From Bradyrhizobium diazoefficiens (lineage in GTDB: Bacteria > Pseudomonadota > Alphaproteobacteria > Rhizobiales > Xanthobacteraceae): a stretch of 64,000 nucleotides of DNA. This document shows positions 1 to 64,000 of this stretch, piece after piece; within the stretch, counting starts at the first letter, position 1, and each line of letters starts with the position of its first letter. The position numbers and the translations under genes were made by a program. The notes below the pieces were generated by a model. It saw nothing but the letters and a program-made list of their open reading frames with translations. It did no database searches and was not told where the DNA came from. The stretch covers positions 5,298,501-5,362,500 of the forward strand of contig NZ_CP067102.1 of assembly GCF_016616885.1 (NCBI RefSeq), given 5' to 3'.

Positions 1-1918
1 CACTCTCCTTTGGCGGCGCGAACGCCGACTTGGGCACGGTGAAGTTGGCCTTGCCATTCGGCGTCTTCCACTTGCGCTCGCGCGCCGCCAGCGGCCGCGG
101 AAAGCCGCCGGGCTCGAACATGCGCTTGTTGAAATCCTTGAACTGGTCGGGATAGGTGCGCTCGATGGCGTCCCTGACGCGCGAATAATCGGCGATCCAG
201 CCGTCCCAATCGACTTTAGGGTTTGCCTTCAGCGTTGCTTTGGCAAGTCCGGCGATGATCGCAGGTTCCGACAGGGCATGCCGGGTCACCGGCTTGCGCT
301 GCCCGCGCGAGCCGTGAATGCATGCGGTTGAGTCTTCCATCGACACGGCCTGCGCACCGCTGGCCTGCTCGTCGATCTCGATGCGGCCGAGACATGGCAG
401 GAGATAGGTCACCTCGCCCGGCACGATGTGGCTGCGGTTGAGCTTGGTCGCGATCTGCACCGACAGACGCAAGCCAGACCAGCCCGGCTCCATCAGCGAG
501 CGCTCTGGGATCGCGCGCACGAAATTGCCGCCGAGACTGACGAAGCCACGGACGTCGCCCTTCAAGATGCCCTCGCAGGCATCCACCGTCGAAAGACCAT
601 CCCAGCGTGGCGGCTCAATGCCGTAGAGTTCGGCGAGCCTGTCGAGCGGCACGAGCTTTGTCTTCTCGGAGATGCCGACCGTACGTTGGCCCTGGACGTT
701 GGAATGACCGCGGATCGGCGAGATGCCCGCGCCTGGTTTGCCGATGTTGCCACGGAGTAGCAGTAGATTGACGATCATCTTGGCCGTCTCGACGCCGTGC
801 TTGTGCTGGGTAACGCCCATGCCGTAATTGACGATCACCGCGTTGGCAGCCATATAGATATTGGCCGCCTCGAGCATCGCCATGCGCGAGAGGCCCGATG
901 CGCGCTCGATTTCGTTCCAGTCCTGCGCGCGGCAGAACGCGGCGAACTCCTCGTAACCAGCCGTATGCTGGGCGATGAACTCGACATCGACCACACGCGG
1001 CCTCCCGTTCGCCTGTGCCAGATCGTCCGACTCGATCACCGATTTGCAAATCCCGGCGATCGCCGCGGCGTCGCCGCCGACGCGAACCTGATGATATTGC
1101 GTGCTGATGCGCGTGCCGCCGGCGATCATCTGCAGCGGGTTTTGCGGATTGACGAAGCGCTCGAGGCCCCGCTCCCGGAGCGGATTGAAGGTCACGATGG
1201 GCACACCGCGCTGGGCTGCCTCCTGGAGCGGATGCAGCATCCGTGGTGCATTTGTCGTGGTGTTGTGACCAAAGAAGAAAATGCAATCGGTGTCGCTGAA
1301 ATCCTTGAGCTGCACGGTGCCGACCGGAACCCCGATGACCTGAGGCAGGGCCACTGAAGTCGTCTCATGGCACATGTTGGAGCTGTCAGGGAAATTGTTG
1401 GTGCCGTACATCCGGCCGAACAGCTGGTACATGTAGCTGGCCTCCAACGAGGCACGGCCGGACGTGTACATGACCACCGAATGGGGATCCAGCTTGTTCA
1501 GCTCCGCGCCGATCTCGCGAAATGCCTCGCTCCAGTCCACCGCGACGTATTTGTCGCTGACCGGATCATAGCGCATCGGATTGGTCAGCCGCCCCTGCTC
1601 TTCCAATTGATGATCGGACCAGGAGCGCAGCTCGGTAAGCGTATGCCGGGCGAAGAACTCCGGCGCGACGGTCTTGCCTGTCACCTCCCATGCGGTCGCC
1701 TTGGCGCCGTTCTCGCAGAATTCGAAGGGATGCGGGCTTGCCGGCTTGGCCCAGGAGCAGCTCACGCACATGAAACCGCCGGGCTTGTTCTGCTTCAGCA
1801 GGATCTCGCTGCCGAGGAGGGCAACCTCTTCCTGCGTCAGGATATGAACGACGGCGTTGAGCGATCCCCAGCCGCCGGCGGGAGCGTTGTAATTTTCGAC
1901 TTTGGCTTTCTGCCGCAT
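1..1918 (-). CDS. FdhF/YdeP-family molybdopterin oxidoreductase (3' end cut by window)
   Basis: Molybdopterin-dependent oxidoreductase of the FdhF/YdeP type. The gene starts at an ATG at 1918 and stays open to the left window edge, so the C-terminus is missing. Visible marks are the N-terminal GGFMCVSCSWAKP segment, the SNMCHETTSVAL stretch typical of this family's cofactor pocket, and GNIGKPGAGISPIRGHSNVQ of the bis-MGD domain. The family resembles formate dehydrogenase alpha subunits, but its physiological substrate is mostly unproven and acid-stress roles are reported for YdeP. The neighbour on the other strand, 119 bp away, is fdhD, the sulfurtransferase that activates formate dehydrogenases. 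This pairing supports a formate-dehydrogenase-like enzyme. No Tat signal is seen at the N-terminus, so it is probably cytoplasmic. Confidence 0.9.
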   Translation of the reverse strand, partial: MRQKAKVENYNAPAGGWGSLNAVVHILTQEEVALLGSEILLKQNKPGGFMCVSCSWAKPASPHPFEFCENGAKATAWEVTGKTVAPEFFARHTLTELRSWSDHQLEEQGRLTNPMRYDPVSDKYVAVDWSEAFREIGAELNKLDPHSVVMYTSGRASLEASYMYQLFGRMYGTNNFPDSSNMCHETTSVALPQVIGVPVGTVQLKDFSDTDCIFFFGHNTTTNAPRMLHPLQEAAQRGVPIVTFNPLRERGLERFVNPQNPLQMIAGGTRISTQYHQVRVGGDAAAIAGICKSVIESDDLAQANGRPRVVDVEFIAQHTAGYEEFAAFCRAQDWNEIERASGLSRMAMLEAANIYMAANAVIVNYGMGVTQHKHGVETAKMIVNLLLLRGNIGKPGAGISPIRGHSNVQGQRTVGISEKTKLVPLDRLAELYGIEPPRWDGLSTVDACEGILKGDVRGFVSLGGNFVRAIPERSLMEPGWSGLRLSVQIATKLNRSHIVPGEVTYLLPCLGRIEIDEQASGAQAVSMEDSTACIHGSRGQRKPVTRHALSEPAIIAGLAKATLKANPKVDWDGWIADYSRVRDAIERTYPDQFKDFNKRMFEPGGFPRPLAARERKWKTPNGKANFTVPKSAFAPPKES

Positions 1919-2037
1919 GGTGGGTCCTTCAACTGCAAGCCCCGCACCGAAAAACCTGAGAAGCGCTCGCTGGTTCCTAAGACTTCGGAACCTTGGCGCG
2001 CATCGCGCGTCGATAGACCGGCGTTAGGACGAACCTC

Positions 2038-2862
2038 ATGCACGACTCACAGCTCAGCCAGCGCGACCGCGTGCTTGCGCGCCCCGCTTCCACCAGCATG
2101 CCAAGGCTTACGTCAGGCCGAACGCTTGACCAGCGCATGTTGGCCGAGGAGTGTCCGGTCGCACTTGTCTACGACGGCACGACGCTGGCGGTCCTCATGG
2201 CGACGCCCGCCGATCTCTCCGACTTCGCAATCGGCTTCAGTCTGACTGAAGGGATTATCGAGGATGTGGGCGAAATCGCCGAGCTCACGGTCGCTCCTGG
2301 TCGCGACGGCATCGAGCTGCGCGTATGGCTGCGGCCGAGGGCTGGACGGCGATTGAAAGAGCGGCGGCGGCGACTGGTCGGGCCAACCGGCTGCGGCCTG
2401 TGCGGGATCGAAAGCCTGCGCGAGGCCAGCGCGGCCATTCGTCCCGTGGAGCGGCGGATCAAGCTCACTCCCGAACAGATTGGCTCCTCAATCGAGCGGC
2501 TCGCCGCGTCGCAGATTCTCGGCCAGTCGACGCGCGCGACCCATGCCGCCGGATTCTTCGCGCCCGGCGCCGCCAACCTGGTCGTCCGTGAAGACGTCGG
2601 CCGCCACAACGCGCTCGACAAGCTCGCCGGCGCCCTCGCAGCGGCAGGGATAGCAGGACATTCCGGCGCCGTTATCCTAACCAGCCGGATATCGGTCGAG
2701 TTGGTGCAGAAGACTGCCGCGATCGGCGCCGGCCACATCATCGCGATCTCAGCGCCGACCGCACTTGCAATCCGGACGGCCGAGACCAGCGGCATCACGC
2801 TGGTCGGCGTCGCTCGCGGGCGTGAGTTCGAGATATTCAGCCATTTTGACGGAGTCGCCTGA
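2038..2862 (+). CDS. fdhD: Formate dehydrogenase accessory sulfurtransferase FdhD
   Basis: FdhD passes sulfur from a cysteine desulfurase to the molybdenum of bis-MGD formate dehydrogenases. The 274-residue product has the GPTGCGLCG motif whose two cysteines carry the sulfur, and the family block VREDVGRHNALDK further on. Length is normal for the family, with a slightly long N-terminus. It is divergent from the FdhF/YdeP gene, so the two may share a 119-bp promoter region. It could also serve the FdhABC enzyme encoded at 40-45 kb, since no second fdhD is seen in the window. Confidence 0.95.
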   Translation: MHDSQLSQRDRVLARPASTSMPRLTSGRTLDQRMLAEECPVALVYDGTTLAVLMATPADLSDFAIGFSLTEGIIEDVGEIAELTVAPGRDGIELRVWLRPRAGRRLKERRRRLVGPTGCGLCGIESLREASAAIRPVERRIKLTPEQIGSSIERLAASQILGQSTRATHAAGFFAPGAANLVVREDVGRHNALDKLAGALAAAGIAGHSGAVILTSRISVELVQKTAAIGAGHIIAISAPTALAIRTAETSGITLVGVARGREFEIFSHFDGVA

Positions 2863-3239
2863 TATTGATGCGGACGGAATCCCGACAACGACCGAAGCAG
2901 CAATTCAGTCTCAAGTTTCCCTGTCTCTAGACGCTCGAAGAAGCTCACGATCTTTTTCGCCCGGCTTGCTTTTCCATGAACGTCTTTGGCTCGCTACCGA
3001 TAGCGCATTGCGAACCGGGTGGACGCTGACTTTGACAGGCCGCCGCGATCATCCGGTACGATGGCGTAGGGAATTCGCTTGCCGTCGTTCGCCGGCACTG
3101 ACTTGCGTTCTCACGTTATCACGAACAGAAGGCACATGCCCTAAGTCCAGGTTTCGATTGCGCCGCACCAGTTTCGTACCAGAAACACGAAGCGCAGCGA
3201 ACGTGGTCGAACTCCACGAAAAGCGCAGTAAAATCAATG
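2863..3239. other. Non-coding stretch after fdhD
   Basis: About 380 bases with no gene I can support. Short open frames here have no recognisable motif and run through clearly non-coding DNA. The segment leads into the tRNA-like remnant at 3240-3300. Confidence 0.5.
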
Positions 3240-3300
3240 AAATTGGTCGATATCCTCCCGCTCATAACGGTCCAGTTGCAGGTTCGAGTCCCGCCCGTGC
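3240..3300 (+). pseudogene. tRNA-like 3' fragment with CAT anticodon (Met/Ile2 type)
   Basis: An anticodon-loop-like CTCATAA (3259-3265 approx.) is flanked by CCG/CGG, then a T-arm-like GGTTCGAGTCCCGCCC (about 3282-3297). This resembles the 3' half of a tRNA with anticodon CAT. I find no matching 5' acceptor or D-arm half, and the outer anticodon-stem pairs are broken, so it is not a working tRNA. Such fragments are often left where an element integrated into a tRNA gene. The amidase/ABC transporter block starts directly after it. Confidence 0.45.
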
Positions 3301-3378
3301 GGCAGAGGCGCTTAGTTGCTTTCATTGCTGGGCAGCAGCTTCATATTTATGGGGTCATGCCCCTCAGGAGCTTATTCC

Positions 3379-4761
3379 GTGCCGCAAGCTATCTTATCCG
3401 CGCAGAGCCGACCTCCACGTTCTCCTGCCGAGTTAGCCTCCATCATCACAATCGCCTACGAGCGCATCGAACGGGACCGGCGCCGCAACTGCTGGATCTA
3501 TGTGCGGCCCATAGAAGAAGCGCTGGCCGAGGCTGATGCCCTTGCGCAGCGAGCGGAAAAGGGTGAAGTCCTGCCACTTCTTGGCGTGCCATTCGGCGTC
3601 AAGGACAATATTGACGTTGAGGGCATGCCAACGACAGCAGCCTGTCCGTCATTCGAATATGTGGCTGCGCAATCGGCTAGATGCGTCGAGAGATTGACGG
3701 CCGCGGGTGCGATCTGTCTTGGCAAAACCAATCTAGATCAATTCGCAACCGGACTGTCCGGCACCCGCTCCCCCTATGGCACCTGTTCCAGCGCTGCTAA
3801 CGATCTGTATATTTCCGGCGGTTCGAGTTCCGGTTCGGCCGCTGCTGTAGCATCCGGCCATATTGCCTTCGCTCTCGGCACAGATACCGGCGGCTCCGGC
3901 CGGATTCCCGCAGGCTTCAATGGGATCATCGGGATCAAGCCAACTGTCGGCCTCATCTCATCTCGGGGGCTTGTGCCGAACTGTCCGACGCTCGATTGTC
4001 CCTCGCTTTTCTGCAATTCCATTGCCGAAGGTCGAATTCTGCTCGGGTTGATCGAAGGATTCGACGACACCGATCCTTTTAGCCGCCAACAGATTGGCTC
4101 GTCCTCCCCATCTCCTCGCAAATTCCGGTTCGGCCAGGTCTCTGTCGGTCATCTGAATTCATTCGGTATGCCGGAATGTAACGACTTCTACAGGCAGGCC
4201 TGCGCGAGGCTTTCGGGACTGGGAGGCCAAGCCAGACAAATTGACTTCACGCCTTTCGCCGAAGCCGGCGAAATGCTCTTCTCAGGGCCTTGGATTGCTG
4301 AACGTTATGCGGCGATCAGTGAGCTCCTCGACATCGATCATGGAGAACTGCTTGAAGTCACCCGCAACGTACTGAACGCAGCTGCCCGGTTTTCCGCAAT
4401 AGATGCGTTCGCCGCGCAACATCGGCTTTTGAAGTTGCGACGCCAGGTCCAATCGCTTTTCGAAGAGATCGATGTCTTGGTGGTACCTACCGCGCCACGA
4501 CCCTTCACGATTTCAGAGATGATGGAAGATCCTATCACGCTGAATAATCGCCTCGGTTATTACTCTTATTTTGCCAATCTCGTGGACTTGTGCGCGGTGG
4601 CAGTTCCCAACGCAACGCTCGGCAACGGCATGCCGATGGGCATCACTTTGCTAGCGCCTGCGTGGCGTGACTATGCTCTTCTCGACCTTGCCGAGCGATG
4701 GTTGCCCGATGCGAAGACCGCACTGTTCGATCTAAAAGAACATCCGAGGGCCCCGTCTTAG
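3379..4761 (+). CDS. Amidase-signature protein resembling the allophanate hydrolase amidase domain
   Basis: Amidase-signature hydrolase with the Lys-cisSer-Ser triad: K75 in GVPFGVKDNI, S150/S151 in SGGSSSGSAAA and nucleophile S173 in DTGGSGRIPAG. The ACPSFEY stretch after the lysine is typical of allophanate hydrolase (AtzF, DUR1,2-type), which cleaves allophanate to ammonia and CO2. At 460 residues it has the amidase domain but not the extra C-terminal domain of full AtzF (about 600 residues). I chose GTG at 3379 because AGGAG lies 8 bases upstream; the open frame also holds an ATG at 3349. Its stop overlaps the stop of the convergent Crp gene. Third-position GC looks lower than in neighbours, hinting at transfer. 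It could act on another small amide. Confidence 0.8.
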   Translation: MPQAILSAQSRPPRSPAELASIITIAYERIERDRRRNCWIYVRPIEEALAEADALAQRAEKGEVLPLLGVPFGVKDNIDVEGMPTTAACPSFEYVAAQSARCVERLTAAGAICLGKTNLDQFATGLSGTRSPYGTCSSAANDLYISGGSSSGSAAAVASGHIAFALGTDTGGSGRIPAGFNGIIGIKPTVGLISSRGLVPNCPTLDCPSLFCNSIAEGRILLGLIEGFDDTDPFSRQQIGSSSPSPRKFRFGQVSVGHLNSFGMPECNDFYRQACARLSGLGGQARQIDFTPFAEAGEMLFSGPWIAERYAAISELLDIDHGELLEVTRNVLNAAARFSAIDAFAAQHRLLKLRRQVQSLFEEIDVLVVPTAPRPFTISEMMEDPITLNNRLGYYSYFANLVDLCAVAVPNATLGNGMPMGITLLAPAWRDYALLDLAERWLPDAKTALFDLKEHPRAPS

Positions 4762-5483
4762 ACGACTTCGAGATCGAGAGCGCGTAGATTGAGAATCACA
4801 ATCAGGCCTCGGTGATAACGGATGACGCCCCTTGCCTGCATGCGGGAAAGCTGCACCGTAACCCATTGGCGAGTTGAGCCGATCAGATTAGCGAGATCAC
4901 CATGCGTGAACGGGATCCCGATTACGATCTCACGGCCTTGCTGCGAGCCGTAGATATTCGAGAGGAAGACTAACAGACGATGCAACCGCTCGGTAACCGA
5001 GCGGGTCCCCAGCATTTGCGCCATGGCCGAGTAGCACCGTGCCTTGAAGGCGAGTGCATCCAGCAGCGCGACCGCGATACTGGCCGATTGAAGCGCTAGC
5101 GCGCGTAGGGCTGGGCCGGACAAAAACGTCACTTGGCTCCGCTCCACCGCAACCGAAGACCATACGTGGGCACCAGTACCGAACAGATCCGGGCCACCGA
5201 CGAAATTGCCAGCGAACCAGTAGGCCAGCGTCACCTCACGTCCGGACGGAGCCGCGTAGTAGCTGCGGATACGCCCCTCTTTGATCAGATAAATGCCGTT
5301 CTGCAGATCACCCTGCCGCCAGACATGCTTGCCTGCCTGCAGGACCTCCTCGCGGCCGATGGCGAGGATACGACGCCGGTCGGCCTCACACAACGGATCC
5401 AACAAGCCAGGCAGCGACCCGACCAGAGCATCCGATCCCGCCAGCATGATGCCGGTCGTGTTCCTGAGACTTGCCGCTGACAT
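4758..5483 (-). CDS. Crp/Fnr-family transcriptional regulator (copy 1)
   Basis: Crp/Fnr regulator of 241 residues: an N-terminal cyclic-nucleotide-binding-fold sensor domain (GREVTLAYWFAGNFVGGPDLF), a dimerisation helix, and a C-terminal winged HTH (HGDLANLIGSTRQWVTVQLSRM). No FNR-type cysteine cluster is apparent. ATG 5483 was chosen because AAGGGAG stands just upstream; a longer frame to 5522 has no ribosome site. It is the last gene of the leftward operon that begins with the binding protein at 8189, 68 bases after the ATPase gene. It is a clear paralogue of the regulator at 14015, sharing LAYW..GNFVGGP, YSA.AQMLGTRS and TRQWVT. Confidence 0.9.
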   Translation of the reverse strand: MSAASLRNTTGIMLAGSDALVGSLPGLLDPLCEADRRRILAIGREEVLQAGKHVWRQGDLQNGIYLIKEGRIRSYYAAPSGREVTLAYWFAGNFVGGPDLFGTGAHVWSSVAVERSQVTFLSGPALRALALQSASIAVALLDALAFKARCYSAMAQMLGTRSVTERLHRLLVFLSNIYGSQQGREIVIGIPFTHGDLANLIGSTRQWVTVQLSRMQARGVIRYHRGLIVILNLRALDLEVV

Positions 5484-5551
5484 CTGCTCGCTCCCTTGCC
5501 GCCGCAAGGAAAAACCATTCAAGAGCCATGCCAGAGCATGTCGTCAGGCGC

Positions 5552-6418
5552 TTATGTACTGATTTCCAGTTGCTCGAAGGCCCTGCGGCCTTCCGACCGG
5601 ATCAGGTCGAGGCAATCCCGCTTGAGGGCGAGATAGGCAGCCTCCGCGACGATGGCGCTGGAGCGCGGTCGCGGCAGGTTCACCTGGAGATCTTTGAGAA
5701 TGCGGCCTGGCCCCGCGCTCATGATCAGCACACGGTCAGAGAGAAGGATCGCTTCATCGATGTCGTGTGTGACGAAGACGATTGTTGCGTTGATCCGCTC
5801 GCGGAGCTCGAGCAGATTGTCCTGCATGACCGCCCGGGTCTGCGCATCCAGCGCTCCGAAAGGCTCGTCCATCAACAGCACGCGCGGCTGATTGGCGAGG
5901 GCACGGGCAATCGCGACCCGCTGCTGCATGCCTCCAGAGAGCGTGTGCGGATATGCCGACGCAAACTTGGTCAGTCCGATCATCTCGATAAGGTCGTCGG
6001 CAATCCGCAGCGCCTCCGCTTTCGGCTTGCCGAGGGCGCGCGGCCCGTGTGCGATGTTCCGGCGCACCGATTTCCACGGAAACAGATGTGGCTGCTGGAA
6101 GACCATCCCGATCTCGGGCCGTGGCGCGAGCATTACTTCGCCGGCTATGAGCACTTGCCCTTCAAACGGCCGCTCGAGGCCGGCCATCGCATTCAGGAGC
6201 GTGGACTTGCCGCAGCCGGATGGACCGACGATCGAGACGAATTGCCCTTGGGCTACCGCCAGGGATACGCGATCGACCGCGATGACCTGTCCGCTCGGCA
6301 CATCGAAGACGATGCTCAACTCTTCGACCCGGATGATCGCCTGACGCGCCGGGGCGGAAGGCGAGTGCGTATCCACGAGCCTGAGCGGCTGGTCTGGACG
6401 AAGCAAGCTCGAGGTCAT
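5552..6418 (-). CDS. ABC transporter ATP-binding protein, nitrate/sulfonate/taurine (SsuB/NrtD) type
   Basis: Cytoplasmic ATPase of an NMT1/SsuABC-type importer, 288 residues. It has Walker A GPSGCGKST, Q-loop VFQQPHLFPWKS, signature LSGGMQQR, Walker B VLLMDEPFGALDAQ and H-loop VTHDIDEA. The LFPWKS and HDIDEA forms are characteristic of this class. The start at 6418 overlaps the permease stop (ATGA); the longer open frame to 6823 is a shadow of the permease gene. Order binding protein-permease-ATPase-Crp indicates one operon. Confidence 0.95.
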   Translation of the reverse strand: MTSSLLRPDQPLRLVDTHSPSAPARQAIIRVEELSIVFDVPSGQVIAVDRVSLAVAQGQFVSIVGPSGCGKSTLLNAMAGLERPFEGQVLIAGEVMLAPRPEIGMVFQQPHLFPWKSVRRNIAHGPRALGKPKAEALRIADDLIEMIGLTKFASAYPHTLSGGMQQRVAIARALANQPRVLLMDEPFGALDAQTRAVMQDNLLELRERINATIVFVTHDIDEAILLSDRVLIMSAGPGRILKDLQVNLPRPRSSAIVAEAAYLALKRDCLDLIRSEGRRAFEQLEIST

Positions 6419-7194
6419 CGCCACCACACGGCACGTTCGGCAAGAGTCGCGAAGGAACGGTCGGCGACGAAGGAAAGCAGCCCGAGAGCCGCCAACCCGC
6501 CCATGACCTGACCCGTTTGCATGTTCTGTTGCGCAATTTCGATACGATAAACGATCCCAGCGAACGCTCCCGCCAACTCGGCGGCGACCAGCGTGTAGAA
6601 GGAGATACTTACCGCGGTCCGAAGACCGACAGTGATATAGGGCAGCGCGCCAAGAAGGACGATCTCCCACAGCATCTGCGGCTGCGGCGTGCCGAGCATC
6701 TGGGCGGCACGGATAAGTCCGGGATCGACCTTCTGCACCCCTATGTGGGTCGCAAGCCATACCGTGAAGAACACGCCCCAAACGACCAGGAAGAGCTTGC
6801 CTGTCTCCGAGAGGCCAAACCAAAGGATGACGATCGGCACGAAGGCGACGGGAGGAATTGGACGAAGGATGTGAAACAAAGGTGAAAGCAGGCTAGAGAC
6901 CAGCCGGAACCGGCCAGTCAGGACGCCGAGCACGATCCCGCCCGCGGCCCCGATCGCAAATCCTCCGGCCACACGCGAGAGACTCGCCATTAGGTCGCCG
7001 AAAAATTGTCCGCTGCGGATCCATTCGAGAATGGCGACAGCGACGGTCGATGGCGGCGGAAACAGCACGGCGTTCACGATGCCGGAGCGTGCAACCAGTT
7101 CCCACACGCCTGTGAAGGCGGGCACGGAGAGGACGGCGACCAGTACGCTCAGCCGTGCGGTCGCGCTCGCACTGTTGCCTCGCCCGACGCTCAC
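6415..7194 (-). CDS. ABC transporter permease, SsuC/NrtB/TauC type
   Basis: Inner-membrane permease of 259 residues with about six hydrophobic segments and an EAA-like loop (RAAQMLGTPQPQMLWEIVLLGALPYI). The GTG start at 7194 overlaps the upstream stop (GTGA) and gives the usual length for the family. An upstream frame to 7314 would read into the binding-protein gene. The LRPIPPVAFVPIVILWFG segment is typical of sulfonate/nitrate/taurine permeases. It is translationally coupled to the genes on both sides. Confidence 0.93.
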   Translation of the reverse strand: MSVGRGNSASATARLSVLVAVLSVPAFTGVWELVARSGIVNAVLFPPPSTVAVAILEWIRSGQFFGDLMASLSRVAGGFAIGAAGGIVLGVLTGRFRLVSSLLSPLFHILRPIPPVAFVPIVILWFGLSETGKLFLVVWGVFFTVWLATHIGVQKVDPGLIRAAQMLGTPQPQMLWEIVLLGALPYITVGLRTAVSISFYTLVAAELAGAFAGIVYRIEIAQQNMQTGQVMGGLAALGLLSFVADRSFATLAERAVWWR

Positions 7195-8189
7195 GGGCGC
7201 GCCTCCAGTGTGACGCGAGCTGGATCGAGGGCCTTCAGCGGCGCCGTCACCAAGACTTTCGAGAAATCGGGCATGCTCGCTCCAGGGGGATGATTGCCGG
7301 TCTCGAGCCGCCACGCGGCATGGGTTTTCAGAGTCGCGAGAAGCTTGTCGTCGAGGCGCACGTGGTAGACATAGTCTGGCCAGATCGAAGCCAATTCATC
7401 GCGTTTCATCCCGGTCGCTGCGGCGATGACGTCGATCGCTTCACCCGGATTCGCCTTGAGCCAGCCCTCGGCTTCGATGAGGGACGCCAGGAACTTGCTG
7501 ACGATCGCCGGATTGGCCGCGAGGTAAGACTGCGTAACGACAATATTGAAGGTCTCCGAGTAGAGACCTTTGGTCTCAAGCGGGATCGCGCCCTCGCCAA
7601 GAGCCTTCTTCGCATTCGCGACGTGCGGCTCCCAGGTATCGAACGCGTCGATGCTGCCGGCCGCCATGGCGGGAAGCATCTCCTGAGGCCGCAGGTTGAC
7701 GAGCGTCACGTCCTTCGAAGTCAGGCCCGCCGCTTTCAACAGGACCGACGTGTACACTTCGCTGCCGGTTCCGGCCGTAAAGGCGATTCGCTTTCCACGC
7801 AGATCGGCCTTCGTCTTGATACCGGCAGGAGCTGCGGTCATGGTCTTGAGATCCGAATATTCCATTCCCGCCACGAAGGCGATCGGTTGTTGCGCCATCG
7901 CGGCCGCCGTGACCGGCGCCTCGGCGGTTGTTGCGATATCCGCCCCTCCCCCGAGCACCGTATCGAGGCACTGCTTCCCGCTGGTGAAATTGGACACCGA
8001 AATCTCGAGCCCCTGCTTGACGAAAATGCCCTTCGCATTGGCGATAATCGTCAGTCCCGAGATCGGCCCAAGATTCTGGGCGAGCTGCGCCTTCAGCAAT
8101 TCTTCGGCTGTCGCGCGCTCAGACGTCGCAAACAGGAAGGACGCAGATAGCACGAACACGGCAGAGCGAAGACCAGTTGTTAATCGCAT
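7191..8189 (-). CDS. NMT1/SsuA-type ABC transporter substrate-binding protein
   Basis: Periplasmic binding protein of 332 residues with a Sec signal peptide (start MRLTTGLRSAVFVLSASFLF, processed after ATA around residue 28). It has the NMT1/SsuA fold signature: GADIATTAEAPVTAAAM and the DLRGKRIAFTAGTGSEVY block. This class imports sulfonates, nitrate, taurine, pyrimidine precursors and similar small anions; the ligand is not readable here. ATG 8189 was chosen for the signal peptide; longer frames to 8375 are non-coding. It is the first gene of the operon, and the CRAYTARTYG palindrome sits 78 bases upstream. The amidase at 3379 hints that the ligand may end as allophanate or urea-like nitrogen. 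Confidence 0.92.
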   Translation of the reverse strand: MRLTTGLRSAVFVLSASFLFATSERATAEELLKAQLAQNLGPISGLTIIANAKGIFVKQGLEISVSNFTSGKQCLDTVLGGGADIATTAEAPVTAAAMAQQPIAFVAGMEYSDLKTMTAAPAGIKTKADLRGKRIAFTAGTGSEVYTSVLLKAAGLTSKDVTLVNLRPQEMLPAMAAGSIDAFDTWEPHVANAKKALGEGAIPLETKGLYSETFNIVVTQSYLAANPAIVSKFLASLIEAEGWLKANPGEAIDVIAAATGMKRDELASIWPDYVYHVRLDDKLLATLKTHAAWRLETGNHPPGASMPDFSKVLVTAPLKALDPARVTLEARP

Positions 8190-8266
8190 GCCACAACCCT
8201 CTGATGCCGGCGACCGGAGTGATCGACCGTGACGACAGGGTCGTCTGAAGACGGGAGACCGTGAAG

Positions 8267-8276
8267 CAATTAATCG
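8267..8276. promoter_or_regulatory. CRAYTARTYG palindrome, site A
   Basis: CAATTAATCG, a perfect match to the degenerate palindrome CRAYTARTYG, 78 bases upstream of the start of the binding-protein gene at 8189. It is one of six such sites in 6.6 kb (see sites B-F). Confidence 0.6.
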
Positions 8277-8388
8277 ACAAGGCCCGACGCTGTCCAATTT
8301 TTGCGCAAGCAGACCAGCTTCCGACTGCGACCGGGGCAATAAATTCATCAAGCTGCTCACACCTTGGGCGCCCAAGCCTGATCCCGAT

Positions 8389-9348
8389 TCAATCAGAACC
8401 GATCGGGCTTTCGATGCCGTTGCGTGCGCGGCGAAACCAGGCCCACGTCTGCCGCGTCACTGCGATGTAGCCCGGGCACCGGTAGACGATCTGATCGGCG
8501 ACGATCCGGTTCAGTTTCGGCAGCGCATGGAACGGAATCGAAGGATAGGCATGGTGCTCGACATGATAGGGCATGTTCCATGCAAACCAGCGCGCGAACA
8601 TGGCGGTATAGGTGGTGCGGGTATTCTGGAAGGCGCTGCGCGTGCGATCGCAACCAGTGTGTTCGGCAAGGAGATACGGCCGCAGAAACAATTGACCGAC
8701 GATCACGGGGACGACCCAGACCCACAACAGGATCACGGTGTGCTGTGCGACCGACGCCAGCAGCAGCGCGACGTAGCCTGCCAGATGGAGGCGCGCTTCC
8801 GTCACGACGATGTGGCGTTTGCTTTCCGGAATCCAGGACGACGTGGCGTTTCCAGTCAACGCATGGCGAAGCATCAGCCGCACCCGGAAGGCAACTTGCC
8901 GCAAGCCGCTGTACACGACCACCAGTTGCGCGTCCGAGGTCGGGATCGGCACCGACAGCAGTTCCGGATCCCTCTTTGGATCCTGCGTATAGCGATGATG
9001 ATCCCAGTGGAACAGGCAGTAATATTCGTAAGGCAAGCCGACCGCGAACGAGGAGAGATGACCGAAGGCGAGATTAAGCGCGCGGCTGCGAAACGCCGTC
9101 TTGTGGGCGGTCTCGTGGACCACCATGAATAGGAATGCTACAAAGTAGCCTTGGACGACGACCAGCGGCAACGCCCAGACGATTCCGTATCGCGACGAGA
9201 CCAGCCAGATCAGCACGCCGACAACGACGATGACGCCGTAGTGGCTGGCCGCACGGACCAGACCTTGCCAATCGGACCGCGCCGACAACTCGCGCAGCAT
9301 GGCCGGAGTCAACGGCTTCTCTCCGGTGGCAGTGATGGCATTGCTCAT
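8389..9348 (-). CDS. Membrane fatty-acid-desaturase-family diiron protein
   Basis: Integral membrane protein of 319 residues with the three histidine boxes that bind the diiron centre: HETAH (78-82), HWDHH (114-118) and HVEHH (262-266), plus an extra histidine in LAEHTGC (about 230). Hydrophobic segments flank the boxes. Family members desaturate or hydroxylate lipids and other hydrophobic substrates with O2 and electrons from a ferredoxin or cytochrome b5. It stands alone between two leftward operons and has palindrome site B 108 bases upstream. The ferredoxin/FNR genes next door could supply electrons; that is an inference. A hydroxylase on a small imported substrate is an alternative. Confidence 0.85.
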   Translation of the reverse strand: MSNAITATGEKPLTPAMLRELSARSDWQGLVRAASHYGVIVVVGVLIWLVSSRYGIVWALPLVVVQGYFVAFLFMVVHETAHKTAFRSRALNLAFGHLSSFAVGLPYEYYCLFHWDHHRYTQDPKRDPELLSVPIPTSDAQLVVVYSGLRQVAFRVRLMLRHALTGNATSSWIPESKRHIVVTEARLHLAGYVALLLASVAQHTVILLWVWVVPVIVGQLFLRPYLLAEHTGCDRTRSAFQNTRTTYTAMFARWFAWNMPYHVEHHAYPSIPFHALPKLNRIVADQIVYRCPGYIAVTRQTWAWFRRARNGIESPIGSD

Positions 9349-9455
9349 GATCGTAGACGCCTCTCTCCGGGATCACGCACTTGACCGTGCTCGTGCTGAC
9401 GCTGGAATTCGTCAAGCACAGACCGATCCTAGGGACCGACGCCGCAACGCATAAG

Positions 9456-9465
9456 CAATTAATTT
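9456..9465. promoter_or_regulatory. CRAYTARTYG palindrome, site B (one mismatch)
   Basis: CAATTAATTT, nine of ten positions of CRAYTARTYG, 108 bases upstream of the desaturase-like gene. In gene direction it is followed by GCTTATG, similar to the GCTATC and GCTTCAC that follow other sites. Confidence 0.45.
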
Positions 9466-9564
9466 CGCGGCACTTTGCTCCTAGCGGTCGATGTTCGCGT
9501 GCTGGCAGGAAGAACGCCTTACAGACGGCAATTACGTTGCTGCACCGAACTGGTCCTCTCCACC

Positions 9565-10542
9565 CTACGGACTTGCCTTCCCCTTTCGCGCGGCGATCTG
9601 TTGGAGCGCCCAGCGCGCGTTCTTGCGGACATCGGGGTCGGGATCGTTGGCAATCACCGCGAGGTAGGCCTCACCCTCGGGGACGGCGATCTCGCCGAGC
9701 GCGGCAGCCGCCTCCTTTCGCAAATTCGCTTGCTCGTGGCTGATGCAGTTGCCGATCGCGCGCAAAGCGCCCTCGACCTTCATCTTGCCCAAGCTACGGA
9801 TCGCCTTCAGCCGCACCTGCCAGAATTCGTCGGTGAGCGCGCCGACGAGCTGGTCGGCGGCGAGCGAACCGTTGACGTTGAGACCGAGGGTCTCCGCCGC
9901 CATCTCGCGGACCATCCAGTCGACGTCCTTCAAAGCTCGCGTAATCGTCTCGGCCGCGGGCTTCAGCTGCGAAAAGGCCAGCGCACTCACGGCGGCACGG
10001 CGCACATGGGCGTCGGGATCGGTGATCAGCGCGGTCAGCGCGGGGATGGATTCCTCCAGCTTCAGAAAGCCGATCACGCCGATCGCCTGCACGCGCACGG
10101 CAGCATCGGAATCCTGCAGCGCTTCGAGCGTCGGCTTCAGTGTGTCCTTGCGCCGCAACTCCTTGAGCGCGCGCAGGGCGCCCATGCGAACGAAGGCGTG
10201 GGCATGCTTGACCAATGGCAGGATGACATCGGCGCAGGCAGGATCCTTGAACTCGGCCATGCTGTCGGCCGCAGCGGCCGCAACGATCCTTTCGGGATCG
10301 ACTAGCAGCCTCACCAGCGCGCTTGCGGCTTCCGGCCCGTCAAACTCGCCGAGCGCCATCGCAACCTGCTGGCGCACGCCGGCATCGGGATCGGCGACCA
10401 TCTTGGCGAGATGGGCGACCGCTGCAGGATCGCCGGAATGACCGAGCGCGATGATGGCGACACGGCGCTCGGCAGGATCGGCGGCCTGAAGCCGCTCGTC
10501 GGCGTCTTCGAGATCATCGTAGGATTCGAACGGGCTCGACAT
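9565..10542 (-). CDS. HEAT-repeat protein, third gene of AprA/AprB-like operon
   Basis: A 325-residue protein made almost wholly of about nine HEAT/PBS-lyase-type repeats, each with the pattern D.d..VR..A..ALG (for example DPDAGVRQQVAMALGEF and DPDAHVRRAAVSALAF). No signal peptide and no catalytic motif are seen, so a cytoplasmic scaffold or assembly role is likely. ATG 10542 follows the ferredoxin stop by two bases, so the genes are co-translated. The longer frame to 10623 reads across the ferredoxin gene. Constant company of the flavoprotein and ferredoxin suggests it helps assemble or dock that complex. Confidence 0.9.
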   Translation of the reverse strand: MSSPFESYDDLEDADERLQAADPAERRVAIIALGHSGDPAAVAHLAKMVADPDAGVRQQVAMALGEFDGPEAASALVRLLVDPERIVAAAAADSMAEFKDPACADVILPLVKHAHAFVRMGALRALKELRRKDTLKPTLEALQDSDAAVRVQAIGVIGFLKLEESIPALTALITDPDAHVRRAAVSALAFSQLKPAAETITRALKDVDWMVREMAAETLGLNVNGSLAADQLVGALTDEFWQVRLKAIRSLGKMKVEGALRAIGNCISHEQANLRKEAAAALGEIAVPEGEAYLAVIANDPDPDVRKNARWALQQIAARKGKASP

Positions 10543-10544
10543 GA

Positions 10545-10778
10545 TCACCTCAGGAGATAGGGAATATTGACGGTGACGGCGCCGGTCGGGCAATCGGCCT
10601 CGCAGGGCATGCAGTACCAGCACTCGTCATAGGCCATGTAGGCCTTGCCGGTCATGTCGCTGATGCGCAGCACGTCGAGCGGGCAGACGTCGACACAGAC
10701 GGTGCAGCCCTTGTCGGCTATGCATTTGGCGTCGTCGACGACCACCGGAACCGATGTCTGATAGGAAGCGAGAGGCAT
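10545..10778 (-). CDS. Small two-cluster [4Fe-4S] ferredoxin, AprB-like
   Basis: A 77-residue ferredoxin with two cysteine sets. The first, CIADKGCTVCVDVCP, has the wide first gap of AprB (C-x5-C-x2-C-x3-C). The second, ECWYCMPCEADCPTGA, closely follows the AprB pattern ECW.C..C...CP.GA. It is about half the length of true dissimilatory AprB (about 150 residues) and lacks the C-terminal tail that wraps AprA. It lies 31 bases after the AprA-like flavoprotein and 2 bases before the HEAT gene. Its likely role is to pass electrons between ferredoxin-NADP reductase and the flavoprotein. Confidence 0.92.
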   Translation of the reverse strand: MPLASYQTSVPVVVDDAKCIADKGCTVCVDVCPLDVLRISDMTGKAYMAYDECWYCMPCEADCPTGAVTVNIPYLLR

Positions 10779-10809
10779 TTTATGTCTCCTGTTGCTATGG
10801 TGCGGTGGA

Positions 10810-12552
10810 TCAGGCGCTGGCGCGGATGCGCTGCTTGTCGTAGAGGTCCTTTTCGTCGTCGGCGATCGGGACGACGTACGGCTCGACGGCGCGCTTCTCG
10901 CTGGTCATCTTGCCGTTCTGCTTCGACAGCAGCGTGTGGCAGAACCAGTTCTCGTTGTCCTTCTCCGGGAAATCGGTACGCCAGTGATAGAGACCCCAGC
11001 GGCTCTCCTCGCGATAGAGCGAGGCATGCACAGCCATGTCGGCACAATCCATAATCGACTGCACTTCCAGCGCGCGGAGCAGCTCGTGCGCGTTGCGCGC
11101 CATCATGCGCTCCTGCATGTCCTCCCTCACCTCGGCCAGGCGGCGCATACCGAGCTCGTATTTGCGCGTAACCTTTGGTGGCTGGAGATAGTCGTTGACG
11201 AGACGGCGGGTCTTGTATTCGACCTGGTTCGGCGGAATGCCGTCCTCGCGCTTGGTCGGCGCCAGCACGCGGTCGCGCTCCTTCGCGACATCGGCCGCAT
11301 CGAACTCGGCGAAGTCATGGCTGTCGGCAAACTCCATCGCGTCGATGCCGGCAACCGAGCCGTTGGTGAAGGCACCGAGCATGTAATTATGCGGCACGCT
11401 CGCCATGTCGCCCGCGGCGTAGAGGCCCGACACGGTGGTGCGCGCATTGTCATCGACGAACACGCCCGAGGCGCTGTGGCCGGAGCAAAAGCCGATCTCG
11501 GAGATGTGCATCTCAATCGAGTCGTTGCGATAATCGACCCCGCGTCCCTGCTGGAACAGGCCGCGCGTCGGCCGCTCCACCTTGTGCAGCGTGGATTCGA
11601 TCTCCGAGATGGTGTCGGGGTGGAGATGCTTGAGCTGGAGGAACACCGGGCCCTTGCCGGACAGCAGCTCGTTGTAGAACTCCAGCATCATCTGGCCGGA
11701 CCAGTAGTCGCATTCGATGAAGCGCGAGCCCTCGTTGTTGGCCGTAAACGCGCCGAACGGACCGGCGACATAGGCGCAAGCCGGGCCGTTATAGTCCTTG
11801 ATCAGCGGATTGATCTGGTAGCATTCGAGGTTCGCGAGCGCGGCGCCGGCGTGATAGGCCATCGCGTAGCCGTCACCGGAATTGGCGGCGTTCTCGTAGG
11901 TGCCGAACATGTAGCCTGAGGTCGGCAGACCGAGGCGGCCGGCGGCGCCCATGCAGAGGATCACGGCCTTGGCCTTGATCACGAGGATCTCGGCCGTGCG
12001 GGTGTTGACGCTGATCGCACCAGCGATGCGGCCATCGCTGGATTTGAGCAGCCGCGTCGCCATGTAGCGGTTGGAGATCAGGATACGCGCGCGGCGGAGC
12101 TGGCGGTAGAGCGCCTTCTTCACGGTCTCACCGTTCGGCATCGGCAGAACGTAACTGCCGATATGGTGCACCTTCTTGACGGCGTAATCGCCGTTCTCGT
12201 TCTTCAGAAAGCGGATGCCGAAACTGTCGAGCTCCTCGACGATTTTGTAGCAGTTCTGCGCGTATTTATAGACCGCCTTCTGGTCGACGATGCCGTCGTT
12301 CGCAATGGTAATTTCCTTGGTGTATTGCTCCGGTGTCGCATAGCCCGGAATGACAGCATTGTTCAGCCCGTCCATGCCCATCGAGATCGCGCCGGAGCGC
12401 TTGACGTTGGCCTTTTCGAGCAGGACGACGTTGGCCTTCGGATTCTTCAGCTTCGCCTTCAGCGCCGCCATCGGGCCGGCGGTGCCGCCGCCGATCACCA
12501 GCACATCGCAGGAAACCTCCGAAAGTCCGTCGATGATCTGATCTAGTGCCAT
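10810..12552 (-). CDS. AprA-like FAD oxidoreductase (fumarate reductase/APS reductase superfamily)
   Basis: A 580-residue flavoprotein of the succinate dehydrogenase/fumarate reductase/AprA superfamily. FAD binding is shown by GGGTAG (21-26), the EKANVKRSGAISMG block and the C-terminal GLYAAGDMAS. Overall length and the partner ferredoxin are closest to APS reductase alpha subunits, but the organism's context is not sulfate respiration: sat and quinone-linked subunits are absent from this window. No Tat or Sec signal, so cytoplasmic. AGGAG stands 8 bases before ATG 12552, and palindrome site C is 72 bases upstream. Reaction unknown: reduction of an oxidised sulfur or nitrogen compound is plausible but unproven. 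Confidence 0.88.
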   Translation of the reverse strand: MALDQIIDGLSEVSCDVLVIGGGTAGPMAALKAKLKNPKANVVLLEKANVKRSGAISMGMDGLNNAVIPGYATPEQYTKEITIANDGIVDQKAVYKYAQNCYKIVEELDSFGIRFLKNENGDYAVKKVHHIGSYVLPMPNGETVKKALYRQLRRARILISNRYMATRLLKSSDGRIAGAISVNTRTAEILVIKAKAVILCMGAAGRLGLPTSGYMFGTYENAANSGDGYAMAYHAGAALANLECYQINPLIKDYNGPACAYVAGPFGAFTANNEGSRFIECDYWSGQMMLEFYNELLSGKGPVFLQLKHLHPDTISEIESTLHKVERPTRGLFQQGRGVDYRNDSIEMHISEIGFCSGHSASGVFVDDNARTTVSGLYAAGDMASVPHNYMLGAFTNGSVAGIDAMEFADSHDFAEFDAADVAKERDRVLAPTKREDGIPPNQVEYKTRRLVNDYLQPPKVTRKYELGMRRLAEVREDMQERMMARNAHELLRALEVQSIMDCADMAVHASLYREESRWGLYHWRTDFPEKDNENWFCHTLLSKQNGKMTSEKRAVEPYVVPIADDEKDLYDKQRIRASA

Positions 12553-12623
12553 CGCTTGCTCCTGGTTCGCCGGCGCACCGGCGCCTCTGCATCAGCTTTG
12601 TTCAGGGCGCTTTCCGGCGATAG

Positions 12624-12633
12624 CAATTAGTTG
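12624..12633. promoter_or_regulatory. CRAYTARTYG palindrome, site C
   Basis: CAATTAGTTG, a perfect match, 72 bases upstream of the AprA-like gene start and between it and the upstream fpr gene. Confidence 0.6.
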
Positions 12634-12655
12634 TCGCCGGGAAGCGATTTGCGCC

Positions 12656-13429
12656 TCAACGCTCGACGAAGGCCTTCTCGATGACGAAATGGCCGGGCTG
12701 GCTGTGATTGCCCTCGACAAAGCCGCGTGCGGAGAACATCGCGGGGAGCTCCTCGAGCATCGCCGGGCTGCCGCACAGCATGATGCGATCGGTCTCGATA
12801 TCGAGGCCGGACTGGCCGATGTCGTCGAACAGCTGGTTGGAGGCGATCAGGTCGGTGATGCGGCCACGGTTGCGGAACGGCTCGCGGGTGACGGTCGGGT
12901 AGTAGACGAGCTTGTCGCGGATCAAGGGCCCGAAGAATTCGTGATCGCGCAGGCCGTCGACGAGGTGCTCGCCATAGGCAAGCTCGGAGACCTGGCGGCA
13001 GCCATGGGCGAGCACGATGGTCTCGTAATTCTCGTAGACGTCGGGATCCTTGATCAGGCTCGCGAACGGCGCGAGGCCCGTGCCGGTCGAGAGCAGCAGC
13101 AGACGCTTGCCCGGAATGAGGTTGCCGCTGATCAGCGTGCCCGTGGCCTTGCGGCCGACCAGGATAATGTCGCCTTCCCTGATCTTCTGCAGACGCGAGG
13201 TCAGCGGGCCGTCTTGCACCTTGATTGAGAAGAATTCGAGTGCTTCCTCGTGATTGGCGCTGGCCATGCTGTAGGCCCGCATCAACGGCTTGCCATTGAC
13301 CTCGAGGCCGATCATCGCGAACTGACCATTCTGGAAGCGGAATCCGGGATCACGCGTCGCGGTGAAACTGAACAAGGAGTCGGTCCAGTGCCTGACCGAC
13401 AAAACCGTTTCCTTCTGAAATGCGCTCAT
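12656..13429 (-). CDS. fpr: Ferredoxin--NADP(+) reductase
   Basis: FAD-containing reductase that moves electrons between NADPH and ferredoxin, 257 residues, the usual length of the bacterial subclass. It shows the FAD motif RAYSMAS, the NADP-binding stretch STGTGLAPFASL and CGSPAMLEELPAMF near the C-terminus. ATG 13429 has AAGGAGAG just upstream; a frame to 13489 has none. It runs in the same direction as the AprA-like operon, 103 bases ahead, with its own palindrome (site D, 79 bases upstream). Together they give a complete NADPH-to-flavoprotein electron path. Confidence 0.95.
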   Translation of the reverse strand: MSAFQKETVLSVRHWTDSLFSFTATRDPGFRFQNGQFAMIGLEVNGKPLMRAYSMASANHEEALEFFSIKVQDGPLTSRLQKIREGDIILVGRKATGTLISGNLIPGKRLLLLSTGTGLAPFASLIKDPDVYENYETIVLAHGCRQVSELAYGEHLVDGLRDHEFFGPLIRDKLVYYPTVTREPFRNRGRITDLIASNQLFDDIGQSGLDIETDRIMLCGSPAMLEELPAMFSARGFVEGNHSQPGHFVIEKAFVER

Positions 13430-13507
13430 GATCTCTCCTTGGCCCTCGATGACGCGCAAGGTTTCGGAGAGACGGGACTCCGGCAACACGGAAGTGAAAT
13501 TCCCGGT

Positions 13508-13517
13508 CGATTAGTTT
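13508..13517. promoter_or_regulatory. CRAYTARTYG palindrome, site D (one mismatch)
   Basis: CGATTAGTTT, nine of ten positions, 79 bases upstream of fpr in the divergent fpr/DUF971 promoter region. Confidence 0.45.
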
Positions 13518-13580
13518 CAAATTTCGTGAGCGGCGATTGAAGAGCAGGCAGCGACGAACGTGTGATTGCGCCTACGCCGG

Positions 13581-13590
13581 CAATTAGTTG
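13581..13590. promoter_or_regulatory. CRAYTARTYG palindrome, site E
   Basis: CAATTAGTTG, a perfect match, ending 50 bases before the DUF971 start in the same divergent region as site D. It is preceded by GCCGG and followed by CTATCC, as around site C. Confidence 0.6.
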
Positions 13591-13639
13591 CTATCCGCGC
13601 GATCCGGCGCCGACGTAGAGAGGAAATCGGAGGTTCGTC

Positions 13640-13942
13640 ATGACCATGACCTTGGTGGCACCGACCGTGGCCGACTACGAAGCAAGCGCCGATCTCGCGA
13701 CGCTCCTCGTCCGCACCACCGAGGGCGACGTACTCATCGTTCCCGCCGAAAAACTCCGCCTGTCCTGCAAATGCGCCCACTGCACCCGCGCCCGCTTCGA
13801 TGGCCGCTTCCCCAGCGCATTTCCGGGCATTGCCATCACCGAGATCGGCGATCTCGGCTATGGACTGAACATCTCGTTCTCGGACGGACATAATCGGGGG
13901 ATTTACCCCAAGCCGTATCTGCTGAGCCTGGCGGGGCGGTAG
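13640..13942 (+). CDS. DUF971 / gamma-butyrobetaine hydroxylase N-terminal-like protein
   Basis: A 100-residue protein of the DUF971 (GBBH-like N-terminal) family. The SCKCAHC motif (C-x-C-x2-C) and a downstream histidine fit the zinc site of the family. Free-standing members have been linked to Fe-S or complex assembly, but no reaction is established. ATG 13640 follows GGAGGTTCGTC. It is divergent from fpr and precedes the sigma-54 promoter of the second Crp gene by 19 bases. The position suggests an accessory role for the Fe-S/flavoprotein module, an inference. Confidence 0.88.
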   Translation: MTMTLVAPTVADYEASADLATLLVRTTEGDVLIVPAEKLRLSCKCAHCTRARFDGRFPSAFPGIAITEIGDLGYGLNISFSDGHNRGIYPKPYLLSLAGR

Positions 13943-13961
13943 GCGCCCGCCTGCCCCCATC

Positions 13962-13977
13962 TGGCACGGACATTGCT
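13962..13977 (+). promoter_or_regulatory. Consensus sigma-54 (RpoN) promoter for the second Crp/Fnr gene
   Basis: TGGCACG, four bases (GACA), then TTGCT: an exact match to the -24/-12 consensus TGGCACG-N4-TTGCW, with GG at 13963-13964 and GC at 13975-13976, 12 apart. The predicted transcript start is near 13987, 28 bases before ATG 14015. RpoN promoters need an enhancer-binding activator such as NtrC or NifA; I saw no clear upstream activator site. Confidence 0.75.
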
Positions 13978-14014
13978 CCTCTTTAGAACGGTTTCAACGT
14001 TCCGGAGGCAGACG

Positions 14015-14788
14015 ATGTTGCAGGCGGCAAATGCGGTTCGCGGCACTGCTCCCCCGTCAATCCGGCCTGCGGGCAGTTCCTCGCTGCTGCTGACCGAGAA
14101 CCAGCAATGGATCGGCGGGCCGCCGCCGCTGATGGACAAGCTCACCCCGCGCGAGCGGGAGCTGGTGTTGAAGCAGGGCCGCCGCAAAGTGCTTAACCGC
14201 GGCCAGACGCTGTTCAGCCAGGGCGGCAAGCATGACGGCATCTGGCTAGTCGAAAGCGGCCGCATCCGGGTATTCTACACCTCCCCGCTCGGGCGCGAGA
14301 TCACGCTCGCCTACTGGCACGTCGGCAATTTCGTTGGCGGGCCCGAAGTGTTCGAAGGCACCGTGCATCAATGGTCCGGCGTCGCATCCAGCAATTGCAG
14401 CGTGGTGCACCTGCCAGGAAAGGAATTGCGATCCCTTGCCGCGGAGATCCCGAATCTCGCGATTGGCCTCATTGAGGGCCTGACCTTCAAGGGCAAATGC
14501 TATTCGGCGCTGGCCCAGATGCTGGGTACGCGCTCGATCACGCAGCGCCTTGCGCACCTGCTACTGCATCTCGTCGATCTCTATGGCGTCGAGGACGCCG
14601 ATGGGCGCGTGATTGCGGCTGCCTTCACCCATGCCGACATTGCCCACATGGTCGGCGCCACCAGGCAATGGGTCACGATCAGTTTGAAGCGCATGCAGGA
14701 GAAGGGAATCGTCCTGACCAAGCGCTCGCAGATCGTGGTCTCCCGCTCCGACGTGCTGGAGGAGATGCGCGGCCACGCATCCGACTAA
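14015..14788 (+). CDS. Crp/Fnr-family transcriptional regulator (copy 2)
   Basis: A 257-residue Crp/Fnr regulator with a sensor domain (GREITLAYWHVGNFVGGPEVF), dimerisation helix and winged HTH (HADIAHMVGATRQWVTISLKRM). No FNR-type Cys cluster is seen. ATG 14015 is preceded by CCGGAGGC; the frame also opens at 13973, inside the promoter. It is closely related to the regulator at 4758-5483, and both are next to NMT1-type transporter operons. It is transcribed from the sigma-54 promoter at 13962. It is a good candidate to bind the CRAYTARTYG palindromes around it. Confidence 0.93.
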   Translation: MLQAANAVRGTAPPSIRPAGSSSLLLTENQQWIGGPPPLMDKLTPRERELVLKQGRRKVLNRGQTLFSQGGKHDGIWLVESGRIRVFYTSPLGREITLAYWHVGNFVGGPEVFEGTVHQWSGVASSNCSVVHLPGKELRSLAAEIPNLAIGLIEGLTFKGKCYSALAQMLGTRSITQRLAHLLLHLVDLYGVEDADGRVIAAAFTHADIAHMVGATRQWVTISLKRMQEKGIVLTKRSQIVVSRSDVLEEMRGHASD

Positions 14789-14873
14789 GAGAATTTGCGA
14801 GCAAGGCTGGTGCACAGGCAAGCGGCTTTATAGTGCAGGACTGCCCAAGGAGTATGCAATCAGCTTTTCCCGG

Positions 14874-14883
14874 CAACTAATCG
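14874..14883. promoter_or_regulatory. CRAYTARTYG palindrome, site F
   Basis: CAACTAATCG, a perfect match, 75 bases upstream of the binding-protein gene at 14958. The spacing to the start codon is nearly the same as for sites A (78), C (72) and D (79). Confidence 0.6.
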
Positions 14884-14957
14884 ACTGCGGTTATCATTCC
14901 GGATTTGCCCTGTCGGTGCCCTCACCCAATCATGGCAACCACAGCACATCCAACCGA

Positions 14958-16391
14958 ATGAGAACGAGAATGGTCCGCCATCTTCCCACGCTCTCGATCG
15001 CGATGTCGATGACGTCGCTGGCGCTGATCCTCGCGCAGCCGGCTTCGGCGGAAACCGTCACCCTCGGCATCGGAACGCAGGACACCACAACCAATACGGT
15101 GACCGCGGGCGTCGTCATCCGCCAGCTCCATCTCCTCGAAAAATACCTGCCTAAGGACGGCAAATACGCCAACATCAAGTTCGAGCTGGAGTGGCAGAAT
15201 TTTACGTCCGGCCCGCCCGTCACCAACGCGATGATGGCGAACAAGCTGCAGATCGGCATGATGGGCGACTATCCGCTGATCGTGAACGGCTTCACCTTCG
15301 ACAGCAATCCAGAGAGCAAGAGCCGACTGATCGGCATCGCCGCCTACAGCCTCTCCGGCTCCGGCAACGGCATCGTGGTCCACAAGGACTCGCCCTATTA
15401 CGATCTGGCGGATCTCAAGGGCAAGCTCGTCAGCGTGCCCTTCGGCTCCGCCGCACACGGCATGGTGCTGAAGGCGATGCAGGATCGTGGCTACGCGGCC
15501 GATTTCTTCCAGCTTGTCAGCCAGAGCCCGGAGGTCGGCTCGACCAATCTCCAGGAGAAGAAGATCGACGCGCATGCCGACTTCGTCCCCTTCGCCGAAT
15601 TGCTTCCTTTCCGCGGCTTCGCGCGAAAGATCTTCGACGGCGTCGAGACCAATCTGCCGACCTTCCACGGCATCGTCGTCCGCACCGACTTCGCCGAGAA
15701 ATACCCCGAGGTCGTCGTCGCCTACTTCAAGGCGCTGATCGCGGCCAATCAGTGGCTGCGCGACGATCCCAAGCTTGCTTCCGAAAAGATCCAGGAATGG
15801 ACCGGCATCAACAAGGAAGTCGTCTACATCTTCCTCGGTCCCAGCGGCAACATGACCACCGACCCCACGGTCAAGCCGGCGCTGATCGAAGCGGCCGCCA
15901 CCGACGTCAAGGTGCTGCAGAATCTCGGCCGCATGAAGGAGTTCGATCCGAAGAAATGGGTCGACGACAGCTACATTCGCAAGGCCTATGCCGAGATGAA
16001 GCTCGACTATGACACCCAGCTTGGGAGCACCAAGAACTACGAAATCTCTGGCGAAGACGCCTTCTGCAAGAAGCCGATCACCGATCCGCGCAAGGCCGGC
16101 GAGGTCTGGGTCGACGATGCCGGCATCATGCCGTTCTCGTCCGCCAGCTGCACGCTCGGGGCCTATGCCGACTTCAAGATCAAGGGCAAGAAGATCAACG
16201 TCGCCTACGTCTTCGACACCACCCGCGGCATCAAGCTGTTCGCCGACCAGGCTTTCTTCGCGGTCGGCAATGGCGACGTCGCGCCGTTCCTGCTTAAGAA
16301 GGACGCGGAAGCCTATGCCGCCAAGATCAGCGGCAAGGTGCTCGGCTTCGACGACGCGGTGAAAGCGGCAGTCAGCGGAGGCAAGACGTGA
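14958..16391 (+). CDS. NMT1/NrtA-type substrate-binding protein with C-terminal NosL-like domain
   Basis: Periplasmic ABC binding protein of 477 residues, much longer than the usual 320-400. A Sec signal peptide ends near ASAET (about residue 32). Residues about 33-330 form the NMT1/NrtA binding fold (GMMGDYPLIVNGF, DLKGKLVSVPFGSAAHGM). Residues about 375-470 resemble NosL, the copper-binding accessory lipoprotein: VAYVFDTTRG..., FADQAFFAVG..., KKDAEAYAAKISGKVLGFDD, preceded by an isolated SASC. The start is uncertain between ATG 14958 and 14970, with weak ribosome sites; 14916 is too early. First gene of the importer operon, behind palindrome F. The added domain may sense or hold a metal; function unknown. 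Confidence 0.85.
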   Translation: MRTRMVRHLPTLSIAMSMTSLALILAQPASAETVTLGIGTQDTTTNTVTAGVVIRQLHLLEKYLPKDGKYANIKFELEWQNFTSGPPVTNAMMANKLQIGMMGDYPLIVNGFTFDSNPESKSRLIGIAAYSLSGSGNGIVVHKDSPYYDLADLKGKLVSVPFGSAAHGMVLKAMQDRGYAADFFQLVSQSPEVGSTNLQEKKIDAHADFVPFAELLPFRGFARKIFDGVETNLPTFHGIVVRTDFAEKYPEVVVAYFKALIAANQWLRDDPKLASEKIQEWTGINKEVVYIFLGPSGNMTTDPTVKPALIEAAATDVKVLQNLGRMKEFDPKKWVDDSYIRKAYAEMKLDYDTQLGSTKNYEISGEDAFCKKPITDPRKAGEVWVDDAGIMPFSSASCTLGAYADFKIKGKKINVAYVFDTTRGIKLFADQAFFAVGNGDVAPFLLKKDAEAYAAKISGKVLGFDDAVKAAVSGGKT

Positions 16392-17299
16392 GCAGTCCCG
16401 CCCTTGTCAGACATCCCGAGGACAGAAGCATGCCAGCAGCCCTTGCCGAAGCGGGCCTCCTGCCCGCCGTCACGCCCCCGGCCACACCGCCCTCTTTCGG
16501 CACGCTCGCGCTGCGCTGGTACCGCCTGAACCAGGGCCGGCTGCGCGCGACCGCGATCGGCATCATCTCGCTGCTCGCCTTCCTGCTGATCTGGCACCTG
16601 CTCACGACTTACCGCGTCGTGTTCTTCGTGCGCTTCACCAACGTACCCTCGCCGGTCGCGGTCTATGCGAGCTTCACCAAGGCCATCCACGATCCCAAAT
16701 TCCTGCTGCACATCGCGCTGAGCTGCCGGCGCATCTTCATCGGCTTCTCACTCGCCGCCATCGTCGGCGTGCCACTTGGTCTCATCATGGGCCGCTTCAA
16801 GCTGGTGCATGAGATCATCTTTCCGGTCGCGGAGGTATTGCGGCCGATCCCGGCGATCGCCTGGGTGCCGATGGCGATCATGCTATGGCCGACCAACGAG
16901 CAGAGCATCGTCTTCATCACCTTCCTCGGCTCGTTCTTCCCGATCCTGGTCAACACGCTGCACGGGATGTCCTTGGTCGATCCCGTGCTGGTGCGCGCCG
17001 CGCAATGTCTCGGAGCTCGCGAACGATCGATCTTCCGCGATGTGTATTTTCCGGCGTCGCTGCCGCACATCTTCACCGGCCTCACCGTCGGCATGGGCGT
17101 GGCCTGGGTATCGCTGATCGCGGCCGAGATGATCTCGGGCCAGTACGGTATCGGCTATTTCACCTGGGAGGCCTATTCGCTGGTCCAATATGCCGATATC
17201 GCGCTCGGCATGATCGCGATCGGCGTGCTCGGCCTGGGATCGAGCCTGCTGATCAGGGGCGCCGGACAGCTGGTGATGCCGTGGAGGCCGACGAGATGA
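16388..17299 (+). CDS. ABC transporter permease, NrtB/SsuC type
   Basis: Inner-membrane permease of 303 residues with a long cytoplasmic N-terminus (about 55 residues) and about six transmembrane segments. The LRPIPAIAWVPMAIMLW block and the EAA-like loop RAAQCLGARERSIFRDVYFPASLPHI mark the nitrate/sulfonate/taurine class. The GTG start overlaps the stop of the binding-protein gene (GTGA), so translation is coupled. Confidence 0.94.
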   Translation: MSSPALVRHPEDRSMPAALAEAGLLPAVTPPATPPSFGTLALRWYRLNQGRLRATAIGIISLLAFLLIWHLLTTYRVVFFVRFTNVPSPVAVYASFTKAIHDPKFLLHIALSCRRIFIGFSLAAIVGVPLGLIMGRFKLVHEIIFPVAEVLRPIPAIAWVPMAIMLWPTNEQSIVFITFLGSFFPILVNTLHGMSLVDPVLVRAAQCLGARERSIFRDVYFPASLPHIFTGLTVGMGVAWVSLIAAEMISGQYGIGYFTWEAYSLVQYADIALGMIAIGVLGLGSSLLIRGAGQLVMPWRPTR

Positions 17300-18168
17300 G
17301 TGAGATTCCGGCGAGCGAACCGAAAGGCCATATCCAGGTCAGAAACTTCTCCCTCAGCTATGACAGCATCGAGGAGCCGGTTCAGGCCGTCACGGACACG
17401 CAGATCCATGTGAGGCCCGGGGAGTTCGTCTCGATCGTCGGTCCCTCCGGCTGCGGAAAGTCGACGCTTCTCAATGCGGTTGCGGGCTTTCTCAAGCCGA
17501 CCACCGGCATCGTCACCGTAGATGGCGAGCGCGTGAACGGCCCGAGTGCCGAGCGGGGCATGGTGTTCCAGCAATATTCGCTATTTCCCTGGAAGACGGT
17601 GCGGGAGAACGTCGAGTTCGGCCTGAAAATGCGCGGCATGCCGCGCTCGCAGCGCGAACGCGCCGCGCGCACCCTGCTCGGCCTGGCGGGACTCGAAGCC
17701 TTCGAGAAGCACTATCCGGAAAAACTCTCCGGCGGCATGAAGCAGCGCGTCGGCATCGTCCGCGCGCTCGCGACGGGACCGAAGGTACTGCTACTGGATG
17801 AACCCTTTGGCGCGCTCGACGCCCAGACCCGGGTCATCATGCAGCAGATCCTCACCAACATGTGGCAACGGCTGAAGATCTCGGTGCTGTTCGTCACTCA
17901 CGACATCGACGAGGCAATCTTCCTCTCCGACCGCGTCTACTGCATGACCGCGCGCCCCGGCTCGATCAAGGCGGAGATACCAATTCCGCTGGAGCGCCCA
18001 CGCCAGCAATCGATGATGATGTCGTCGGAATTCTTGGCGCTGCGCCGCGGCCTGATGTCCCTGATCCGCGAGGAAAGCCTGAAGGCGATGGGCGGCGAGA
18101 TCAACGATCTCGGCATGCAGGGATTGAACATCGAGCTGCACGGCCATTCGCTGGTCGAGGTGCTTTAG
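17296..18168 (+). CDS. ABC transporter ATP-binding protein, NrtD/SsuB type
   Basis: ATPase of 290 residues with Walker A GPSGCGKST, Q-loop VFQQYSLFPWKT, signature LSGGMKQR, Walker B LLLDEPFGALDAQ and HDIDEA. The ATG overlaps the permease stop (ATGA). The longer frame to 16885 is a shadow of the permease gene. It completes a three-gene importer (14958-18168) paralogous in layout to the one at 5552-8189. Confidence 0.95.
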   Translation: MSEIPASEPKGHIQVRNFSLSYDSIEEPVQAVTDTQIHVRPGEFVSIVGPSGCGKSTLLNAVAGFLKPTTGIVTVDGERVNGPSAERGMVFQQYSLFPWKTVRENVEFGLKMRGMPRSQRERAARTLLGLAGLEAFEKHYPEKLSGGMKQRVGIVRALATGPKVLLLDEPFGALDAQTRVIMQQILTNMWQRLKISVLFVTHDIDEAIFLSDRVYCMTARPGSIKAEIPIPLERPRQQSMMMSSEFLALRRGLMSLIREESLKAMGGEINDLGMQGLNIELHGHSLVEVL

Positions 18169-18193
18169 CCGAGGACACCCGTGGCCCGTGCCG

Positions 18194-18250
18194 TGCTCAC
18201 ACTGGCTGGAATGAGATTTTTCTTGATCTCGCACGTCGTGCACACACACC
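18194..18250 (+). repeat. Dispersed intergenic repeat, copy R1
   Basis: GCTCACACTGGC, then TTTTTCTTGATCTC (about 18217-18230), then GTCGTGCACAC (about 18235-18245). The same three blocks in the same order occur at 53388-53457 (R2) and 60112-60169 (R3). It lies just after the importer operon. Confidence 0.6.
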
Positions 18251-18280
18251 ACGCGTGAGATCAGAGATACGCGGTTGTGT

Positions 18281-18499
18281 ATGGTCGCGCTGATGGCGAT
18301 GCCGATCGCCTGCGTGCTGGCCGGCATCCTGAAATACCTTGTCTTCGACCCCGAGGTGTTTCTCGTGACGAGCCTGTTTGCCTGCCTCTCGTCGATACTC
18401 GTCTTTGCCGCCCAGATGCTGATCCGCTCTAGCGCGGACCCGCACTCCGGATTGTTTGCCGCAACATCCGATTGCTATCGATCTGCACCGCCTCTTTAA
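18281..18499 (+). CDS. Small hypothetical membrane protein
   Basis: A 72-residue open frame with two hydrophobic stretches (MPIACVLAGILKYLVF and VFLVTSLFACLSSILVFAAQML) that could be membrane helices. No family is recognised and the ribosome site is weak. It sits alone in a 470-base gap directly after repeat R1. Hydrophobic composition makes it more likely than a random frame, but it may be spurious. Confidence 0.35.
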   Translation: MVALMAMPIACVLAGILKYLVFDPEVFLVTSLFACLSSILVFAAQMLIRSSADPHSGLFAATSDCYRSAPPL

Positions 18500-18637
18500 G
18501 AGCGACGCTATGATGACCGCAACGCAAATGCGTGCGCAGCGACTAAGAATGTCTCGATCATCGACGACCCGATGACGTCGCTCCGAGCAAAGCGCTAGCA
18601 TGGAAATTGCATAAATGTTGGGCGAAACGAGCACCTC

Positions 18638-19537
18638 ATGAACCTCATCAGCCTAGACATCCGCATGCTCAGGTCGCTGATCTCGGTGGTCGAGACCGGC
18701 AGCATCACCGAGACGGCGCGCCGCCTGGGCCGGACCCAGCCGGCGATAACCCTGCAATTGCAGCGGCTGGAGGAACTGACCGGCAAGCAACTTTTCTTGC
18801 ATGCCGGACGCCGGCTAACTTTGACCGAGGACGGCACGACGGTCCTCACCTATGCCAAGTCCATCCTCCGGCTGCATGACGAGTTGATTTCGCAACTGGC
18901 GTCGCAGGAGATCGAAGGCCAGGTCGTACTCGGCACGCCCGACCTCTATGCGGCGTTCATGCTGCCGCAGATTCTCAGTGTGTTCCGCAAATCGTTTCCG
19001 CGCATCCAGGTCGAGCTCAACTGTGCACTGTCCACGCCGCTCGTCGGCCTCGTCAAGCGCGGCGACGTCGATATCGCGCTGGTCACCCGCATGAACGATT
19101 TCACCGGCGGCCAGGTGGTGCGACGCGAGCAGCTGGTCTGGATGACCGGCGAACAATCCTCGGCGCATCAGGAACGTCCGATCCCGCTCGCGCTGCTGCC
19201 GCCCGGCAACATCTACCGCGACTACGCGATCGATACGCTTGAGCGCGCAAACCTGCGCTGGCGCGTTGCTTGCGTCAGCGAAAGCGTCGGCGGCTTGCAG
19301 GCGGCCGCCTTCGCCGGCATGGCCGTGACCGTGCTTGGCCGCAGCGCGCTGGTACCGGCCATGCGGGAGATCAATCCCAATGAAGGGCTACCGCCGTTGC
19401 CGCAGGTCGAGCTTTTGCTTTACAAGTCCAGCGGTGCCACCTCGAAGGCCGCGACCGCGTTGCACGACTATCTCGCGCACTATCTGCGCCTCGACGAAGA
19501 ACTCAGCGGGCGCGGCGCGCCGATCGAGCTGGGCTAG
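18638..19537 (+). CDS. LysR-family transcriptional regulator
   Basis: A 299-residue LysR regulator. The N-terminal HTH is clear (SLISVVETGSITETARRLGR, TQPAITLQLQRLEELTG), and the C-terminal effector domain begins near VVLGTPDLYAAFMLP. The target is unknown. It converges on the amidase-ended hydroxylase operon (19725-29309) and follows the importer operon without being divergent from either, so context does not settle its target. A catabolic-operon activator is one option. Confidence 0.93.
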   Translation: MNLISLDIRMLRSLISVVETGSITETARRLGRTQPAITLQLQRLEELTGKQLFLHAGRRLTLTEDGTTVLTYAKSILRLHDELISQLASQEIEGQVVLGTPDLYAAFMLPQILSVFRKSFPRIQVELNCALSTPLVGLVKRGDVDIALVTRMNDFTGGQVVRREQLVWMTGEQSSAHQERPIPLALLPPGNIYRDYAIDTLERANLRWRVACVSESVGGLQAAAFAGMAVTVLGRSALVPAMREINPNEGLPPLPQVELLLYKSSGATSKAATALHDYLAHYLRLDEELSGRGAPIELG

Positions 19538-19547
19538 GCCCACACAA

Positions 19548-19706
19548 ACATCGAAAACAACCCCATGCACAGTAGAATGGCCCTTGTTTGCAAAGAGATT
19601 TTTCGCTCGCCCTTCCGGAGGACTGCTGCGCAGCTTGCGCTCACGCGGCCCTTCGGGTCGGGGTCATGCTTTTAGAGATTTGACACGTCGGGCAAAACAC
19701 CGGCAC
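19548..19706. repeat. Intergenic repeat-like element between LysR and amidase genes
   Basis: The gap starts with ACATCGAAAACAACCCCATG and ends with TTTGACACGTCGGGCAAAAC, with a CCCTTCGGG mini-hairpin in between. These edge sequences match what I remember of a repeat common between Bradyrhizobium genes; this is recollection, not a search. No coding potential is seen. It may also end transcription of the two convergent genes. Confidence 0.4.
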
Positions 19707-19724
19707 TATTGCATCATGGCCGCT

Positions 19725-21221
19725 TCACCCCTTGGCGCACCCTCCACCCACTTCACGTAACACGAGCTCCGGCCAGAACTTCGCCCAGGGCTGCGCCTGC
19801 TCGAACGCCGAGGCGATGCGGAAGATCGTGGGCTCGTCGAGCCAGGGCGCGACGATCTGAAGGCCGATCGGCATGCCGTTGCGATCGAAACCGCAGGGCA
19901 ACGTCGCTGCCGGAAGGCCAGCGAGATTGATCGGCCAGGTAAAGGGCGACCAGCCGAGATGCAGATCGACCTTGCGGCCATCGATCGTGCTGACGCCGAT
20001 CCGGCCGGCCTCGAATGCGGTGACCGCGACGGTCGGCGTCACCAGCACATCGACGCGTTCGAACAGCTTGACGAAGGCACTGCGCACCTGGCCGCGGCGG
20101 TAACTCGCTTCGATATAGTCCGTTCCGGTGTAGCGGCGGCCGGCGCTGACGACATCGCGATAGTCCGCTTCGGAGTTGGCGAGATCGGTGGTGGTCCTGG
20201 TCGCGACCGCGGCCGCCTGTTCGGTGAACGCGATTGGCTTCAGCGTATGCTCGAGGATGCCGGGATCGAGACCCGGGCCGTCCATGGTGACCTGCGCACC
20301 GCAGGAATCGAGAATGGCGAGTGCCTTACCAAATGCCGCACAAACGTCCGGGCTGATGGCGGCGAAGCCGAGATCGGCGCTGGCGCCGATACGAATACCA
20401 TCCAGACGCCCTGCGTTGGCATCGAAGCGACGCCCGGGCACGGGAAGGCTTGCAGCATCGCGCAAATCGTAGCCGGCGATGATCTCCAGCGTCAGCGCGG
20501 CATCGGCAACAGTCCGCGTGATCGGCCCGGTATGCGCAAGCGAGGCCCAGGACGGCGGCGAAAAGCCGGGCGAGCGCGGTACGAGGCCGAAAGTCGGCTT
20601 CAACCCGAACACGCCGCAAAAGGAGGAAGGCACACGGATCGAGCCGACGCCGTCGGTGCCGATCGCGATCGGGCCGCAACCGGCGGCCACGCCGGCCGCG
20701 GCGCCGCCGCTCGATCCGCCACTGGTGCGACCGGGATTCCAGGGATTACGCGTGATGCCGGTGACCGGGCTGTCGGCCGTCAGCTTGTAGCCGGACTCGC
20801 AGGTCGTGGTCTTGCAGGTGATGATCGCGCCGGCGGCCTTCAGCGACGAGACCACGGCCGCATCGGCCTCGGGCACAAAGCTCGTGTTCATCGGCGAGCC
20901 GGCATAGGCCGGCACGCCCGCGACGAAGACGAGGTCCTTGATCGTGACAGGCACGCCGGCGAGCGGCCCCTTCGCCTCGCCCGCGCGCATCTCCTTCGTG
21001 AGGCGATCCGCCTCCACTCGCGCCTGCTCGTACATCGGCGTCACCACCGCATTGCAGGCCTCGTTGGTCGCCTCGAGCGCAGCAATCGTGTCGTCGACGA
21101 CATCGCGTGGGGTGAACGTCTTGCGCCGGTAGCCGGCCATGATCTCGGTTGCAGAAAGCGCGCCAAGGCCAGTCGGCGCCGGCGGGAAGGCCGCTCGGCC
21201 GGAACCATCAGTCATCATCAA
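19725..21221 (-). CDS. Amidase-signature hydrolase, last gene of hydroxylase operon
   Basis: A 498-residue amidase with the Lys-cisSer-Ser triad: K95 in VPVTIKDLVF, S170/S171 in TSGGSSGGAAAG and nucleophile S194 in DGVGSIRVPSS. The motif has V where most have G (GVGS for GGS). Family members cleave amides, cyclic ureides and nitrile-derived amides. Three ATG codons in a row (21221, 21218, 21215) leave the exact start open. It begins 10 bases after the FAD-subunit gene, so it is probably co-transcribed with the molybdenum hydroxylase. A plausible job is hydrolysis of the lactam or amide that the hydroxylase makes. Confidence 0.9.
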   Translation of the reverse strand: MMMTDGSGRAAFPPAPTGLGALSATEIMAGYRRKTFTPRDVVDDTIAALEATNEACNAVVTPMYEQARVEADRLTKEMRAGEAKGPLAGVPVTIKDLVFVAGVPAYAGSPMNTSFVPEADAAVVSSLKAAGAIITCKTTTCESGYKLTADSPVTGITRNPWNPGRTSGGSSGGAAAGVAAGCGPIAIGTDGVGSIRVPSSFCGVFGLKPTFGLVPRSPGFSPPSWASLAHTGPITRTVADAALTLEIIAGYDLRDAASLPVPGRRFDANAGRLDGIRIGASADLGFAAISPDVCAAFGKALAILDSCGAQVTMDGPGLDPGILEHTLKPIAFTEQAAAVATRTTTDLANSEADYRDVVSAGRRYTGTDYIEASYRRGQVRSAFVKLFERVDVLVTPTVAVTAFEAGRIGVSTIDGRKVDLHLGWSPFTWPINLAGLPAATLPCGFDRNGMPIGLQIVAPWLDEPTIFRIASAFEQAQPWAKFWPELVLREVGGGCAKG

Positions 21222-21231
21222 CCCTAACGAG

Positions 21232-22029
21232 CTAGCTGAGCGCCGCGTCGACGGCGCGCTTGGCCATCACCGTGACGAGATGCGCACGATAATCGGCGTC
21301 GGCATGGATGTCGGAGGTGAGGCCGTCGGTGTCGATCTTGATGGCCGCGATCGCAGACGGATCGAAGCTTTGCGACAGCGCCGCTTCCATCGGTGGCACC
21401 CGAAACACACCCGCTCCTGCGCCTGTCACGGCGACGCGGACACCATCGGCGAATTTCGCGACGAACACGCCGACCAGCGCATAACGCGACGCCGGCGCCT
21501 TGAACTTTGCGTAACCTGCCTTGAGCGGCACCGGGAAACGGATCGCGGTGATGATCTCGCCCGGTTCGAGCGCGGTTTCGAACAGCCCAAGGAAGAACTT
21601 GTCGGCCACGATCTCGCGGGTGCTGGTCACGATGGAGGCGCCGAGACCGAGCACGCCGGCGGGATAATCCGCGGCCGGATCGTTGTTCGCGACCGAGCCG
21701 CCGATAGTGCCGCGGCTGCGCACGGCGGGATCGCCGATCATCGAGGCCAGCGCTGCCAGCCCCGGGAGCTTGGTCTGCACCAGCTTCGAAGCTGCGACCA
21801 CAGCATGCGGTGTCATTGCGCCAATGGTGATGGTGGCGCCGTCGTCGGTGATGCCCTTGAGATTTCCGAGCTTCGAAAGATCGATCAGCGCGGGCGGATT
21901 GGCCAGCCGCTGCTTCAACGTCGGGATCAACGTCATGCCACCGGCGACGAGCTTGCTGTCCTCGATCGAGATCAGAAGCTTGGCCGCATCGGGAATCTGG
22001 TTGGGCTGGTGGTAGGCAAATGGTTTCAT
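21232..22029 (-). CDS. CoxM-type FAD subunit of molybdenum hydroxylase
   Basis: Medium (FAD) subunit of an aerobic CO-dehydrogenase/xanthine-oxidase-family enzyme, 265 residues. FAD contacts are seen in LVAGGMTLIPTLK and in the paired SRGTIGGSVANNDPAADYP. It carries electrons from the [2Fe-2S] subunit to FAD. AAGGAGGA stands 6 bases before ATG 22029; the longer frame to 22287 overlaps the large-subunit gene and is spurious. It lies 11 bases after the large-subunit gene. Confidence 0.95.
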   Translation of the reverse strand: MKPFAYHQPNQIPDAAKLLISIEDSKLVAGGMTLIPTLKQRLANPPALIDLSKLGNLKGITDDGATITIGAMTPHAVVAASKLVQTKLPGLAALASMIGDPAVRSRGTIGGSVANNDPAADYPAGVLGLGASIVTSTREIVADKFFLGLFETALEPGEIITAIRFPVPLKAGYAKFKAPASRYALVGVFVAKFADGVRVAVTGAGAGVFRVPPMEAALSQSFDPSAIAAIKIDTDGLTSDIHADADYRAHLVTVMAKRAVDAALS

Positions 22030-22040
22030 TGTTGTCCTCC

Positions 22041-24428
22041 TTATTCCGCGGCGACCGGCAGCGACGCGTTTTGCAGCAGGCGCCAGATCCGGTTCGGCGT
22101 TGCCGGCATGTCGACATGGGTGACGCCGAGATGCGACAGCGCGTCGACCACGGCATTGATGACGGCAGCCGGCGAGCCGATGGTGCCGACCTCGCCGCAG
22201 CCCTTCACGCCCATCGGCGTGTGCGTGCAGAGCGTCGAATGGGTCGCGACCTTCATCATTGGCATGTGGTCGGCGCGCGGCATGCAATAGTCCATCAGTG
22301 AGCCCGACAGCAGTTGGCCCGAACTCTCGTCATAGACCGCGTTCTCGAACAGCGCCTGGCCGACACCCTGGACGATGCCGCCGTGCAACTGCCCCTCGAC
22401 GATCATCGGATTGATGACCGTGCCGACGTCGTCAACGGCGGTGTAGTTGACCAACGTCACCGTGCCGGTCTCCGGATCGACCTCGACTTCGGCGATGTGG
22501 CAGCCGCCTGGATAAGTAAAGTTCACGGGATCGTAATAGGCCTGCTCTTCCAGTCCCGGCTCCAGCACTTCGAGGGGATAATTGTGCGGCACATAGGCCG
22601 CGCCCGCGATCTCCTCGAACGTCTTCATGCGATCCGTGCCGGCGACGGAGAATTTGCCGGCCTCGAACTGAATGTCCACTTCAGCCGCTTCAAGCAGGTG
22701 GGATGCGATCTTCTTGCCCTTGGCGATCACCTTGTCGGTCGCCTTGGACAGCGCGGCGCCGCCGACCACGAGAGAGCGCGAGCCATAGGTACCCATGCCG
22801 AACTGCACGCGATCGGTATCGCCGAACACGATGTCGACATTGTCGAAGGCGACACCGAGCTTGTCAGAAACGATCTGCGCGAACGTTGTCTCGTGACCCT
22901 GGCCGTGATTGTGCGTGCCGATCATGACCGTCACCTGGCCGGTCGGATGCACGCGCACCGTGGCACTTTCGTAGAGACCGCCACGCGCACCAAGCCGCCC
23001 CGCAAAGCGCGATGGCGCGAGGCCGCACGCCTCGACATAGGTGGAGTAACCGAGCCCGCGGAATTTGCCCTTGCTCGCGGACGCCGCCTTGCGGATGCCG
23101 AAGCTCTTGACGTCGGCTGCGGCCAACGCACCGTCGAGGCAGCCCATCGGATCGCCGGAATCGTACTGCACCAGCACCGGCGTCTGATACGGATAGGCCT
23201 CCTTCGGGATCATGTTGCGGCGGCGGATCTCGACGCGGTCGATGCCCATCTCGGCGGCCGCGACGTCGACGATGCGCTCCAGCACGAAGGTCGCCTCGGG
23301 TCGACCCGCACCACGATAGGCGTCGACCGGCACCGTGTTGGTGAAGACCACCTTTACGTTGCAGTAGATCGCCGGCGTGGTGTAGACGCCGCCGAGCAGC
23401 GGGCCATAGAGATTGGTCGGGATATTCGGTCCGAAGGTCGAGAGATAGCCGCCCATATTGGCGAGCGTGTTGACGCGGAAGGCGAGAAACTTTCCGGTCT
23501 CGTCGAGCGCAAGCTCGGCCTCGGTCACGTGATCGCGGCCGTGGCGGTCGGAGACATAACCTTCCGATCGGCTCGCGACCCATTTGATCGGCCGCATTAC
23601 GCGCTTGGCAGCCCAGGTGATCACGGCCTCTTCGCCATAGTGAAACTGCTTGACGCCAAAGCCGCCGCCGACGTCCGGCGCGACCACCCGCAGCTTGTGC
23701 TGCGGGATGTTCAGCACCAGCGCGCCCATCAGGAAGCGCACGACGTGCGGGAACTGGCTGGTGGTCCACAGCGTGAAGCGGTCGGTGCCCGGCTCGTACT
23801 CCGCGATCGCCGCGCGCGGCTCCATCGGATTGCCGATCAGGCGATTGTTGACGAGGCTCAGCTTTGCGACATGCGCGGCCTTGCGGAACGCGGACTCGAC
23901 CGCAGCCTTGTCGCCGAGCTCCCAGTCGCAACAGATGTTGTTCGGCACATCGTCGAACAGTTGGGGTGCGTTCGGCCTGATAGCTTCCAGCACCCCGACC
24001 ACGGAATGCAGAACTTCGTAATCGACCGCCAGCAATTCGGCCGCCGCGTTCGCCTGCTCCGGCGTCTCCGCAATGATGAAGGCCACCATGTCGCCGACGA
24101 AGCGCACCTTGCCCTGCGCCAGCATCGGGAACGGCGGCTCTTTCATCGGCACGCCCTTGGCGTCCGAGATGCCCCAGCCGCAGGGCAGCGAGCCGAGGCC
24201 ATCGGCCTTGGCGTCGTCGCCGGTCAGGACAGCAATGACGCCAGGCGATGCCAGCGCCGCGCTCTTGTCGATACCACGCAGCACAGCATGCCCATGCGGC
24301 GAGCGCACGAACACGCCGGCGGCCGTGCCGGGACGCTTGATGTCGGAGACGTAATTGCCGCGCCCAGTGAGGAAGCGCTGGTCTTCCTTCCGTTTCGGTG
24401 ACGCGCCGATCCCGATCACATTGCCCAT
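22041..24428 (-). CDS. CoxL-type molybdopterin large subunit (form II, not CO-specific)
   Basis: Catalytic molybdenum subunit of 795 residues. The active-site loop is AYRGAGR (370-376), the form II type, instead of AYRCSFR of true CO dehydrogenase, so CO is probably not the substrate. GVKGCGEVGTIG near the C-terminus holds the glutamate that acts as base in the xanthine oxidase family. Such enzymes hydroxylate N-heterocycles, aldehydes or purines with water. ATG 24428 precedes the small-subunit stop by three bases; the 978-residue open frame begins in the coxS shadow. Part of one operon with transporter and amidase. Confidence 0.95.
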   Translation of the reverse strand: MGNVIGIGASPKRKEDQRFLTGRGNYVSDIKRPGTAAGVFVRSPHGHAVLRGIDKSAALASPGVIAVLTGDDAKADGLGSLPCGWGISDAKGVPMKEPPFPMLAQGKVRFVGDMVAFIIAETPEQANAAAELLAVDYEVLHSVVGVLEAIRPNAPQLFDDVPNNICCDWELGDKAAVESAFRKAAHVAKLSLVNNRLIGNPMEPRAAIAEYEPGTDRFTLWTTSQFPHVVRFLMGALVLNIPQHKLRVVAPDVGGGFGVKQFHYGEEAVITWAAKRVMRPIKWVASRSEGYVSDRHGRDHVTEAELALDETGKFLAFRVNTLANMGGYLSTFGPNIPTNLYGPLLGGVYTTPAIYCNVKVVFTNTVPVDAYRGAGRPEATFVLERIVDVAAAEMGIDRVEIRRRNMIPKEAYPYQTPVLVQYDSGDPMGCLDGALAAADVKSFGIRKAASASKGKFRGLGYSTYVEACGLAPSRFAGRLGARGGLYESATVRVHPTGQVTVMIGTHNHGQGHETTFAQIVSDKLGVAFDNVDIVFGDTDRVQFGMGTYGSRSLVVGGAALSKATDKVIAKGKKIASHLLEAAEVDIQFEAGKFSVAGTDRMKTFEEIAGAAYVPHNYPLEVLEPGLEEQAYYDPVNFTYPGGCHIAEVEVDPETGTVTLVNYTAVDDVGTVINPMIVEGQLHGGIVQGVGQALFENAVYDESSGQLLSGSLMDYCMPRADHMPMMKVATHSTLCTHTPMGVKGCGEVGTIGSPAAVINAVVDALSHLGVTHVDMPATPNRIWRLLQNASLPVAAE

Positions 24429-24430
24429 GG

Positions 24431-24922
24431 TCACTCTCCCTTGGCGGCATTCATGGCGGCAGCGCCGGCCAGGACCGAAACGACGATGTTCTGATAGCCG
24501 GTGCAGCGACAGATATTGCCTTCGAGGCCATGACGGACATCGGCCTCGGTCAGATCCGGCTTCTCGGTGGCGAGCGCGACCGCGGTCATCAGCATCCCCG
24601 GCGTGCAGAAGCCGCATTGCAGGCCGTGATGCTCGCGAAACGCCTCCTGCATCGGATGCATCTGGTTCGAGCCGGGCGCCCCCTGCAGACCTTCGATGGT
24701 GAGCAGCGTCGCGCCGTCGAGCGCGGGCGCCAGCAGCGTGCAGCTCTTCACGGGCAGCCCGTTGAGGTGAACGACACAGGCGCCGCACTGGCTGGTGTCG
24801 CAGCCAATATGGGTGCCCGTGAGGTTGAGCTGCTCGCGCAGCAGCTCGGCGACAAGGGTCGCCGGTTCGACCTCGACAGTGGTCGGCCGGCCGTTGAGTG
24901 TGAAGGATATCTGCACGGTCAT
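24431..24922 (-). CDS. CoxS-type [2Fe-2S] small subunit
   Basis: A 163-residue iron-sulfur subunit with a plant-type [2Fe-2S] set (HIGCDTSQCGACVVHLNG, final Cys in VKSC) and the second four-helix cluster set (CGFC, then CRC). It moves electrons from molybdopterin to FAD. Order S-L-M in the operon differs from the classic coxMSL. It begins 21 bases after the ATPase gene. Confidence 0.95.
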   Translation of the reverse strand: MTVQISFTLNGRPTTVEVEPATLVAELLREQLNLTGTHIGCDTSQCGACVVHLNGLPVKSCTLLAPALDGATLLTIEGLQGAPGSNQMHPMQEAFREHHGLQCGFCTPGMLMTAVALATEKPDLTEADVRHGLEGNICRCTGYQNIVVSVLAGAAAMNAAKGE

Positions 24923-24943
24923 ACTCCTGTGCGCGACGGGTCT

Positions 24944-26056
24944 TTAAGCGAGTGGCAAGGCGCTGCCGGTGGCCCATGTGGCCATGACGACATCGCCGAC
25001 GGTGAAGGGATCTGCGAAGAAGGTCTTTTCCGGCACATAGGCGACAAACTCGTCGTCCGGCACGGTGTCGAGCATGACCTTGACGAAATAGCCCTGGTAT
25101 TCGATCGCGAGCACACGGCTTGGTAGCGACGTCGTGCAGCCCGGTGGCAGGTCCCTGCCCGGCCGAACCAACGCGACATCGTCGCGGCGCACGGCAATGT
25201 CGACCTTGTCACCGACGCTGATGGTCGCACGGGCCTGAAGCGGCACCTCGATGCCATTAGGCGCGGCCTGCGCCAGCGTGAAGCTGGTGCCGTTGACCTT
25301 TTCGACCCGCCCTGACAGCACGTTCTGACCGCCCATGAACTCCGCCACGTAACGGTCGTGCGGACGGGCGTACACGTCCCGCGCCGCGCCCGCCTGCTTG
25401 ATCCTGCCCTGCTCCATCACCACGACGAGGTCCGCGAGCGCGATCGCCTCGAGCTGGGTGTGGGTGACGTGGATGAAGGTGATGCCGAGCTCCTGCTGCA
25501 TCCGCCTGAGCTCCTGCCGCATCTGGACACGGAGCTGCTCGTCGAGCGCGGACAGCGGCTCATCGAGCAGCAGCACGCGCGGCTCGGTGATCGCCGCACG
25601 CGCCAGCGCGACGCGCTGCTGCTGCCCGCCGGAGAGATGCGCCGGCAGGCGGTCGGCGAACTGCGTCAGCCGGACCTTCTCGATCATGGCGTCAGCCGCG
25701 CGCAGACGATCGGCCTTCGACTGACCGCGGACGCGCAACGCAAAGGCGATGTTCTCGCGCACGGTCAGATGCGGGAACAGCGCGTAGGACTGGAACATCA
25801 TTGCGGTGCGGCGCTGCACCGGCGCCAGCCCGACGACGTTCTGGCCGCCGATCACGATCTCGCCCGCGGTCGGATCCTCATGGCCGGCGATCATGCGCAA
25901 GATCGTGGTCTTGCCGCAGCCGGAGGGACCGATGAAGCAGCAATAGGCGCCGTCAGCGATCCTGAGATTGACGCCGTCGACCACGTAGGTCGCGCCGTCA
26001 AAGCTCTTGCAGACGCCTGCCAGTTCGATATCGCCACGATCGCTCTTCATTCCCAA
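24944..26056 (-). CDS. ABC transporter ATP-binding protein, PotA/spermidine-putrescine type
   Basis: A 370-residue ATPase with Walker A GPSGCGKTT, Q-loop MFQSYALFPHLT, signature LSGGQQQR, Walker B VLLLDEPLSALDEQ and VTHTQLEA, followed by a TOBE-type C-terminal domain (about residues 270-370). It belongs to the polyamine/putrescine-like importer class. Its gene follows the permease by one base. Confidence 0.95.
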   Translation of the reverse strand: MGMKSDRGDIELAGVCKSFDGATYVVDGVNLRIADGAYCCFIGPSGCGKTTILRMIAGHEDPTAGEIVIGGQNVVGLAPVQRRTAMMFQSYALFPHLTVRENIAFALRVRGQSKADRLRAADAMIEKVRLTQFADRLPAHLSGGQQQRVALARAAITEPRVLLLDEPLSALDEQLRVQMRQELRRMQQELGITFIHVTHTQLEAIALADLVVVMEQGRIKQAGAARDVYARPHDRYVAEFMGGQNVLSGRVEKVNGTSFTLAQAAPNGIEVPLQARATISVGDKVDIAVRRDDVALVRPGRDLPPGCTTSLPSRVLAIEYQGYFVKVMLDTVPDDEFVAYVPEKTFFADPFTVGDVVMATWATGSALPLA

Positions 26057-26057
26057 A

Positions 26058-26978
26058 TCAACCTTTGGCCTGGCTGCCGCGCTTCTTCTGGATCAGCACG
26101 ATGGTGCCGAGGCTTGCGCCGATAACGATGAAGGACACGATGGTGGTGACCGTTCCGAGCGCATAAAGCGAGGGCGAGGTGACGTTCAGCGTCATGCTCC
26201 AGATTTCCAGCGGCAGCGTGTTCAGCGAACCCGCGGTCTGGAGGCTGCGCGCGAACTCGTCATAGGACAGCGTGAAGCCGAACAGCGCCACCGCGACGAG
26301 GCCGGGCGCCAGCACCGGGATCATCACCAGCCAGATCGACTGCCAGCGGCTGGCGCCCAAGTCATACGCCGCCTCTTCCCAGACATGGTTGAAGCGCGAC
26401 ATCACCGCGAACATCACGAGCACGCCGAACGGCAGCGTCCAGGAGAGCTGCGCCCCGAGCGCCGAGGTGTACCAGCTCGCATTCAACCCAAGCGCCTGAA
26501 ACAGGAGGCCCGTGCCGAGACCGAGCACCAGACCCGGCGCGACCAGGCTGCCGATCATCATGTAGAAAACAAGAGTGTCGCCGCGAAAGCGCTTGCGGAA
26601 GCCAAGCCCGGCGAGGAACGACACCGCTACCGTGATGATGGTGACGATGACAGCGAGCTTGATCGAGCGGTCGAACGAACCCTTGACGTCGCCGGTGCGC
26701 ACCTGGGTGAAGAGATCGACAAACCAGTGCAGCGAGTGGCCCTTCATCGGGAACACGAGGCCGCCGCGGATGTCCTGGAACGACAGGACGTAGATGCAGA
26801 ACATCGGGCCATAGAGCGCAACCACATAAAGCGAGAACAGCGTTGCCAGCACGTAGAAGGTCCAGGGTCGATCGCCCTTGCTGGGCGCGATTGCCTTGGT
26901 CGTTGCGGGCGCGACCGGCTTGGACATGTCGCTCTTGGGCATGTCGCTCTTGGGCATGTCGGCGAGAACCGCGCTCAT
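26058..26978 (-). CDS. ABC transporter permease, PotC type
   Basis: A 306-residue inner-membrane permease with six predicted membrane segments and the EAA loop EEAAYDLGASRWQSIWLVMIP. The ATG at 26978 overlaps the stop of the preceding permease (ATGA). The N-terminal tail carries a short tandem repeat, MPKSD-MPKSD-MSK, from a 15-base repeat at about 26925-26960. The longer open frame to 27812 is a shadow of the other permease. Confidence 0.94.
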   Translation of the reverse strand: MSAVLADMPKSDMPKSDMSKPVAPATTKAIAPSKGDRPWTFYVLATLFSLYVVALYGPMFCIYVLSFQDIRGGLVFPMKGHSLHWFVDLFTQVRTGDVKGSFDRSIKLAVIVTIITVAVSFLAGLGFRKRFRGDTLVFYMMIGSLVAPGLVLGLGTGLLFQALGLNASWYTSALGAQLSWTLPFGVLVMFAVMSRFNHVWEEAAYDLGASRWQSIWLVMIPVLAPGLVAVALFGFTLSYDEFARSLQTAGSLNTLPLEIWSMTLNVTSPSLYALGTVTTIVSFIVIGASLGTIVLIQKKRGSQAKG

Positions 26979-27865
26979 CGCGTGATCTCCTGCCGGATAT
27001 CGACGGTGCGCAGGATCAGCGAGACGATCGCGACCAGCACCAGCGTCAGCAGCACGGCGCTTGCGGCCGCAGTCGGATATTGCAGCACGCCGACGTCCTC
27101 GTAGAAGGCACTGACAACGGAAGCCGAGCCGCCGCCGGACATCACCTTCACCACGAAGAAATCGCCCATCACGATCGAGACCACGAAGATGGTCCCGAGC
27201 GCAATGCCGCTCTTGGACATCGGCACCACGATCAGCCGCATGATGTCGAAACGGCTGGCGCCGGCGTCGATCGCTGCCTCGATCAGCTTCTTGTCGATCC
27301 GCGCCATGGAATTGAAGATCGGCACGATCATGAAGATCGTGAGCTGATGGACATAGGCGATGACCACCGCAAGGTCGGAGAACAGCAACACCTCGAGCGG
27401 CTGATGGATCGCGCCCATCGCCAGCAGCGCCTGGTTGATCAGGCCCTCCTTGCCGAGCAACGGAATCCAGGAGATCATCCGGATGATGTTCGAGGTCCAG
27501 AACGGCACGGTGCACAGCAGGAACAGGCCGATTGCCAAAAGCTGGTTGCGAACGTGGAAGACGAGGAAATAGGCGACGAAGAAGCCAATAATCAGCGTAA
27601 AGACCCAAGTCAGCACCGTGAACTTGATGGTCGCCAGATACAGCTTCAGCGTCGGCGCCGAATGCAGCACCTCGACATAGCTTGCCAGCGTGAAGCCCGG
27701 CGTCAGCCCGCCAAAGCCGTCGGTAGCGAAGAAGCTGGCGGCCAGCACGACCAGGATCGGCGCCACGAAGAACGGCACGAGCACCAGCACCAGCGGCGAC
27801 ACATAAAGCCAACCGGCGAGATTGGCGCGTGAAGGAGTTTGAGCTGAACTCGAACTTGGCTGCAT
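26975..27865 (-). CDS. ABC transporter permease, PotB type
   Basis: A 296-residue permease with about six hydrophobic segments and the EAA loop IEAAIDAGASRFDIMRLIVVPMS. Paired with the PotC-type permease downstream. It lies 82 bases after the binding-protein gene, a gap long enough for a processing site or weak terminator. Confidence 0.94.
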   Translation of the reverse strand: MQPSSSSAQTPSRANLAGWLYVSPLVLVLVPFFVAPILVVLAASFFATDGFGGLTPGFTLASYVEVLHSAPTLKLYLATIKFTVLTWVFTLIIGFFVAYFLVFHVRNQLLAIGLFLLCTVPFWTSNIIRMISWIPLLGKEGLINQALLAMGAIHQPLEVLLFSDLAVVIAYVHQLTIFMIVPIFNSMARIDKKLIEAAIDAGASRFDIMRLIVVPMSKSGIALGTIFVVSIVMGDFFVVKVMSGGGSASVVSAFYEDVGVLQYPTAAASAVLLTLVLVAIVSLILRTVDIRQEITR

Positions 27866-27947
27866 ATCAGAAAATGCCTCGAAGCCGATCTTCTCGCACC
27901 GGCGCGTGACGGCGCCGGTGCTTTGCTTAAGTCAGGGAAAGCAGGTT

Positions 27948-29309
27948 TCAGGCCACCTTGAAGTCATTCCAGCGCTTGTTCATGTAGGCCGCTTCGTCCA
28001 TCAGCGTGTTCCAGCACGAGATGTTCTTGACGCGATCGAGGAACGAGCCGCCGTCACGCTTGGTGCCGGCCTTCTCCATCGCCACACCATAGGGATCGTT
28101 GACCACCTCGGGCGCGGGCTGGCCCTCGTACCAGAACGCCCATTCGGCCGGCGTCAGGAACTTCTTCGCGGTCGACGGCACCGGGCTGTAATAGCCGTAG
28201 CGCGCGACGAAACCGCCCTGCCAACCCGACAGGTACCAGTTGAGATACTCATAGGCGGCGTCGAGCTTCTTGCCGGAGAGATGCTTCATCAGGCCCATGC
28301 CGTTGCACCAGCCGCGATAGCCTTCCTTGCCGTCCTTGACGTTGACCGGCGCGTAGACGCAAGGGATCTCCTTCACGCGCACCGCAGCGACTGCCGGCGA
28401 CCACATCGACTGGATCACCACTTCGCCCGCCGCCATCAGCTGCACCGACTGGTCGAAAGTGGTCCAGGTCGCGCGGAACTGGCCCTGCTTCTTCAGCTCG
28501 ATCAGCTTGTTGCAGGTGAAGTCGATCTCCTCCTTGGTCATGTTGCCCTTGTTGCCGTACTTGATCAGACCGGCGCTTTCGAAGCAGAGCGCGGCATCCA
28601 TGATGCCGATCGCGGGCACGTCGAGGATCGCGGCTTTGCCCTTGAATTTTGGATCGATCAGGTCCTTCCATTCGGTCACTTCGTGGCCGACGAGATCGGG
28701 GCGATAACCGATGGAGTCGGCGTTGTAGACCTGCGGCAGGAAGGTCGCCCATTCGGTGACGCCGTCGTGCAGATCGGTCGCGTCTGGCTTCGCGATATAC
28801 ATCGCCTCATAGGGCGAGATGCCCTGGCGCGGGATCTTGTGGCCGTCGATCTCACCCTTGGTGAAGATGGGCAGGATGTTGTCGAACTCCTTGATCTTCT
28901 TGACCTCGATGCCCTGGATCACGCTGCGCTTGGCGGCAAGCTTGGCCTGCCAGCCCTCGAGATCGGCGATATCGACCGTATTAGGCTGGCTTATGAAGCG
29001 GTTGATGGCGGCGGAAGTGTCGAGGTTCTGCATCGTCACCTTGAAGCCGAGATCCTTGGCAGCCTGGTCGCCGATTGCCTTCACCACCGAGTAGGAGACG
29101 CCGACATGGCGCAGTTCGATGTCCTTGATCTCCTGCGCCCAGATGGTCGGGAATCCGCGGATCGCATCCGACCCTGCGGCTGCGCCCGCAACGGCGGCTG
29201 CACCCTTCAACAGCGTGCGCCGGCTCAGCTTTTTCGTCGACTTGACGTCCGTTTTGGCCTTCGTTCCCGCCGGATCGGAAGTGAACGTCCCCTTAGTCCC
29301 ATCAGACAT
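27948..29309 (-). CDS. PotD-like substrate-binding protein with Tat signal
   Basis: A 453-residue binding protein. The N-terminus holds a twin-arginine signal (LSRRTLLKGAAAVAGAA, about residues 28-44), so it is exported folded. The mature part is of the spermidine/putrescine-type class (SISYGYRP-like DSIGYRPDLVGHEVTEWKDL, FDQSVQLMAAGEVVIQSMW). First gene of the eight-gene leftward operon with hydroxylase and amidase, so the ligand is likely the hydroxylase substrate, probably a nitrogen compound. That is inferred from context only. Confidence 0.92.
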   Translation of the reverse strand: MSDGTKGTFTSDPAGTKAKTDVKSTKKLSRRTLLKGAAAVAGAAAGSDAIRGFPTIWAQEIKDIELRHVGVSYSVVKAIGDQAAKDLGFKVTMQNLDTSAAINRFISQPNTVDIADLEGWQAKLAAKRSVIQGIEVKKIKEFDNILPIFTKGEIDGHKIPRQGISPYEAMYIAKPDATDLHDGVTEWATFLPQVYNADSIGYRPDLVGHEVTEWKDLIDPKFKGKAAILDVPAIGIMDAALCFESAGLIKYGNKGNMTKEEIDFTCNKLIELKKQGQFRATWTTFDQSVQLMAAGEVVIQSMWSPAVAAVRVKEIPCVYAPVNVKDGKEGYRGWCNGMGLMKHLSGKKLDAAYEYLNWYLSGWQGGFVARYGYYSPVPSTAKKFLTPAEWAFWYEGQPAPEVVNDPYGVAMEKAGTKRDGGSFLDRVKNISCWNTLMDEAAYMNKRWNDFKVA

Positions 29310-29548
29310 GGCAACCCTCGTTGGTTACGATGAACGCTCGCACCGATCGCCATTGATCGGCTGCTTATGTGATCAGATGCACGTGAGGCTAGGGGCAGGA
29401 TTTTGCGAAGTAAAATTGGAAGTAAAAATTTGCGACATAAGCGCGACTAATGACTCGGTTTTCTGCATTCCCTTTCGGCACCCCCGGTCAGGAACACAGC
29501 AGGGCATGCGGCGGCGTCTCGAGCTCACGCGGCACCTCTCCCTATCCC
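29310..29548. other. AT-richer promoter region upstream of the PotD-like operon
   Basis: A 239-base gap between dhaK and the binding-protein gene, both leftward. It must hold the dhaK end and the operon promoter. An AT-rich stretch at about 29405-29440 carries a near-direct repeat, GAAGTAAAATTGGAAGTAAAAA, written here in two parts as GAAGTAAAATTG and GAAGTAAAAATTTG. No clear terminator hairpin was found. Confidence 0.4.
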
Positions 29549-30538
29549 TCAAACACCCCAACGCAGAGCTGCGGTGTGCACAGGGGCGTCCCACAATTTC
29601 GTCGCCTGGCTGTCGAGCACGGAGACGGTGATCGAGGCACCGGCCATGTCGAGGGACGTCACATAAGAACCCGTCAGGAATCGCGTGGCGGTGACCCCAG
29701 CGCCGTCCAGAATCCGCTTGGCGCTGTTGGCCATCAAATAGAGCTCGATCAGCGGTGTTGCGCCGAATCCGTTGACCAGGAGCAGGACTTCGCTGCCCTT
29801 GCTCGGTGCGAGATCGCCCAGGATCGCGTTGAGCATCTCGGCGGCAATCGCATCGGCAGATGCCAACGGCACCCTGCGGCGACCCGGCTCACCATGAATG
29901 CCGACACCCATCTCCATTTCGTCGTCAGCCAGGGTGAAGTTCGGTCGGCCCGCAGCCGGAACGGTGCACGGCAGGAGCGCCACCCCCATCGAGCGGGTGC
30001 GCCGATTGACATCATCCCCGAGCGTCTTGAGCGCGGCGAGCGGCATTCCCTTTTCGGCAGCGGCGCCGACCATCTTCTCGACGATCAGCGTGCCTGCGAC
30101 GCCGCGACGGCCGGTCGTATAGGTCGATTTTTCGACCGCGACGTCGTCGTTGGTCACCACGCTGACGACTTCGCGCCCGGCCATCTCGGCGGCCATGGTG
30201 AAGTTCATCACATCGCCTTCGTAGTTCTTCACGATGAAGAGCACGCCTGCCCCGGCGTCGACGGCTTCCGCGGCCTCGATCATCTGATCCGGCGTCGGCG
30301 ACGTGAAGACCTGACCTGGACACGCGGCATCGAGCATGCCGACGCCGACAAAGCCGGCGTGGAGCGGTTCATGTCCCGAGCCGCCGCCCGAGATGAGCGC
30401 GACCTTGCCCGGCTTCAGGGTGCGGCGGCGTACGAACTTCCGCTCGGCGCCGAGCAGCAGGATATCGGCATGGGCTGCCGCCAACCCGTCGAGACTCTCT
30501 TCGAGCAACGTATCGGCGCTGTTGATCAGCTTCTTCAT
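29549..30538 (-). CDS. dhaK: Dihydroxyacetone kinase subunit DhaK
   Basis: A 329-residue substrate-binding subunit of PEP-dependent dihydroxyacetone kinase. H215 in GVGIHGEPG is the histidine that forms the covalent hemiaminal with dihydroxyacetone, and [15 protein letters not shown] lines the site. GGGAGAAC stands before ATG 30538. It is the last gene of a twelve-gene operon and is split from dhaL/dhaM by HPr, EI and an HTH gene, an unusual order. Related sugar-ketone kinases (e.g. for erythrulose) have the same fold, so the exact ketose is open. Confidence 0.95.
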
Positions 30539-30577
30539 GGCGTTCTCCCGGTTATCTGTTTTTGCAGTCAGAATTCG

Positions 30578-31009
30578 TCAGCCGATGCTTTCGGCGTAGC
30601 GCGCGAGCTGAGCAGCAAAATCGACGATGAGCTGCTCGAGCGCGCGATTCTTCTTGTCGTCACCGAGATCGGGCACGGTCACTGTGACAACGCGCGTGCG
30701 CGCCTCGCGGTGAGCTCCGCGCAGCCGTCCCGGATGTGCGCGCCCATAGGCCTTGAGGAACGCCGCCCGCTCGGCACCTGCGAGATGGCAGACCTCGAAG
30801 ATGATCGGGACATGCTTCGCCGGGATCGGCACCAGATAGGCCGGATTTGTGATCTGACTGACGAAGGAGCGGTTCTTGCCGAGCGCTGCGGCGAGCTTCA
30901 ATCGCGTCCCGGATGGCCGGTTGTCGAGAGCCCGCCGCAGGATGAGCTTGTAATCCGCGACATTGGTGTCGCCGGGCCGGCTTGTGTCCTCGCCTGCATC
31001 CTCGGTCAT
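30578..31009 (-). CDS. Small HTH-type protein within the dha operon
   Basis: A 143-residue protein with an N-terminal helix-turn-helix-like segment (RLKLAAALGKNRSFVSQITN, about residues 36-55) and a polar C-terminus. No named family is recognised with confidence. Its ATG overlaps the EI stop (ATGA), so it is made together with the phosphorelay proteins. It may be the operon's local regulator, a job that fits the GTTTAGT/ACTAAAC sites at 39690-39772, but this is an inference. Confidence 0.8.
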   Translation of the reverse strand: MTEDAGEDTSRPGDTNVADYKLILRRALDNRPSGTRLKLAAALGKNRSFVSQITNPAYLVPIPAKHVPIIFEVCHLAGAERAAFLKAYGRAHPGRLRGAHREARTRVVTVTVPDLGDDKKNRALEQLIVDFAAQLARYAESIG

Positions 31010-32631
31010 GCGGTCACCTCGGCGATAGCCGCCTTGAGCCGCGCCACCGCAATCGGCGAGACCGAGAGGGTCGTCAGCCCCTTCGCCAGCAGCGCATTCG
31101 TCAAGCGCGTATCGGCCGCGGCATCGCCACAGAGCGAGACCTCGACGCCGCGCTTGCGCCCGGCCTCGACTGTCCGCGCGATCAGCGCCAGCACCGCCGG
31201 ATGGCCGGCATCGTTGAGGTCGGCGACAGCGCCGATGTCACGTGCCGCAGCCATCGTATATTGGGTGAGGTCGTTCGATCCGATGGAATAGAACGCCGCG
31301 CCAAACTCCTCCGCGCATAGCGCCGCCGCGGGGACTTCGACCATGATGCCGAGCGGCGGCCGGGCGCAGGCAATTCCCTCTGCGCTGAGTGCCGCGAATT
31401 CCGCGTCCAGCATGGCATTGGCACGGTCAAGCTCCGAAGGGATCGCGATCATCGGCAGCATCACCTTCAGCGTCCCGTGGACGGCGGCACGGCACAGCGC
31501 CCGCAACTGCACGCGAAACACCTCCGGCCGCGCAAGCGAGAGCCGGATTCCGCGCAGGCCCAGGAACGGATTGCGCTCGCCATCGACCGTCAAGCCGGCA
31601 ATTGGCTTGTCACCGCCGGCATCGAGGGTGCGGATCGTTACCGGGCGTCCTGCGGCCCAGTCGAGAATGCGTCGATAGACCGCATATTGCGGATCCTCAC
31701 CCGGCAGCCCCCTCGATCCCTCGAACAGAAACTCCGTCCGCACGAGGCCGATGCCATCGCAAATGGCGGGATCGAGGCCCGCAAGATCTTCGGGCGCGGC
31801 GACGTTGATCAGGACGGTGATGCGCCGGCCATCGGCCGTCAGCGCCGGTTTGAGGCGGCCGGCGTCGGCGGCGATCTGTGCGGCAGTCGCAGCCGCCATG
31901 CGCTGCTCGAATTGGCGGCGCGTTTCCGGCTTGGGATCAAAGATCACGGTGCCGGCGTCGCCGTCGACCAGCGCCAATGACGGCGGCTGCCCGTTCCTTG
32001 GCAACGGGCCTAGTCCGACCACCATGGGGGCGCCGCGCGCCCGCGCGAGCATCGCGACATGCGACGACGGCGATCCAGCCGCCAGCGCGATGGCACCGCC
32101 ACGGGTCCAGTCGACGGCGAGGAACGTCGAGGGCGAAATGTCATCACCCATGACGACGGAATCGCCGGAGATCTTTGCGATCGTATCTACGCCGTTCAGA
32201 CCGGCGAGCACACGGTCGCGGATGTCGACCAGATCGGCAGCGCGAGCCCGGAAATATTCGTCTTCCGCCGCGCGATAGCCGGCGATCTCCGCGTCGAGTG
32301 CCGCGCGCCAGGCATCATCGGCCGCCGCACCGGCCGCAACGGCGTCATAGGCCCCCTCCGCCAGCGCATCGTCGCCCAGCATCGCGATCTGGAATTCCAG
32401 GATCTCCGCAGCCTCGCCGCGAACCGTCGCGATCAGTTCGGCGAGCTCCACGGCTGCCCCCTCGATCGCCGCCTTCAGCGCTGCGGCCTCCTGAACCGGA
32501 TCGCCCTTCGCCGTTCTGCTCGCCACTGCACTCGTCAGCACGGCGACCGGGCCGATGGCGAGGCCTGGCGAGGCGGGATGGCCGGTGAGATGGATCTCGC
32601 CCACGATCTCACGCCTCGCCGAAACCGTCAT
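31006..32631 (-). CDS. Phosphoenolpyruvate--protein phosphotransferase (EI) for the dha relay
   Basis: Enzyme I of 541 residues. It takes phosphate from PEP onto H191 (AAGSPSSHVAMLARARG) and passes it to HPr. The PEP-binding domain is intact: RTEFLFEGS, GLRGIRLSL, the metal-binding GIMVEVPAAAL and GSNDLTQYT near the C-terminus. The domain order HPr-binding/phosphohistidine/PEP-binding is that of canonical PtsI, without the GAF domain of PtsP. ATG 32631 lies inside the HPr gene, 23 bases overlapping. In E. coli these parts are fused within DhaM; here they are separate. Confidence 0.93.
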   Translation of the reverse strand: MTVSARREIVGEIHLTGHPASPGLAIGPVAVLTSAVASRTAKGDPVQEAAALKAAIEGAAVELAELIATVRGEAAEILEFQIAMLGDDALAEGAYDAVAAGAAADDAWRAALDAEIAGYRAAEDEYFRARAADLVDIRDRVLAGLNGVDTIAKISGDSVVMGDDISPSTFLAVDWTRGGAIALAAGSPSSHVAMLARARGAPMVVGLGPLPRNGQPPSLALVDGDAGTVIFDPKPETRRQFEQRMAAATAAQIAADAGRLKPALTADGRRITVLINVAAPEDLAGLDPAICDGIGLVRTEFLFEGSRGLPGEDPQYAVYRRILDWAAGRPVTIRTLDAGGDKPIAGLTVDGERNPFLGLRGIRLSLARPEVFRVQLRALCRAAVHGTLKVMLPMIAIPSELDRANAMLDAEFAALSAEGIACARPPLGIMVEVPAAALCAEEFGAAFYSIGSNDLTQYTMAAARDIGAVADLNDAGHPAVLALIARTVEAGRKRGVEVSLCGDAAADTRLTNALLAKGLTTLSVSPIAVARLKAAIAEVTA

Positions 32632-32923
32632 GCACCAGCGCCAGCATGGCTGCGAGCGCCGCCTCGCCATCAGGACCAGCGATGCGGAAATGCAGCGTTG
32701 CGCCCTGCGGCGCCTTCACACGCATCACCTTCACTGGGCTCTTGGCGTCCGTCCAGGGGCCGTCGGCGGCAAGCGCGATTTCGATCTTCGCGGTGAAGCC
32801 CTTTGCCAATTGCGTGAGCTTCACCGAAGGCCGCGCGTGCAGGCCGACTGGATTGACGAGCACCGCGGAGGCGGTCAGCAGCGCAAACGTCTGAGCCGCC
32901 CGGTTGGCGTTGGCATCATGCAT
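32609..32923 (-). CDS. HPr-family phosphocarrier protein
   Basis: A 104-residue HPr with the active-site block NPVGLHARPSVKL; H29 is the phosphorylated histidine. An N-terminal extension of about 15 residues precedes the usual start. It lies between dhaM and EI, overlapping both, so it is dedicated to the dihydroxyacetone kinase relay. Confidence 0.93.
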   Translation of the reverse strand: MHDANANRAAQTFALLTASAVLVNPVGLHARPSVKLTQLAKGFTAKIEIALAADGPWTDAKSPVKVMRVKAPQGATLHFRIAGPDGEAALAAMLALVHDGFGEA

Positions 32924-33317
32924 AGAATTCCTCCGCGCTGCGCTTGACGGCGGCGAGTGGCGAGCCGCCCGAAGACTCGGTCGCCGCGATCACAGCCCCC
33001 TCGACCACCGGGGCATTGCAGACCAGGACGCGCGCGCGCCGATCCTCAGGAAGCATCTCCACCGCCATCTCCGAATTGGTCTCGGCACCACCGAGATCGA
33101 CGAGGATCGCGACGCCTGCCGGTGACCAGGCCGTTTCGATCGCCTCGAGGATTCCCGCAACGTTCGTACCGAGTCCGCCATCGACATCGCCACCGGTCCA
33201 GGCCAGCGGCACAGCGTCTCCGACCATCTGGCGCACCATATCGGCCGCGCCTTCCGCTATCTTCGGCGAATGCGATACGATGACAATTCCGACATTGCCG
33301 GGACGTAAACTGCTCAT
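32916..33317 (-). CDS. dhaM: DhaM, EIIA-type phosphocarrier subunit
   Basis: A 133-residue EIIA(man)-fold protein; H16 in IVIVSHSPKIAEG takes phosphate from HPr and gives it to ADP on DhaL. GGDVDGGLGTN and LVDLGGAETNSEMA are typical of the family. Unlike E. coli DhaM it lacks fused HPr and EI domains, which are separate downstream genes. Confidence 0.94.
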   Translation of the reverse strand: MSSLRPGNVGIVIVSHSPKIAEGAADMVRQMVGDAVPLAWTGGDVDGGLGTNVAGILEAIETAWSPAGVAILVDLGGAETNSEMAVEMLPEDRRARVLVCNAPVVEGAVIAATESSGGSPLAAVKRSAEEFYA

Positions 33318-33928
33318 GTATTGACCTCGAACTCCAGTGTCTCAACCGCTGCGCCGATCAGAAGGGACGCCGAGCGCGAGCCGGGGTCCATATGACCGAT
33401 GGAACGTTCGCCAAGAAACGACGCACGGCCGCGGATCGCCAGCATCGGCGTGGTGCGATCGGCTGCTTGCACAGCCTCGGCCGCGATCGCCTTGGCATCG
33501 CCGCCGCCCGCAAGTAAAGCGTGCACCGGCACCAGGACATCCAGCAGCGTCTTTTGCCCTGCCTCCGAACGGCCGCGCGCCTTGACGGCCTCGATCGCCT
33601 TCTCTGTCGCTGCGACGAGATCGGCCCGGCTCGGCTGCTCCGGAAGCGCCTTGCCCAGTTCCATGAAGAAAGTTCCGACCAGCGGCCCTGAAGCACCGCC
33701 GACCTTCATCACCAAGGTCATTCCGATCGCCTTCAGCATTTCCGGGAGCGACTTGTCGGCCAGGCCCGGCAATGCCGCGAGCACGGCCTCGAAACCGCGC
33801 TTCATGTTCAGCCCATGATCCCCATCGCCAATCGCCTGGTCGAGGCTTGTCAACTCGTCGGCGTGCTCGATCACCGACCCTGCCAGCGCTCGCACAAGTC
33901 TTTCTCTGGCTACCCGATCAAGGCTCAT
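33314..33928 (-). CDS. dhaL: DhaL, ADP-binding subunit of dihydroxyacetone kinase
   Basis: A 204-residue helical barrel subunit. The magnesium/ADP-binding aspartates are in AIGDGDHGLNMKRG (D35, D37), with the later GASGPLVGTFF and GHMDPGSRSA blocks. It transfers phosphate from DhaM to the ketose on DhaK. Its ATG overlaps the stop of the ATPase gene upstream (ATGA), tying kinase and transporter into one transcript. Confidence 0.95.
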   Translation of the reverse strand: MSLDRVARERLVRALAGSVIEHADELTSLDQAIGDGDHGLNMKRGFEAVLAALPGLADKSLPEMLKAIGMTLVMKVGGASGPLVGTFFMELGKALPEQPSRADLVAATEKAIEAVKARGRSEAGQKTLLDVLVPVHALLAGGGDAKAIAAEAVQAADRTTPMLAIRGRASFLGERSIGHMDPGSRSASLLIGAAVETLEFEVNT

Positions 33929-34932
33929 GCCGCTACCCTCCAGCCCTTCGCATCGAAAAACAGCGGTTTGTTCAGACGGAGCGACACCACCTCCCCGGCG
34001 CCGAAGCCCGCCTCGGGATCCGCCAAGGTCACAACCGGCCGGCCCGCGAGGTCGAGATGGAGATGGCTCTGGTCGCCGAGGTGTTCGACCCGCTTGACGG
34101 TCGCCGATACGTCTCCGCCGCCACGCCCAATCGTGAGGTGCTCGGTCCGCGCACCGATCGTCTCGGCACCGGCTGGCGCGCCGGCGAACATGGCCGCCGG
34201 CAGCAGGTTGATTGTCGGCTGACCCAGCCGCGCCGCGACATGCGCGTTGATCGGGTTCTCGTAGATTTCGCGCGGCGATCCGATCTGCATCAGCCGCCCG
34301 GCCTCGATCACGCCGATACGCGACGCCATGGTCATCGCCTCGGTCTGATCGTGCGTGACATAGAGGATCGTCGCGCCGAGCTCGACCTGGATCCGCTTGA
34401 GCTCGAGACGGAGCTCGCCGCGCAGCTTGGCATCCAGCGAGGAGAGCGGCTCGTCCATCAGATAGATCGAGGGCGAACGAACGAGAGCGCGCCCGATCGC
34501 GACGCGCTGCATCTGCCCGCCCGACAGCTGCGTCGCCTTGTTGCCCAACTTGGTCTCGATATGAAGAAGACGCGCAACTTCCTGCACCTTCGCGCGGATA
34601 TCGGCTTCGGGCACGCGACGGGTCGGTGCACGCAACGCGAAGGCCATGTTCTCGAACACGGTCAGGTGCGGATACAGCGAGTATTGCTGGAAGACAAAGG
34701 CGACATCGCGGTCCGCCGGTGCGTCGCCGGTCACGTCGCGCCCGTCGATCCGGATCGAACCGCTGTCCGGCCGCTCCAATCCGGCGATCAAACGTAGCGC
34801 CGTGGTCTTGCCGGCGCCGGTCGGCCCGAGCAATGCAACGAACTCGCCGTCGCCAATTGTCAGAGACAGATCGCTCACGGCTTGCGTCTTGCCGAATGCC
34901 TTGGAGACGGTGTTGATCTCGACCTCAGCCAT
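33925..34932 (-). CDS. ABC transporter ATP-binding protein 2, carbohydrate/polyol type
   Basis: A 335-residue ATPase of the MalK/UgpC/GlpT class: Walker A GPTGAGKTT, Q-loop VFQQYSLYPHLT, signature LSGGQMQR, Walker B IYLMDEPLSSLDAK and VTHDQTEA, then a TOBE-like C-terminal part. ATG 34932 has GGGAGG 5-6 bases upstream and overlaps the other ATPase gene by 8 bases. Two different ATPases in one importer are also seen in the rhizobial glycerol system GlpSTPQV. Confidence 0.93.
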   Translation of the reverse strand: MAEVEINTVSKAFGKTQAVSDLSLTIGDGEFVALLGPTGAGKTTALRLIAGLERPDSGSIRIDGRDVTGDAPADRDVAFVFQQYSLYPHLTVFENMAFALRAPTRRVPEADIRAKVQEVARLLHIETKLGNKATQLSGGQMQRVAIGRALVRSPSIYLMDEPLSSLDAKLRGELRLELKRIQVELGATILYVTHDQTEAMTMASRIGVIEAGRLMQIGSPREIYENPINAHVAARLGQPTINLLPAAMFAGAPAGAETIGARTEHLTIGRGGGDVSATVKRVEHLGDQSHLHLDLAGRPVVTLADPEAGFGAGEVVSLRLNKPLFFDAKGWRVAA

Positions 34933-36022
34933 GCGCACCTCCCTCATATAGCGCGGTGCGTATAGCCCGGCCCGACGCCTTGTCGAAAATCGACAGCGTA
35001 TCGGGCCGGAAGTCGAGTCCGACAGTCTCGCCAGTCCGAAACGACCTGCTGCTGGGTGAGCGGGCCTTGAGTGCGCCGTAGTGGGTCGTCACGGTCACGA
35101 TCTGCGTCGTGCCCAGATATTCCGTGCCATAGACCTCGCCGCGCACCATGCCGCGATCGGCGAACCGCACATGCTCGGGCCGCACGCCGAGCACGAGCTC
35201 GCTCTCTGCCATCGTCTCGCGCGCGGCAGGAATCGCGACGTCACGCTCGCCGAGCCGGATCGCCTCTGCGCCGGTCTGCAGGCCGCTACGGAACGGCAGA
35301 AAGTTCATGGGCGGCGAGCCAATGAAGTCTGCGACGAACAGCGAAGCGGGCCGGTCATAGATGTCGCGCGGGCTTGCGACCTGCTCGACGACGCCATTGT
35401 TCATCACCGCGATCCGGTCGGCCATCGCCATGGCCTCGAGCTGGTCATGGGTGACATAGACGGTCGTCGCTCCCAGGCGGTCATGCAGAGCCCGCAGTTC
35501 ATGAATCATGGCCTCGCGCATCTCGGTATCGAGCGCGCCAAGCGGCTCGTCCATCAGAAAACACTTCGGTTTGCGCACGATCGCCCGCCCCAGCGCGACG
35601 CGCTGCCGGTCGCCGCCGGCAAGGCCCGACACGGAGCGGTCGAGGAGATGGGAAATCCGCAGGATGCGCGCGGCCTCGACGACCCGCCGGTCGCGCTCGG
35701 CCGCGCTGATGCCCTCGCATTTCAGGGGAAAGCCGATGTTGCGCCGGACATTCATGTGCGGATAGAGCGCGAAGAGCTGGAACACGAAGGCGATGTCGCG
35801 CGCCGATGCGCGATTCATCGTCACATCCTCTCCGTCGAGCCGGATGGTCCCTGATGTCGGCAGCTCCAGGCCGGCGATCATGCGGAGCGTCGTGGTCTTG
35901 CCGCAGCCGGAAGGTCCGAGCAGGCAGAGGAACTGGCCGTCCTCCACCGTGAAGCTGGCAGCCTTGACCGCATGGAACGCCCCGAAGGATTTGTCGAGCG
36001 CCTCGACCTTGATCTGTGCCAT
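34925..36022 (-). CDS. ABC transporter ATP-binding protein 1, with variant signature motif
   Basis: A 365-residue MalK-like ATPase: Walker A GPSGCGKTT, Q-loop VFQLFALYPHMN, Walker B CFLMDEPLGALDTE and VTHDQLEA. The signature reads LAGGDRQR where the family has LSGGQRQR, so both S and Q are changed. The protein is probably an asymmetric partner of the second ATPase, which has the normal motif. It lies 6 bases after a small membrane protein gene. Confidence 0.93.
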   Translation of the reverse strand: MAQIKVEALDKSFGAFHAVKAASFTVEDGQFLCLLGPSGCGKTTTLRMIAGLELPTSGTIRLDGEDVTMNRASARDIAFVFQLFALYPHMNVRRNIGFPLKCEGISAAERDRRVVEAARILRISHLLDRSVSGLAGGDRQRVALGRAIVRKPKCFLMDEPLGALDTEMREAMIHELRALHDRLGATTVYVTHDQLEAMAMADRIAVMNNGVVEQVASPRDIYDRPASLFVADFIGSPPMNFLPFRSGLQTGAEAIRLGERDVAIPAARETMAESELVLGVRPEHVRFADRGMVRGEVYGTEYLGTTQIVTVTTHYGALKARSPSSRSFRTGETVGLDFRPDTLSIFDKASGRAIRTALYEGGAHG

Positions 36023-36028
36023 CGCGCC

Positions 36029-36241
36029 CTACTCCCGGACCTTGGACACGATGGTGAACATCACCGTGCCGAACAGGGTCGTCGCAAAGGACCAGGAATA
36101 CAGTGTCAGGGAGAATGGCTGCATCAGCATCACGACACCGGCGGCGATGATCGTGGTCGCTGCAGCTTCGAGCGGGCCGCGACGCAGAACGCGATCTGCC
36201 AGGCCGCGATGCGCGATGGCTGGGTTAAGATCGACACTCAT
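36029..36241 (-). CDS. Small membrane protein within the polyol transporter operon
   Basis: A 70-residue protein with two hydrophobic segments (TTIIAAGVVMLMQPFSLTLY and WSFATTLFGTVMFTIV). Its ATG overlaps the permease stop by four bases, and the ATPase gene follows in 6 bases. No family name is certain. Small membrane proteins at this position occur in related importer operons; it may support the permeases. Confidence 0.8.
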   Translation of the reverse strand: MSVDLNPAIAHRGLADRVLRRGPLEAAATTIIAAGVVMLMQPFSLTLYSWSFATTLFGTVMFTIVSKVRE

Positions 36242-37191
36242 TTGCGGACAGCGCCAAAGGTGATGCCGCGCAGCAGATGCTTGCGCAACAGCACCGTGAA
36301 CACCACGATCGGCACCAGAAACAGCGCGGTGCCGGCGGCCACTGCGGGCCAGTCCTGTCCGCCCTCGCCGATGATGATCGGAATGAAAGGCGGCGCCGTC
36401 TGCGCGTTGCCTGAGGTGAGAAGCACCGCGAAGGCGTATTCGTTCCAGGCGAAGATCAGGCAGAAGATCGCCGTCGCCGCGATTCCCGTGGTGGCCTGCG
36501 GCAGCACCACCTTCACGAACGCCTGAAAGCGGGTGTACCCATCGATCATCGCCGCCTCCTCGTACTCGCGCGGGATTTCGTCGATGAAACCCTTGAGCAG
36601 CCAGACCGCGAGCGAGACGTTGACCGACGTGTAGAGCAGGATCATTCCAAGCCGGGTGTCCGACAATCCAATGGTGCGGTACATCAGGTAGATCGGGATC
36701 GCGACCGCGATCGGCGGCATCATCCGGGTCGATAGGATGAAGAACAGCAGGTCGTCCTTCAGGGGCACGCGGAAGCGCGAGAAACCGTAGGCCGACAAGG
36801 TGCCGAGCGCGACGGCGAGCACGGTCGAGCCGAACGCAATGATCAGCGAATTGATGAAGCGCGGCACATAGTTCGAGGGCCCCGCGACCACCATGTTGCG
36901 GCTGCGCGCGATGCTATCGCAAAGCCCCTGCGGCGGTCCGAGCGAGCGGATGAACTCCGGCGTCTGGCGCGAGCGCGTCGTGAACAGATTGCAGAAGCCT
37001 TCGAGCGACGGCTTGAACATCACCTTGGGCGGGTAGGAGATCGCGTCATCCGGCGACTTGAACGCAGTGAGCATGATCCACACCAGCGGGATCATGGTGA
37101 TGATGGCGTAGAGCACGACGAGCGAGCCGGCAAAGCGCCGCGTCGTGGCCGACGGCTCGACGACCGAATGGGCTGTGGTGGCTGAGGTCAT
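36238..37191 (-). CDS. ABC transporter permease, MalG/UgpE type
   Basis: A 317-residue permease with six predicted membrane segments and the EAA loop EYEEAAMIDGYTRFQAFVKVVLPQ. A larger-than-usual first periplasmic loop (residues about 45-105) is present. ATG 37191 overlaps the stop of the first permease; the frame to 37764 is a shadow. Confidence 0.94.
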   Translation of the reverse strand: MTSATTAHSVVEPSATTRRFAGSLVVLYAIITMIPLVWIMLTAFKSPDDAISYPPKVMFKPSLEGFCNLFTTRSRQTPEFIRSLGPPQGLCDSIARSRNMVVAGPSNYVPRFINSLIIAFGSTVLAVALGTLSAYGFSRFRVPLKDDLLFFILSTRMMPPIAVAIPIYLMYRTIGLSDTRLGMILLYTSVNVSLAVWLLKGFIDEIPREYEEAAMIDGYTRFQAFVKVVLPQATTGIAATAIFCLIFAWNEYAFAVLLTSGNAQTAPPFIPIIIGEGGQDWPAVAAGTALFLVPIVVFTVLLRKHLLRGITFGAVRK

Positions 37192-38147
37192 CGGCTTTTC
37201 ACCTTGTTCAGCGCCTTCACGTAGATGTTGGCGAGGCCGAACACCGTCACGAACAGGATGATCGCGAAGGCCGAGGAATAGCCGGTGCGCCAGCTCTCGA
37301 ACGCCGCACGCTTGAGCGTGATCGAGGCAACCTCCGTGGTCGATCCTGGTCCACCGCCGGTGAGCAGATTGACCATGTCGAACATCTTGAAATTCTCGAT
37401 GCCGCGGAACAGCACCGCCAGCATGATGAATGGCAGCGCCATCGGCAGCGTGATCGACCAGAACTGCCGCCATTTCGACGCGCGATCGACCTCGGCCGCC
37501 TCGTAGATGTAGTCCGGGATCGAACGCAGGCCTGCCAGACAGATCAGCATCACATAGGGCGTCCACATCCAGGCATCGACGATGACGATGGCCCAGGGGC
37601 TCAACGTGACGTCGCCCAGCATCTGGAATGACGAGGCCGCGCGGCCGGTGAAGAAGGCGACCACGTAATTGAACAATCCGATTTGCGGCTGGTAGAGGAA
37701 CGTCCAGAAATTGCCGACAACGGCGGGCGACAGCATCATCGGCAGCAGGATGATCGTGGTCCACAGGCCGTGGCCGCGGAACTTCTTGTCGATGAGGTAG
37801 GCAAGACCAAATCCGAGGACGGTCTCGATCACCACCGTCCAGATCACGAAATGCGCCGTCACCTGCATCGCCGCCCAGATGTCGGGATCGGTCAGGATCG
37901 ACTGATACCAGTCGGCCCCCAGCCAGATCGTCGGCACGTTGGCGCGATTGGCACGGTAGTTCGTGAACGACAGATAGATCGTCCAGAGCAACGGGAAGAT
38001 GTTGATCGCCAGCAGCAGCACGATCGTCGGCGTGATGAAGAGCCAGGCGAGCGTCCTGTCCGACAGGCCCCGGATACGACGCGCCACGCCTGGCCGGACC
38101 ATGACGGCCCGATAGGTGATCCGCGAAGAGGCACTCAATTCATTCAT
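37188..38147 (-). CDS. ABC transporter permease, MalF/UgpA type
   Basis: A 319-residue permease with six or more membrane segments and the EAA loop IYEAAEVDRASKWRQFWSITLPMA. It partners the MalG-type permease downstream. The gene starts 99 bases after the binding-protein gene, the only sizeable gap in the operon. Confidence 0.94.
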   Translation of the reverse strand: MNELSASSRITYRAVMVRPGVARRIRGLSDRTLAWLFITPTIVLLLAINIFPLLWTIYLSFTNYRANRANVPTIWLGADWYQSILTDPDIWAAMQVTAHFVIWTVVIETVLGFGLAYLIDKKFRGHGLWTTIILLPMMLSPAVVGNFWTFLYQPQIGLFNYVVAFFTGRAASSFQMLGDVTLSPWAIVIVDAWMWTPYVMLICLAGLRSIPDYIYEAAEVDRASKWRQFWSITLPMALPFIMLAVLFRGIENFKMFDMVNLLTGGGPGSTTEVASITLKRAAFESWRTGYSSAFAIILFVTVFGLANIYVKALNKVKSR

Positions 38148-38246
38148 TGCATCGACCGATCCTGGTACCGGGGCGTCGACGATGCGACGGTTCCGGTCAT
38201 CGAAGGAAACCCGGAGCGCGAGCGCACGCGCTCCGGGCGGCTTGCC

Positions 38247-39587
38247 TCAGAACTTCTTGCCTTCTTCCTTGAAGATCGCCTTCCAGTCCTTCACCAGACC
38301 GTCGAGTGCTTCCTGCGCGGTGCCCTTGTCGGCCACCACATAGTCATGCACGCGCTTCTGCTCGGCCTGCAGCAGCTGGGCGTAGGAAGGCTCGGCCCAG
38401 AAGTCGACGACCATGCCCATCGACTGCAGGAACTCCTTGGCGAAGGGCGCGCTGGTCGGGAAGCTCGGATCGTTCAGCACGGACTTGGCGCAGGAATAGC
38501 CGCCGAGCGCCCACCACTTCTTCTGGACGTCGCCGCCGGAGAACCACTTGATGTATTGCAGCGCTTCGGCCTGGTTCTTGGAGTAGGAAACCACCGAGAT
38601 ACCCTGGCCGCCGAGCTGCGTCGCCTGCCCGGCAGATCCGGCCGGATTGACGAAGAAGCCGATCTTGTCGCCGCCGACATTCGGGTCCTTGTACAGGCCA
38701 GGAAAGAAGGCGAAGAAATTCATCTGCAACGCAACCTGGCCGGACTTGAAGGCGTCAAGCCCCTCCGACATGTAGGAATTGGAGGCGCCGGGCGGCGTGC
38801 AGCACTTGTAGAGCTCCTTGTAGGCCTCGAGCCCCTTCACCGCGCCGGGCGAGTTCACGAACCCGTCCATCGCATAGGGCTTCTTCGGATCGTCGTATTT
38901 GAAGCCGTAGTCGTAGAGGTAGTTCGAGACGCCCATGGTGATGCCTTCCGAGCCACGCTCGGTATAGATCGAGGCGCCATAGACCTTCTTGCCGTCGATC
39001 TCGCGGCCCTGGAAGAATTGCGCGATGTCGCGCAGCTCATCGAGCGTCTTCGGCACGCCGATGTCGCGGCCGTACTTGGCCTTGAAGTCCTTCTGCACGT
39101 CCGGCCGCGCAAACCAATCCTTGCGATAGGTCCAGCCCACCGCATCGCCCATCGCCGGCAGCGCCCAATAGTTCGGCGTGTTCTTCGGCCACTCGGAATA
39201 ACCGACCACCGTTGCCGGCATGTAGTCGTCCATGCTGATTCCTTCCTTCTTGAAGAAATCGTTGAGCTTGACGTACTGGCCGTTCTCCGCGGCGCCGCCG
39301 ATCCATTGGGAATCGCCGATGATGAGATCGCATAGCGAGCCGTGGGAATTGAGTTCGTTGAGGAATCGATCGGCGTAATTGGTCCACGGCACGAATTCGA
39401 ACTTCATGCCGATGCCTGACTTGGCGGTGAAGTCCTTCGACAGTTCGACCAGCGCGTTGGCGGGATCCCATGCGGCCCAGCACAGCGTGATGGTTTTGCC
39501 TTGCGCCTGTGCGGTCCCCGCTCCGACACTGAGCGCGGCGGCAACAGCCCCGCATGCCACAACAAGCGTCTTCATCGTTCGTTTCAT
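38247..39587 (-). CDS. Extracellular substrate-binding protein, carbohydrate/polyol class
   Basis: A 446-residue periplasmic binding protein with a Sec signal (MKRTMKTLVVACGAVAAAL..., cleaved after AQAQ near residue 30). The mature domain is of the MalE/UgpB-type class (NYWALPAMGDAVGWTYRKDWF, LQMNFFAFFPGLY). GGAGGGAAC stands before ATG 39587. It is the first gene of the operon that ends in DhaK. A ligand that is a ketose, glycerol or a related polyol is likely from context. Confidence 0.93.
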   Translation of the reverse strand: MKRTMKTLVVACGAVAAALSVGAGTAQAQGKTITLCWAAWDPANALVELSKDFTAKSGIGMKFEFVPWTNYADRFLNELNSHGSLCDLIIGDSQWIGGAAENGQYVKLNDFFKKEGISMDDYMPATVVGYSEWPKNTPNYWALPAMGDAVGWTYRKDWFARPDVQKDFKAKYGRDIGVPKTLDELRDIAQFFQGREIDGKKVYGASIYTERGSEGITMGVSNYLYDYGFKYDDPKKPYAMDGFVNSPGAVKGLEAYKELYKCCTPPGASNSYMSEGLDAFKSGQVALQMNFFAFFPGLYKDPNVGGDKIGFFVNPAGSAGQATQLGGQGISVVSYSKNQAEALQYIKWFSGGDVQKKWWALGGYSCAKSVLNDPSFPTSAPFAKEFLQSMGMVVDFWAEPSYAQLLQAEQKRVHDYVVADKGTAQEALDGLVKDWKAIFKEEGKKF

Positions 39588-39689
39588 TGCACGTTCCCTC
39601 CGAGTGGGCCGGCCATCGACATGGCGCGCGGCTTTCCTGTCCGCCCGAATGCCTCGAGCAGAGCGACACAGTCCTTGACGAGCTGAACA

Positions 39690-39772
39690 ACTAAACTGGC
39701 GTTTCCTCGCGCCACCCGGATTCTATAGGCCCGGCAGGCTCGATTTGTTTAGTGAAGCACGGTTTACTAAAC
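39690..39772. promoter_or_regulatory. GTTTAGT/ACTAAAC operator sites upstream of the polyol-dha operon
   Basis: GTTTAGT (39747-39753) and ACTAAAC (39766-39772) form an inverted repeat with a 12-base spacer. A third copy, ACTAAAC, lies at 39690-39696. On the minus strand a TATAGA box is seen near 39722-39727, between the sites. This layout suits a repressor that bridges the promoter. The start of the operon's first gene is at 39587. Confidence 0.5.
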
Positions 39773-40041
39773 ATTGCAACAGGAGCGTGGGGCGCGTCCG
39801 CCTAGCTTGAGCGCATCCTCCAATCCATCCGAGAGCCCGGTCGAGACAACACAAGCCAAAAATCCGCTTGCCTGCGGTGGGCCGCGGCGCGCGCAATTCT
39901 GTTCGGCCCGGTGCAATTCCTGCGTCCCGTTTGTCCATCACAACCGCTTCACCACAGGGAAAATGTGAGACGGTTCACATCGCCGGGACGAATGAGAGCG
40001 TATGCCGTCGTGGTGGATGCCACTCCAACCGGAGATGTCGG

Positions 40042-40245
40042 ATGAAGCGCCTCATGCTTTCGCTCGCCACGGCCCTGCTCGTCATCAGTGCTGCCGCCAG
40101 CGCGCTCAAACCGCATGCACTTTCTCGCTTCGCGCAAAGTGGCATGCCAAACATTCAAGAGCTGCAGAAAGCCCGAGCGAGCACGCTGCCGGAGCAGGAG
40201 ATCGAGGACCGGTCTGTCCTGTTTGCCAGAGAGCGGGCACGATAG
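40042..40245 (+). CDS. Small secreted protein
   Basis: A 67-residue product with a Sec signal peptide (MKRLMLSLATALLVISAAAS) and a charged mature part of about 45 residues. CCGGAGATG stands 6-7 bases before ATG 40042. The longer frame from 39868 has no support. It converges on the formate dehydrogenase gamma gene, 29 bases away. Function unknown. Confidence 0.6.
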   Translation: MKRLMLSLATALLVISAAASALKPHALSRFAQSGMPNIQELQKARASTLPEQEIEDRSVLFARERAR

Positions 40246-40260
40246 AGCGATATGCCGGAC

Positions 40261-40276
40261 GGGCCCTTTCGGGCTT
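40261..40276. terminator. Short hairpin between convergent genes
   Basis: GCCC-TTTC-GGGC (40263-40274) with two outer G-T pairs, between the small secreted gene and the end of the formate dehydrogenase gamma gene. There is no T-run, so it is at best a weak bidirectional terminator. Confidence 0.3.
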
Positions 40277-41276
40277 ATTCCGCCGCTGCGGTCGCGGGTT
40301 GGGTCCGTTGATCGTTCGGTCCGGTCCGCCCACTCTGTTCATCGAGCCACAGGCTATGATGTTCGCGCGCCCAGTTGAGGTCGACCTCACCCGTTCCCAT
40401 CGCCTCGAAAGCTCCCTCCATCCCGATCGTGCCGATGTAAACATGCGCGATCATTGCAGCCACGAATAGGACGGATACCACGGAGTGGATGATCTGGGCC
40501 ATCTGCATGCCTTCGATGCCGCTCATGTAGAACGGGAACATCAGCGCATATCCCGTCGCGGCAACGAGGCCACCTCCGATCACCACGATCCAATAGATCA
40601 TCTTCTGGCCGGCATTGAAGCGATAGGCCGGCGGATGATCATGGCCGACAATGCCCCCTCCCCGCTTGATCCAGGCAACATCCACCTTGTTCGGGATATT
40701 TCCCGCGATCCACATCAGGAAGATCAGGATGACGCCGATGGTGAATGGGAAACTCAGATAATTGTGGGCATACTTCGCCCATTGCGACCATTCAGAGAAG
40801 GCTTCAAAACCGATCAGCGGCAATAACAACGGCCGCCCGAACGTGATGTTCAGACCGGAGATGGCGAGGATGATGAAGCAGCTGGCTGTCATCCAATGCA
40901 CGAAGCGCTCAAACAAGGTGAAGCGCACGATGGTGCGTCCCGATCGCCCGCTTTCGAGGCGCACCATGCCGCGAGTGAGATAGAAGACCACGAGCAGCGC
41001 CAGCATGCCGACAATCGCGACGCCACCGATCCAGCGCAGCGTGACATTGCGAAACTCCCGCCATTCGCGGCCCTGCGGCTGCTCGAGCACGCCCGACCTC
41101 TGATCCGGAATGCTGACACGACCCTGGATCCGGTTGAGCTCCTGCAACAGTTGCTGCTCCTTGACGGAGCTCGCCGTCGGGTTGATCTGTTGGGCCCCCG
41201 CTGGAGCCGCCACGATCACCAGAAGCAGCGCGGATGCGCCGAACGCCAGGCGAAGGAATCTTCCAAATGACGGCAT
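40275..41276 (-). CDS. Formate dehydrogenase gamma subunit (cytochrome b556)
   Basis: A 333-residue membrane subunit that passes electrons from the beta subunit to quinone. A signal-like N-terminus (to GAQQ, about residue 29) precedes a periplasmic stretch, then about five membrane segments. Heme-ligand histidines are in ERFVHWMTA, KYAHNYLSF and IIHSVVSV/IAHVYIG. The C-terminal tail, TGEVDLNWAREHH, is characteristic of FDH gamma. Last gene of the fdh transcript. Confidence 0.95.
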   Translation of the reverse strand: MPSFGRFLRLAFGASALLLVIVAAPAGAQQINPTASSVKEQQLLQELNRIQGRVSIPDQRSGVLEQPQGREWREFRNVTLRWIGGVAIVGMLALLVVFYLTRGMVRLESGRSGRTIVRFTLFERFVHWMTASCFIILAISGLNITFGRPLLLPLIGFEAFSEWSQWAKYAHNYLSFPFTIGVILIFLMWIAGNIPNKVDVAWIKRGGGIVGHDHPPAYRFNAGQKMIYWIVVIGGGLVAATGYALMFPFYMSGIEGMQMAQIIHSVVSVLFVAAMIAHVYIGTIGMEGAFEAMGTGEVDLNWAREHHSLWLDEQSGRTGPNDQRTQPATAAAE

Positions 41277-41315
41277 TTACGCCTCCTGGTATCGCGTCCT
41301 TGACTGCGGTGCGCG

Positions 41316-41912
41316 TCAGGACTCGATCGTTTCGCGATACGCGGTCTTCCAGCCCCACGCACCGGAGCCGTAGCCACGCTTCGTCACGCGCTCCCGGTAG
41401 ATCTGGGCAATGATCTCCCCGTCGCCCGCGAGCAGCGACTTGGTCGAGCACATTTCGGCACACAGCGGCAGCTTGCCCTCCGCCAAGCGGTTCGCGCCGT
41501 ACTTCTCGTATTCCTCCTTGCTGCCGTCGGCCTCCGGGCCGCCGGCGCAGTAGGTGCATTTGTCCATCTTGCCGCGCGAGCCGAAGTTTCCGACCTTCGG
41601 ATATTGCGGCGCGCCGAACGGACAGGCGTAGAAACAATACCCGCAGCCGATGCAGAGATCCTTGGAGTGCAGCACCACGCCATCGGCGGTGGTGTAGAAG
41701 CAATTCACGGGGCACACGGCCGCGCAGGGCGCGTCGGTGCAGTGCATGCAAGCCATCGAGATCGACCGCTCGCCCGGCTTGCCGTCATTGATGGTGACCA
41801 CGCGGCGACGGTTGATACCCCAAGGCACCTCGTGCTCATTCTTGCAGGCGGTGACGCAGGCATTGCATTCGATGCAACGGTCGGCGTCGCAGAGGAATTT
41901 CATACGTGCCAT
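41316..41912 (-). CDS. Formate dehydrogenase beta subunit, 4Fe-4S electron carrier
   Basis: A 198-residue iron-sulfur subunit with four cysteine sets: CIECNACVTACK, CMHCTDAPCAAVCP, CIGCGYCFYACP and the CTYC...C...C set. It bridges the catalytic and cytochrome subunits. It has no membrane anchor of its own, unlike FdnH, and is shorter. It lies 12 bases after the alpha gene. Confidence 0.95.
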   Translation of the reverse strand: MARMKFLCDADRCIECNACVTACKNEHEVPWGINRRRVVTINDGKPGERSISMACMHCTDAPCAAVCPVNCFYTTADGVVLHSKDLCIGCGYCFYACPFGAPQYPKVGNFGSRGKMDKCTYCAGGPEADGSKEEYEKYGANRLAEGKLPLCAEMCSTKSLLAGDGEIIAQIYRERVTKRGYGSGAWGWKTAYRETIES

Positions 41913-41924
41913 CGTCGCTGCTCC

Positions 41925-44873
41925 TTATGCCGCCGCGATCTGGCAAAGCGTGACCTTAGGCTCCTGCATGCCCGTCGCGGGATCATATCCGTAAGTGGTA
42001 ATGGTGTTTGCACTTTCGCCGAGAACGATCGGATCGGTCCCCTTCGGGTAGGCACTGCGAAGATCCTTGCCTCCCAGCCAGCCGCCGAAATGGAAGGGCA
42101 TCCAGGCGACGCCCTTGCCGACACGCTCGGTGACGAGCGCCTTCATCCTCGCCCTGGAATTGTTCTCGGCCCCCGTGACCCAGACCCAGCCGCCGTCCTT
42201 GACGCCGCGATCAGCGGCATCGGCCGGATTGATCTCGATGAACATGTCCTGCTGCAGTTCGGCAAGCCACGGATTGGTCCGCGTCTCCTCGCCGCCGCCC
42301 TCGTACTCGACCAGACGGCCCGAGGAGAGGATGAGCGGGAACTGCTTGGCAATCCCCTTCTCCACAGCAGCCTTCTGCACCGAGAAGCCGATGTTGGGCA
42401 TGCGGAACTGCTTGGCATCGGGCAGCGTCGGATACTTTTCCACCAGGTCGACGCGAGGCGTGTAGATCGGCTCGCGATGAACCGGAATCGGATCAGGCAG
42501 GCCGAAAGCGTTCATGCGTGCCTTACCGTTGCCATAGGGCACGCAGCCATGCTTGAGCGCGACCCGCTGGATGCCTCCGGACAGATCGAGCGACCACGAC
42601 ACCGAATCCGGATTGGTCGGATTGACCTTCATGATCGTGGCCATCTCCGCTTCGGTGAGATCGGTGTCCCAGCCGAGCTTCTTAAGGCTCGCCAGCGTGA
42701 ATTCGGGATAGCCGTCCTGGATCTCGGAATCCTTGGAGTAAGATTTGTCGGCCAGCATGCTGACCTTGCGCGTGGTCCCGTCTGGCAGCTTCTCCTCGCG
42801 CTCGATGCCGAAGCGCGGCCGGAACGTGCCGCCGCCGTCCATCACCGCGAGATTGGTGTTGTAGAGCAGCGGCGTGCCGGGATGCCGGACCTCCGGCGAG
42901 CCCCAGCACGGCCACGGCAGGCCGTAATAATCGCCGCCGACCTCGGGATCGTCCTTGGGCGCCCGCATCGTCAGCATGTCGAACTTGGCCTGGTTCTTCA
43001 TGTGCGCCTTGAGCCGCTCGGGCGATTGCCCGCAATAGCCGGTCGACCAGCTGCCGCGGTTCATCTCGCGCAGCACATCCTCCGCTTCAGGCAGATTGTT
43101 CTCGACCTTGATCTTCTTGAACATCTGATCGGCGAAGCCGAGCTTCCTGGCCATCAGATAGATGACCTCGAGATCGTCCTTCGATTCGAAGATCGGCTTC
43201 ACGATCTGCTCGCCCCATTGCAGCGAGCGGTTCGAGGCCACGCGTGATCCCTTGCACTCGAATTGCGTGGCGACAGGAAGAATATAGACGCCATCCTTGC
43301 GACCGGCCTCGACGGCGAGCGATGCCCAGGTCGTCGGATGCGGGTCGGCGATGACAAGCAGGTCCAGTGCCTTCATGCCTTTGAGCGATTCAGGAATGCG
43401 GGTGATACTGTTACTGGCGTGTCCCTGAACAAACACGGCACGCACATTGTCCTTCTGTGCGACCTGATCTTTCGGCAGCGTCACCGCCTCGAACCAGCGG
43501 GTCAGCGGAATGCCGGGAGTCTCCATGATCTGCTTGGAATCGAAGCGCGACTTCAAGAAGTCGTAGTCGACCTCCCAGACCCGCGACCAGTGCTTCCACG
43601 CGCCCTCGGCGAGGCCGTAGTAGAACGGCAACGTCACAATATCGAGCCCGACGTCGGTCGCGCCCTGCACATTGTCGTGGCCTCGGAAGATGTTGGCGCC
43701 CATGCCCGGTCCGCCGACGTTGCCGGTCAAGAGCAACAGGATGCAGCTCGCCCTCACATTGGCGGTGCCGACGGTCTTCTGGGTCTGGCCCATGGCCCAG
43801 ATCAGCGTCGACGGCTTCTCGGTCGCGAACATCTTGGCGACCCGCTTGAGCTGTTCGCCGGGAATGCCAGTGACGCGCTCGACCTCTTGCGGATTCCATT
43901 TCTCCACTTCCTTGCGGAGATCATCGAAGCCGTAGACGCGCTGCTGGATGAACTCCTTGTCCTCCCAACCGTTCTGGAGGATGTGCCACATGATGCCATG
44001 GAGCACCGGAATGTCGGTGCCCGGTCGCATCCGCACATATTCCGTCGCGTGCGCCGCGGTGCGCGTCATGCGCGGGTCGATGACGATGAAGTTGGCCTTT
44101 TGCAGCTCTTTGCCCTCGAGCAGATGCTGCAACGAAACCGGATGCGCCTCGGCCGGATTGCCGCCCATGATCATCTGGGTCTTGGCATTGCGAATATCGT
44201 TGTAGCTGTTGGTCATCGCGCCGTAGCCCCAGGTATTGGCGACGCCGGTGACGGTGGTTGAATGGCAGATGCGTGCCTGATGGTCGGTGTTGTTGGTGCC
44301 CCAGAACGCCCCGAGCTTGCGGAACAGGTAGGCGCCTTCGTTGGTCATCTTGGCCGAGCCGAGCCAATAGACGGAATCGGGACCCGATTTTTCGCGAACC
44401 TCGAGGATCTTGTCGCCGATCTCGTTGATCGCAGTGTCCCAGGAGACGCGCGTCCATTGCCCGTTCACAAGCTTCATCGGATAGCGCAAACGCCGCTCGC
44501 TGTGCACCAGCTCGCGCACGGAAGCACCTTTTGCGCAATGAGATCCACGATTGATGGGGGACTCCCAGCTCGGCTCCTGGCCGATCCAGACCCCGTTCAA
44601 CACCTCCGCAGTCACGGTGCATCCGACCGAACAATGCGTACAGATGTTTTTCTTGACGGTGGCGCCGGCGGTCAAAGGACCCGCCATAGCCGCTTCCGCC
44701 TTGCGCACGCCGGAAACCGGCATGATCCCGAGTGCCGCGAGCGCGCCACCCGCAAGACCGGACCGCTGCAGGAAGGTGCGGCGATCGAGACCGGTGGTCT
44801 GGCTTGCCAGGGTGTTCGCGACCGAGCCGCGGCGTTCGGATCCGGAACGCTCTTGTGTTCGCTTGATAAGCAC
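41925..44873 (-). CDS. Formate dehydrogenase alpha subunit, Cys-type, Tat-exported
   Basis: A 982-residue molybdopterin (or tungsten) enzyme that oxidises formate to CO2. The Tat signal is LDRRTFLQRSGLAGG (RR 31-32). The [4Fe-4S] cysteines are C78, C81, C85 and C113. The metal ligand is C203 in ARICHSTTVTG, where selenoenzymes carry Sec, so no selenocysteine machinery is needed. The following GNVGGPGMGANIFRGHDN and the C-terminal dinucleotide-binding domain are intact. It is exported to the periplasm with the beta subunit and linked to quinone by the gamma subunit. Confidence 0.96.
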   Translation of the reverse strand: MLIKRTQERSGSERRGSVANTLASQTTGLDRRTFLQRSGLAGGALAALGIMPVSGVRKAEAAMAGPLTAGATVKKNICTHCSVGCTVTAEVLNGVWIGQEPSWESPINRGSHCAKGASVRELVHSERRLRYPMKLVNGQWTRVSWDTAINEIGDKILEVREKSGPDSVYWLGSAKMTNEGAYLFRKLGAFWGTNNTDHQARICHSTTVTGVANTWGYGAMTNSYNDIRNAKTQMIMGGNPAEAHPVSLQHLLEGKELQKANFIVIDPRMTRTAAHATEYVRMRPGTDIPVLHGIMWHILQNGWEDKEFIQQRVYGFDDLRKEVEKWNPQEVERVTGIPGEQLKRVAKMFATEKPSTLIWAMGQTQKTVGTANVRASCILLLLTGNVGGPGMGANIFRGHDNVQGATDVGLDIVTLPFYYGLAEGAWKHWSRVWEVDYDFLKSRFDSKQIMETPGIPLTRWFEAVTLPKDQVAQKDNVRAVFVQGHASNSITRIPESLKGMKALDLLVIADPHPTTWASLAVEAGRKDGVYILPVATQFECKGSRVASNRSLQWGEQIVKPIFESKDDLEVIYLMARKLGFADQMFKKIKVENNLPEAEDVLREMNRGSWSTGYCGQSPERLKAHMKNQAKFDMLTMRAPKDDPEVGGDYYGLPWPCWGSPEVRHPGTPLLYNTNLAVMDGGGTFRPRFGIEREEKLPDGTTRKVSMLADKSYSKDSEIQDGYPEFTLASLKKLGWDTDLTEAEMATIMKVNPTNPDSVSWSLDLSGGIQRVALKHGCVPYGNGKARMNAFGLPDPIPVHREPIYTPRVDLVEKYPTLPDAKQFRMPNIGFSVQKAAVEKGIAKQFPLILSSGRLVEYEGGGEETRTNPWLAELQQDMFIEINPADAADRGVKDGGWVWVTGAENNSRARMKALVTERVGKGVAWMPFHFGGWLGGKDLRSAYPKGTDPIVLGESANTITTYGYDPATGMQEPKVTLCQIAAA

Positions 44874-44885
44874 GGGCAGCCTCCC

Positions 44886-45095
44886 TCAGGCGGGATAGCG
44901 GTTGACGCGGTAATAGGCCTTCACGTGATCGGATTCCTTGTAGCGCGCCTTACGCTTCTCATCGTTGGTCTCGCTGTCGGCTTGCGCGGAGCCGACGAGT
45001 GGCGTCGCCAGTGAGGCGCCAGCGCCCACCGTGCCGATGCCAACCTTGCGGAGGAAGTCGCGCCGTCCGACGATCGCTTTCTTTTCATCGCTCAT
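44886..45095 (-). CDS. Formate dehydrogenase region Tat-signal small protein
   Basis: A 69-residue protein with a twin-arginine signal (VGRRDFLRKVGIGTVGAGAS) and a short polar tail ending HVKAYYRVNRYPA. Proteins of this kind regularly precede FDH alpha genes in proteobacteria; a role in export or assembly is supposed. GGGAGAG stands before ATG 45095, and the alpha gene follows in 12 bases. Confidence 0.88.
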   Translation of the reverse strand: MSDEKKAIVGRRDFLRKVGIGTVGAGASLATPLVGSAQADSETNDEKRKARYKESDHVKAYYRVNRYPA

Positions 45096-45124
45096 CGCAT
45101 CTCTCCCGGACCAGCCTGAGCTGG

Positions 45125-45916
45125 TCACTTGGCGAACGAGAAGGCTTGCCTCTCGATCTCGATAAACCGACGGCCGAGCGTGCCGACCGCGCGATAGAAC
45201 TTTGCGCTTGCCGCCTGCTCCATGTCAGCGAACAGACGTTCCATCCAGGGCGAAACGTGTTTTTCGAACAGCGCGCGCTGCGCATCGGACGGCGATTGCA
45301 AGCGGCCGTCAGCCATTCCGGCCATGATCTCGCATAGAATGGCGGCATGATCTTCGGGTTCCGAATTTCTCTCTACGCACGCGATGCCGAGCGCCGCGAG
45401 ATCGGATCGCAAGCGGGACAGCGGCCGTTCGTTGAGGAATCCGGTCAGATAGTAGGAGGCATAGGGCAGCAACTCACCGCGGCCGAGACCAACGAAAAGA
45501 TCAAAATATTCGCGTTCGATCTGAGCTGCGGTCGCGCACGAGGCGGCTTCCGCCAAGGCCGCGTGAGCCTGACCGAGCGGCGTGGCGTCTCCGTCCAGGC
45601 CCGCGAGCCGAGAGAGCAAGCTCTTCGACGGCGCAGCCGCGAGCAAGGCGGCGAGAAGGGCATATTCCTGCGCACGCGCGACATCGATTGGATCAACCCT
45701 GTCCTGCGAGACGGTGCGCTCGTCATAATGATCAGGATAGAGATCAGGCCGGAGCTCGGCGCGGGGAACACCCGTTGCAGCTTCCACCGCAATCACCCGC
45801 TGAGCGGGTATCTTGCTCCAGTTCGAAACCGAGGGCTGGCTGATGCGGATTTTGCGCGCAAGCTGGGCCACGCCGCCTGCGGCGTCGATGGCGCGATCAA
45901 GCCCGGCGTCACGCAT
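45125..45916 (-). CDS. TorD-family chaperone fused to a Cro/YdaS-like HTH domain
   Basis: A 263-residue protein with two parts. Residues about 5-60 form a Cro-like HTH (AGGVAQLARKIRISQPSVSN, SKIPAQRVIAVEAATGVPRAELRPDLYP). Residues about 80-255 form a TorD/DmsD helical chaperone domain (EREYFDLFVGLGRGELLPYASYYLTGF, then EPEDHAAILCEIMAGM). TorD proteins bind the Tat signal of molybdoenzymes until cofactor is loaded. ATG 45916 has GGGAGG upstream; earlier ATGs at 45931 and 45976 do not. The fusion suggests that free chaperone may also control transcription of the fdh genes. Confidence 0.9.
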   Translation of the reverse strand: MRDAGLDRAIDAAGGVAQLARKIRISQPSVSNWSKIPAQRVIAVEAATGVPRAELRPDLYPDHYDERTVSQDRVDPIDVARAQEYALLAALLAAAPSKSLLSRLAGLDGDATPLGQAHAALAEAASCATAAQIEREYFDLFVGLGRGELLPYASYYLTGFLNERPLSRLRSDLAALGIACVERNSEPEDHAAILCEIMAGMADGRLQSPSDAQRALFEKHVSPWMERLFADMEQAASAKFYRAVGTLGRRFIEIERQAFSFAK

Positions 45917-46046
45917 AGGGACCTCCCGCATGAGACCCGAGTGACTGATTTTGCTTGCGTAACAAAGCGCTAACAAGCGTAGACCCGGTTCCTCAGGCGG
46001 TCAATCGTCGACACATAGGTTCAGGCTATAGCCTTTGGTCGCAACA

Positions 46047-46655
46047 TCAGCGAGGCAGCGCACCGCCATGTGTGCGGCGCCGAACTTCATGTGCTTCCGT
46101 GGTCGGTTGCGGTGCGACGGAAGCCGCGGTCTCGGTGATGACCGCTTGAGCGGGCTCCTCGGTAAGCAGAGCGGTGTGCACCAGGTCCGCACTCGGAAGG
46201 TCCGAGGACTCTTGCAACGCTGTCGGCGTGTCAGGCAGAGCCTCTGCGGCGTTACGCAGGCCGCCGACGATCCGGTCGACCCAGGCGGCCAGCTCCGCCT
46301 GCGAGCAATCGAGCGGTCCGAACCCCGGCATGGCATTCGGATCGTTGAAATCCCAGGCGTTCTCGGCAAGCCCTATGAAATCGCGGATCGCCGGATCGGC
46401 CGACCAGGCGCGGCGAAGAGCCATATGCATCAATTCCTGCGGAACACCTTTGCGCAGGAACGCGGTGACATCGGTCGCGGCCGTGATCGCATCAATCGGC
46501 GGCAAGCTGCCGAGATCCACGTCCGGTTCGGCCTCGGCCCCCGGGCATGGCACCGAAGCCTCGCCGGCAGGCTCGGCTGTCTCCGCCGGCGGCGCATCCG
46601 ATTTTGACGCGCGCTTGCGGCGCGACCAACGTGCGAGGAATTCTTGCTCAGTCAT
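46047..46655 (-). CDS. DUF3306 protein of formate dehydrogenase cluster
   Basis: A 202-residue protein with the family start EFLARWSRRKR and the core FLRKGVPQELMHMALRRAWSADP, as in DUF3306. Middle and C-terminal parts are Ala/Pro/Glu-rich and likely disordered. The function is unknown, but the family is confined to FDH-type clusters. Its ATG overlaps the DUF3305 stop (ATGA). Confidence 0.88.
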   Translation of the reverse strand: MTEQEFLARWSRRKRASKSDAPPAETAEPAGEASVPCPGAEAEPDVDLGSLPPIDAITAATDVTAFLRKGVPQELMHMALRRAWSADPAIRDFIGLAENAWDFNDPNAMPGFGPLDCSQAELAAWVDRIVGGLRNAAEALPDTPTALQESSDLPSADLVHTALLTEEPAQAVITETAASVAPQPTTEAHEVRRRTHGGALPR

Positions 46656-47161
46656 TCTTGCCCGCCTTCATGCTGCCGACGTGCCAGCGCCTCGGGATCG
46701 GCGCGCCGTCGCTCGCGTTTGACGAACTCCCTCTCGACGTGGTGTTCGGCGATGAAGCTTTCAATCACCTCGCGCACCGTCTCGGGCATGGGTACGGCTT
46801 CAACCAGATTGTCGGCGGCCTCGGTAAACCCCTCACCTTCCGCGGGATCAGCGGTCACGGCGGCGATCGCATAAGGCCACGGTCCCTCGGACGGGCTCAA
46901 GACCACCCAGATGCTCGGCGTGCCCGCAACGTTGTCGCGGTAACGCGCGGTTTCCGAGGCGTACAGATCAACCGTTGCGCTGCCGGCATAGAACCAGGTC
47001 GCGCTGCCCTGTTCGCGCAAGATCGTCCAGGGCTCCGTCTCCGGTTCGTCCGGCAACACGGCGGCGCTCCGCCAGATGAAATCCACCCAGGGCGAATCCG
47101 CCTTGCGCCGTTCGACGACGATGCCGACGGGGATGCGCAGGAGTGGCAGGGCCGCGCTCAT
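46652..47161 (-). CDS. DUF3305 protein of formate dehydrogenase cluster
   Basis: A 169-residue protein with the DUF3305 opening (IPVGIVVERRKADSPWVDFIWR) in its first 30 residues. No catalytic motif is seen. It is translationally coupled to DUF6352 (upstream) and DUF3306 (downstream), which fits a joint accessory role. Confidence 0.88.
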   Translation of the reverse strand: MSAALPLLRIPVGIVVERRKADSPWVDFIWRSAAVLPDEPETEPWTILREQGSATWFYAGSATVDLYASETARYRDNVAGTPSIWVVLSPSEGPWPYAIAAVTADPAEGEGFTEAADNLVEAVPMPETVREVIESFIAEHHVEREFVKRERRRADPEALARRQHEGGQE

Positions 47162-48165
47162 GAGATGGTCTCCAGGCGCCTGATCGGGAGTCCCGTCAAC
47201 AGGTTCTGCGGTTTCATGCGGAGCTTCCGGTCGGCGGTCATCGCCAGGATCAGATAGACCGGCTCGCCCCGCAGGGTCTCCAGGACGAGGCCAGGATCCG
47301 CAAAGGTCAGGCGAAACAGCGACAGCACGCGCGCTACGCTGGGCCCGTCAAGCTCCTCGCCGTGCCAAAGCCGATCGCCCATCCCGGTGGCATCAGCGTC
47401 CAACCCGATATACCAGGTCAGCGTCACCTCGCCTCGTTCCGTCAGCGGTTCAATGGCTACGTCGATCCCGAGCAGATGGGAGACCCAGCGCGTCATTACC
47501 TGCGCCAGCGCGCGGGACCCTCGCCCACCCGCGGTAAGATCGAAGGCCATATCGAACTGGTCGCTGCGTTCCCAATAACTCCCGGCGTTTTCCTCGCTCA
47601 ACACGTCGAGCTGGGCGTCCGTCTTGGCCCCCAGCATCGAGATCAGCGACAAGATAGGCGTCGGGCTGCGACCGCCGACGACCTCATCATCGCCGAGCAG
47701 CAAGGCTTGTTCATGCGGAAGGATCCGCTGCGGCCGGAAGAACAGCTCGGCGGCCCGCACCACGAATGCATCGTCGGTGCCATCAAGTGCATTGCGCAGG
47801 ATCACGTGCATGAGCTGGTTGATGAACAGCGGCGGCAGGTCGTTTGACCGCGAGCGCAGGGCCCCTAGATACGCCGCTTCGAGCGTCGGGTGCCGCAACA
47901 TGAGATCGCGGAACCCCAGCACCAGGCGCCAGTTCTCCCGCGCGTCCTCATCGGCGATCGCGGCGACCTCGTCGGCTCCGGCTGCCCGGCGCGGATCGGC
48001 AAGCATCTCACGATGCAGCCTTCGTTCGGCCGGGCACGCGTCCTTCGGCGGCATCAGCTCGGGTCGGGCAAAATATGCCTTCAGGAATTCGTCGGTGACA
48101 CGAAGCCCGCCGCTCTCGTCGCGGTCGAGCAAATGATGGCCGCATGCGATCCAGAAATCGCTCAT
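47158..48165 (-). CDS. DUF6352-type protein of formate dehydrogenase cluster
   Basis: A 335-residue cytoplasmic protein that begins SDFWIACGHHLLD and contains RAAELFFRPQRILPHEQALLLGDDEVV. I assign it to DUF6352 from memory of the cluster. No enzyme motif is visible. Overlaps with both neighbours by four bases show tight co-expression. Confidence 0.8.
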   Translation of the reverse strand: MSDFWIACGHHLLDRDESGGLRVTDEFLKAYFARPELMPPKDACPAERRLHREMLADPRRAAGADEVAAIADEDARENWRLVLGFRDLMLRHPTLEAAYLGALRSRSNDLPPLFINQLMHVILRNALDGTDDAFVVRAAELFFRPQRILPHEQALLLGDDEVVGGRSPTPILSLISMLGAKTDAQLDVLSEENAGSYWERSDQFDMAFDLTAGGRGSRALAQVMTRWVSHLLGIDVAIEPLTERGEVTLTWYIGLDADATGMGDRLWHGEELDGPSVARVLSLFRLTFADPGLVLETLRGEPVYLILAMTADRKLRMKPQNLLTGLPIRRLETIS

Positions 48166-48713
48166 CGGAGGCGCGGCTCCTGGCCCATATCCGCACAGTT
48201 CAGCTCGCTGTTGGGTTCAACATCATCCTCGACTTCCATGAACGAGAATGCCTTGCCATGCCGTTGCCCCTCCCGCAGCTGTAGCCTGCGGAAGGCCTCG
48301 TGGACTTCGCCATGACCTGCCGAACGCTGGACCGCGATGAGCGAGCTGATCGGATGCGTGCAGAGCGACCGCGCAAAGGTGACTTCCTCTTCCGCAGCCG
48401 TCCTCGCAATTGCCATGTCCGGTGCGCCGAACCGATCAACGAGTTGCCTGGCAAGGAGTTCGATCAGCGCCTCGCAATCGTCCTCGGTCGCCGGAACAAT
48501 CTGTGCCAGCGTCGACCATCCCCAGGATTGCACGCCGAGAAAGCCGCTGCGGAAGGCGGCGCGCGCCTTTCCGCCCAGCTTCGCCGGATCCTGATCGCAG
48601 AAGCGGAACGCGCCGGAGACCGCCCATTCGCCCGAGATTGCCGGCACGTCGAACACGAAGGTATCGGAGGCATCGAGCGCGATGGTGCGCAGAAGTTTCG
48701 CAGCCCTTTTCAC
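48162..48713 (-). CDS. DUF6505-type protein of formate dehydrogenase cluster
   Basis: A 183-residue protein (LLRTIALDASDTFVFDVPA... and GEWAVSGAFRF) assigned to DUF6505 from memory. The start is one of two adjacent GTG codons; 48713 gives a GTGA overlap with the previous stop. The C-terminal SELNCADMGQEPRLR is polar. Function unknown. Confidence 0.75.
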   Translation of the reverse strand: MKRAAKLLRTIALDASDTFVFDVPAISGEWAVSGAFRFCDQDPAKLGGKARAAFRSGFLGVQSWGWSTLAQIVPATEDDCEALIELLARQLVDRFGAPDMAIARTAAEEEVTFARSLCTHPISSLIAVQRSAGHGEVHEAFRRLQLREGQRHGKAFSFMEVEDDVEPNSELNCADMGQEPRLR

Positions 48714-49192
48714 CACCCAGGCCCTCCGAGATCAGGATCGAGCCAGGATGGCGCGGCGAGCGCCTTGGCAAGGTCTGCCCGCTCGCTCGTGTCACTGGCG
48801 ATGCGGCGCGTGAGCAGATCGCCGCGATCATCGATGCTTTGAACCGCCTGCCGTTCGCGGGGCATCCGGCCGAGATAGTCGCGCGCGACGCTGTCAAATC
48901 CATCGACCTGCCAGCTGTCGATCGCCCGCATCAGGTGCCGCGCAAAGCTCTCCGTCAACTGTCCCGCGCCGGTCGGCGGCTCATCCTCGTCGGCGGACGC
49001 GGGCCAGCCCAGCGGCGTGCCGGCACCCCTTTCGGGTGCAATGCGGCATGCATGGGCAAACGCGTCTCCGCTCTCGCGCAATCGGACCAAGCTAAAGGGC
49101 GGCGGCAATTGGATCGGTTCCGCCGTGGAAACGTGGCTGGTTGGGATGGACCGCAGGACGGCCTCCATTTTCCCCTTTTTCCCGATTGACAA
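48710..49192 (-). CDS. Biotin/lipoate-ligase-like protein, internally shortened
   Basis: A 160-residue protein with the segments of the biotin/lipoate-ligase-like (DUF4444) proteins found in FDH clusters: LPPPFSLVRLRESGDAFAHAC, LGWPASADEDEPP and ESFARHLMRAIDSWQ..GFDSVARDYLGR. In the full family (about 240 residues, from memory) these blocks are separated by longer stretches; here they abut, with joints after ERGAGT and after DEDEPP. Both joints are in frame. The ligase core, including the lysine-containing middle part, seems to be missing, so activity is doubtful. First gene of the leftward fdh operon, divergent from the 4Fe-4S gene. Confidence 0.7.
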   Translation of the reverse strand: MSIGKKGKMEAVLRSIPTSHVSTAEPIQLPPPFSLVRLRESGDAFAHACRIAPERGAGTPLGWPASADEDEPPTGAGQLTESFARHLMRAIDSWQVDGFDSVARDYLGRMPRERQAVQSIDDRGDLLTRRIASDTSERADLAKALAAPSWLDPDLGGPGW

Positions 49193-49249
49193 TATTTATA
49201 CGAGGCAAAGGATCGGTGCGAGTCCGTCATTCGTCGCCTCTCGGGAGGG

Positions 49250-51271
49250 ATGAACCTGGAGCAGCCAGCGAAGACCATCCTGATTTGCTCGTGTGAAGAC
49301 ACGATGCGGCTTGATGTGGCCGCGATCAAGCGCGGATGCGGCAATTGCGACATTAAGAGCTTTCGTCACCTGTGCGGCGCCGAGCTCGATCACTTTCGCG
49401 CAGACACAAAGGCAGAGGGCCCTCTCACCGTTGCCTGCACGTATCAGCAATCCTTGTTTGCGGAGGAAGCCGGCGACTCCGCGACCGTCGCTTTCGTAAA
49501 CATTCGCGAGACGGCCGGCTGGTCGACCGAAGGCGCGCAAGCAGGCCCCAAAATGGCCGCGCTGCTCGCAGCGAGCGCCGTGCAGGCGCCCGACTATCCG
49601 CTGGTCGCGCTTGCGAGCGACGGGGTCATCCTGATCTATGGTCGGGATGCGGCGGCGATCGAGGCCGGGCGGCTGCTGGCCGACCACCTCGACGTGACGG
49701 TGATGCTGAGGGAGCCGGGCGAGATCATCTCGCCGTTGGCCCCGCCCTTCCCGGTCGTGAAGGGAACGATCCGAAACGCCAGAGGACATTTTGGCGCTTT
49801 CGAGCTCACGATCGACGACTACGCTCGCCCGCATCCCTCCTCGCGCGATCACTACGTCTTTGAACCTCCACGCAACGGCGTGACCTCGCGTTGCGACATT
49901 GTCCTTGACCTATCGGGAGAGAGACCGCTGTTTCCAGCGCATGATCTGCGCGACGGTTACCTGCGGGCCGATCCCAAGGACCTCGGCGCCATGCTCCGCG
50001 CCATCCTGAGCGCGCGCGATCTCGTCGGACGTTTCGACAAGCCCAAATATATCGAGTTCACGCCCGATCTTTGCGCCCATTCGCGCTCGAATCTGACTGG
50101 CTGCCATCGCTGCCTCGACCTATGTCCCACCAATGCGATCACACCGGCCGGCAATCACGTTGCCATCGATGCCGAGATTTGCGCCGGCTGTGGCCAATGT
50201 GCCGCCGCCTGTCCCACGGGCGCGGCGTCCTACGCGTTGCCGCCTGCGGACATCCAGCTTCACACCATCCGCGCCATGCTGCTCGCCTATCATCAGGCGG
50301 GCGGATCGAGCCCCGTCCTGTTGCTGCACGATGGCCCGCACGGCACGCCTTTGATCGACGCGCTTGCGCGGCACGGGGACGGCCTGCCAGCCGAGGTCAT
50401 CCCGCTGGCCGTCAACGAGGTGACGCAGGTCGGGCTTGAGGCTGTCATCGGCGCCTTTGCCTACGGAGCGGCCGCGTTCCGGTTTTTGCTCCGCGGCAAG
50501 CCGCGGCATGACCTGACCGGGCTCACCCGGACGATTGACATGGCCGAGACGATCCTTGCGGGCCTCGGATTTGAAGGGCGCCGGGTGGCTGCGATCGAAA
50601 CCGACGACCCGGAGTCAATGCTGGAGCAACTGCGGGGAATCGAGCGGCTTGCTGCGGTGAAGACGCCCGCGACGTTCAGGACCGTCGGCAAGCGGCGCGA
50701 CCTGCTTCGTTTCGCGTTGAGCGAACTGCACCGCCTCGCGCCAAAGCCGGTCGACGTCATTGCCCTGCCGCAGGGCTCTCCGATTGGCGCAGTGAGCGTT
50801 GATACCGGTGGATGCACGCTGTGCCTGTCCTGCGTTTCCGTCTGCCCGACCGGTGCGCTCCGCGACGATCCCGAGCACCCGGTGCTCAAGTTCGTCGAAG
50901 ATGCCTGCGTGCAATGCGGCCTCTGCCAGAGCACCTGTCCCGAGAAGGTCATCACGCTGAAGCCGCAGATCGATTTCCGCGCAGGCCGCGCGCCCGCGAC
51001 TGTGCTCAAGGAGGAAGAGCCTGCGCTTTGCATCCGCTGCGGCACGGCGTTCGGCGTGAAGAGCACGATTGACCGCATCGCGGCCAAGCTCGAGGGCCGG
51101 CATTGGATGTATCCGGCCGGCGACAAGCGCCTCGACGCCATCAGGATGTGCGCGGATTGCCGCGTGATCGTGATGAGTGAACAGCAGTTCGACCCATTCG
51201 CGGGCGTCCCGGAACGTGCGCCGCCCCGCACCACCGAGGATTATTTGCGCCCGCTGGACCGTAAGACCTAG
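49250..51271 (+). CDS. Large multi-cluster 4Fe-4S protein of formate dehydrogenase region
   Basis: A 673-residue cytoplasmic iron-sulfur protein. Four [4Fe-4S]-type sets can be read: CHRCLDLCP and CAGCGQCAAACP in the middle, CTLCLSCVSVCP and CVQCGLCQSTCP near the C-terminus. Extra cysteines occur near the N-terminus (CSCEDT, CGNC, LC) and in CIRCGTAFG and CADCR. It could feed or take electrons from the FDH system or serve assembly. The ATG is only about one base from GGGAGG, an unusually short spacing, so the start may be wrong. A CGAGGC/GCCTCTCG inverted repeat lies in its leader (49200-49243). Confidence 0.9.
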   Translation: MNLEQPAKTILICSCEDTMRLDVAAIKRGCGNCDIKSFRHLCGAELDHFRADTKAEGPLTVACTYQQSLFAEEAGDSATVAFVNIRETAGWSTEGAQAGPKMAALLAASAVQAPDYPLVALASDGVILIYGRDAAAIEAGRLLADHLDVTVMLREPGEIISPLAPPFPVVKGTIRNARGHFGAFELTIDDYARPHPSSRDHYVFEPPRNGVTSRCDIVLDLSGERPLFPAHDLRDGYLRADPKDLGAMLRAILSARDLVGRFDKPKYIEFTPDLCAHSRSNLTGCHRCLDLCPTNAITPAGNHVAIDAEICAGCGQCAAACPTGAASYALPPADIQLHTIRAMLLAYHQAGGSSPVLLLHDGPHGTPLIDALARHGDGLPAEVIPLAVNEVTQVGLEAVIGAFAYGAAAFRFLLRGKPRHDLTGLTRTIDMAETILAGLGFEGRRVAAIETDDPESMLEQLRGIERLAAVKTPATFRTVGKRRDLLRFALSELHRLAPKPVDVIALPQGSPIGAVSVDTGGCTLCLSCVSVCPTGALRDDPEHPVLKFVEDACVQCGLCQSTCPEKVITLKPQIDFRAGRAPATVLKEEEPALCIRCGTAFGVKSTIDRIAAKLEGRHWMYPAGDKRLDAIRMCADCRVIVMSEQQFDPFAGVPERAPPRTTEDYLRPLDRKT

Positions 51272-51291
51272 GCGAGCAGCCCTCATGCCAC

Positions 51292-52581
51292 CTATTGCGA
51301 GGTCGCCCTGGCCAGGAAGTCGGTCAGGGCATGGCGGTCTTCGGCCGAGCCGATCCGCTGCTCCGGCATCTTCGTTCCCGGCGTGTAGGCGTTGGGCCCT
51401 ACTTCAAACAGCTTCGCGACGGTCTCGGGGGTCCAGACGATATCCATCGTCTTGAGGGCCTCTGAAAACCGGTAGTCGGGAAGCGAGGCGATTTTCCGAC
51501 CGTACAATCCGGCCAGCGTTGGCCCTGCACGTTGCGCTTCCTTCGCCGACAGTGTGTGACAGGCAACGCAGGCGCGAAAGACATCGGCGCCATGATCGCC
51601 CGCATAGGCGGCCAGCGGGCCCGCTGATGTCCCGAACAGGTTCGAGCCGACCGGCTGACCGCTCTGCACATTCCAGCGACGGATCTTTCCGTCCGCACCT
51701 CCGGTCACCAGCGTCGCCGCATCATGCAGAAAGACGACCGACCAGACCGGGAAACCGGACCCTACCAGCGTCCGCAAGAGATTTCGGGACTTGCGCTCGA
51801 CAATGGCGACCGTGCCGCCGATGCTTGCGGCGGCGATCAGGTCCCCGTCATCGGACAGCGCCAGGGCGATGATCGGTGCCGAGCCTGCGGCCACCTCGCC
51901 CGCGGGCTTTCCGTCTGTCGTCAGCAGGCGCACCTTGCCGTCCGCCCCTGCCGCGACGATCTCGCCATCGGGCGCGACAGCAACGGCGTTCAACGGCACA
52001 GGTAATGCCGCCGTTTCAGGCTGGCCCTCCGGCAAGCGCCAGATACGCAACGCACGATCATAGCCGACGCTCACGAGCGATCCGCCGTCCGGCGCGAAGG
52101 CGACACCATTCACGTTCTGCGCATGACCTTCGAACACGCGGGAGGCGCCGTCGGCCAAGGACCAGAGCCGCACGCTGTGGTCCCAAGAGGCCGAGGCGAG
52201 TGTCGATCCGTCCGGCGCCACGGCGAGTGCCACGACGGGACCCGTATGGCCCTCCAGGACCTTGTCGGGCTGCTGCCGGCCGATCGTCCACACCGCAATC
52301 CGGGCGTCGGCACCGGCGGTGATCATGCGACCGTCCTTCAGGAAAGCAACGGCGTTGACGGCATCCACATGGTACCGCAGCACCTCAACCGCCGCGTCCG
52401 TCGCCAGCGACCAACGGATGGCGGACGTATCGAAGCTACCCGACAACAAGCTGTCGCCGTCAGGCGAAAGTGCGAGCGCTCGGACGGCGCCGCCGTGACC
52501 CGCGAGTTGTGCATCCGCAGCGGATGCAGCAGCGACCGCCAGGAAGGCCGCGGCAGCCCTGGCACACGAAGCCCATCCCAT
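51292..52581 (-). CDS. WD40-repeat c-type cytochrome
   Basis: A 429-residue secreted protein. A signal peptide (to DAQ, about residue 24) is followed by seven WD40-like blades (for example LASASWDHSVRLWSLADG) and a C-terminal cytochrome c domain with heme motif CVACH (338-342) and methionine ligand in GTKMPEQ (about 405). The mix of a propeller and a mono-heme domain suggests a periplasmic electron carrier docked by the propeller. ATG 52581 is preferred over TTG 52584. It converges on the 4Fe-4S gene with a 20-base gap. Confidence 0.92.
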   Translation of the reverse strand: MGWASCARAAAAFLAVAAASAADAQLAGHGGAVRALALSPDGDSLLSGSFDTSAIRWSLATDAAVEVLRYHVDAVNAVAFLKDGRMITAGADARIAVWTIGRQQPDKVLEGHTGPVVALAVAPDGSTLASASWDHSVRLWSLADGASRVFEGHAQNVNGVAFAPDGGSLVSVGYDRALRIWRLPEGQPETAALPVPLNAVAVAPDGEIVAAGADGKVRLLTTDGKPAGEVAAGSAPIIALALSDDGDLIAAASIGGTVAIVERKSRNLLRTLVGSGFPVWSVVFLHDAATLVTGGADGKIRRWNVQSGQPVGSNLFGTSAGPLAAYAGDHGADVFRACVACHTLSAKEAQRAGPTLAGLYGRKIASLPDYRFSEALKTMDIVWTPETVAKLFEVGPNAYTPGTKMPEQRIGSAEDRHALTDFLARATSQ

Positions 52582-52584
52582 CAA

Positions 52585-53166
52585 TCTTTGCCGGCCATGA
52601 TCACGTCGCTGCCTTCAAGATTGCACGAAATAAATTCCCGAAGCACCCCGTTTACTTCTTCTCCGGTGCCACGACTTTCTTGGACGAACCCTCGGGCACC
52701 GCCTGCATCCCGGGCGGGCTCTGGCCTTGCACTGCGTCAATTCACCCATCGTCGGCACTATTCCCTTGAATGCCGACAGCGCGAGTCCTAGCTTTGGTTT
52801 GTTACGTCTTTGCTCGTCACGTCAAAGGACGACGGCATGCAGGGGCGATCGAGGCCATTGCGGCAGATGATCTCGTGGCTACGCGCCGCGCGCGTGTTCA
52901 TGATCGCCCCAAATCTGTCGGCGGGAGAAGCCTCGCCTCTCCTCATCCTTACGGTCGTCGTGCTCGCACTGCTCATCGCCATACTGGAAGTGGACATGTA
53001 CAGCGCCGACCTTCAATCTTTGGGGTTGATGGACGATGCATTTTCGATCGACCCGGCTTTTAAGAGCCTTTAGAGCCGGCAGACGAACCTTGGATCGTTC
53101 GTCACGGTTGCTCACAGCAGGCTGCATCATGAGATACGTGCAGCTCGTCAATGATGGAGTTTGCGC
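52585..53166. other. Gap after the WD40-cytochrome gene, with one doubtful small ORF
   Basis: About 580 bases. The one frame that looks possible runs 52810-53073 on the plus strand (87 residues; or 52900-53073). It has a single hydrophobic segment, LLILTVVVLALLIAILEVDM, and could be a small membrane protein. No ribosome site or family supports it. Confidence 0.3.
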
Positions 53167-53289
53167 ATGAAGGCTTTTTTGCTCGGTTGCGTTGCGGCCA
53201 TTGTGATCGCAATTGCATCGATGGCGATCCTGGATCAGGTGCAGGAGCCCGTTGCCCAAGCGTTTGCTACCACCGGTGTGCGTCTATAG
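53167..53289 (+). CDS. 40-residue small membrane or secreted protein
   Basis: A complete small gene: ATG 53167, TAG at 53287-53289. The product is MKAFLLGCVAAIVIAIASMA, then ILDQVQEPVAQAFATTGVRL. It has one hydrophobic helix or uncleaved signal and a 20-residue polar tail. GATGGAG stands 7-8 bases upstream. The form '...VQEPV.QAFAT..VRL' looks familiar from small conserved rhizobial proteins. Function unknown. Confidence 0.6.
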   Translation: MKAFLLGCVAAIVIAIASMAILDQVQEPVAQAFATTGVRL

Positions 53290-53387
53290 CCTGCTGCCGC
53301 GAGAGGCGCTGCGTCTGCCTGCTTGTCGCATGGCGACAGTCCAGCGCGCCCACTCCAACCGCAGTCATTCCTGACCCACTTCGGAAC

Positions 53388-53457
53388 GTTCGCTCACATT
53401 GGCGACAACGAGATTTTCTTGATTTCCCGGTGCTACACACGTCGTGCACACGCCGCC
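53388..53457 (+). repeat. Dispersed intergenic repeat, copy R2
   Basis: GCTCACATTGGC, then GATTTTCTTGATTTC, then ACGTCGTGCACACGCCGCC, matching R1 and R3 in order and spacing. It lies in a gene-poor region ahead of the small gene at 53612. Confidence 0.6.
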
Positions 53458-53611
53458 TTCTAGAAAGGTTCGCACCCCGCCCCAACGCATGTTCAAATCG
53501 TGGAGTTGCCGCCGCTTCGGCCGCAAGCGGCTTGGCCTTTGCGTGCCACGCGAAACCCATCCCAATGGCCCATCATTGACGACGTTCTGGCCTAAGCTAC
53601 TTCAGGCGAGC

Positions 53612-53842
53612 CTATTCAGGAGATAGTCCAAGTTGTTTGATGGCCATCTTGGATATCTCTGCCGGATCGCGAACAACAGTGGCGCCGATCTCAATAACCT
53701 TTCTTGCGACCAGGTCGGCAAGGGGATCATCCCGGCGGTCAATCAAGCTCAGCGAATGCAGCGCGTGATTGAACGCGCGGGTCAAAATCTCCATTTCGTC
53801 TGCGTCCAGCTTGCTGCCTTGCAGCAAGCGCCTGATCGGCAT
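53612..53842 (-). CDS. Small conserved-looking hypothetical protein
   Basis: A 76-residue cytoplasmic protein, mostly helical (DADEMEILTRAFNHALHSL, DPLADLVARKVIEIG). Good codon use and a typical amphipathic pattern make it likely to be real. No family recognised. Confidence 0.6.
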   Translation of the reverse strand: MPIRRLLQGSKLDADEMEILTRAFNHALHSLSLIDRRDDPLADLVARKVIEIGATVVRDPAEISKMAIKQLGLSPE

Positions 53843-53936
53843 CGCTCAATCCCCTATGCCCAGCCAAAATTGTAGCACAGGAATGTTGCCTTGTGGATCC
53901 AAAATCATTGGCGCCTCGGGGCCTGCAACCGGCTCA

Positions 53937-54012
53937 AATCGGGCGACAGTTTAGAGCCAGTCTTGCCTTCCGAAGGCAAAGGTCACACGTTCGAATTGTG
54001 TCGGGCGCGCCA
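53937..54012 (+). pseudogene. tRNA-Arg(CCG)-like remnant ending in CCA
   Basis: The anticodon arm TTGCC-TTCCGAA-GGCAA (about 53963-53979) has anticodon CCG. It is followed by a T-arm CACAC..TTCGAAT..GTGTC (53984-54002) and an acceptor-like GGGCGCG-CCA ending at 54012. The 5' part is degenerate: no CGCGCCC partner for the acceptor. It therefore looks like the 3' part of a tRNA-Arg gene left by an integration, not a working tRNA. Confidence 0.55.
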
Positions 54013-54190
54013 ATCTACGCTGGACCACGGTACGGGGGCCCGTAGGCACACTTTCCCGCGCCGGCGTGCCTTGCCATGAGGTGAGCCGGCTTTGACGCGT
54101 CACGCGGCCGCCCAGAGAGGGCACACTTGCATCGGCGTACTTCCGCGGAGCGTGTAGCTCCGTGCTTATTCCCCGGCGCGCCATGGGAAA

Positions 54191-54841
54191 TCATAACCAA
54201 CTCGCCTTGTCCAACTGCTCTCGCCGCCAAAGACAAGCGGCCATCCACACGCAGCCGACTGCGACCAGTAGTCCATGCGCAATGCGGAGGGGCTGCGGGC
54301 CGAAGAATTGCGGAATGTACAGGGACATCCCGACGGCGAAGGGGACGCCGCTTGCCTTCGGATAGCGGCAGGAGCGCCAAAGCGCCGTTGCGGTCGCAAT
54401 TGCGGAGGCGGCAAGGAGCAGCAGGCCGGCAAGGAACAGGGCGAGGCCGGGGCCGGAACGGATGACCTCGGCCAGACCGAGCGGAGAGGCAGAGTTCTGC
54501 CGCAGCGCTTCCTGCCCCAGCGCGTGAAGGCCATAGGCTTCGCCGCCGTAGAACGGCAGCGTAAAGCCTGTGCCAATCATGCTCAGGACCACGGCGACAA
54601 AGAGCAGGCGTTCGGCCGACGTCCCAAGTAGAGAGTGTTGCAGCCCGAGCAGACCCAGCGGCGACAGGGTGAACGCCACAATGGCAAGCATGTGCGATGC
54701 CAGCCATGCCCCAGACCCAAACGCTGCGGCGCCCAGCAGCGATCCCTCGTCGGAGAACGGGCGAAGCGCCGGGTAGATCACGAACAGGATCCCGGAGATC
54801 ACAAGAGCGCTGGCGCTGAAGCGGATGCGGTTCGCAAACAT
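54191..54841 (-). CDS. Hypothetical multi-pass membrane protein
   Basis: A 216-residue protein with about six hydrophobic segments (for example ASALVISGILFVIYPAL, LALFLAGLLLLAASAIATATA). No family is recognised. ATG 54841 opens the frame; the promoter region beyond includes the direct repeat DR1. Confidence 0.7.
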   Translation of the reverse strand: MFANRIRFSASALVISGILFVIYPALRPFSDEGSLLGAAAFGSGAWLASHMLAIVAFTLSPLGLLGLQHSLLGTSAERLLFVAVVLSMIGTGFTLPFYGGEAYGLHALGQEALRQNSASPLGLAEVIRSGPGLALFLAGLLLLAASAIATATALWRSCRYPKASGVPFAVGMSLYIPQFFGPQPLRIAHGLLVAVGCVWMAACLWRREQLDKASWL

Positions 54842-54955
54842 CGAGTCCTCTAAGGCGATTATATGAGCATGATCTCGCTGCCATGCGCCTCAAGCGTAGT
54901 GTTTCCGAGAAGGCACAGCGAAGTTGGGATGGACTTTTCGCAAATTCGGATGGCT

Positions 54956-55010
54956 CATCATAGCGCCAGGGCGAAACAATAGTGCCCGTATTCATCGGCC
55001 GTGGCGCGCC
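54956..55010 (+). repeat. Direct repeat DR1 upstream of the toxin-antitoxin module
   Basis: A 55-base block beginning CATCATAGCGCC and ending CGGCCGTGGCGCGCC. It matches 49 of 55 positions with DR2 (55759-55813) in the same orientation, and weaker similarity reaches about 40 bases further left. Confidence 0.75.
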
Positions 55011-55101
55011 ATTTCACAATCTACGCCAGAGCACGCGGTAGCAGCCTCTGCCTGACCGGACCTGCGACAACATTCGCTCGGAGGCACGGCTTTCGCCCCG
55101 T

Positions 55102-55137
55102 TTGACGTCCACGCAAATCTGGCTATAATCTGGCCAG
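55102..55137 (+). promoter_or_regulatory. Sigma-70 promoter and overlapping operator of the toxin-antitoxin module
   Basis: TTGACG (55102-55107) and a perfect TATAAT (55124-55129) with 16 bases between. An inverted repeat CTGGC (55119-55123) ... GCCAG (55133-55137) brackets the -10 box, the usual place for autorepression by an antitoxin. The expected transcript start is near 55136, only 3 bases before the toxin ATG. Confidence 0.7.
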
Positions 55138-55138
55138 A

Positions 55139-55435
55139 ATGGCGTTCGAGATCGTTCTTGCCCCTGAAGCCGTCGAAGACCTCCGGCGGCTGCCGGCAAA
55201 TGTTCGGGCGACTGTCCGGACAACAGCGCTCGAAACGCATCTGAGACACGAGCCCAAGAAAACGAGTCGCGGTCGCATCAAGCGATTGCGAGGATTGCTT
55301 CGTCCGCAGTATCGGCTGCGGATAGACGAAGTTCGGGTTTTCTACGACGTGTCCGTCACGACCGTCGGGGTTCTCGCAATAGTGTCTAAATCGGAGGCCG
55401 AGTCATGGCTCGCACAATTCGGAAATCCGGAGTGA
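55139..55435 (+). CDS. RelE/ParE-family toxin
   Basis: A 98-residue toxin of the RelE/ParE superfamily, usually an mRNA interferase or gyrase poison. Typical marks are FEIVLAPEAVEDLRRLP at the start, KRLRGLLRPQYRLRIDEVRVFYDV in the middle. The basic core is intact. It is encoded before the antitoxin, the reverse of the usual order, and overlaps it by 31 bases. The promoter position implies a leaderless mRNA. Confidence 0.9.
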   Translation: MAFEIVLAPEAVEDLRRLPANVRATVRTTALETHLRHEPKKTSRGRIKRLRGLLRPQYRLRIDEVRVFYDVSVTTVGVLAIVSKSEAESWLAQFGNPE

Positions 55436-55680
55436 AGGAAGTTCCTTTATCCGAGATCAAGGATGACCTATCTCGCTTTCTTCGAGAAGCCGAGACGCAG
55501 GAGATCGTCATCACGCGCCATGGTAAGCCCGCAGGCGTGTTGATCGGCTTCGAGTCGGAAGAGGACTGGTTCGAGTACCGCCTTGAACATGACCCGCGCT
55601 TCCTGCGCCGTATCGAGCAGGCTCGAAACAGCCTGCGCGCGGGACGTGGGACCAGGCTCGAAGATATCGAAAGCGAATAG
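55405..55680 (+). CDS. Phd/YefM-family antitoxin
   Basis: A 91-residue antitoxin. The N-terminal DNA-binding Phd fold is seen in VPLSEIKDDLSRFLREA and IVITRHGKPAGVLIGFES; the acidic C-terminus would bind the toxin. It likely represses the module through the CTGGC/GCCAG repeat over the -10 box. Confidence 0.9.
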   Translation: MARTIRKSGVKEVPLSEIKDDLSRFLREAETQEIVITRHGKPAGVLIGFESEEDWFEYRLEHDPRFLRRIEQARNSLRAGRGTRLEDIESE

Positions 55681-55758
55681 GCACGTGCACACTTGCGTCG
55701 GAGTGTGCGCGCAAAGATGGGAAAGTTGTCGGATAGGATAGCGTGGACTCGCGCAAGG

Positions 55759-55813
55759 CATCATAGTGCCACGGCGAAACAATAGTGCCCATCTTCGTCG
55801 GCCGCGGCGCGCC
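55759..55813 (+). repeat. Direct repeat DR2 downstream of the toxin-antitoxin module
   Basis: CATCATAGTGCC ... GGCCGCGGCGCGCC, 49 of 55 bases identical to DR1, same orientation, 803 bases apart. Together the copies bracket the toxin-antitoxin pair. Confidence 0.75.
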
Positions 55814-56040
55814 CACTTCCGCCGACTCTACGATATTGTTCGACCCGCCGGGCCGGACGGCAGGAATCCTGGTCGCAAGATGGGCTGGCGGTCGGCGAAT
55901 TTCGGCGTTCGCATCGACATACTGCTCGTCGGACAGCCAAAGCTCTGACGGCAAGCAGGAACTGCTCGCCGATCGTCAGCGACGCCGCGAAGGGCGCAAT
56001 CCAATCCATACTGGCCGTGGCTGCACTTGGAGGGAACATG

Positions 56041-56471
56041 ATGGAGACGAGCGTCAGGGAGTTCTTCGGGCGATACGAGAGCTTCTTCAATCAGTCCCTC
56101 GGCGGCGACATGGACATGGATGAAGTCGCATCGTTGTATGCTTCCGAGTTCATTGCTGCCTCGCCTGCCGGAGTTATGACCGGAAAGAACGACGATCAAC
56201 TCAAGCAGGTCATGGCGCAGGGCTATGCGCGCTATCGGGCGATGGGCACCAAGGAAATGCGGATACGCAATGTTCGCCTCTCCCCATGGACGACTATCAT
56301 TGCTTGGCCCATGTTGCATGGACGGCAACCTATGCCCGCAAGGATCAGCCGGACATAGCTATCGATTTCGACGTTCACTACTTCGTCCAGAAGTTGGACG
56401 GGGAGCCGAAGGTTTTCGGCTGGGTGTCGGGCGACGAGCAGGCGCTTCTAAAGAAGCACGGTATCATCTGA
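56041..56471 (+). pseudogene. NTF2/SnoaL-like protein, frameshifted
   Basis: The 5' part (56041 to about 56280) reads METSVREFFGRYESFFNQSL ... KEMRIRNVRLSP. The 3' part, one frame back, reads MDDYHCLAHVAWTATYARKD and on to LLKKHGII, stop at 56469-56471. The join is in a run of four C at about 56281-56285; one more C would restore a single frame of about 143 residues. The product would be a small NTF2-like protein of unknown function. Either a real single-base deletion or a sequencing error. Confidence 0.75.
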
Positions 56472-57225
56472 AGTCCGCTTTCCACTGGCGCGCCACAGCA
56501 CGACGGCCTCCGGCCCCGCAATCGAGCTGGGCTGTGCGATCTCAATCATTGACGATCGCCGTTGCTTCGATCTCGACCCGTGCGGAGCGGTCAGAGCGGC
56601 TCGATGCGACGTTGTGCCGTGGCCTCGAAGCGAAGTTGTGGGAGCGCGCGTGAAACGGTGTGGAGTCAGACAAGGTAGTCGGCGATGTCACGGCGTCCCA
56701 TTGGAAGGCCAATGAGGTGGTGGGCCTTACTTCAAGGGGATAGTATCAACTCGGCGACAGGGCGCGCACTTGTAGGCGTGGACTGCGGGCAGGTTTACAA
56801 TCTCTGGAAGTGTCGCAAGGTAGTCCATGGGGCGTCTGCAAAATTGGCAGATGAGTATTGGTGGAGTATCGCAGCGCCCGCCATTCATCAGAGCCTCGGA
56901 GGCACGTGAACATAGGTTCGGACGAACCTGCGCGCATCCCCGGGCGACTACTGATGATTATCGGAAATCGGCAACTGAAATACCATTCGTCGGATGCAGA
57001 ATTCGGCACAATCATGCTGAGATCATTGGTGCGATCTTTGGCGGACATGAGAGCCTCCCATCGCACTTGGCCCGCTAGATCAGTACGCCGTCGGCTATTG
57101 GTGCGTTCGCCGCGATGGCCGAGTAAAGCCACCGCTTGAGTACCCCCTAATGGTAGACGCACGATCTACCACTTGCTCGCAACCATGGGCATGATGCAGG
57201 GACTATACGCCGAGAGGTTAGGACA
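56472..57225. other. Gene-poor stretch
   Basis: About 750 bases with no gene I can support. The short frames (for example 56685-56909) have no ribosome site or motif. Base composition is less GC-rich than elsewhere, suggesting decayed or foreign DNA. Confidence 0.4.
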
Positions 57226-57522
57226 ATGATCAATGGCCCCCTCGTATCGCCGATCCCCAGCATCCGCAAGATCGGCATCATCGGAACCGCAATCCTCCTG
57301 CTCGGACCGATGGCCGCTTCTACCACCCAGGGAACAGGAACGCGCATCTCTGAGGGCTTCGAACCGTTCGAGAAATCAGCGAATGAGCGCATCTCTGAAG
57401 CCTTCGAAGACATCAAGCGCATCGCTCCCGTCTCCGACAAACTGAAGACTGCGCTGGCGTCGCTGACCCAGAGTATTGATGGCGTGCAGACGCCGCCCGT
57501 GCAGGCTGAAGGCAATGAATGA
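57226..57522 (+). CDS. Small hypothetical protein with N-terminal hydrophobic segment
   Basis: A 98-residue frame with one hydrophobic N-terminal stretch (IRKIGIIGTAILLLGPMAAS) that may be a signal anchor, then a polar helical tail. GAGGTTAGGAC stands before ATG 57226. No family recognised. Confidence 0.45.
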   Translation: MINGPLVSPIPSIRKIGIIGTAILLLGPMAASTTQGTGTRISEGFEPFEKSANERISEAFEDIKRIAPVSDKLKTALASLTQSIDGVQTPPVQAEGNE

Positions 57523-57665
57523 TGTGATGGCGAATACAGGTCACCGGCCCCGCGCCGTTCGCTATTACATCCGTGCCCTTCGTTCGATGATGTTGCCGAT
57601 TACTGCATCTGATCTGACGCAAACATGGCAAGCACTGATGGAGGCGCGCGGGAGATTGCGCCGTG

Positions 57666-58232
57666 TCATAACCCAAGCGCGATCTCGGCCCATTTCAACA
57701 TGCGGTCGCTATTAAGGAACGCCAGCACCGCGGGCTCCAAGGACGCGGGCGCGCCCGGCGCAACCAGAGCCGTCGCGGCCACCATGTCACAGCGCTGATT
57801 GAAGGCGAGCGAGAGCGCGGCGTGGCGCTTTCCCTCGACACGATAGGCCCGGCTGCGGCCGCGCATCGGGCCGACGATGATCTCTCGGCCGGCACCGATC
57901 GGCGTTGTCTTGCCAATCAGCGCCAGGTCGCCCATCTGCTCGAGGTCGGCATCGTCGGCGACGCCGGTGGCGCAATTGCAGAAGCCGAGCTTGGCGCGGA
58001 CGTAGAGCTGGACCTCGCCGCCGCAATCGTCGGCCTTGCAACGGAACGCCTTTCCTTTTCCCCAGGGATCTGCGCCGAAAGGCCAGTCGGTTTCCGTCCC
58101 CACCGGACGGATCTCGCCCGATGCTGCCGTTGCGCGTACCGGTTCGCCGGATCGCAATGTCCAGACCGCAGCGGCTGTGCAGAGCAGTGTGGTGGCTGCG
58201 CTGATCGCGACGAATTTGCTGGTCAGGCGCAT
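57666..58232 (-). CDS. Secreted Cys-containing hypothetical protein
   Basis: A 188-residue protein with a signal peptide or anchor (MRLTSKFVAISAATTLLCTAAAVWTL). The mature part has cysteines in FRCKADDCGGEVQL and GFCNCATGV, which could form disulfides or hold a metal. ATG 58232 was taken for the signal; the frame to 58313 overlaps the TPR gene. It lies 22 bases after the TPR gene, probably co-transcribed. Confidence 0.75.
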   Translation of the reverse strand: MRLTSKFVAISAATTLLCTAAAVWTLRSGEPVRATAASGEIRPVGTETDWPFGADPWGKGKAFRCKADDCGGEVQLYVRAKLGFCNCATGVADDADLEQMGDLALIGKTTPIGAGREIIVGPMRGRSRAYRVEGKRHAALSLAFNQRCDMVAATALVAPGAPASLEPAVLAFLNSDRMLKWAEIALGL

Positions 58233-58254
58233 GGAAGCTGCCGCGGCACTTTTG

Positions 58255-59856
58255 CTAATTCTGAGCCATGAACTTTCGTGCGGCCGCGAGGTCTTCCCGC
58301 GAGGAGTCGCCATTGCGCGCCATGTCGACGACTTTCGCGTAGTACTGGCGGGCCTTCAGGGCGTCACCCGCTTTCTCGGCGGCGTGAGCGGCGCCGATCG
58401 TCGCGCCAAAGCGGTTCGGCTCCTTGCGCATGGTGCTTTCGAACGCGGTCAATGCCTCCGTCGCCATGCCGCGTTCGAGCAGCATGGTCCCGTAGAGCTC
58501 GCGTGCCGGGGCAAGCGGTCCCGGCGTCACGATGGATTTTTCGGTCTTGTCTTCGGCATCCGCAGCAAGGCGCATCGCTTCCAACGCATCCGCCTGCTTT
58601 CCCTGGGCATCGAGCTGCCAGGCGCCGGCGACCTGCCGCTGAATGTCGACGATCTCGGCCCAATAGGCGTCCTTGTCCTGCTGCAGCTTGTCGCGCAACT
58701 CTGCCAGCTTGGCGATGTCCGCCGTTGCAGCATCAGGATTTCCGGAGCGCGCGGCGCCAAGGGCGCGGGCGAAGTAGGTGATCGCGTCGACATAGGCGAA
58801 CTTGCTCGGCTCGACCTTCAGGGCGGCAGCGCCCTGCCAATCGCCGCGCTCGACCATATACCGCGCCTGGCTGGCCGCTATCGCGTACGGACCGGCGCGG
58901 ACGGCCGGCGCATAGCCCGTGGTCGCAACCATATCCGCGATGACGTCGCGGGCGCGGCTGTCCTGCGCGAGTTGGAGCAGGGCGTAGACCATATAGTCGT
59001 CGGCGTGCAGCTGCTCGCTGGGGTCCTTGCCCTCCTTGGCAGCCTTGGCGGAACGGCTGTTGGCATCGATGGATTCGTTCCAGTAGCCGACGCGCGTGAA
59101 AATGTGCGAGGGCATATGCAAAGCGTGCGGCGCCGCCGGCGCGATCTCGGAATAACGCTTGGCGGCGTCGAGACCTTGCTCTGCGATCGCCGGATAGTCG
59201 TAGAGGTGGATCAGGTAATGCGCGACGCCGGGGTGCCGCGGCTGCCGCTTGAAGATCGGCTCCAGGATGGCGGCACCCTTGAGCTGGTTGGCATAGGTCT
59301 TGTCGCTCGGTGACGCCGTGACATTCAGCGTGATGGCGTAGGCGATCTGCGCTTCGTCATCATCGGGATAGCGCGCGGCGACGGCTTCGGTTGCCTTGAG
59401 ATAGGCCTGCGCGCGCTGGCCAAACGTCGTCTTTTCGTCGCCCGCATAGAACGCCAGCAGCGCATCGATATAGTCCCGCTCGCGGTCACTCTTGGCGCCA
59501 ACTGCCTTGGCCTTCTGCAGCGCGGCGAGGCCCTCGACGAGGTTTTCCTTAGGCGCGGGAAAATGCGGGTTGTACAGCAGGCTCAGAGCAATGCCCCAAT
59601 AGGCGATTGCGCATTCCGGATCGGCCTGCAACGTCTCCTCGAAAATCTCTTTCGCGGGCCTGTACCAGAACGAATGTTGGTAGCGCATCCCGCGGTCGAA
59701 GCGGCGCTGCGCCACCTCGTTGCAGGAGGTCTGGAAGTGAACCTTGCCAAACTGCTCGTCGGTCCCATCGTCCGCGCGTGCGGCAGGCGTGGCGACGATC
59801 GAGCCCAGGGTGGCGAGGGCGAGAAGAGAGACGGTTTTCAAGGCGAGCGTGCGCAT
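58255..59856 (-). CDS. Secreted TPR-repeat protein
   Basis: A 533-residue protein with a Sec signal (to ARAD, about residue 29) and several TPR-like helical pairs (FEETLQADPECAIAYWGIALS, FESTMRKEPNRFGATIGAAHAAEKAGD). HPGVAHYLIHLYDYPAIAEQ and HALHMPSHIFTRVGYW are histidine-rich stretches seen in this family. It likely acts in the periplasm; the role is unknown. Confidence 0.88.
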   Translation of the reverse strand: MRTLALKTVSLLALATLGSIVATPAARADDGTDEQFGKVHFQTSCNEVAQRRFDRGMRYQHSFWYRPAKEIFEETLQADPECAIAYWGIALSLLYNPHFPAPKENLVEGLAALQKAKAVGAKSDRERDYIDALLAFYAGDEKTTFGQRAQAYLKATEAVAARYPDDDEAQIAYAITLNVTASPSDKTYANQLKGAAILEPIFKRQPRHPGVAHYLIHLYDYPAIAEQGLDAAKRYSEIAPAAPHALHMPSHIFTRVGYWNESIDANSRSAKAAKEGKDPSEQLHADDYMVYALLQLAQDSRARDVIADMVATTGYAPAVRAGPYAIAASQARYMVERGDWQGAAALKVEPSKFAYVDAITYFARALGAARSGNPDAATADIAKLAELRDKLQQDKDAYWAEIVDIQRQVAGAWQLDAQGKQADALEAMRLAADAEDKTEKSIVTPGPLAPARELYGTMLLERGMATEALTAFESTMRKEPNRFGATIGAAHAAEKAGDALKARQYYAKVVDMARNGDSSREDLAAARKFMAQN

Positions 59857-60111
59857 CGGCCCCTCCGCTTCTGTTCAAACAAATTGGTCAGTCGGCGCCG
59901 ATAAAGGACCGGGTCGCCGAAGTTCGCAGTGCTGAAATTGGCGATGGCAATTGCCGTTGCGAGAAGGATTTGCCCATTCGCAATGCGAGACAAGGAGAAT
60001 AGGAGCGGCTGGATCTGCGTTGGGGAAGCACGCCTGTCAGGCCATCCGCCGGCGCGCGAAACCCAAGGGCGGATCAGCGAAGCGCATCCGCCCTTCCCAC
60101 AGGCTTGCTCA

Positions 60112-60169
60112 CGTTAGCTGTGACAAGGTTTTTCTTGATCTCTCGGCGAACAGGTCGTGCACACGCCGC
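60112..60169 (+). repeat. Dispersed intergenic repeat, copy R3
   Basis: GCTCACGTTAGC, then GTTTTTCTTGATCTC, then GTCGTGCACACGCCGCC. Third copy of the R1/R2 element, in the 390-base gap between the TPR and phosphatase genes. Apart from this copy, the gap 59857-60245 shows nothing I can support. Confidence 0.6.
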
Positions 60170-60245
60170 CTACTCACTCACTGGACAACTTGAACTCTCG
60201 TTCCAATCCATCATCGGGGCCGCAGAAAAGCGTTAGCCCGGCCCA

Positions 60246-60824
60246 TCAGAGGTCTTCGAGGGGACACCATGAATGCTGCAGGCGCCGGCGCTCCCTGGTG
60301 AATGCGAAGAAGCAGCCGCCCTCACCAGGCTGGTCATAGGTTCGCTCGATCGCAACACCCAAATAGTGACAATACAGCAAAGTGCCGACGCCACCATGGC
60401 CGACGAAGAGGACGTCGCCCGGTTCATCTCGCGCCAGGACGTTTTCGACCTCGCGGACTATGCGCGACTGGGCGTCAATCGCCCGCTCCCAGCCCCGAAC
60501 GCTCATTTGAGGTCTGGCAAAGAACTGATCGGCGACAGCCTGAAACTCGACCGGCATCAAGAAGCCGGTTGCCGACCGGTCATTCTCGTGCATCGCCTCC
60601 CGAACCTCTACGTCAACGTTCAGCTTGGCGGCAATGATCTCGGCGGTCTCGATCGCCTTCCGCTCGCCGCTGGAGACAATCTGCGTTGTGCGTGAGAGCT
60701 GCCGTGTGCTCGCGACTGCCTCCGCACGCGTTCTCCCCGTCTCACTCAGGCTCCAGGAAGGGACCGGAATTGCCGGATCAATCTTCACTTGAGGGTGAGT
60801 AAGATAGCGTACGAGGCCCATCAT
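60246..60824 (-). CDS. Histidine-phosphatase-fold protein with variant RHG motif
   Basis: A 192-residue protein of the phosphoglycerate-mutase-like branch. The second half of the site is intact: SSGERKAIETAEI, the acid-containing EAMHENDRSATGF and FVGHGGVGTLLY. The first motif, normally RHG, reads VRYLTHPQV, so the phospho-accepting histidine is displaced or replaced by the H three residues on. It might be a subfamily with a shifted histidine or a non-catalytic member. Confidence 0.85.
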   Translation of the reverse strand: MMGLVRYLTHPQVKIDPAIPVPSWSLSETGRTRAEAVASTRQLSRTTQIVSSGERKAIETAEIIAAKLNVDVEVREAMHENDRSATGFLMPVEFQAVADQFFARPQMSVRGWERAIDAQSRIVREVENVLARDEPGDVLFVGHGGVGTLLYCHYLGVAIERTYDQPGEGGCFFAFTRERRRLQHSWCPLEDL

Positions 60825-60896
60825 GATTGAGTGCTCACGCGATCAAGCCCGGTTGTTGCAAGTCAGCGCACGAGGCGGCCGAGGTTTCCCTAGCGC

Positions 60897-61988
60897 TCAA
60901 ACATCGTTCGGCGTCGCCATCCGCAGCCCCGATGGGTCGAAGAAGTGCACGTCCCGAGCCGCAGCGGTGAGCGTGGCTCGCTCGCCGGGGGTCGGCGTCT
61001 GTCGCCCGCGGACTTCGGCGACGAACAGCCTACCATCGGCGCGGCGCAAATAGGCAAAAGAGGATTCGCCAAGCCGTTCGACGAGCTCGACAACACCTTC
61101 CACCGCGAGGGAACCGTCCTCTCCCTGGACGAGATGCTCCGGACGGATGCCGACCGTCAATGTGTCTCCGACCTTCAGAGCCTCCGCCGGCAGGTCGAGG
61201 CTGCGAAAGCCGGGTCCAGCCAGGCACGCGCGTCCGCCCTCGACACTCCTGACCTTCGCTTCGAAGAAATTCATCGCAGGCGAGCCGATGAAGCCGGCGA
61301 CGAACAGATTGGCCGGCTCATAGTAGAGGTCGAGCGGCCTGCCGACCTGCTCGATGCAGCCCTTGTTCATCACGACGATGCGGTCAGCGAGCGTCATCGC
61401 CTCGACCTGGTCGTGCGTGACATAGACGATCGTCGATTTTAGCATTCTGTGCAGATTCGCGATCTCGACGCGTGTCGAGACGCGCAACGCCGCATCGAGG
61501 TTGGAGAGCGGCTCGTCGAACAGGAAAACAGCAGGCTCGCGCACGATCGCACGGCCGATCGCAACGCGCTGACGCTGGCCGCCGGAGAGATCGCGCGGAT
61601 AGCGCTCGAGCAGCTCCTCGAGCCGCAGCATGCGGGCCGCCTCCGTGACGCGCCGCTCGCGCTCGGTCGGCGGCACTCCGGTGAACTTCAACCCGAACGT
61701 CATGTTCTTGCGCACATTCATGTGTGGATAGAGCGCGTAGGACTGGAACACCATCGCGATGCCGCGCTCGGCGGGCGCCAGCATGTTGACGAGCTTGCCG
61801 GCGATATGGATGTCGCCGCCCGATGCGCCATCGAGGCCGGCAATCATGCGCAGAAGCGTCGACTTGCCGCAGCCTGAAGGGCCGACGAGCACGACGAACT
61901 CACCGTCCTCGATGTTGAGGTTGATGTCGTTGAGCACCGTCGTCGCGCCATAACGCTTGTTGAGGTGCTCGATGCGCAGATTGGCCAT
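60897..61988 (-). CDS. ABC transporter ATP-binding protein, UgpC/MalK type
   Basis: A 363-residue ATPase: Walker A GPSGCGKST, Q-loop VFQSYALYPHMN, signature LSGGQRQR, Walker B VFLFDEPLSNLDAA, VTHDQVEA, then a TOBE domain with GIRPEHL. Class of sugar and glycerol-3-phosphate importers. It follows the permeases closely. Confidence 0.95.
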   Translation of the reverse strand: MANLRIEHLNKRYGATTVLNDINLNIEDGEFVVLVGPSGCGKSTLLRMIAGLDGASGGDIHIAGKLVNMLAPAERGIAMVFQSYALYPHMNVRKNMTFGLKFTGVPPTERERRVTEAARMLRLEELLERYPRDLSGGQRQRVAIGRAIVREPAVFLFDEPLSNLDAALRVSTRVEIANLHRMLKSTIVYVTHDQVEAMTLADRIVVMNKGCIEQVGRPLDLYYEPANLFVAGFIGSPAMNFFEAKVRSVEGGRACLAGPGFRSLDLPAEALKVGDTLTVGIRPEHLVQGEDGSLAVEGVVELVERLGESSFAYLRRADGRLFVAEVRGRQTPTPGERATLTAAARDVHFFDPSGLRMATPNDV

Positions 61989-61997
61989 TCTGACAAC

Positions 61998-62831
61998 CTA
62001 TTTTACTGCGCCGGAGGTGAGGCCTGCGATGAGTTGGCGCGAGAGGATCACGTAGATCACGACGACCGGCAGGATCGCCATCGACAGCGCGGCAAGCACG
62101 GAATTCCAGTCAGTGATGTACTGGCCAAGAAACTGCTGCACACCGAGTGTGACCGTATGCGTCGAGTCGCTCGACGTCAGGATCAGCGGAAACCAGAGGT
62201 CGTTCCAGATCGGCACGATAGTGAAGACGGCGACGGTCGCGATCGCCGGCCGCAGCAGCGGCGCGACCACCTCGAAAAAGATGCGGGTTTCCGGCACGCC
62301 GTCGCAGCGCGCGGCGTCGCGCAAGTCCTTGGGGATCTGCTGGGTGAACTCGCTCAATATGAAGATCGACATCGGCAGGCCTTGCGCGACATAGACGAGG
62401 ATCAAGGCCGTCAGCGTGTCGTTGAGGCCCGTAGACCGCATCATGTTGAGGATTTCGACGGAGCCAAGCCGGATCGGCACCATGATGCCGATCGACAGGA
62501 ACAGCGCCAGCGCCGTCGAACCGCGGAAGCGGTACTCGGTAAGCGCCCAAGCCGCCATCGCCCCGAACAGCAGGACGAGCGCCATGCTGACGAGGGTCAC
62601 GATCAGCGAATTCGAATAGTACATGAGGATATGTGACGAGCGAAACACCTTCTCATAGCCGACCAGGCTGAAGGTTGACGCGTCCGGCGGCGCGAGCGGG
62701 CTGCCGAAGATGGCGCTGCGCACCTTGAACGAATTCATCACGACGAGCAGGATTGGACCTACCGCCAGAAGGCTGTAGGCAATCAGGACGAGATGGACAC
62801 TGATGCTCCTGGCGCGCTGGTCCGTCGTCAT
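61998..62831 (-). CDS. ABC transporter permease, UgpE/MalG type
   Basis: A 277-residue permease with six membrane segments and the EAA loop DLRDAARCDGVPETRIFFEVVAP. It lies 9 bases after the first permease and 9 before the ATPase gene. Confidence 0.94.
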   Translation of the reverse strand: MTTDQRARSISVHLVLIAYSLLAVGPILLVVMNSFKVRSAIFGSPLAPPDASTFSLVGYEKVFRSSHILMYYSNSLIVTLVSMALVLLFGAMAAWALTEYRFRGSTALALFLSIGIMVPIRLGSVEILNMMRSTGLNDTLTALILVYVAQGLPMSIFILSEFTQQIPKDLRDAARCDGVPETRIFFEVVAPLLRPAIATVAVFTIVPIWNDLWFPLILTSSDSTHTVTLGVQQFLGQYITDWNSVLAALSMAILPVVVIYVILSRQLIAGLTSGAVK

Positions 62832-62840
62832 GCCTCCCCC

Positions 62841-63791
62841 TCAGAAAGCGTAACGGCGGATGCGCCGCTGCACGAGGAAGAGATAGAGGCAGAGGCCGAG
62901 AAGGATGATGAAAAACATCACGGTCGCGACCGCGGCGCCCATCGTCGGATTGCCGAGTTGGAGCTGATTGCCGAAGAAAGTGCGGTAGAAAAACGTACCC
63001 AGGATGTCTGTGGCGAAATTCGGCCCCGCAAGCGCGCCCTTGATCGAATAGATCAGGTCGAAAGCGTTGAAGTTGGCGACGAAGGTCAAGACCGAGACCA
63101 GGCTGATCGTCGGCAAGACGAGCGGAAGCTTGATGTGGAGGAAGATGCGGAACTGTCCGAGCCCGTCGACGCGTGCCGCGTCGATCAACTCTTGGGGGAT
63201 GTTGAGCAGCGCGGCGTAAATCAACATCATCGGGATGCCGACGAACTGCCAGACAGAAATGAGCGACAGGGTCACGAGCGCGCTCGATTCGAGCCCCAGC
63301 CAGGGGGCGAACAAGGAGCCAAGGCCCACGGCTTTCAGGGCGCCGGCAGCTACGCCCCAGAGCGGGGAAAGGATCAGGTTCCAGGAGAATCCGACGATGA
63401 CCACCGAAAGCATCGTCGGCAGAAACATGACAGTGCGATAAAAGCTCTTGAGCCTCAGGCCCGGCAGGCTCAGCAATCCCGCGAGCGCGATACCGATCGG
63501 ATTCTGCACACACATGTGCACGGCGAAGAATATCAGATTGTTGCCGAGGGCATTCCAGAACGGCTTCGACCACAGCGCATCACCGAGCAGCGTTTCGAAG
63601 TTGGCAAGCCCGACAAAATGCCGCGCTCCAGACGGATCGCTTGTATAGGTAGAGAGCGCCATCGTCGCGACGAGCGGATAGACAGAGAACAGGGTATAGA
63701 TAGCGACCGCCGGCCCGAGAAAGAACAGCAGAAGGCCCGCGAGTTTTGCGCGAGGCATCTGGGCGGTGATGTTCGAGACCGATTCGGGCAT
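62841..63791 (-). CDS. ABC transporter permease, UgpA/MalF type
   Basis: A 316-residue permease with six membrane segments and the EAA loop ELIDAARVDGLGQFRIFLHIKLP. Its gene is 138 bases after the binding-protein gene, with a hairpin in the gap. Confidence 0.94.
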   Translation of the reverse strand: MPESVSNITAQMPRAKLAGLLLFFLGPAVAIYTLFSVYPLVATMALSTYTSDPSGARHFVGLANFETLLGDALWSKPFWNALGNNLIFFAVHMCVQNPIGIALAGLLSLPGLRLKSFYRTVMFLPTMLSVVIVGFSWNLILSPLWGVAAGALKAVGLGSLFAPWLGLESSALVTLSLISVWQFVGIPMMLIYAALLNIPQELIDAARVDGLGQFRIFLHIKLPLVLPTISLVSVLTFVANFNAFDLIYSIKGALAGPNFATDILGTFFYRTFFGNQLQLGNPTMGAAVATVMFFIILLGLCLYLFLVQRRIRRYAF

Positions 63792-63894
63792 GACGGGAAG
63801 AGGTGAAACCTACCGTGCGTTATCGTCCCTCCGTGCCTGCGGCTCGTGCCGCGAGGCAGCGGAGTATGCAGCGACTATCGAACAAGGAAAGTCT

Positions 63895-63920
63895 CTCTCT
63901 CCCCGCGAGAGCGGAGAGAG
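63895..63920. terminator. Hairpin between binding-protein and permease genes
   Basis: CTCTCTCC (63895-63902) pairs with GGAGAGAG (63913-63920) around a 10-base loop, directly after the binding-protein stop. There is no T-run on the minus strand, so it more likely protects the upstream mRNA or attenuates than terminates fully. Confidence 0.4.
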
Positions 63921-63929
63921 GGACTGGCT

Positions 63930-64000
63930 TCACTTGGCGGGCTTGTACCACTTGTCGAGGCCATCCTGCAGTTGTTTGCCGGCGGCATCAGGCGTCAGCT
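63930..64000 (-). CDS. C-terminal end of the sugar ABC substrate-binding protein (partial)
   Basis: The last 22 residues (LTPDAAGKQLQDGLDKWYKP, then AK) and the stop at 63930-63932; the gene runs off the right edge. The position ahead of the two permeases and the ATPase makes it the importer's binding protein. Confidence 0.7.
   Translation of the reverse strand, partial: LTPDAAGKQLQDGLDKWYKPAK

Follow-up and report, generated by a model that had tools for sequence, protein, structure and literature searches.

What reaction would be catalysed by the AprA-like flavoprotein that Bradyrhizobium diazoefficiens encodes beside a short ferredoxin and a HEAT-repeat protein, and on which compound would it act? 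No description of this trio was found in the open-access literature searched. The window, that is, the whole stretch of 64,000 nucleotides analysed, holds the following genes around it:

3316..4761, plus strand: allophanate-hydrolase-type amidase (accessory; TIGR02713 527 bits, cut-off 511)
4758..5522, minus strand: second Crp/Fnr-family regulator (accessory; it resembles the first in sequence, and both match the same gene type)
5552..6418, minus strand: importer 1 ABC ATPase (accessory)
6415..7314, minus strand: importer 1 ABC permease (accessory; start uncertain)
7191..8189, minus strand: importer 1 NMT1-type substrate-binding protein (accessory)
8389..9348, minus strand: fatty-acid-desaturase-type membrane oxygenase (accessory)
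9565..10542, minus strand: HEAT-repeat protein, 325 aa
10545..10778, minus strand: AprB-like ferredoxin, 77 aa, 8 Cys, two 4Fe-4S motifs
10810..12552, minus strand: AprA-like FAD flavoprotein, 580 aa, NCBIfam PRK08275 family
12656..13429, minus strand: Fpr-like ferredoxin--NADP reductase, starting at the in-frame ATG at 13429
13640..13942, plus strand: DUF971 (GBBH-like_N) protein
14015..14788, plus strand: Crp/Fnr-family regulator
14958..16391, plus strand: importer 2 NMT1/Tau-type substrate-binding protein, with a NosL-like C-terminal domain at about 16098-16364
16388..17299, plus strand: importer 2 ABC permease
17296..18168, plus strand: importer 2 ABC ATPase

The preliminary description had placed the three genes together, with fpr and the DUF971 gene next to them and an NMT1-type importer on either side. 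The trio is indeed adjacent, with gaps of 2 nt (HEAT/ferredoxin) and 31 nt (ferredoxin/AprA-like), fpr and the DUF971 gene adjoin it with palindromic sites in between, and both importers are present in the window.

The flavoprotein is a clear member of PRK08275 (1060 bits, cut-off 587) and falls below the cut-off of PRK13800 (799 of 1196 bits). Both are sequence families under the misleading name 'fumarate reductase/succinate dehydrogenase flavoprotein subunit', and to our knowledge neither has an assigned reaction. This name and the Pfam domains FAD_binding_2 and Succ_DH_flav_C would make it an ordinary fumarate reductase or succinate dehydrogenase. That is hardly credible, since TIGR01812 reaches 170 of 567 bits, the QFHPT motif of SdhA, whose His belongs to the dicarboxylate site, is replaced by QINPL (Asn248 standing where SdhA has His), and none of the nearby reading frames inspected in the window was recognised as a membrane-anchor subunit.

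The pair formed by an FAD subunit and a two-4Fe-4S ferredoxin subunit shares instead the architecture of the dissimilatory AprAB of A. fulgidus and M. gigas, although the curated cut-offs are not reached either by the flavoprotein with the two 'APS reductase alpha' models (284 of 557 bits, and 165 of 642 bits for TIGR02061, aprA) or by the ferredoxin with TIGR02060, aprB (32 of 136 bits). Its nearest PDB chain is 8a8o_A, the alpha subunit of the PAPS reductase of Methanothermococcus thermolithotrophicus (2.2e-64), and the second-nearest solved structure is A. fulgidus AprA (1.3e-38). As far as the available text of its report goes, the methanogen enzyme likewise joins a fumarate-reductase-family FAD subunit to a small two-cluster ferredoxin and serves assimilation, not respiration, as would be the case here; unlike in the window, HEAT, DUF971 and importer go unmentioned there, and the enzyme's Lys120, Arg121, Ser122 loop and Arg237 are not conserved in the window flavoprotein (PMC10322725).

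The likeness raises the idea of a third, methanogen-like class of assimilatory APS/PAPS reductase, which is consistent with a ferredoxin subunit of the same kind whose Trp54 falls on the relay Trp42 of the methanogen enzyme in alignment spans of equal length. The active site argues strongly against it. Arg265 of AprA, presumably a sulfite/sulfate ligand that contacts APS together with Trp234, corresponds to Leu250, and Trp234 to Tyr219; both replacements are invariant in 56 of 56 relatives, across which 169 positions of the flavoprotein do not vary. Gln145 appears as Val135, a less certain pairing within a gapped stretch, and the methanogen PAPS loop aligns to Val128/His129/His130, beside an alignment gap. 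Asn74 of AprA is kept, and so, as judged through the methanogen enzyme, is the active-site His. An invariant Leu at the Arg265 position speaks against the same S-oxyanion chemistry and, with the loop replaced, makes P/APS reduction unlikely. Moreover, an intracellular nucleotide needs no dedicated importer, and the genome, which also encodes two CysD genes, already has one CysH-type reductase above the curated cut-off (PRK02090, 267.5 bits, cut-off 154). An APS or PAPS reductase is thus very unlikely, and the early view that this is not a true APS enzyme holds on residue inspection, at the level of sequence.

The partners suggest how electrons could reach such a flavoprotein. The ferredoxin carries the motif ECWYCMPC with a conserved Trp and aligns to the first ~65 residues of AprB, then ends after the cluster domain, so that the label 'half-length AprB-like' is correct. 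The C-terminal part of PRK13800 gives a match to the HEAT protein, which in Tsukamurella is fused with the flavoprotein into one protein; this fusion supports its proposed role as a partner in the complex. The Fpr-like protein scores 133.6 bits against PRK10926, below the cut-off of 390. A gene for FdxA, probably a second ferredoxin of the electron chain, sits elsewhere in the Bradyrhizobium genome with the palindrome upstream, and the DUF971 protein is probably a helper in cofactor assembly or docking.

The module is widespread and not local to Bradyrhizobium, as a neighbourhood survey of 100 loci that have 4 kb or more of sequence on each side (43 Bradyrhizobium, 57 other) makes evident. It occurs in alpha-, beta- and gammaproteobacteria, Acidithiobacillus, cyanobacteria and actinobacteria; of 398 Pseudomonadota genomes sampled, 21 have a flavoprotein above the PRK08275 cut-off, and similar proteins are found in 51 plasmid records. 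The ferredoxin was recognised in 98 loci and the HEAT protein in 99, the last locus having it fused to the flavoprotein. Importer 2 is near-universal (Tau-type binding protein in 93 loci, permease in 96), in contrast to importer 1 with the desaturase, which could be recognised in no more than 3 of the 43 close Bradyrhizobium neighbours. DUF971, which had been counted as part of the set, is present in 86 loci; an Mrp/NBP35 ATPase takes its place in three, all cyanobacterial, and the two never share a locus. FdxA is found in 29 of the 100 loci, 26 of them among the 57 outside Bradyrhizobium, where Fpr is found in 22. Rnf genes stand in the place of Fpr in two proteobacterial genomes and an Nfn/GltD-like protein in two loci, while 31 of the 57 have no Fpr, Rnf or Nfn/GltD-like donor recognised within reach. 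Both the regulator type and the ferredoxin-reducing partner interchange between loci, and these partner swaps, which back the proposed path from NADPH through Fpr and ferredoxin to the AprA-like protein, point to reduction. The parts alone would also allow a complex that works oxidatively and delivers electrons to ferredoxin, but the systems that adjoin the module, Rnf among them, are of three kinds unrelated to one another, all of which reduce ferredoxin with NAD(P)H, and this direction appears quite improbable.

A common palindrome, GCAAYTARTTGC, had been proposed to unite the trio, fpr and the DUF971 gene. Its main sites in the window are:

13580..13591: perfect, GCAATTAGTTGC, between fpr and the DUF971 gene
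12623..12634: one mismatch, upstream of the aprA-like gene
9455..9466: one mismatch, upstream of the desaturase gene, with a like site in L023, L024 and L029
14873..14884: palindrome-like, two mismatches (weak), upstream of the importer 2 binding protein
8266..8277: palindrome-like, two mismatches (weak), upstream of the importer 1 binding protein

Further two-mismatch sites lie at 3308, 7091 and 48436. The genome (8.09 Mb) has 15 sites with at most one mismatch, three of them inside the cluster, against 56 for a reversed-pattern control, so the palindrome is not generally enriched. Likewise, 31 Bradyrhizobium genomes hold 34 perfect sites of each of the two patterns, and therefore it is the place of the palindrome, not its number, that is informative. 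All 34 were read: 16 are at fpr/DUF971 (two of these at fpr only), 14 upstream of fdxA, one before a PRK06169-like amidase gene and one between TauE-like and M20 genes, which puts 32 at these genes and two at nothing recognised. One genome (G035) has the fdxA site but gave no flavoprotein match, so the module is not the only setting of that site. Across the wider order, no gene of the system was recognised at 35 of the 47 distinct palindrome places read. A palindrome lies no more than 700 nt upstream of the flavoprotein gene in 44 of 44 Bradyrhizobium loci (0.15 expected from shuffles), 19 of 26 other loci with a Crp-type regulator (0.1), 7 of 8 with both regulators (0), 6 of 13 in which neither was recognised (0) and none of 18 with a GntR-type regulator (0.05). 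The counts by regulator type and the survey of perfect sites both agree with a shared palindrome, and the Crp/Fnr-family regulator at 14015..14788 probably reads it. At one locus (L085) the palindrome overlaps the last part of the reading frame before it.

The nearest solved relatives of the importer 2 binding protein by sequence profile are TauA (8.8e-22) and SsuA (4.2e-20 and 3.5e-16), followed by one named nitrate transport protein; it stays below the SsuA-family (115 of 163.5 bits) and TauA (69.5 of 304 bits) cut-offs, and it differs from both in being longer, with the NosL-like C-terminal domain. At E up to 0.1, the domain is matched in 19 of 31 binding proteins, with 1e-6 as the best value, and the window copy scores 19.4 bits, below the Pfam cut-off of 24. 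Its presence could mean that a copper-ligand complex is carried and that the reductase releases the copper. SCO1 (15/57), PCuAC (13/57) and a dihaem-type cytochrome c (15/57) near the module outside Bradyrhizobium fit such a copper or metal-chelate system. It is nevertheless improbable: the NosL-like columns show no invariant Cys, Met or His, and SCO1 was unrecognised in 85 of 100 loci.

A more serious rival keeps the same reductase module and gives it a nitrogen substrate, such as an N-heterocycle, ureide or amide, that would be reduced and then hydrolysed by amidase or M20 enzymes. Reductive pyrimidine catabolism follows this very order, and pyrimidines are among the compounds that NMT1 proteins transport. 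Genes for two amidase families and for an M20 deacylase are found repeatedly within the module's own gene run or under the palindrome: L066 has the run amid2-amid1-importer 1-DUF971-aprA, L146 a twelve-gene run, and in two Bradyrhizobium genomes the palindrome precedes an amid2 gene or an M20 gene. The Nostoc and Methylocystis amidases share 51% identity, and their identity to those of Afipia and Tardiphaga is 49-57%. Homologues of the window amidase (3316..4761) lie near the module in L048, L060, L066, L070, L082, L084 and L122, and in L146 one is cut by the locus end. These amide hydrolases point to nitrogen, counter to an organosulfur compound; however, with the allophanate-hydrolase type in 10 loci, the PRK06169 amidase in 5 and M20 in 3 (14 loci in total), none of the three is present in 86 of 100. 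Exporters of sulfite/sulfate type recur near the module, and of the four solved binding proteins closest to that of importer 2, three bear names that refer to taurine or sulfonates. A nitrogen substrate is accordingly possible, though doubtful, and is the main rival.

For the substrate, which the preliminary description placed among oxidised sulfur or nitrogen compounds, an organosulfur compound is favoured, as a guess. YeiH or TauE/SafE exporters lie beside the module in two cyanobacterial plasmids and also at loci L070 and L071. YeiH is near it at 31 of the 43 Bradyrhizobium loci and at 7 of the other 57, sulfite/sulfate export being the family name only; neither YeiH nor TauE gave a match in the window. 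FMN-monooxygenase genes are found in L059, L063 and Cupriavidus, the last also with an SsuA-type gene. The A. caldus plasmid pTcM1 carries the same core genes, FdxA alongside, and its 'ferredoxin/APS reductase/GntR' cargo has been predicted, in the available text of a 2025 report, to serve organosulfonate uptake and assimilation (PMC12375680).

The model proposes a reductase built on the AprAB/PAPS-reductase core, coupled to an importer and powered by ferredoxin. Importer 2, with its NosL-like-ended binding protein, would take up a small compound; ferredoxin would be reduced by NAD(P)H via Fpr here, and via Rnf or an Nfn/GltD-like protein in other lineages; and electrons would pass from FdxA to the 8Fe AprB-like subunit, through the conserved Trp, to the FAD of the AprA-like subunit, which would reduce the imported compound. 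The HEAT protein may hold the complex together, DUF971 (or Mrp) may aid the building or docking of the Fe-S part, and in some lineages amidases, the M20 deacylase and sulfite/sulfate-type exporters could handle the products. Reduction of an organosulfur compound, the likeliest substrate class by our guess, would free sulfur for assimilation. The sequences themselves show the module, its conservation, the donor swaps, the palindrome and the loss of the P/APS residues; the direction, the complex and the parts played by HEAT and DUF971 are inferred. With no substrate named, an importer-coupled, ferredoxin-driven reductase module is likely; the whole model including the organosulfur substrate falls a little short of an even chance. 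A third AprAB-type class, which would perform reductive desulfonation (or reductive opening) of an imported organosulfur nutrient with Fpr-, Rnf- or Nfn-fed ferredoxin and a HEAT scaffold, is a tentative suggestion.

This seven-to-nine-gene module, kept across proteobacteria, cyanobacteria and actinobacteria, has been masked by its 'fumarate reductase/succinate dehydrogenase flavoprotein' name. Sulfonates are known to be used through oxygenase and lyase routes, and, if the substrate is a sulfonate, a reductive route would be added to them; if it is a nitrogen compound, the module would be a ferredoxin-dependent entry into catabolism that has gone unrecognised. In both cases it provides a testable set: an importer, a binding protein for ligand screening, a reductase complex and a regulator whose site is defined.

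The five genes singled out in the preliminary description lie where it placed them, as gene calls and family scans of the window agree; the genome is a single contig of 8.09 Mb. The AprA-like flavoprotein is a strong member of the NCBIfam family PRK08275 (1060 bits against a cut-off of 587), which bears the name 'fumarate reductase/succinate dehydrogenase flavoprotein subunit'. Among the matches listed, its nearest relatives come from Bradyrhizobium, with 98% identity, and its closest solved relatives are the alpha subunit of the M. thermolithotrophicus PAPS reductase and then A. fulgidus AprA. Of 398 Pseudomonadota genomes, 21 hold a family member above cut-off. A second draw, at class level and with one of these 21 positives as its centre, gives 5 of 274 genomes, the centre genome entering both counts.

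The neighbourhood survey proposed in the preliminary description reveals a conserved module. For this survey, 110 loci were compared (80 genome loci, 19 from further genomes and 11 from plasmids, with L126 exactly repeating L027 and L122 repeating L060), and components were counted in the 100 loci with at least 4 kb on each side, the 10 with less than 4 kb on one side being left out. Since loci L005–L084 are the best 80 of 593 matches, near-copies from Bradyrhizobium weigh heavily in the sample, and the groups are hence counted apart. With tblastn score thresholds of our own choosing, and with genes in unannotated loci picked by us from reading frames, the AprB-like ferredoxin accompanies the flavoprotein in 98 of the 100 loci (55 of the 57 outside the Bradyrhizobium near-copies), the HEAT protein in 99 (56), the long Tau-type binding protein in 93 (50), its permease in 96 (53), its ATPase in 95 (52) and DUF971 in 86 (43). 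The sole locus lacking a separate HEAT match is that of Tsukamurella, where HEAT is fused to the flavoprotein in a protein of 893 aa. DUF971 and an Mrp/NBP35 ATPase occur together in none of the 100 loci; Mrp replaces DUF971 in three cyanobacterial plasmids, and neither is present in 11 of the 57 loci outside Bradyrhizobium. As Mrp, the stand-in, contains an Fe-S assembly domain according to the domain scan, we infer that DUF971 helps in Fe-S assembly or docking.

The importer that recurs with these genes is part of the module:

14958-18168, importer 2, a Tau-type ABC transporter

Its binding protein (14916-16391) carries a putative NosL-like domain fused to the C-terminus of the Tau-type part, an arrangement found in 19 of 31 relatives. 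The NMT1-type importer 1, a desaturase and a second Crp gene are common to only 3 of 43 close neighbours. They are nevertheless read as an accessory part and not as chance, because NMT1-type importer genes recur near the module together with an allophanate-hydrolase-type amidase in Afipia (L066), Tardiphaga (L060), Roseovarius (L084) and L146. The window's own amidase of this type (3316-4761) matches positions 2-417 of the 563 of the model, its C-terminal part being missing, and a full-length match to the allophanate-hydrolase model lies elsewhere in the genome (C1:705625). Further along the window, candidate genes for a membrane-bound formate dehydrogenase with a cytochrome b subunit were noticed by eye (40275-44873), and the ORF list holds a reading frame of 673 aa (49250-51271) in which several Cys motifs are ferredoxin-like.

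The order GntR-aprA-Fd-SBP-permease-ATPase-HEAT-DUF971 is that of Acinetobacter and eight further genomes (L113-L120), and Cupriavidus shares it minus an annotated DUF971. Many alphaproteobacteria have DUF971-aprA-Fd-HEAT and a Crp regulator. In the cyanobacterial plasmids L129 (6646-8661) and L131 (6388-8424) a long LysR protein serves as regulator; in L129 it has an extra NMT1-like domain, as if the imported compound were sensed inside the cell. The same parts in reshuffled orders are the pattern expected of a functional unit. Between the permease and ATPase genes of importer 2, locus L148 has a 220-aa reading frame (5278-5940) that has no Pfam match.

Arg265, Trp234 and the active-site His each have a role in AprA. 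The preliminary description had pointed to the APS-binding residues as a check, and by alignment with A. fulgidus AprA three of them are replaced: Arg265 by Leu250, Trp234 by Tyr219 and Gln145 by Val135, Asn74 being kept (Asn64). In the comparison with the methanogen enzyme the His is kept (His346/His359), Arg237 corresponds to Leu250, and the PAPS loop Lys120/Arg121/Ser122 stands opposite Val128/His129/His130, next to an alignment gap; the available part of the paper on that enzyme gives Gln145 and the PAPS-loop residues as substrate contacts (PMC10322725). Leu250, Tyr219, His129 and His359 are invariant in 56 of 56 relatives (loci from L052 onwards), and the pocket, judged from sequence, is rebuilt rather than decayed. 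After this residue comparison with both enzymes, a P/APS reductase identity was set aside. Succinate dehydrogenase was also dropped (170 of 567 bits on TIGR01812, with QINPL at the position of QFHPT). The genome has three PF01507 genes, one CysH-type and two CysD.

Searches of open-access literature turned up no description of the AprA-like/ferredoxin/HEAT trio. In the accessible part of a study of A. caldus plasmids, a cargo module is labelled 'ferredoxin/APS reductase/GntR' and given the predicted role of taking up and assimilating organosulfonates (PMC12375680). The B. japonicum sulfonate cluster bll6449-6455 was dropped as a match: in the portion of the source available, bll6449 is a methyltransferase, bll6455 is an ABC binding protein and the module set goes unmentioned. 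For the window's own cluster, no USDA110 locus tags could be traced, and a search by terms in a paper on microoxia gave no match.

The AprB-like ferredoxin resembles AprB over about its first 65 residues, and Trp54 of its CWxC motif aligns with Trp42 of the methanogen beta subunit, provided that the equal-length spans are ungapped. Trp42 has been proposed for electron transfer (PMC10322725, in the part available). Near the module, 26 of the 57 loci outside Bradyrhizobium have the 7Fe ferredoxin FdxA and 22 have Fpr. Rnf genes occur in two (L147 and L148; RnfA-D from models or matches, RnfG and RnfE of L148 from our reading of frames), and another two (A. caldus L127, L145) have an Nfn/GltD-like protein about 1150 aa long, whose role is putative because its PRK06567 scores (573 and 607 bits) fall short of the cut-off of 1072. 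None of the three donors is in reach in 31 of these 57 loci. That three unrelated NAD(P)H:ferredoxin systems share one slot argues that the AprA-like complex consumes reduced ferredoxin.

A palindrome, GCAATTAGTTGC, was sought in the 700 nt that precede the flavoprotein gene, leaving out one of the 110 loci (L068, with less than 500 nt upstream). It is present in 44 of 44 Bradyrhizobium loci (dinucleotide-shuffle expectation 0.15), 19 of 26 other Crp-type loci (0.1), 7 of 8 with both regulator types (0.0), 6 of 13 with neither recognised (0.0) and 0 of 18 GntR-type loci (0.05). All 34 perfect sites in 31 Bradyrhizobium genomes were read: 16 lie at fpr/DUF971 (two of them at fpr only), 14 upstream of fdxA, one ahead of an amidase resembling PRK06169 (78% to the type of L066 or L060) and one between a weakly TauE/SafE-like gene (25% identity) and an M20 gene (30%), while two have no recognised gene. 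As the reversed pattern likewise gives 34 perfect sites in the same 31 genomes, it is the places and not the number that inform. No fdxA was recognised in the window's cluster; elsewhere in the genome, an fdxA with 71% to that of Methylobacterium has a perfect palindrome 128 nt upstream (C1:7774658), one of two in the genome. Counting against specificity, genome G035 has the fdxA palindrome though no flavoprotein match. In an order-wide draw, at least 58 of 247 genomes hold a perfect site; the 50 loci read represent 47 distinct places (L198/L218, L199/L219 and L197/L201 were read twice), of which 8 have module genes, 1 has fdxA, 3 have a Crp paralogue and 35 have no recognised system gene. Accordingly, the palindrome is a good marker of the system in Bradyrhizobium but does not mark a genome-wide regulon across the order. 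The sites upstream of a Crp paralogue (42-44%; L207, L208, L209) perhaps mark a sister regulon; in L208 the site has as neighbours what look like a gene for a radical SAM protein of B12 type and split genes of UxaA/SuyAB kind, which may encode a sulfo-lyase.

The substrate may be a sulfur compound. The flavoprotein is kin to P/APS reductases, and the solved proteins nearest to the binding protein are TauA and SsuA, with a named nitrate transport protein in fourth place. YeiH or TauE/SafE genes lie near the module in two cyanobacterial plasmids as well as in L070 and L071, and FMN-monooxygenase genes in L059, L063 and Cupriavidus; YeiH accompanies 31 of the 43 Bradyrhizobium loci and 7 of the 57 others, but is absent from the window. 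The substrate may also be a nitrogen compound, as suggested by hydrolases in 14 of the 100 loci (allophanate-hydrolase-type amidase in 10, PRK06169 amidase in 5, M20 in 3), sometimes in a single run with aprA (L066, L146) and, in two Bradyrhizobium genomes, under the palindrome. A tie to copper may be read from the NosL-like domain, SCO1 and PCuAC, but no Cys, Met or His is invariant in the NosL-like domain. A compound with both sulfur and an amide would fit the sulfur and the nitrogen lines alike.
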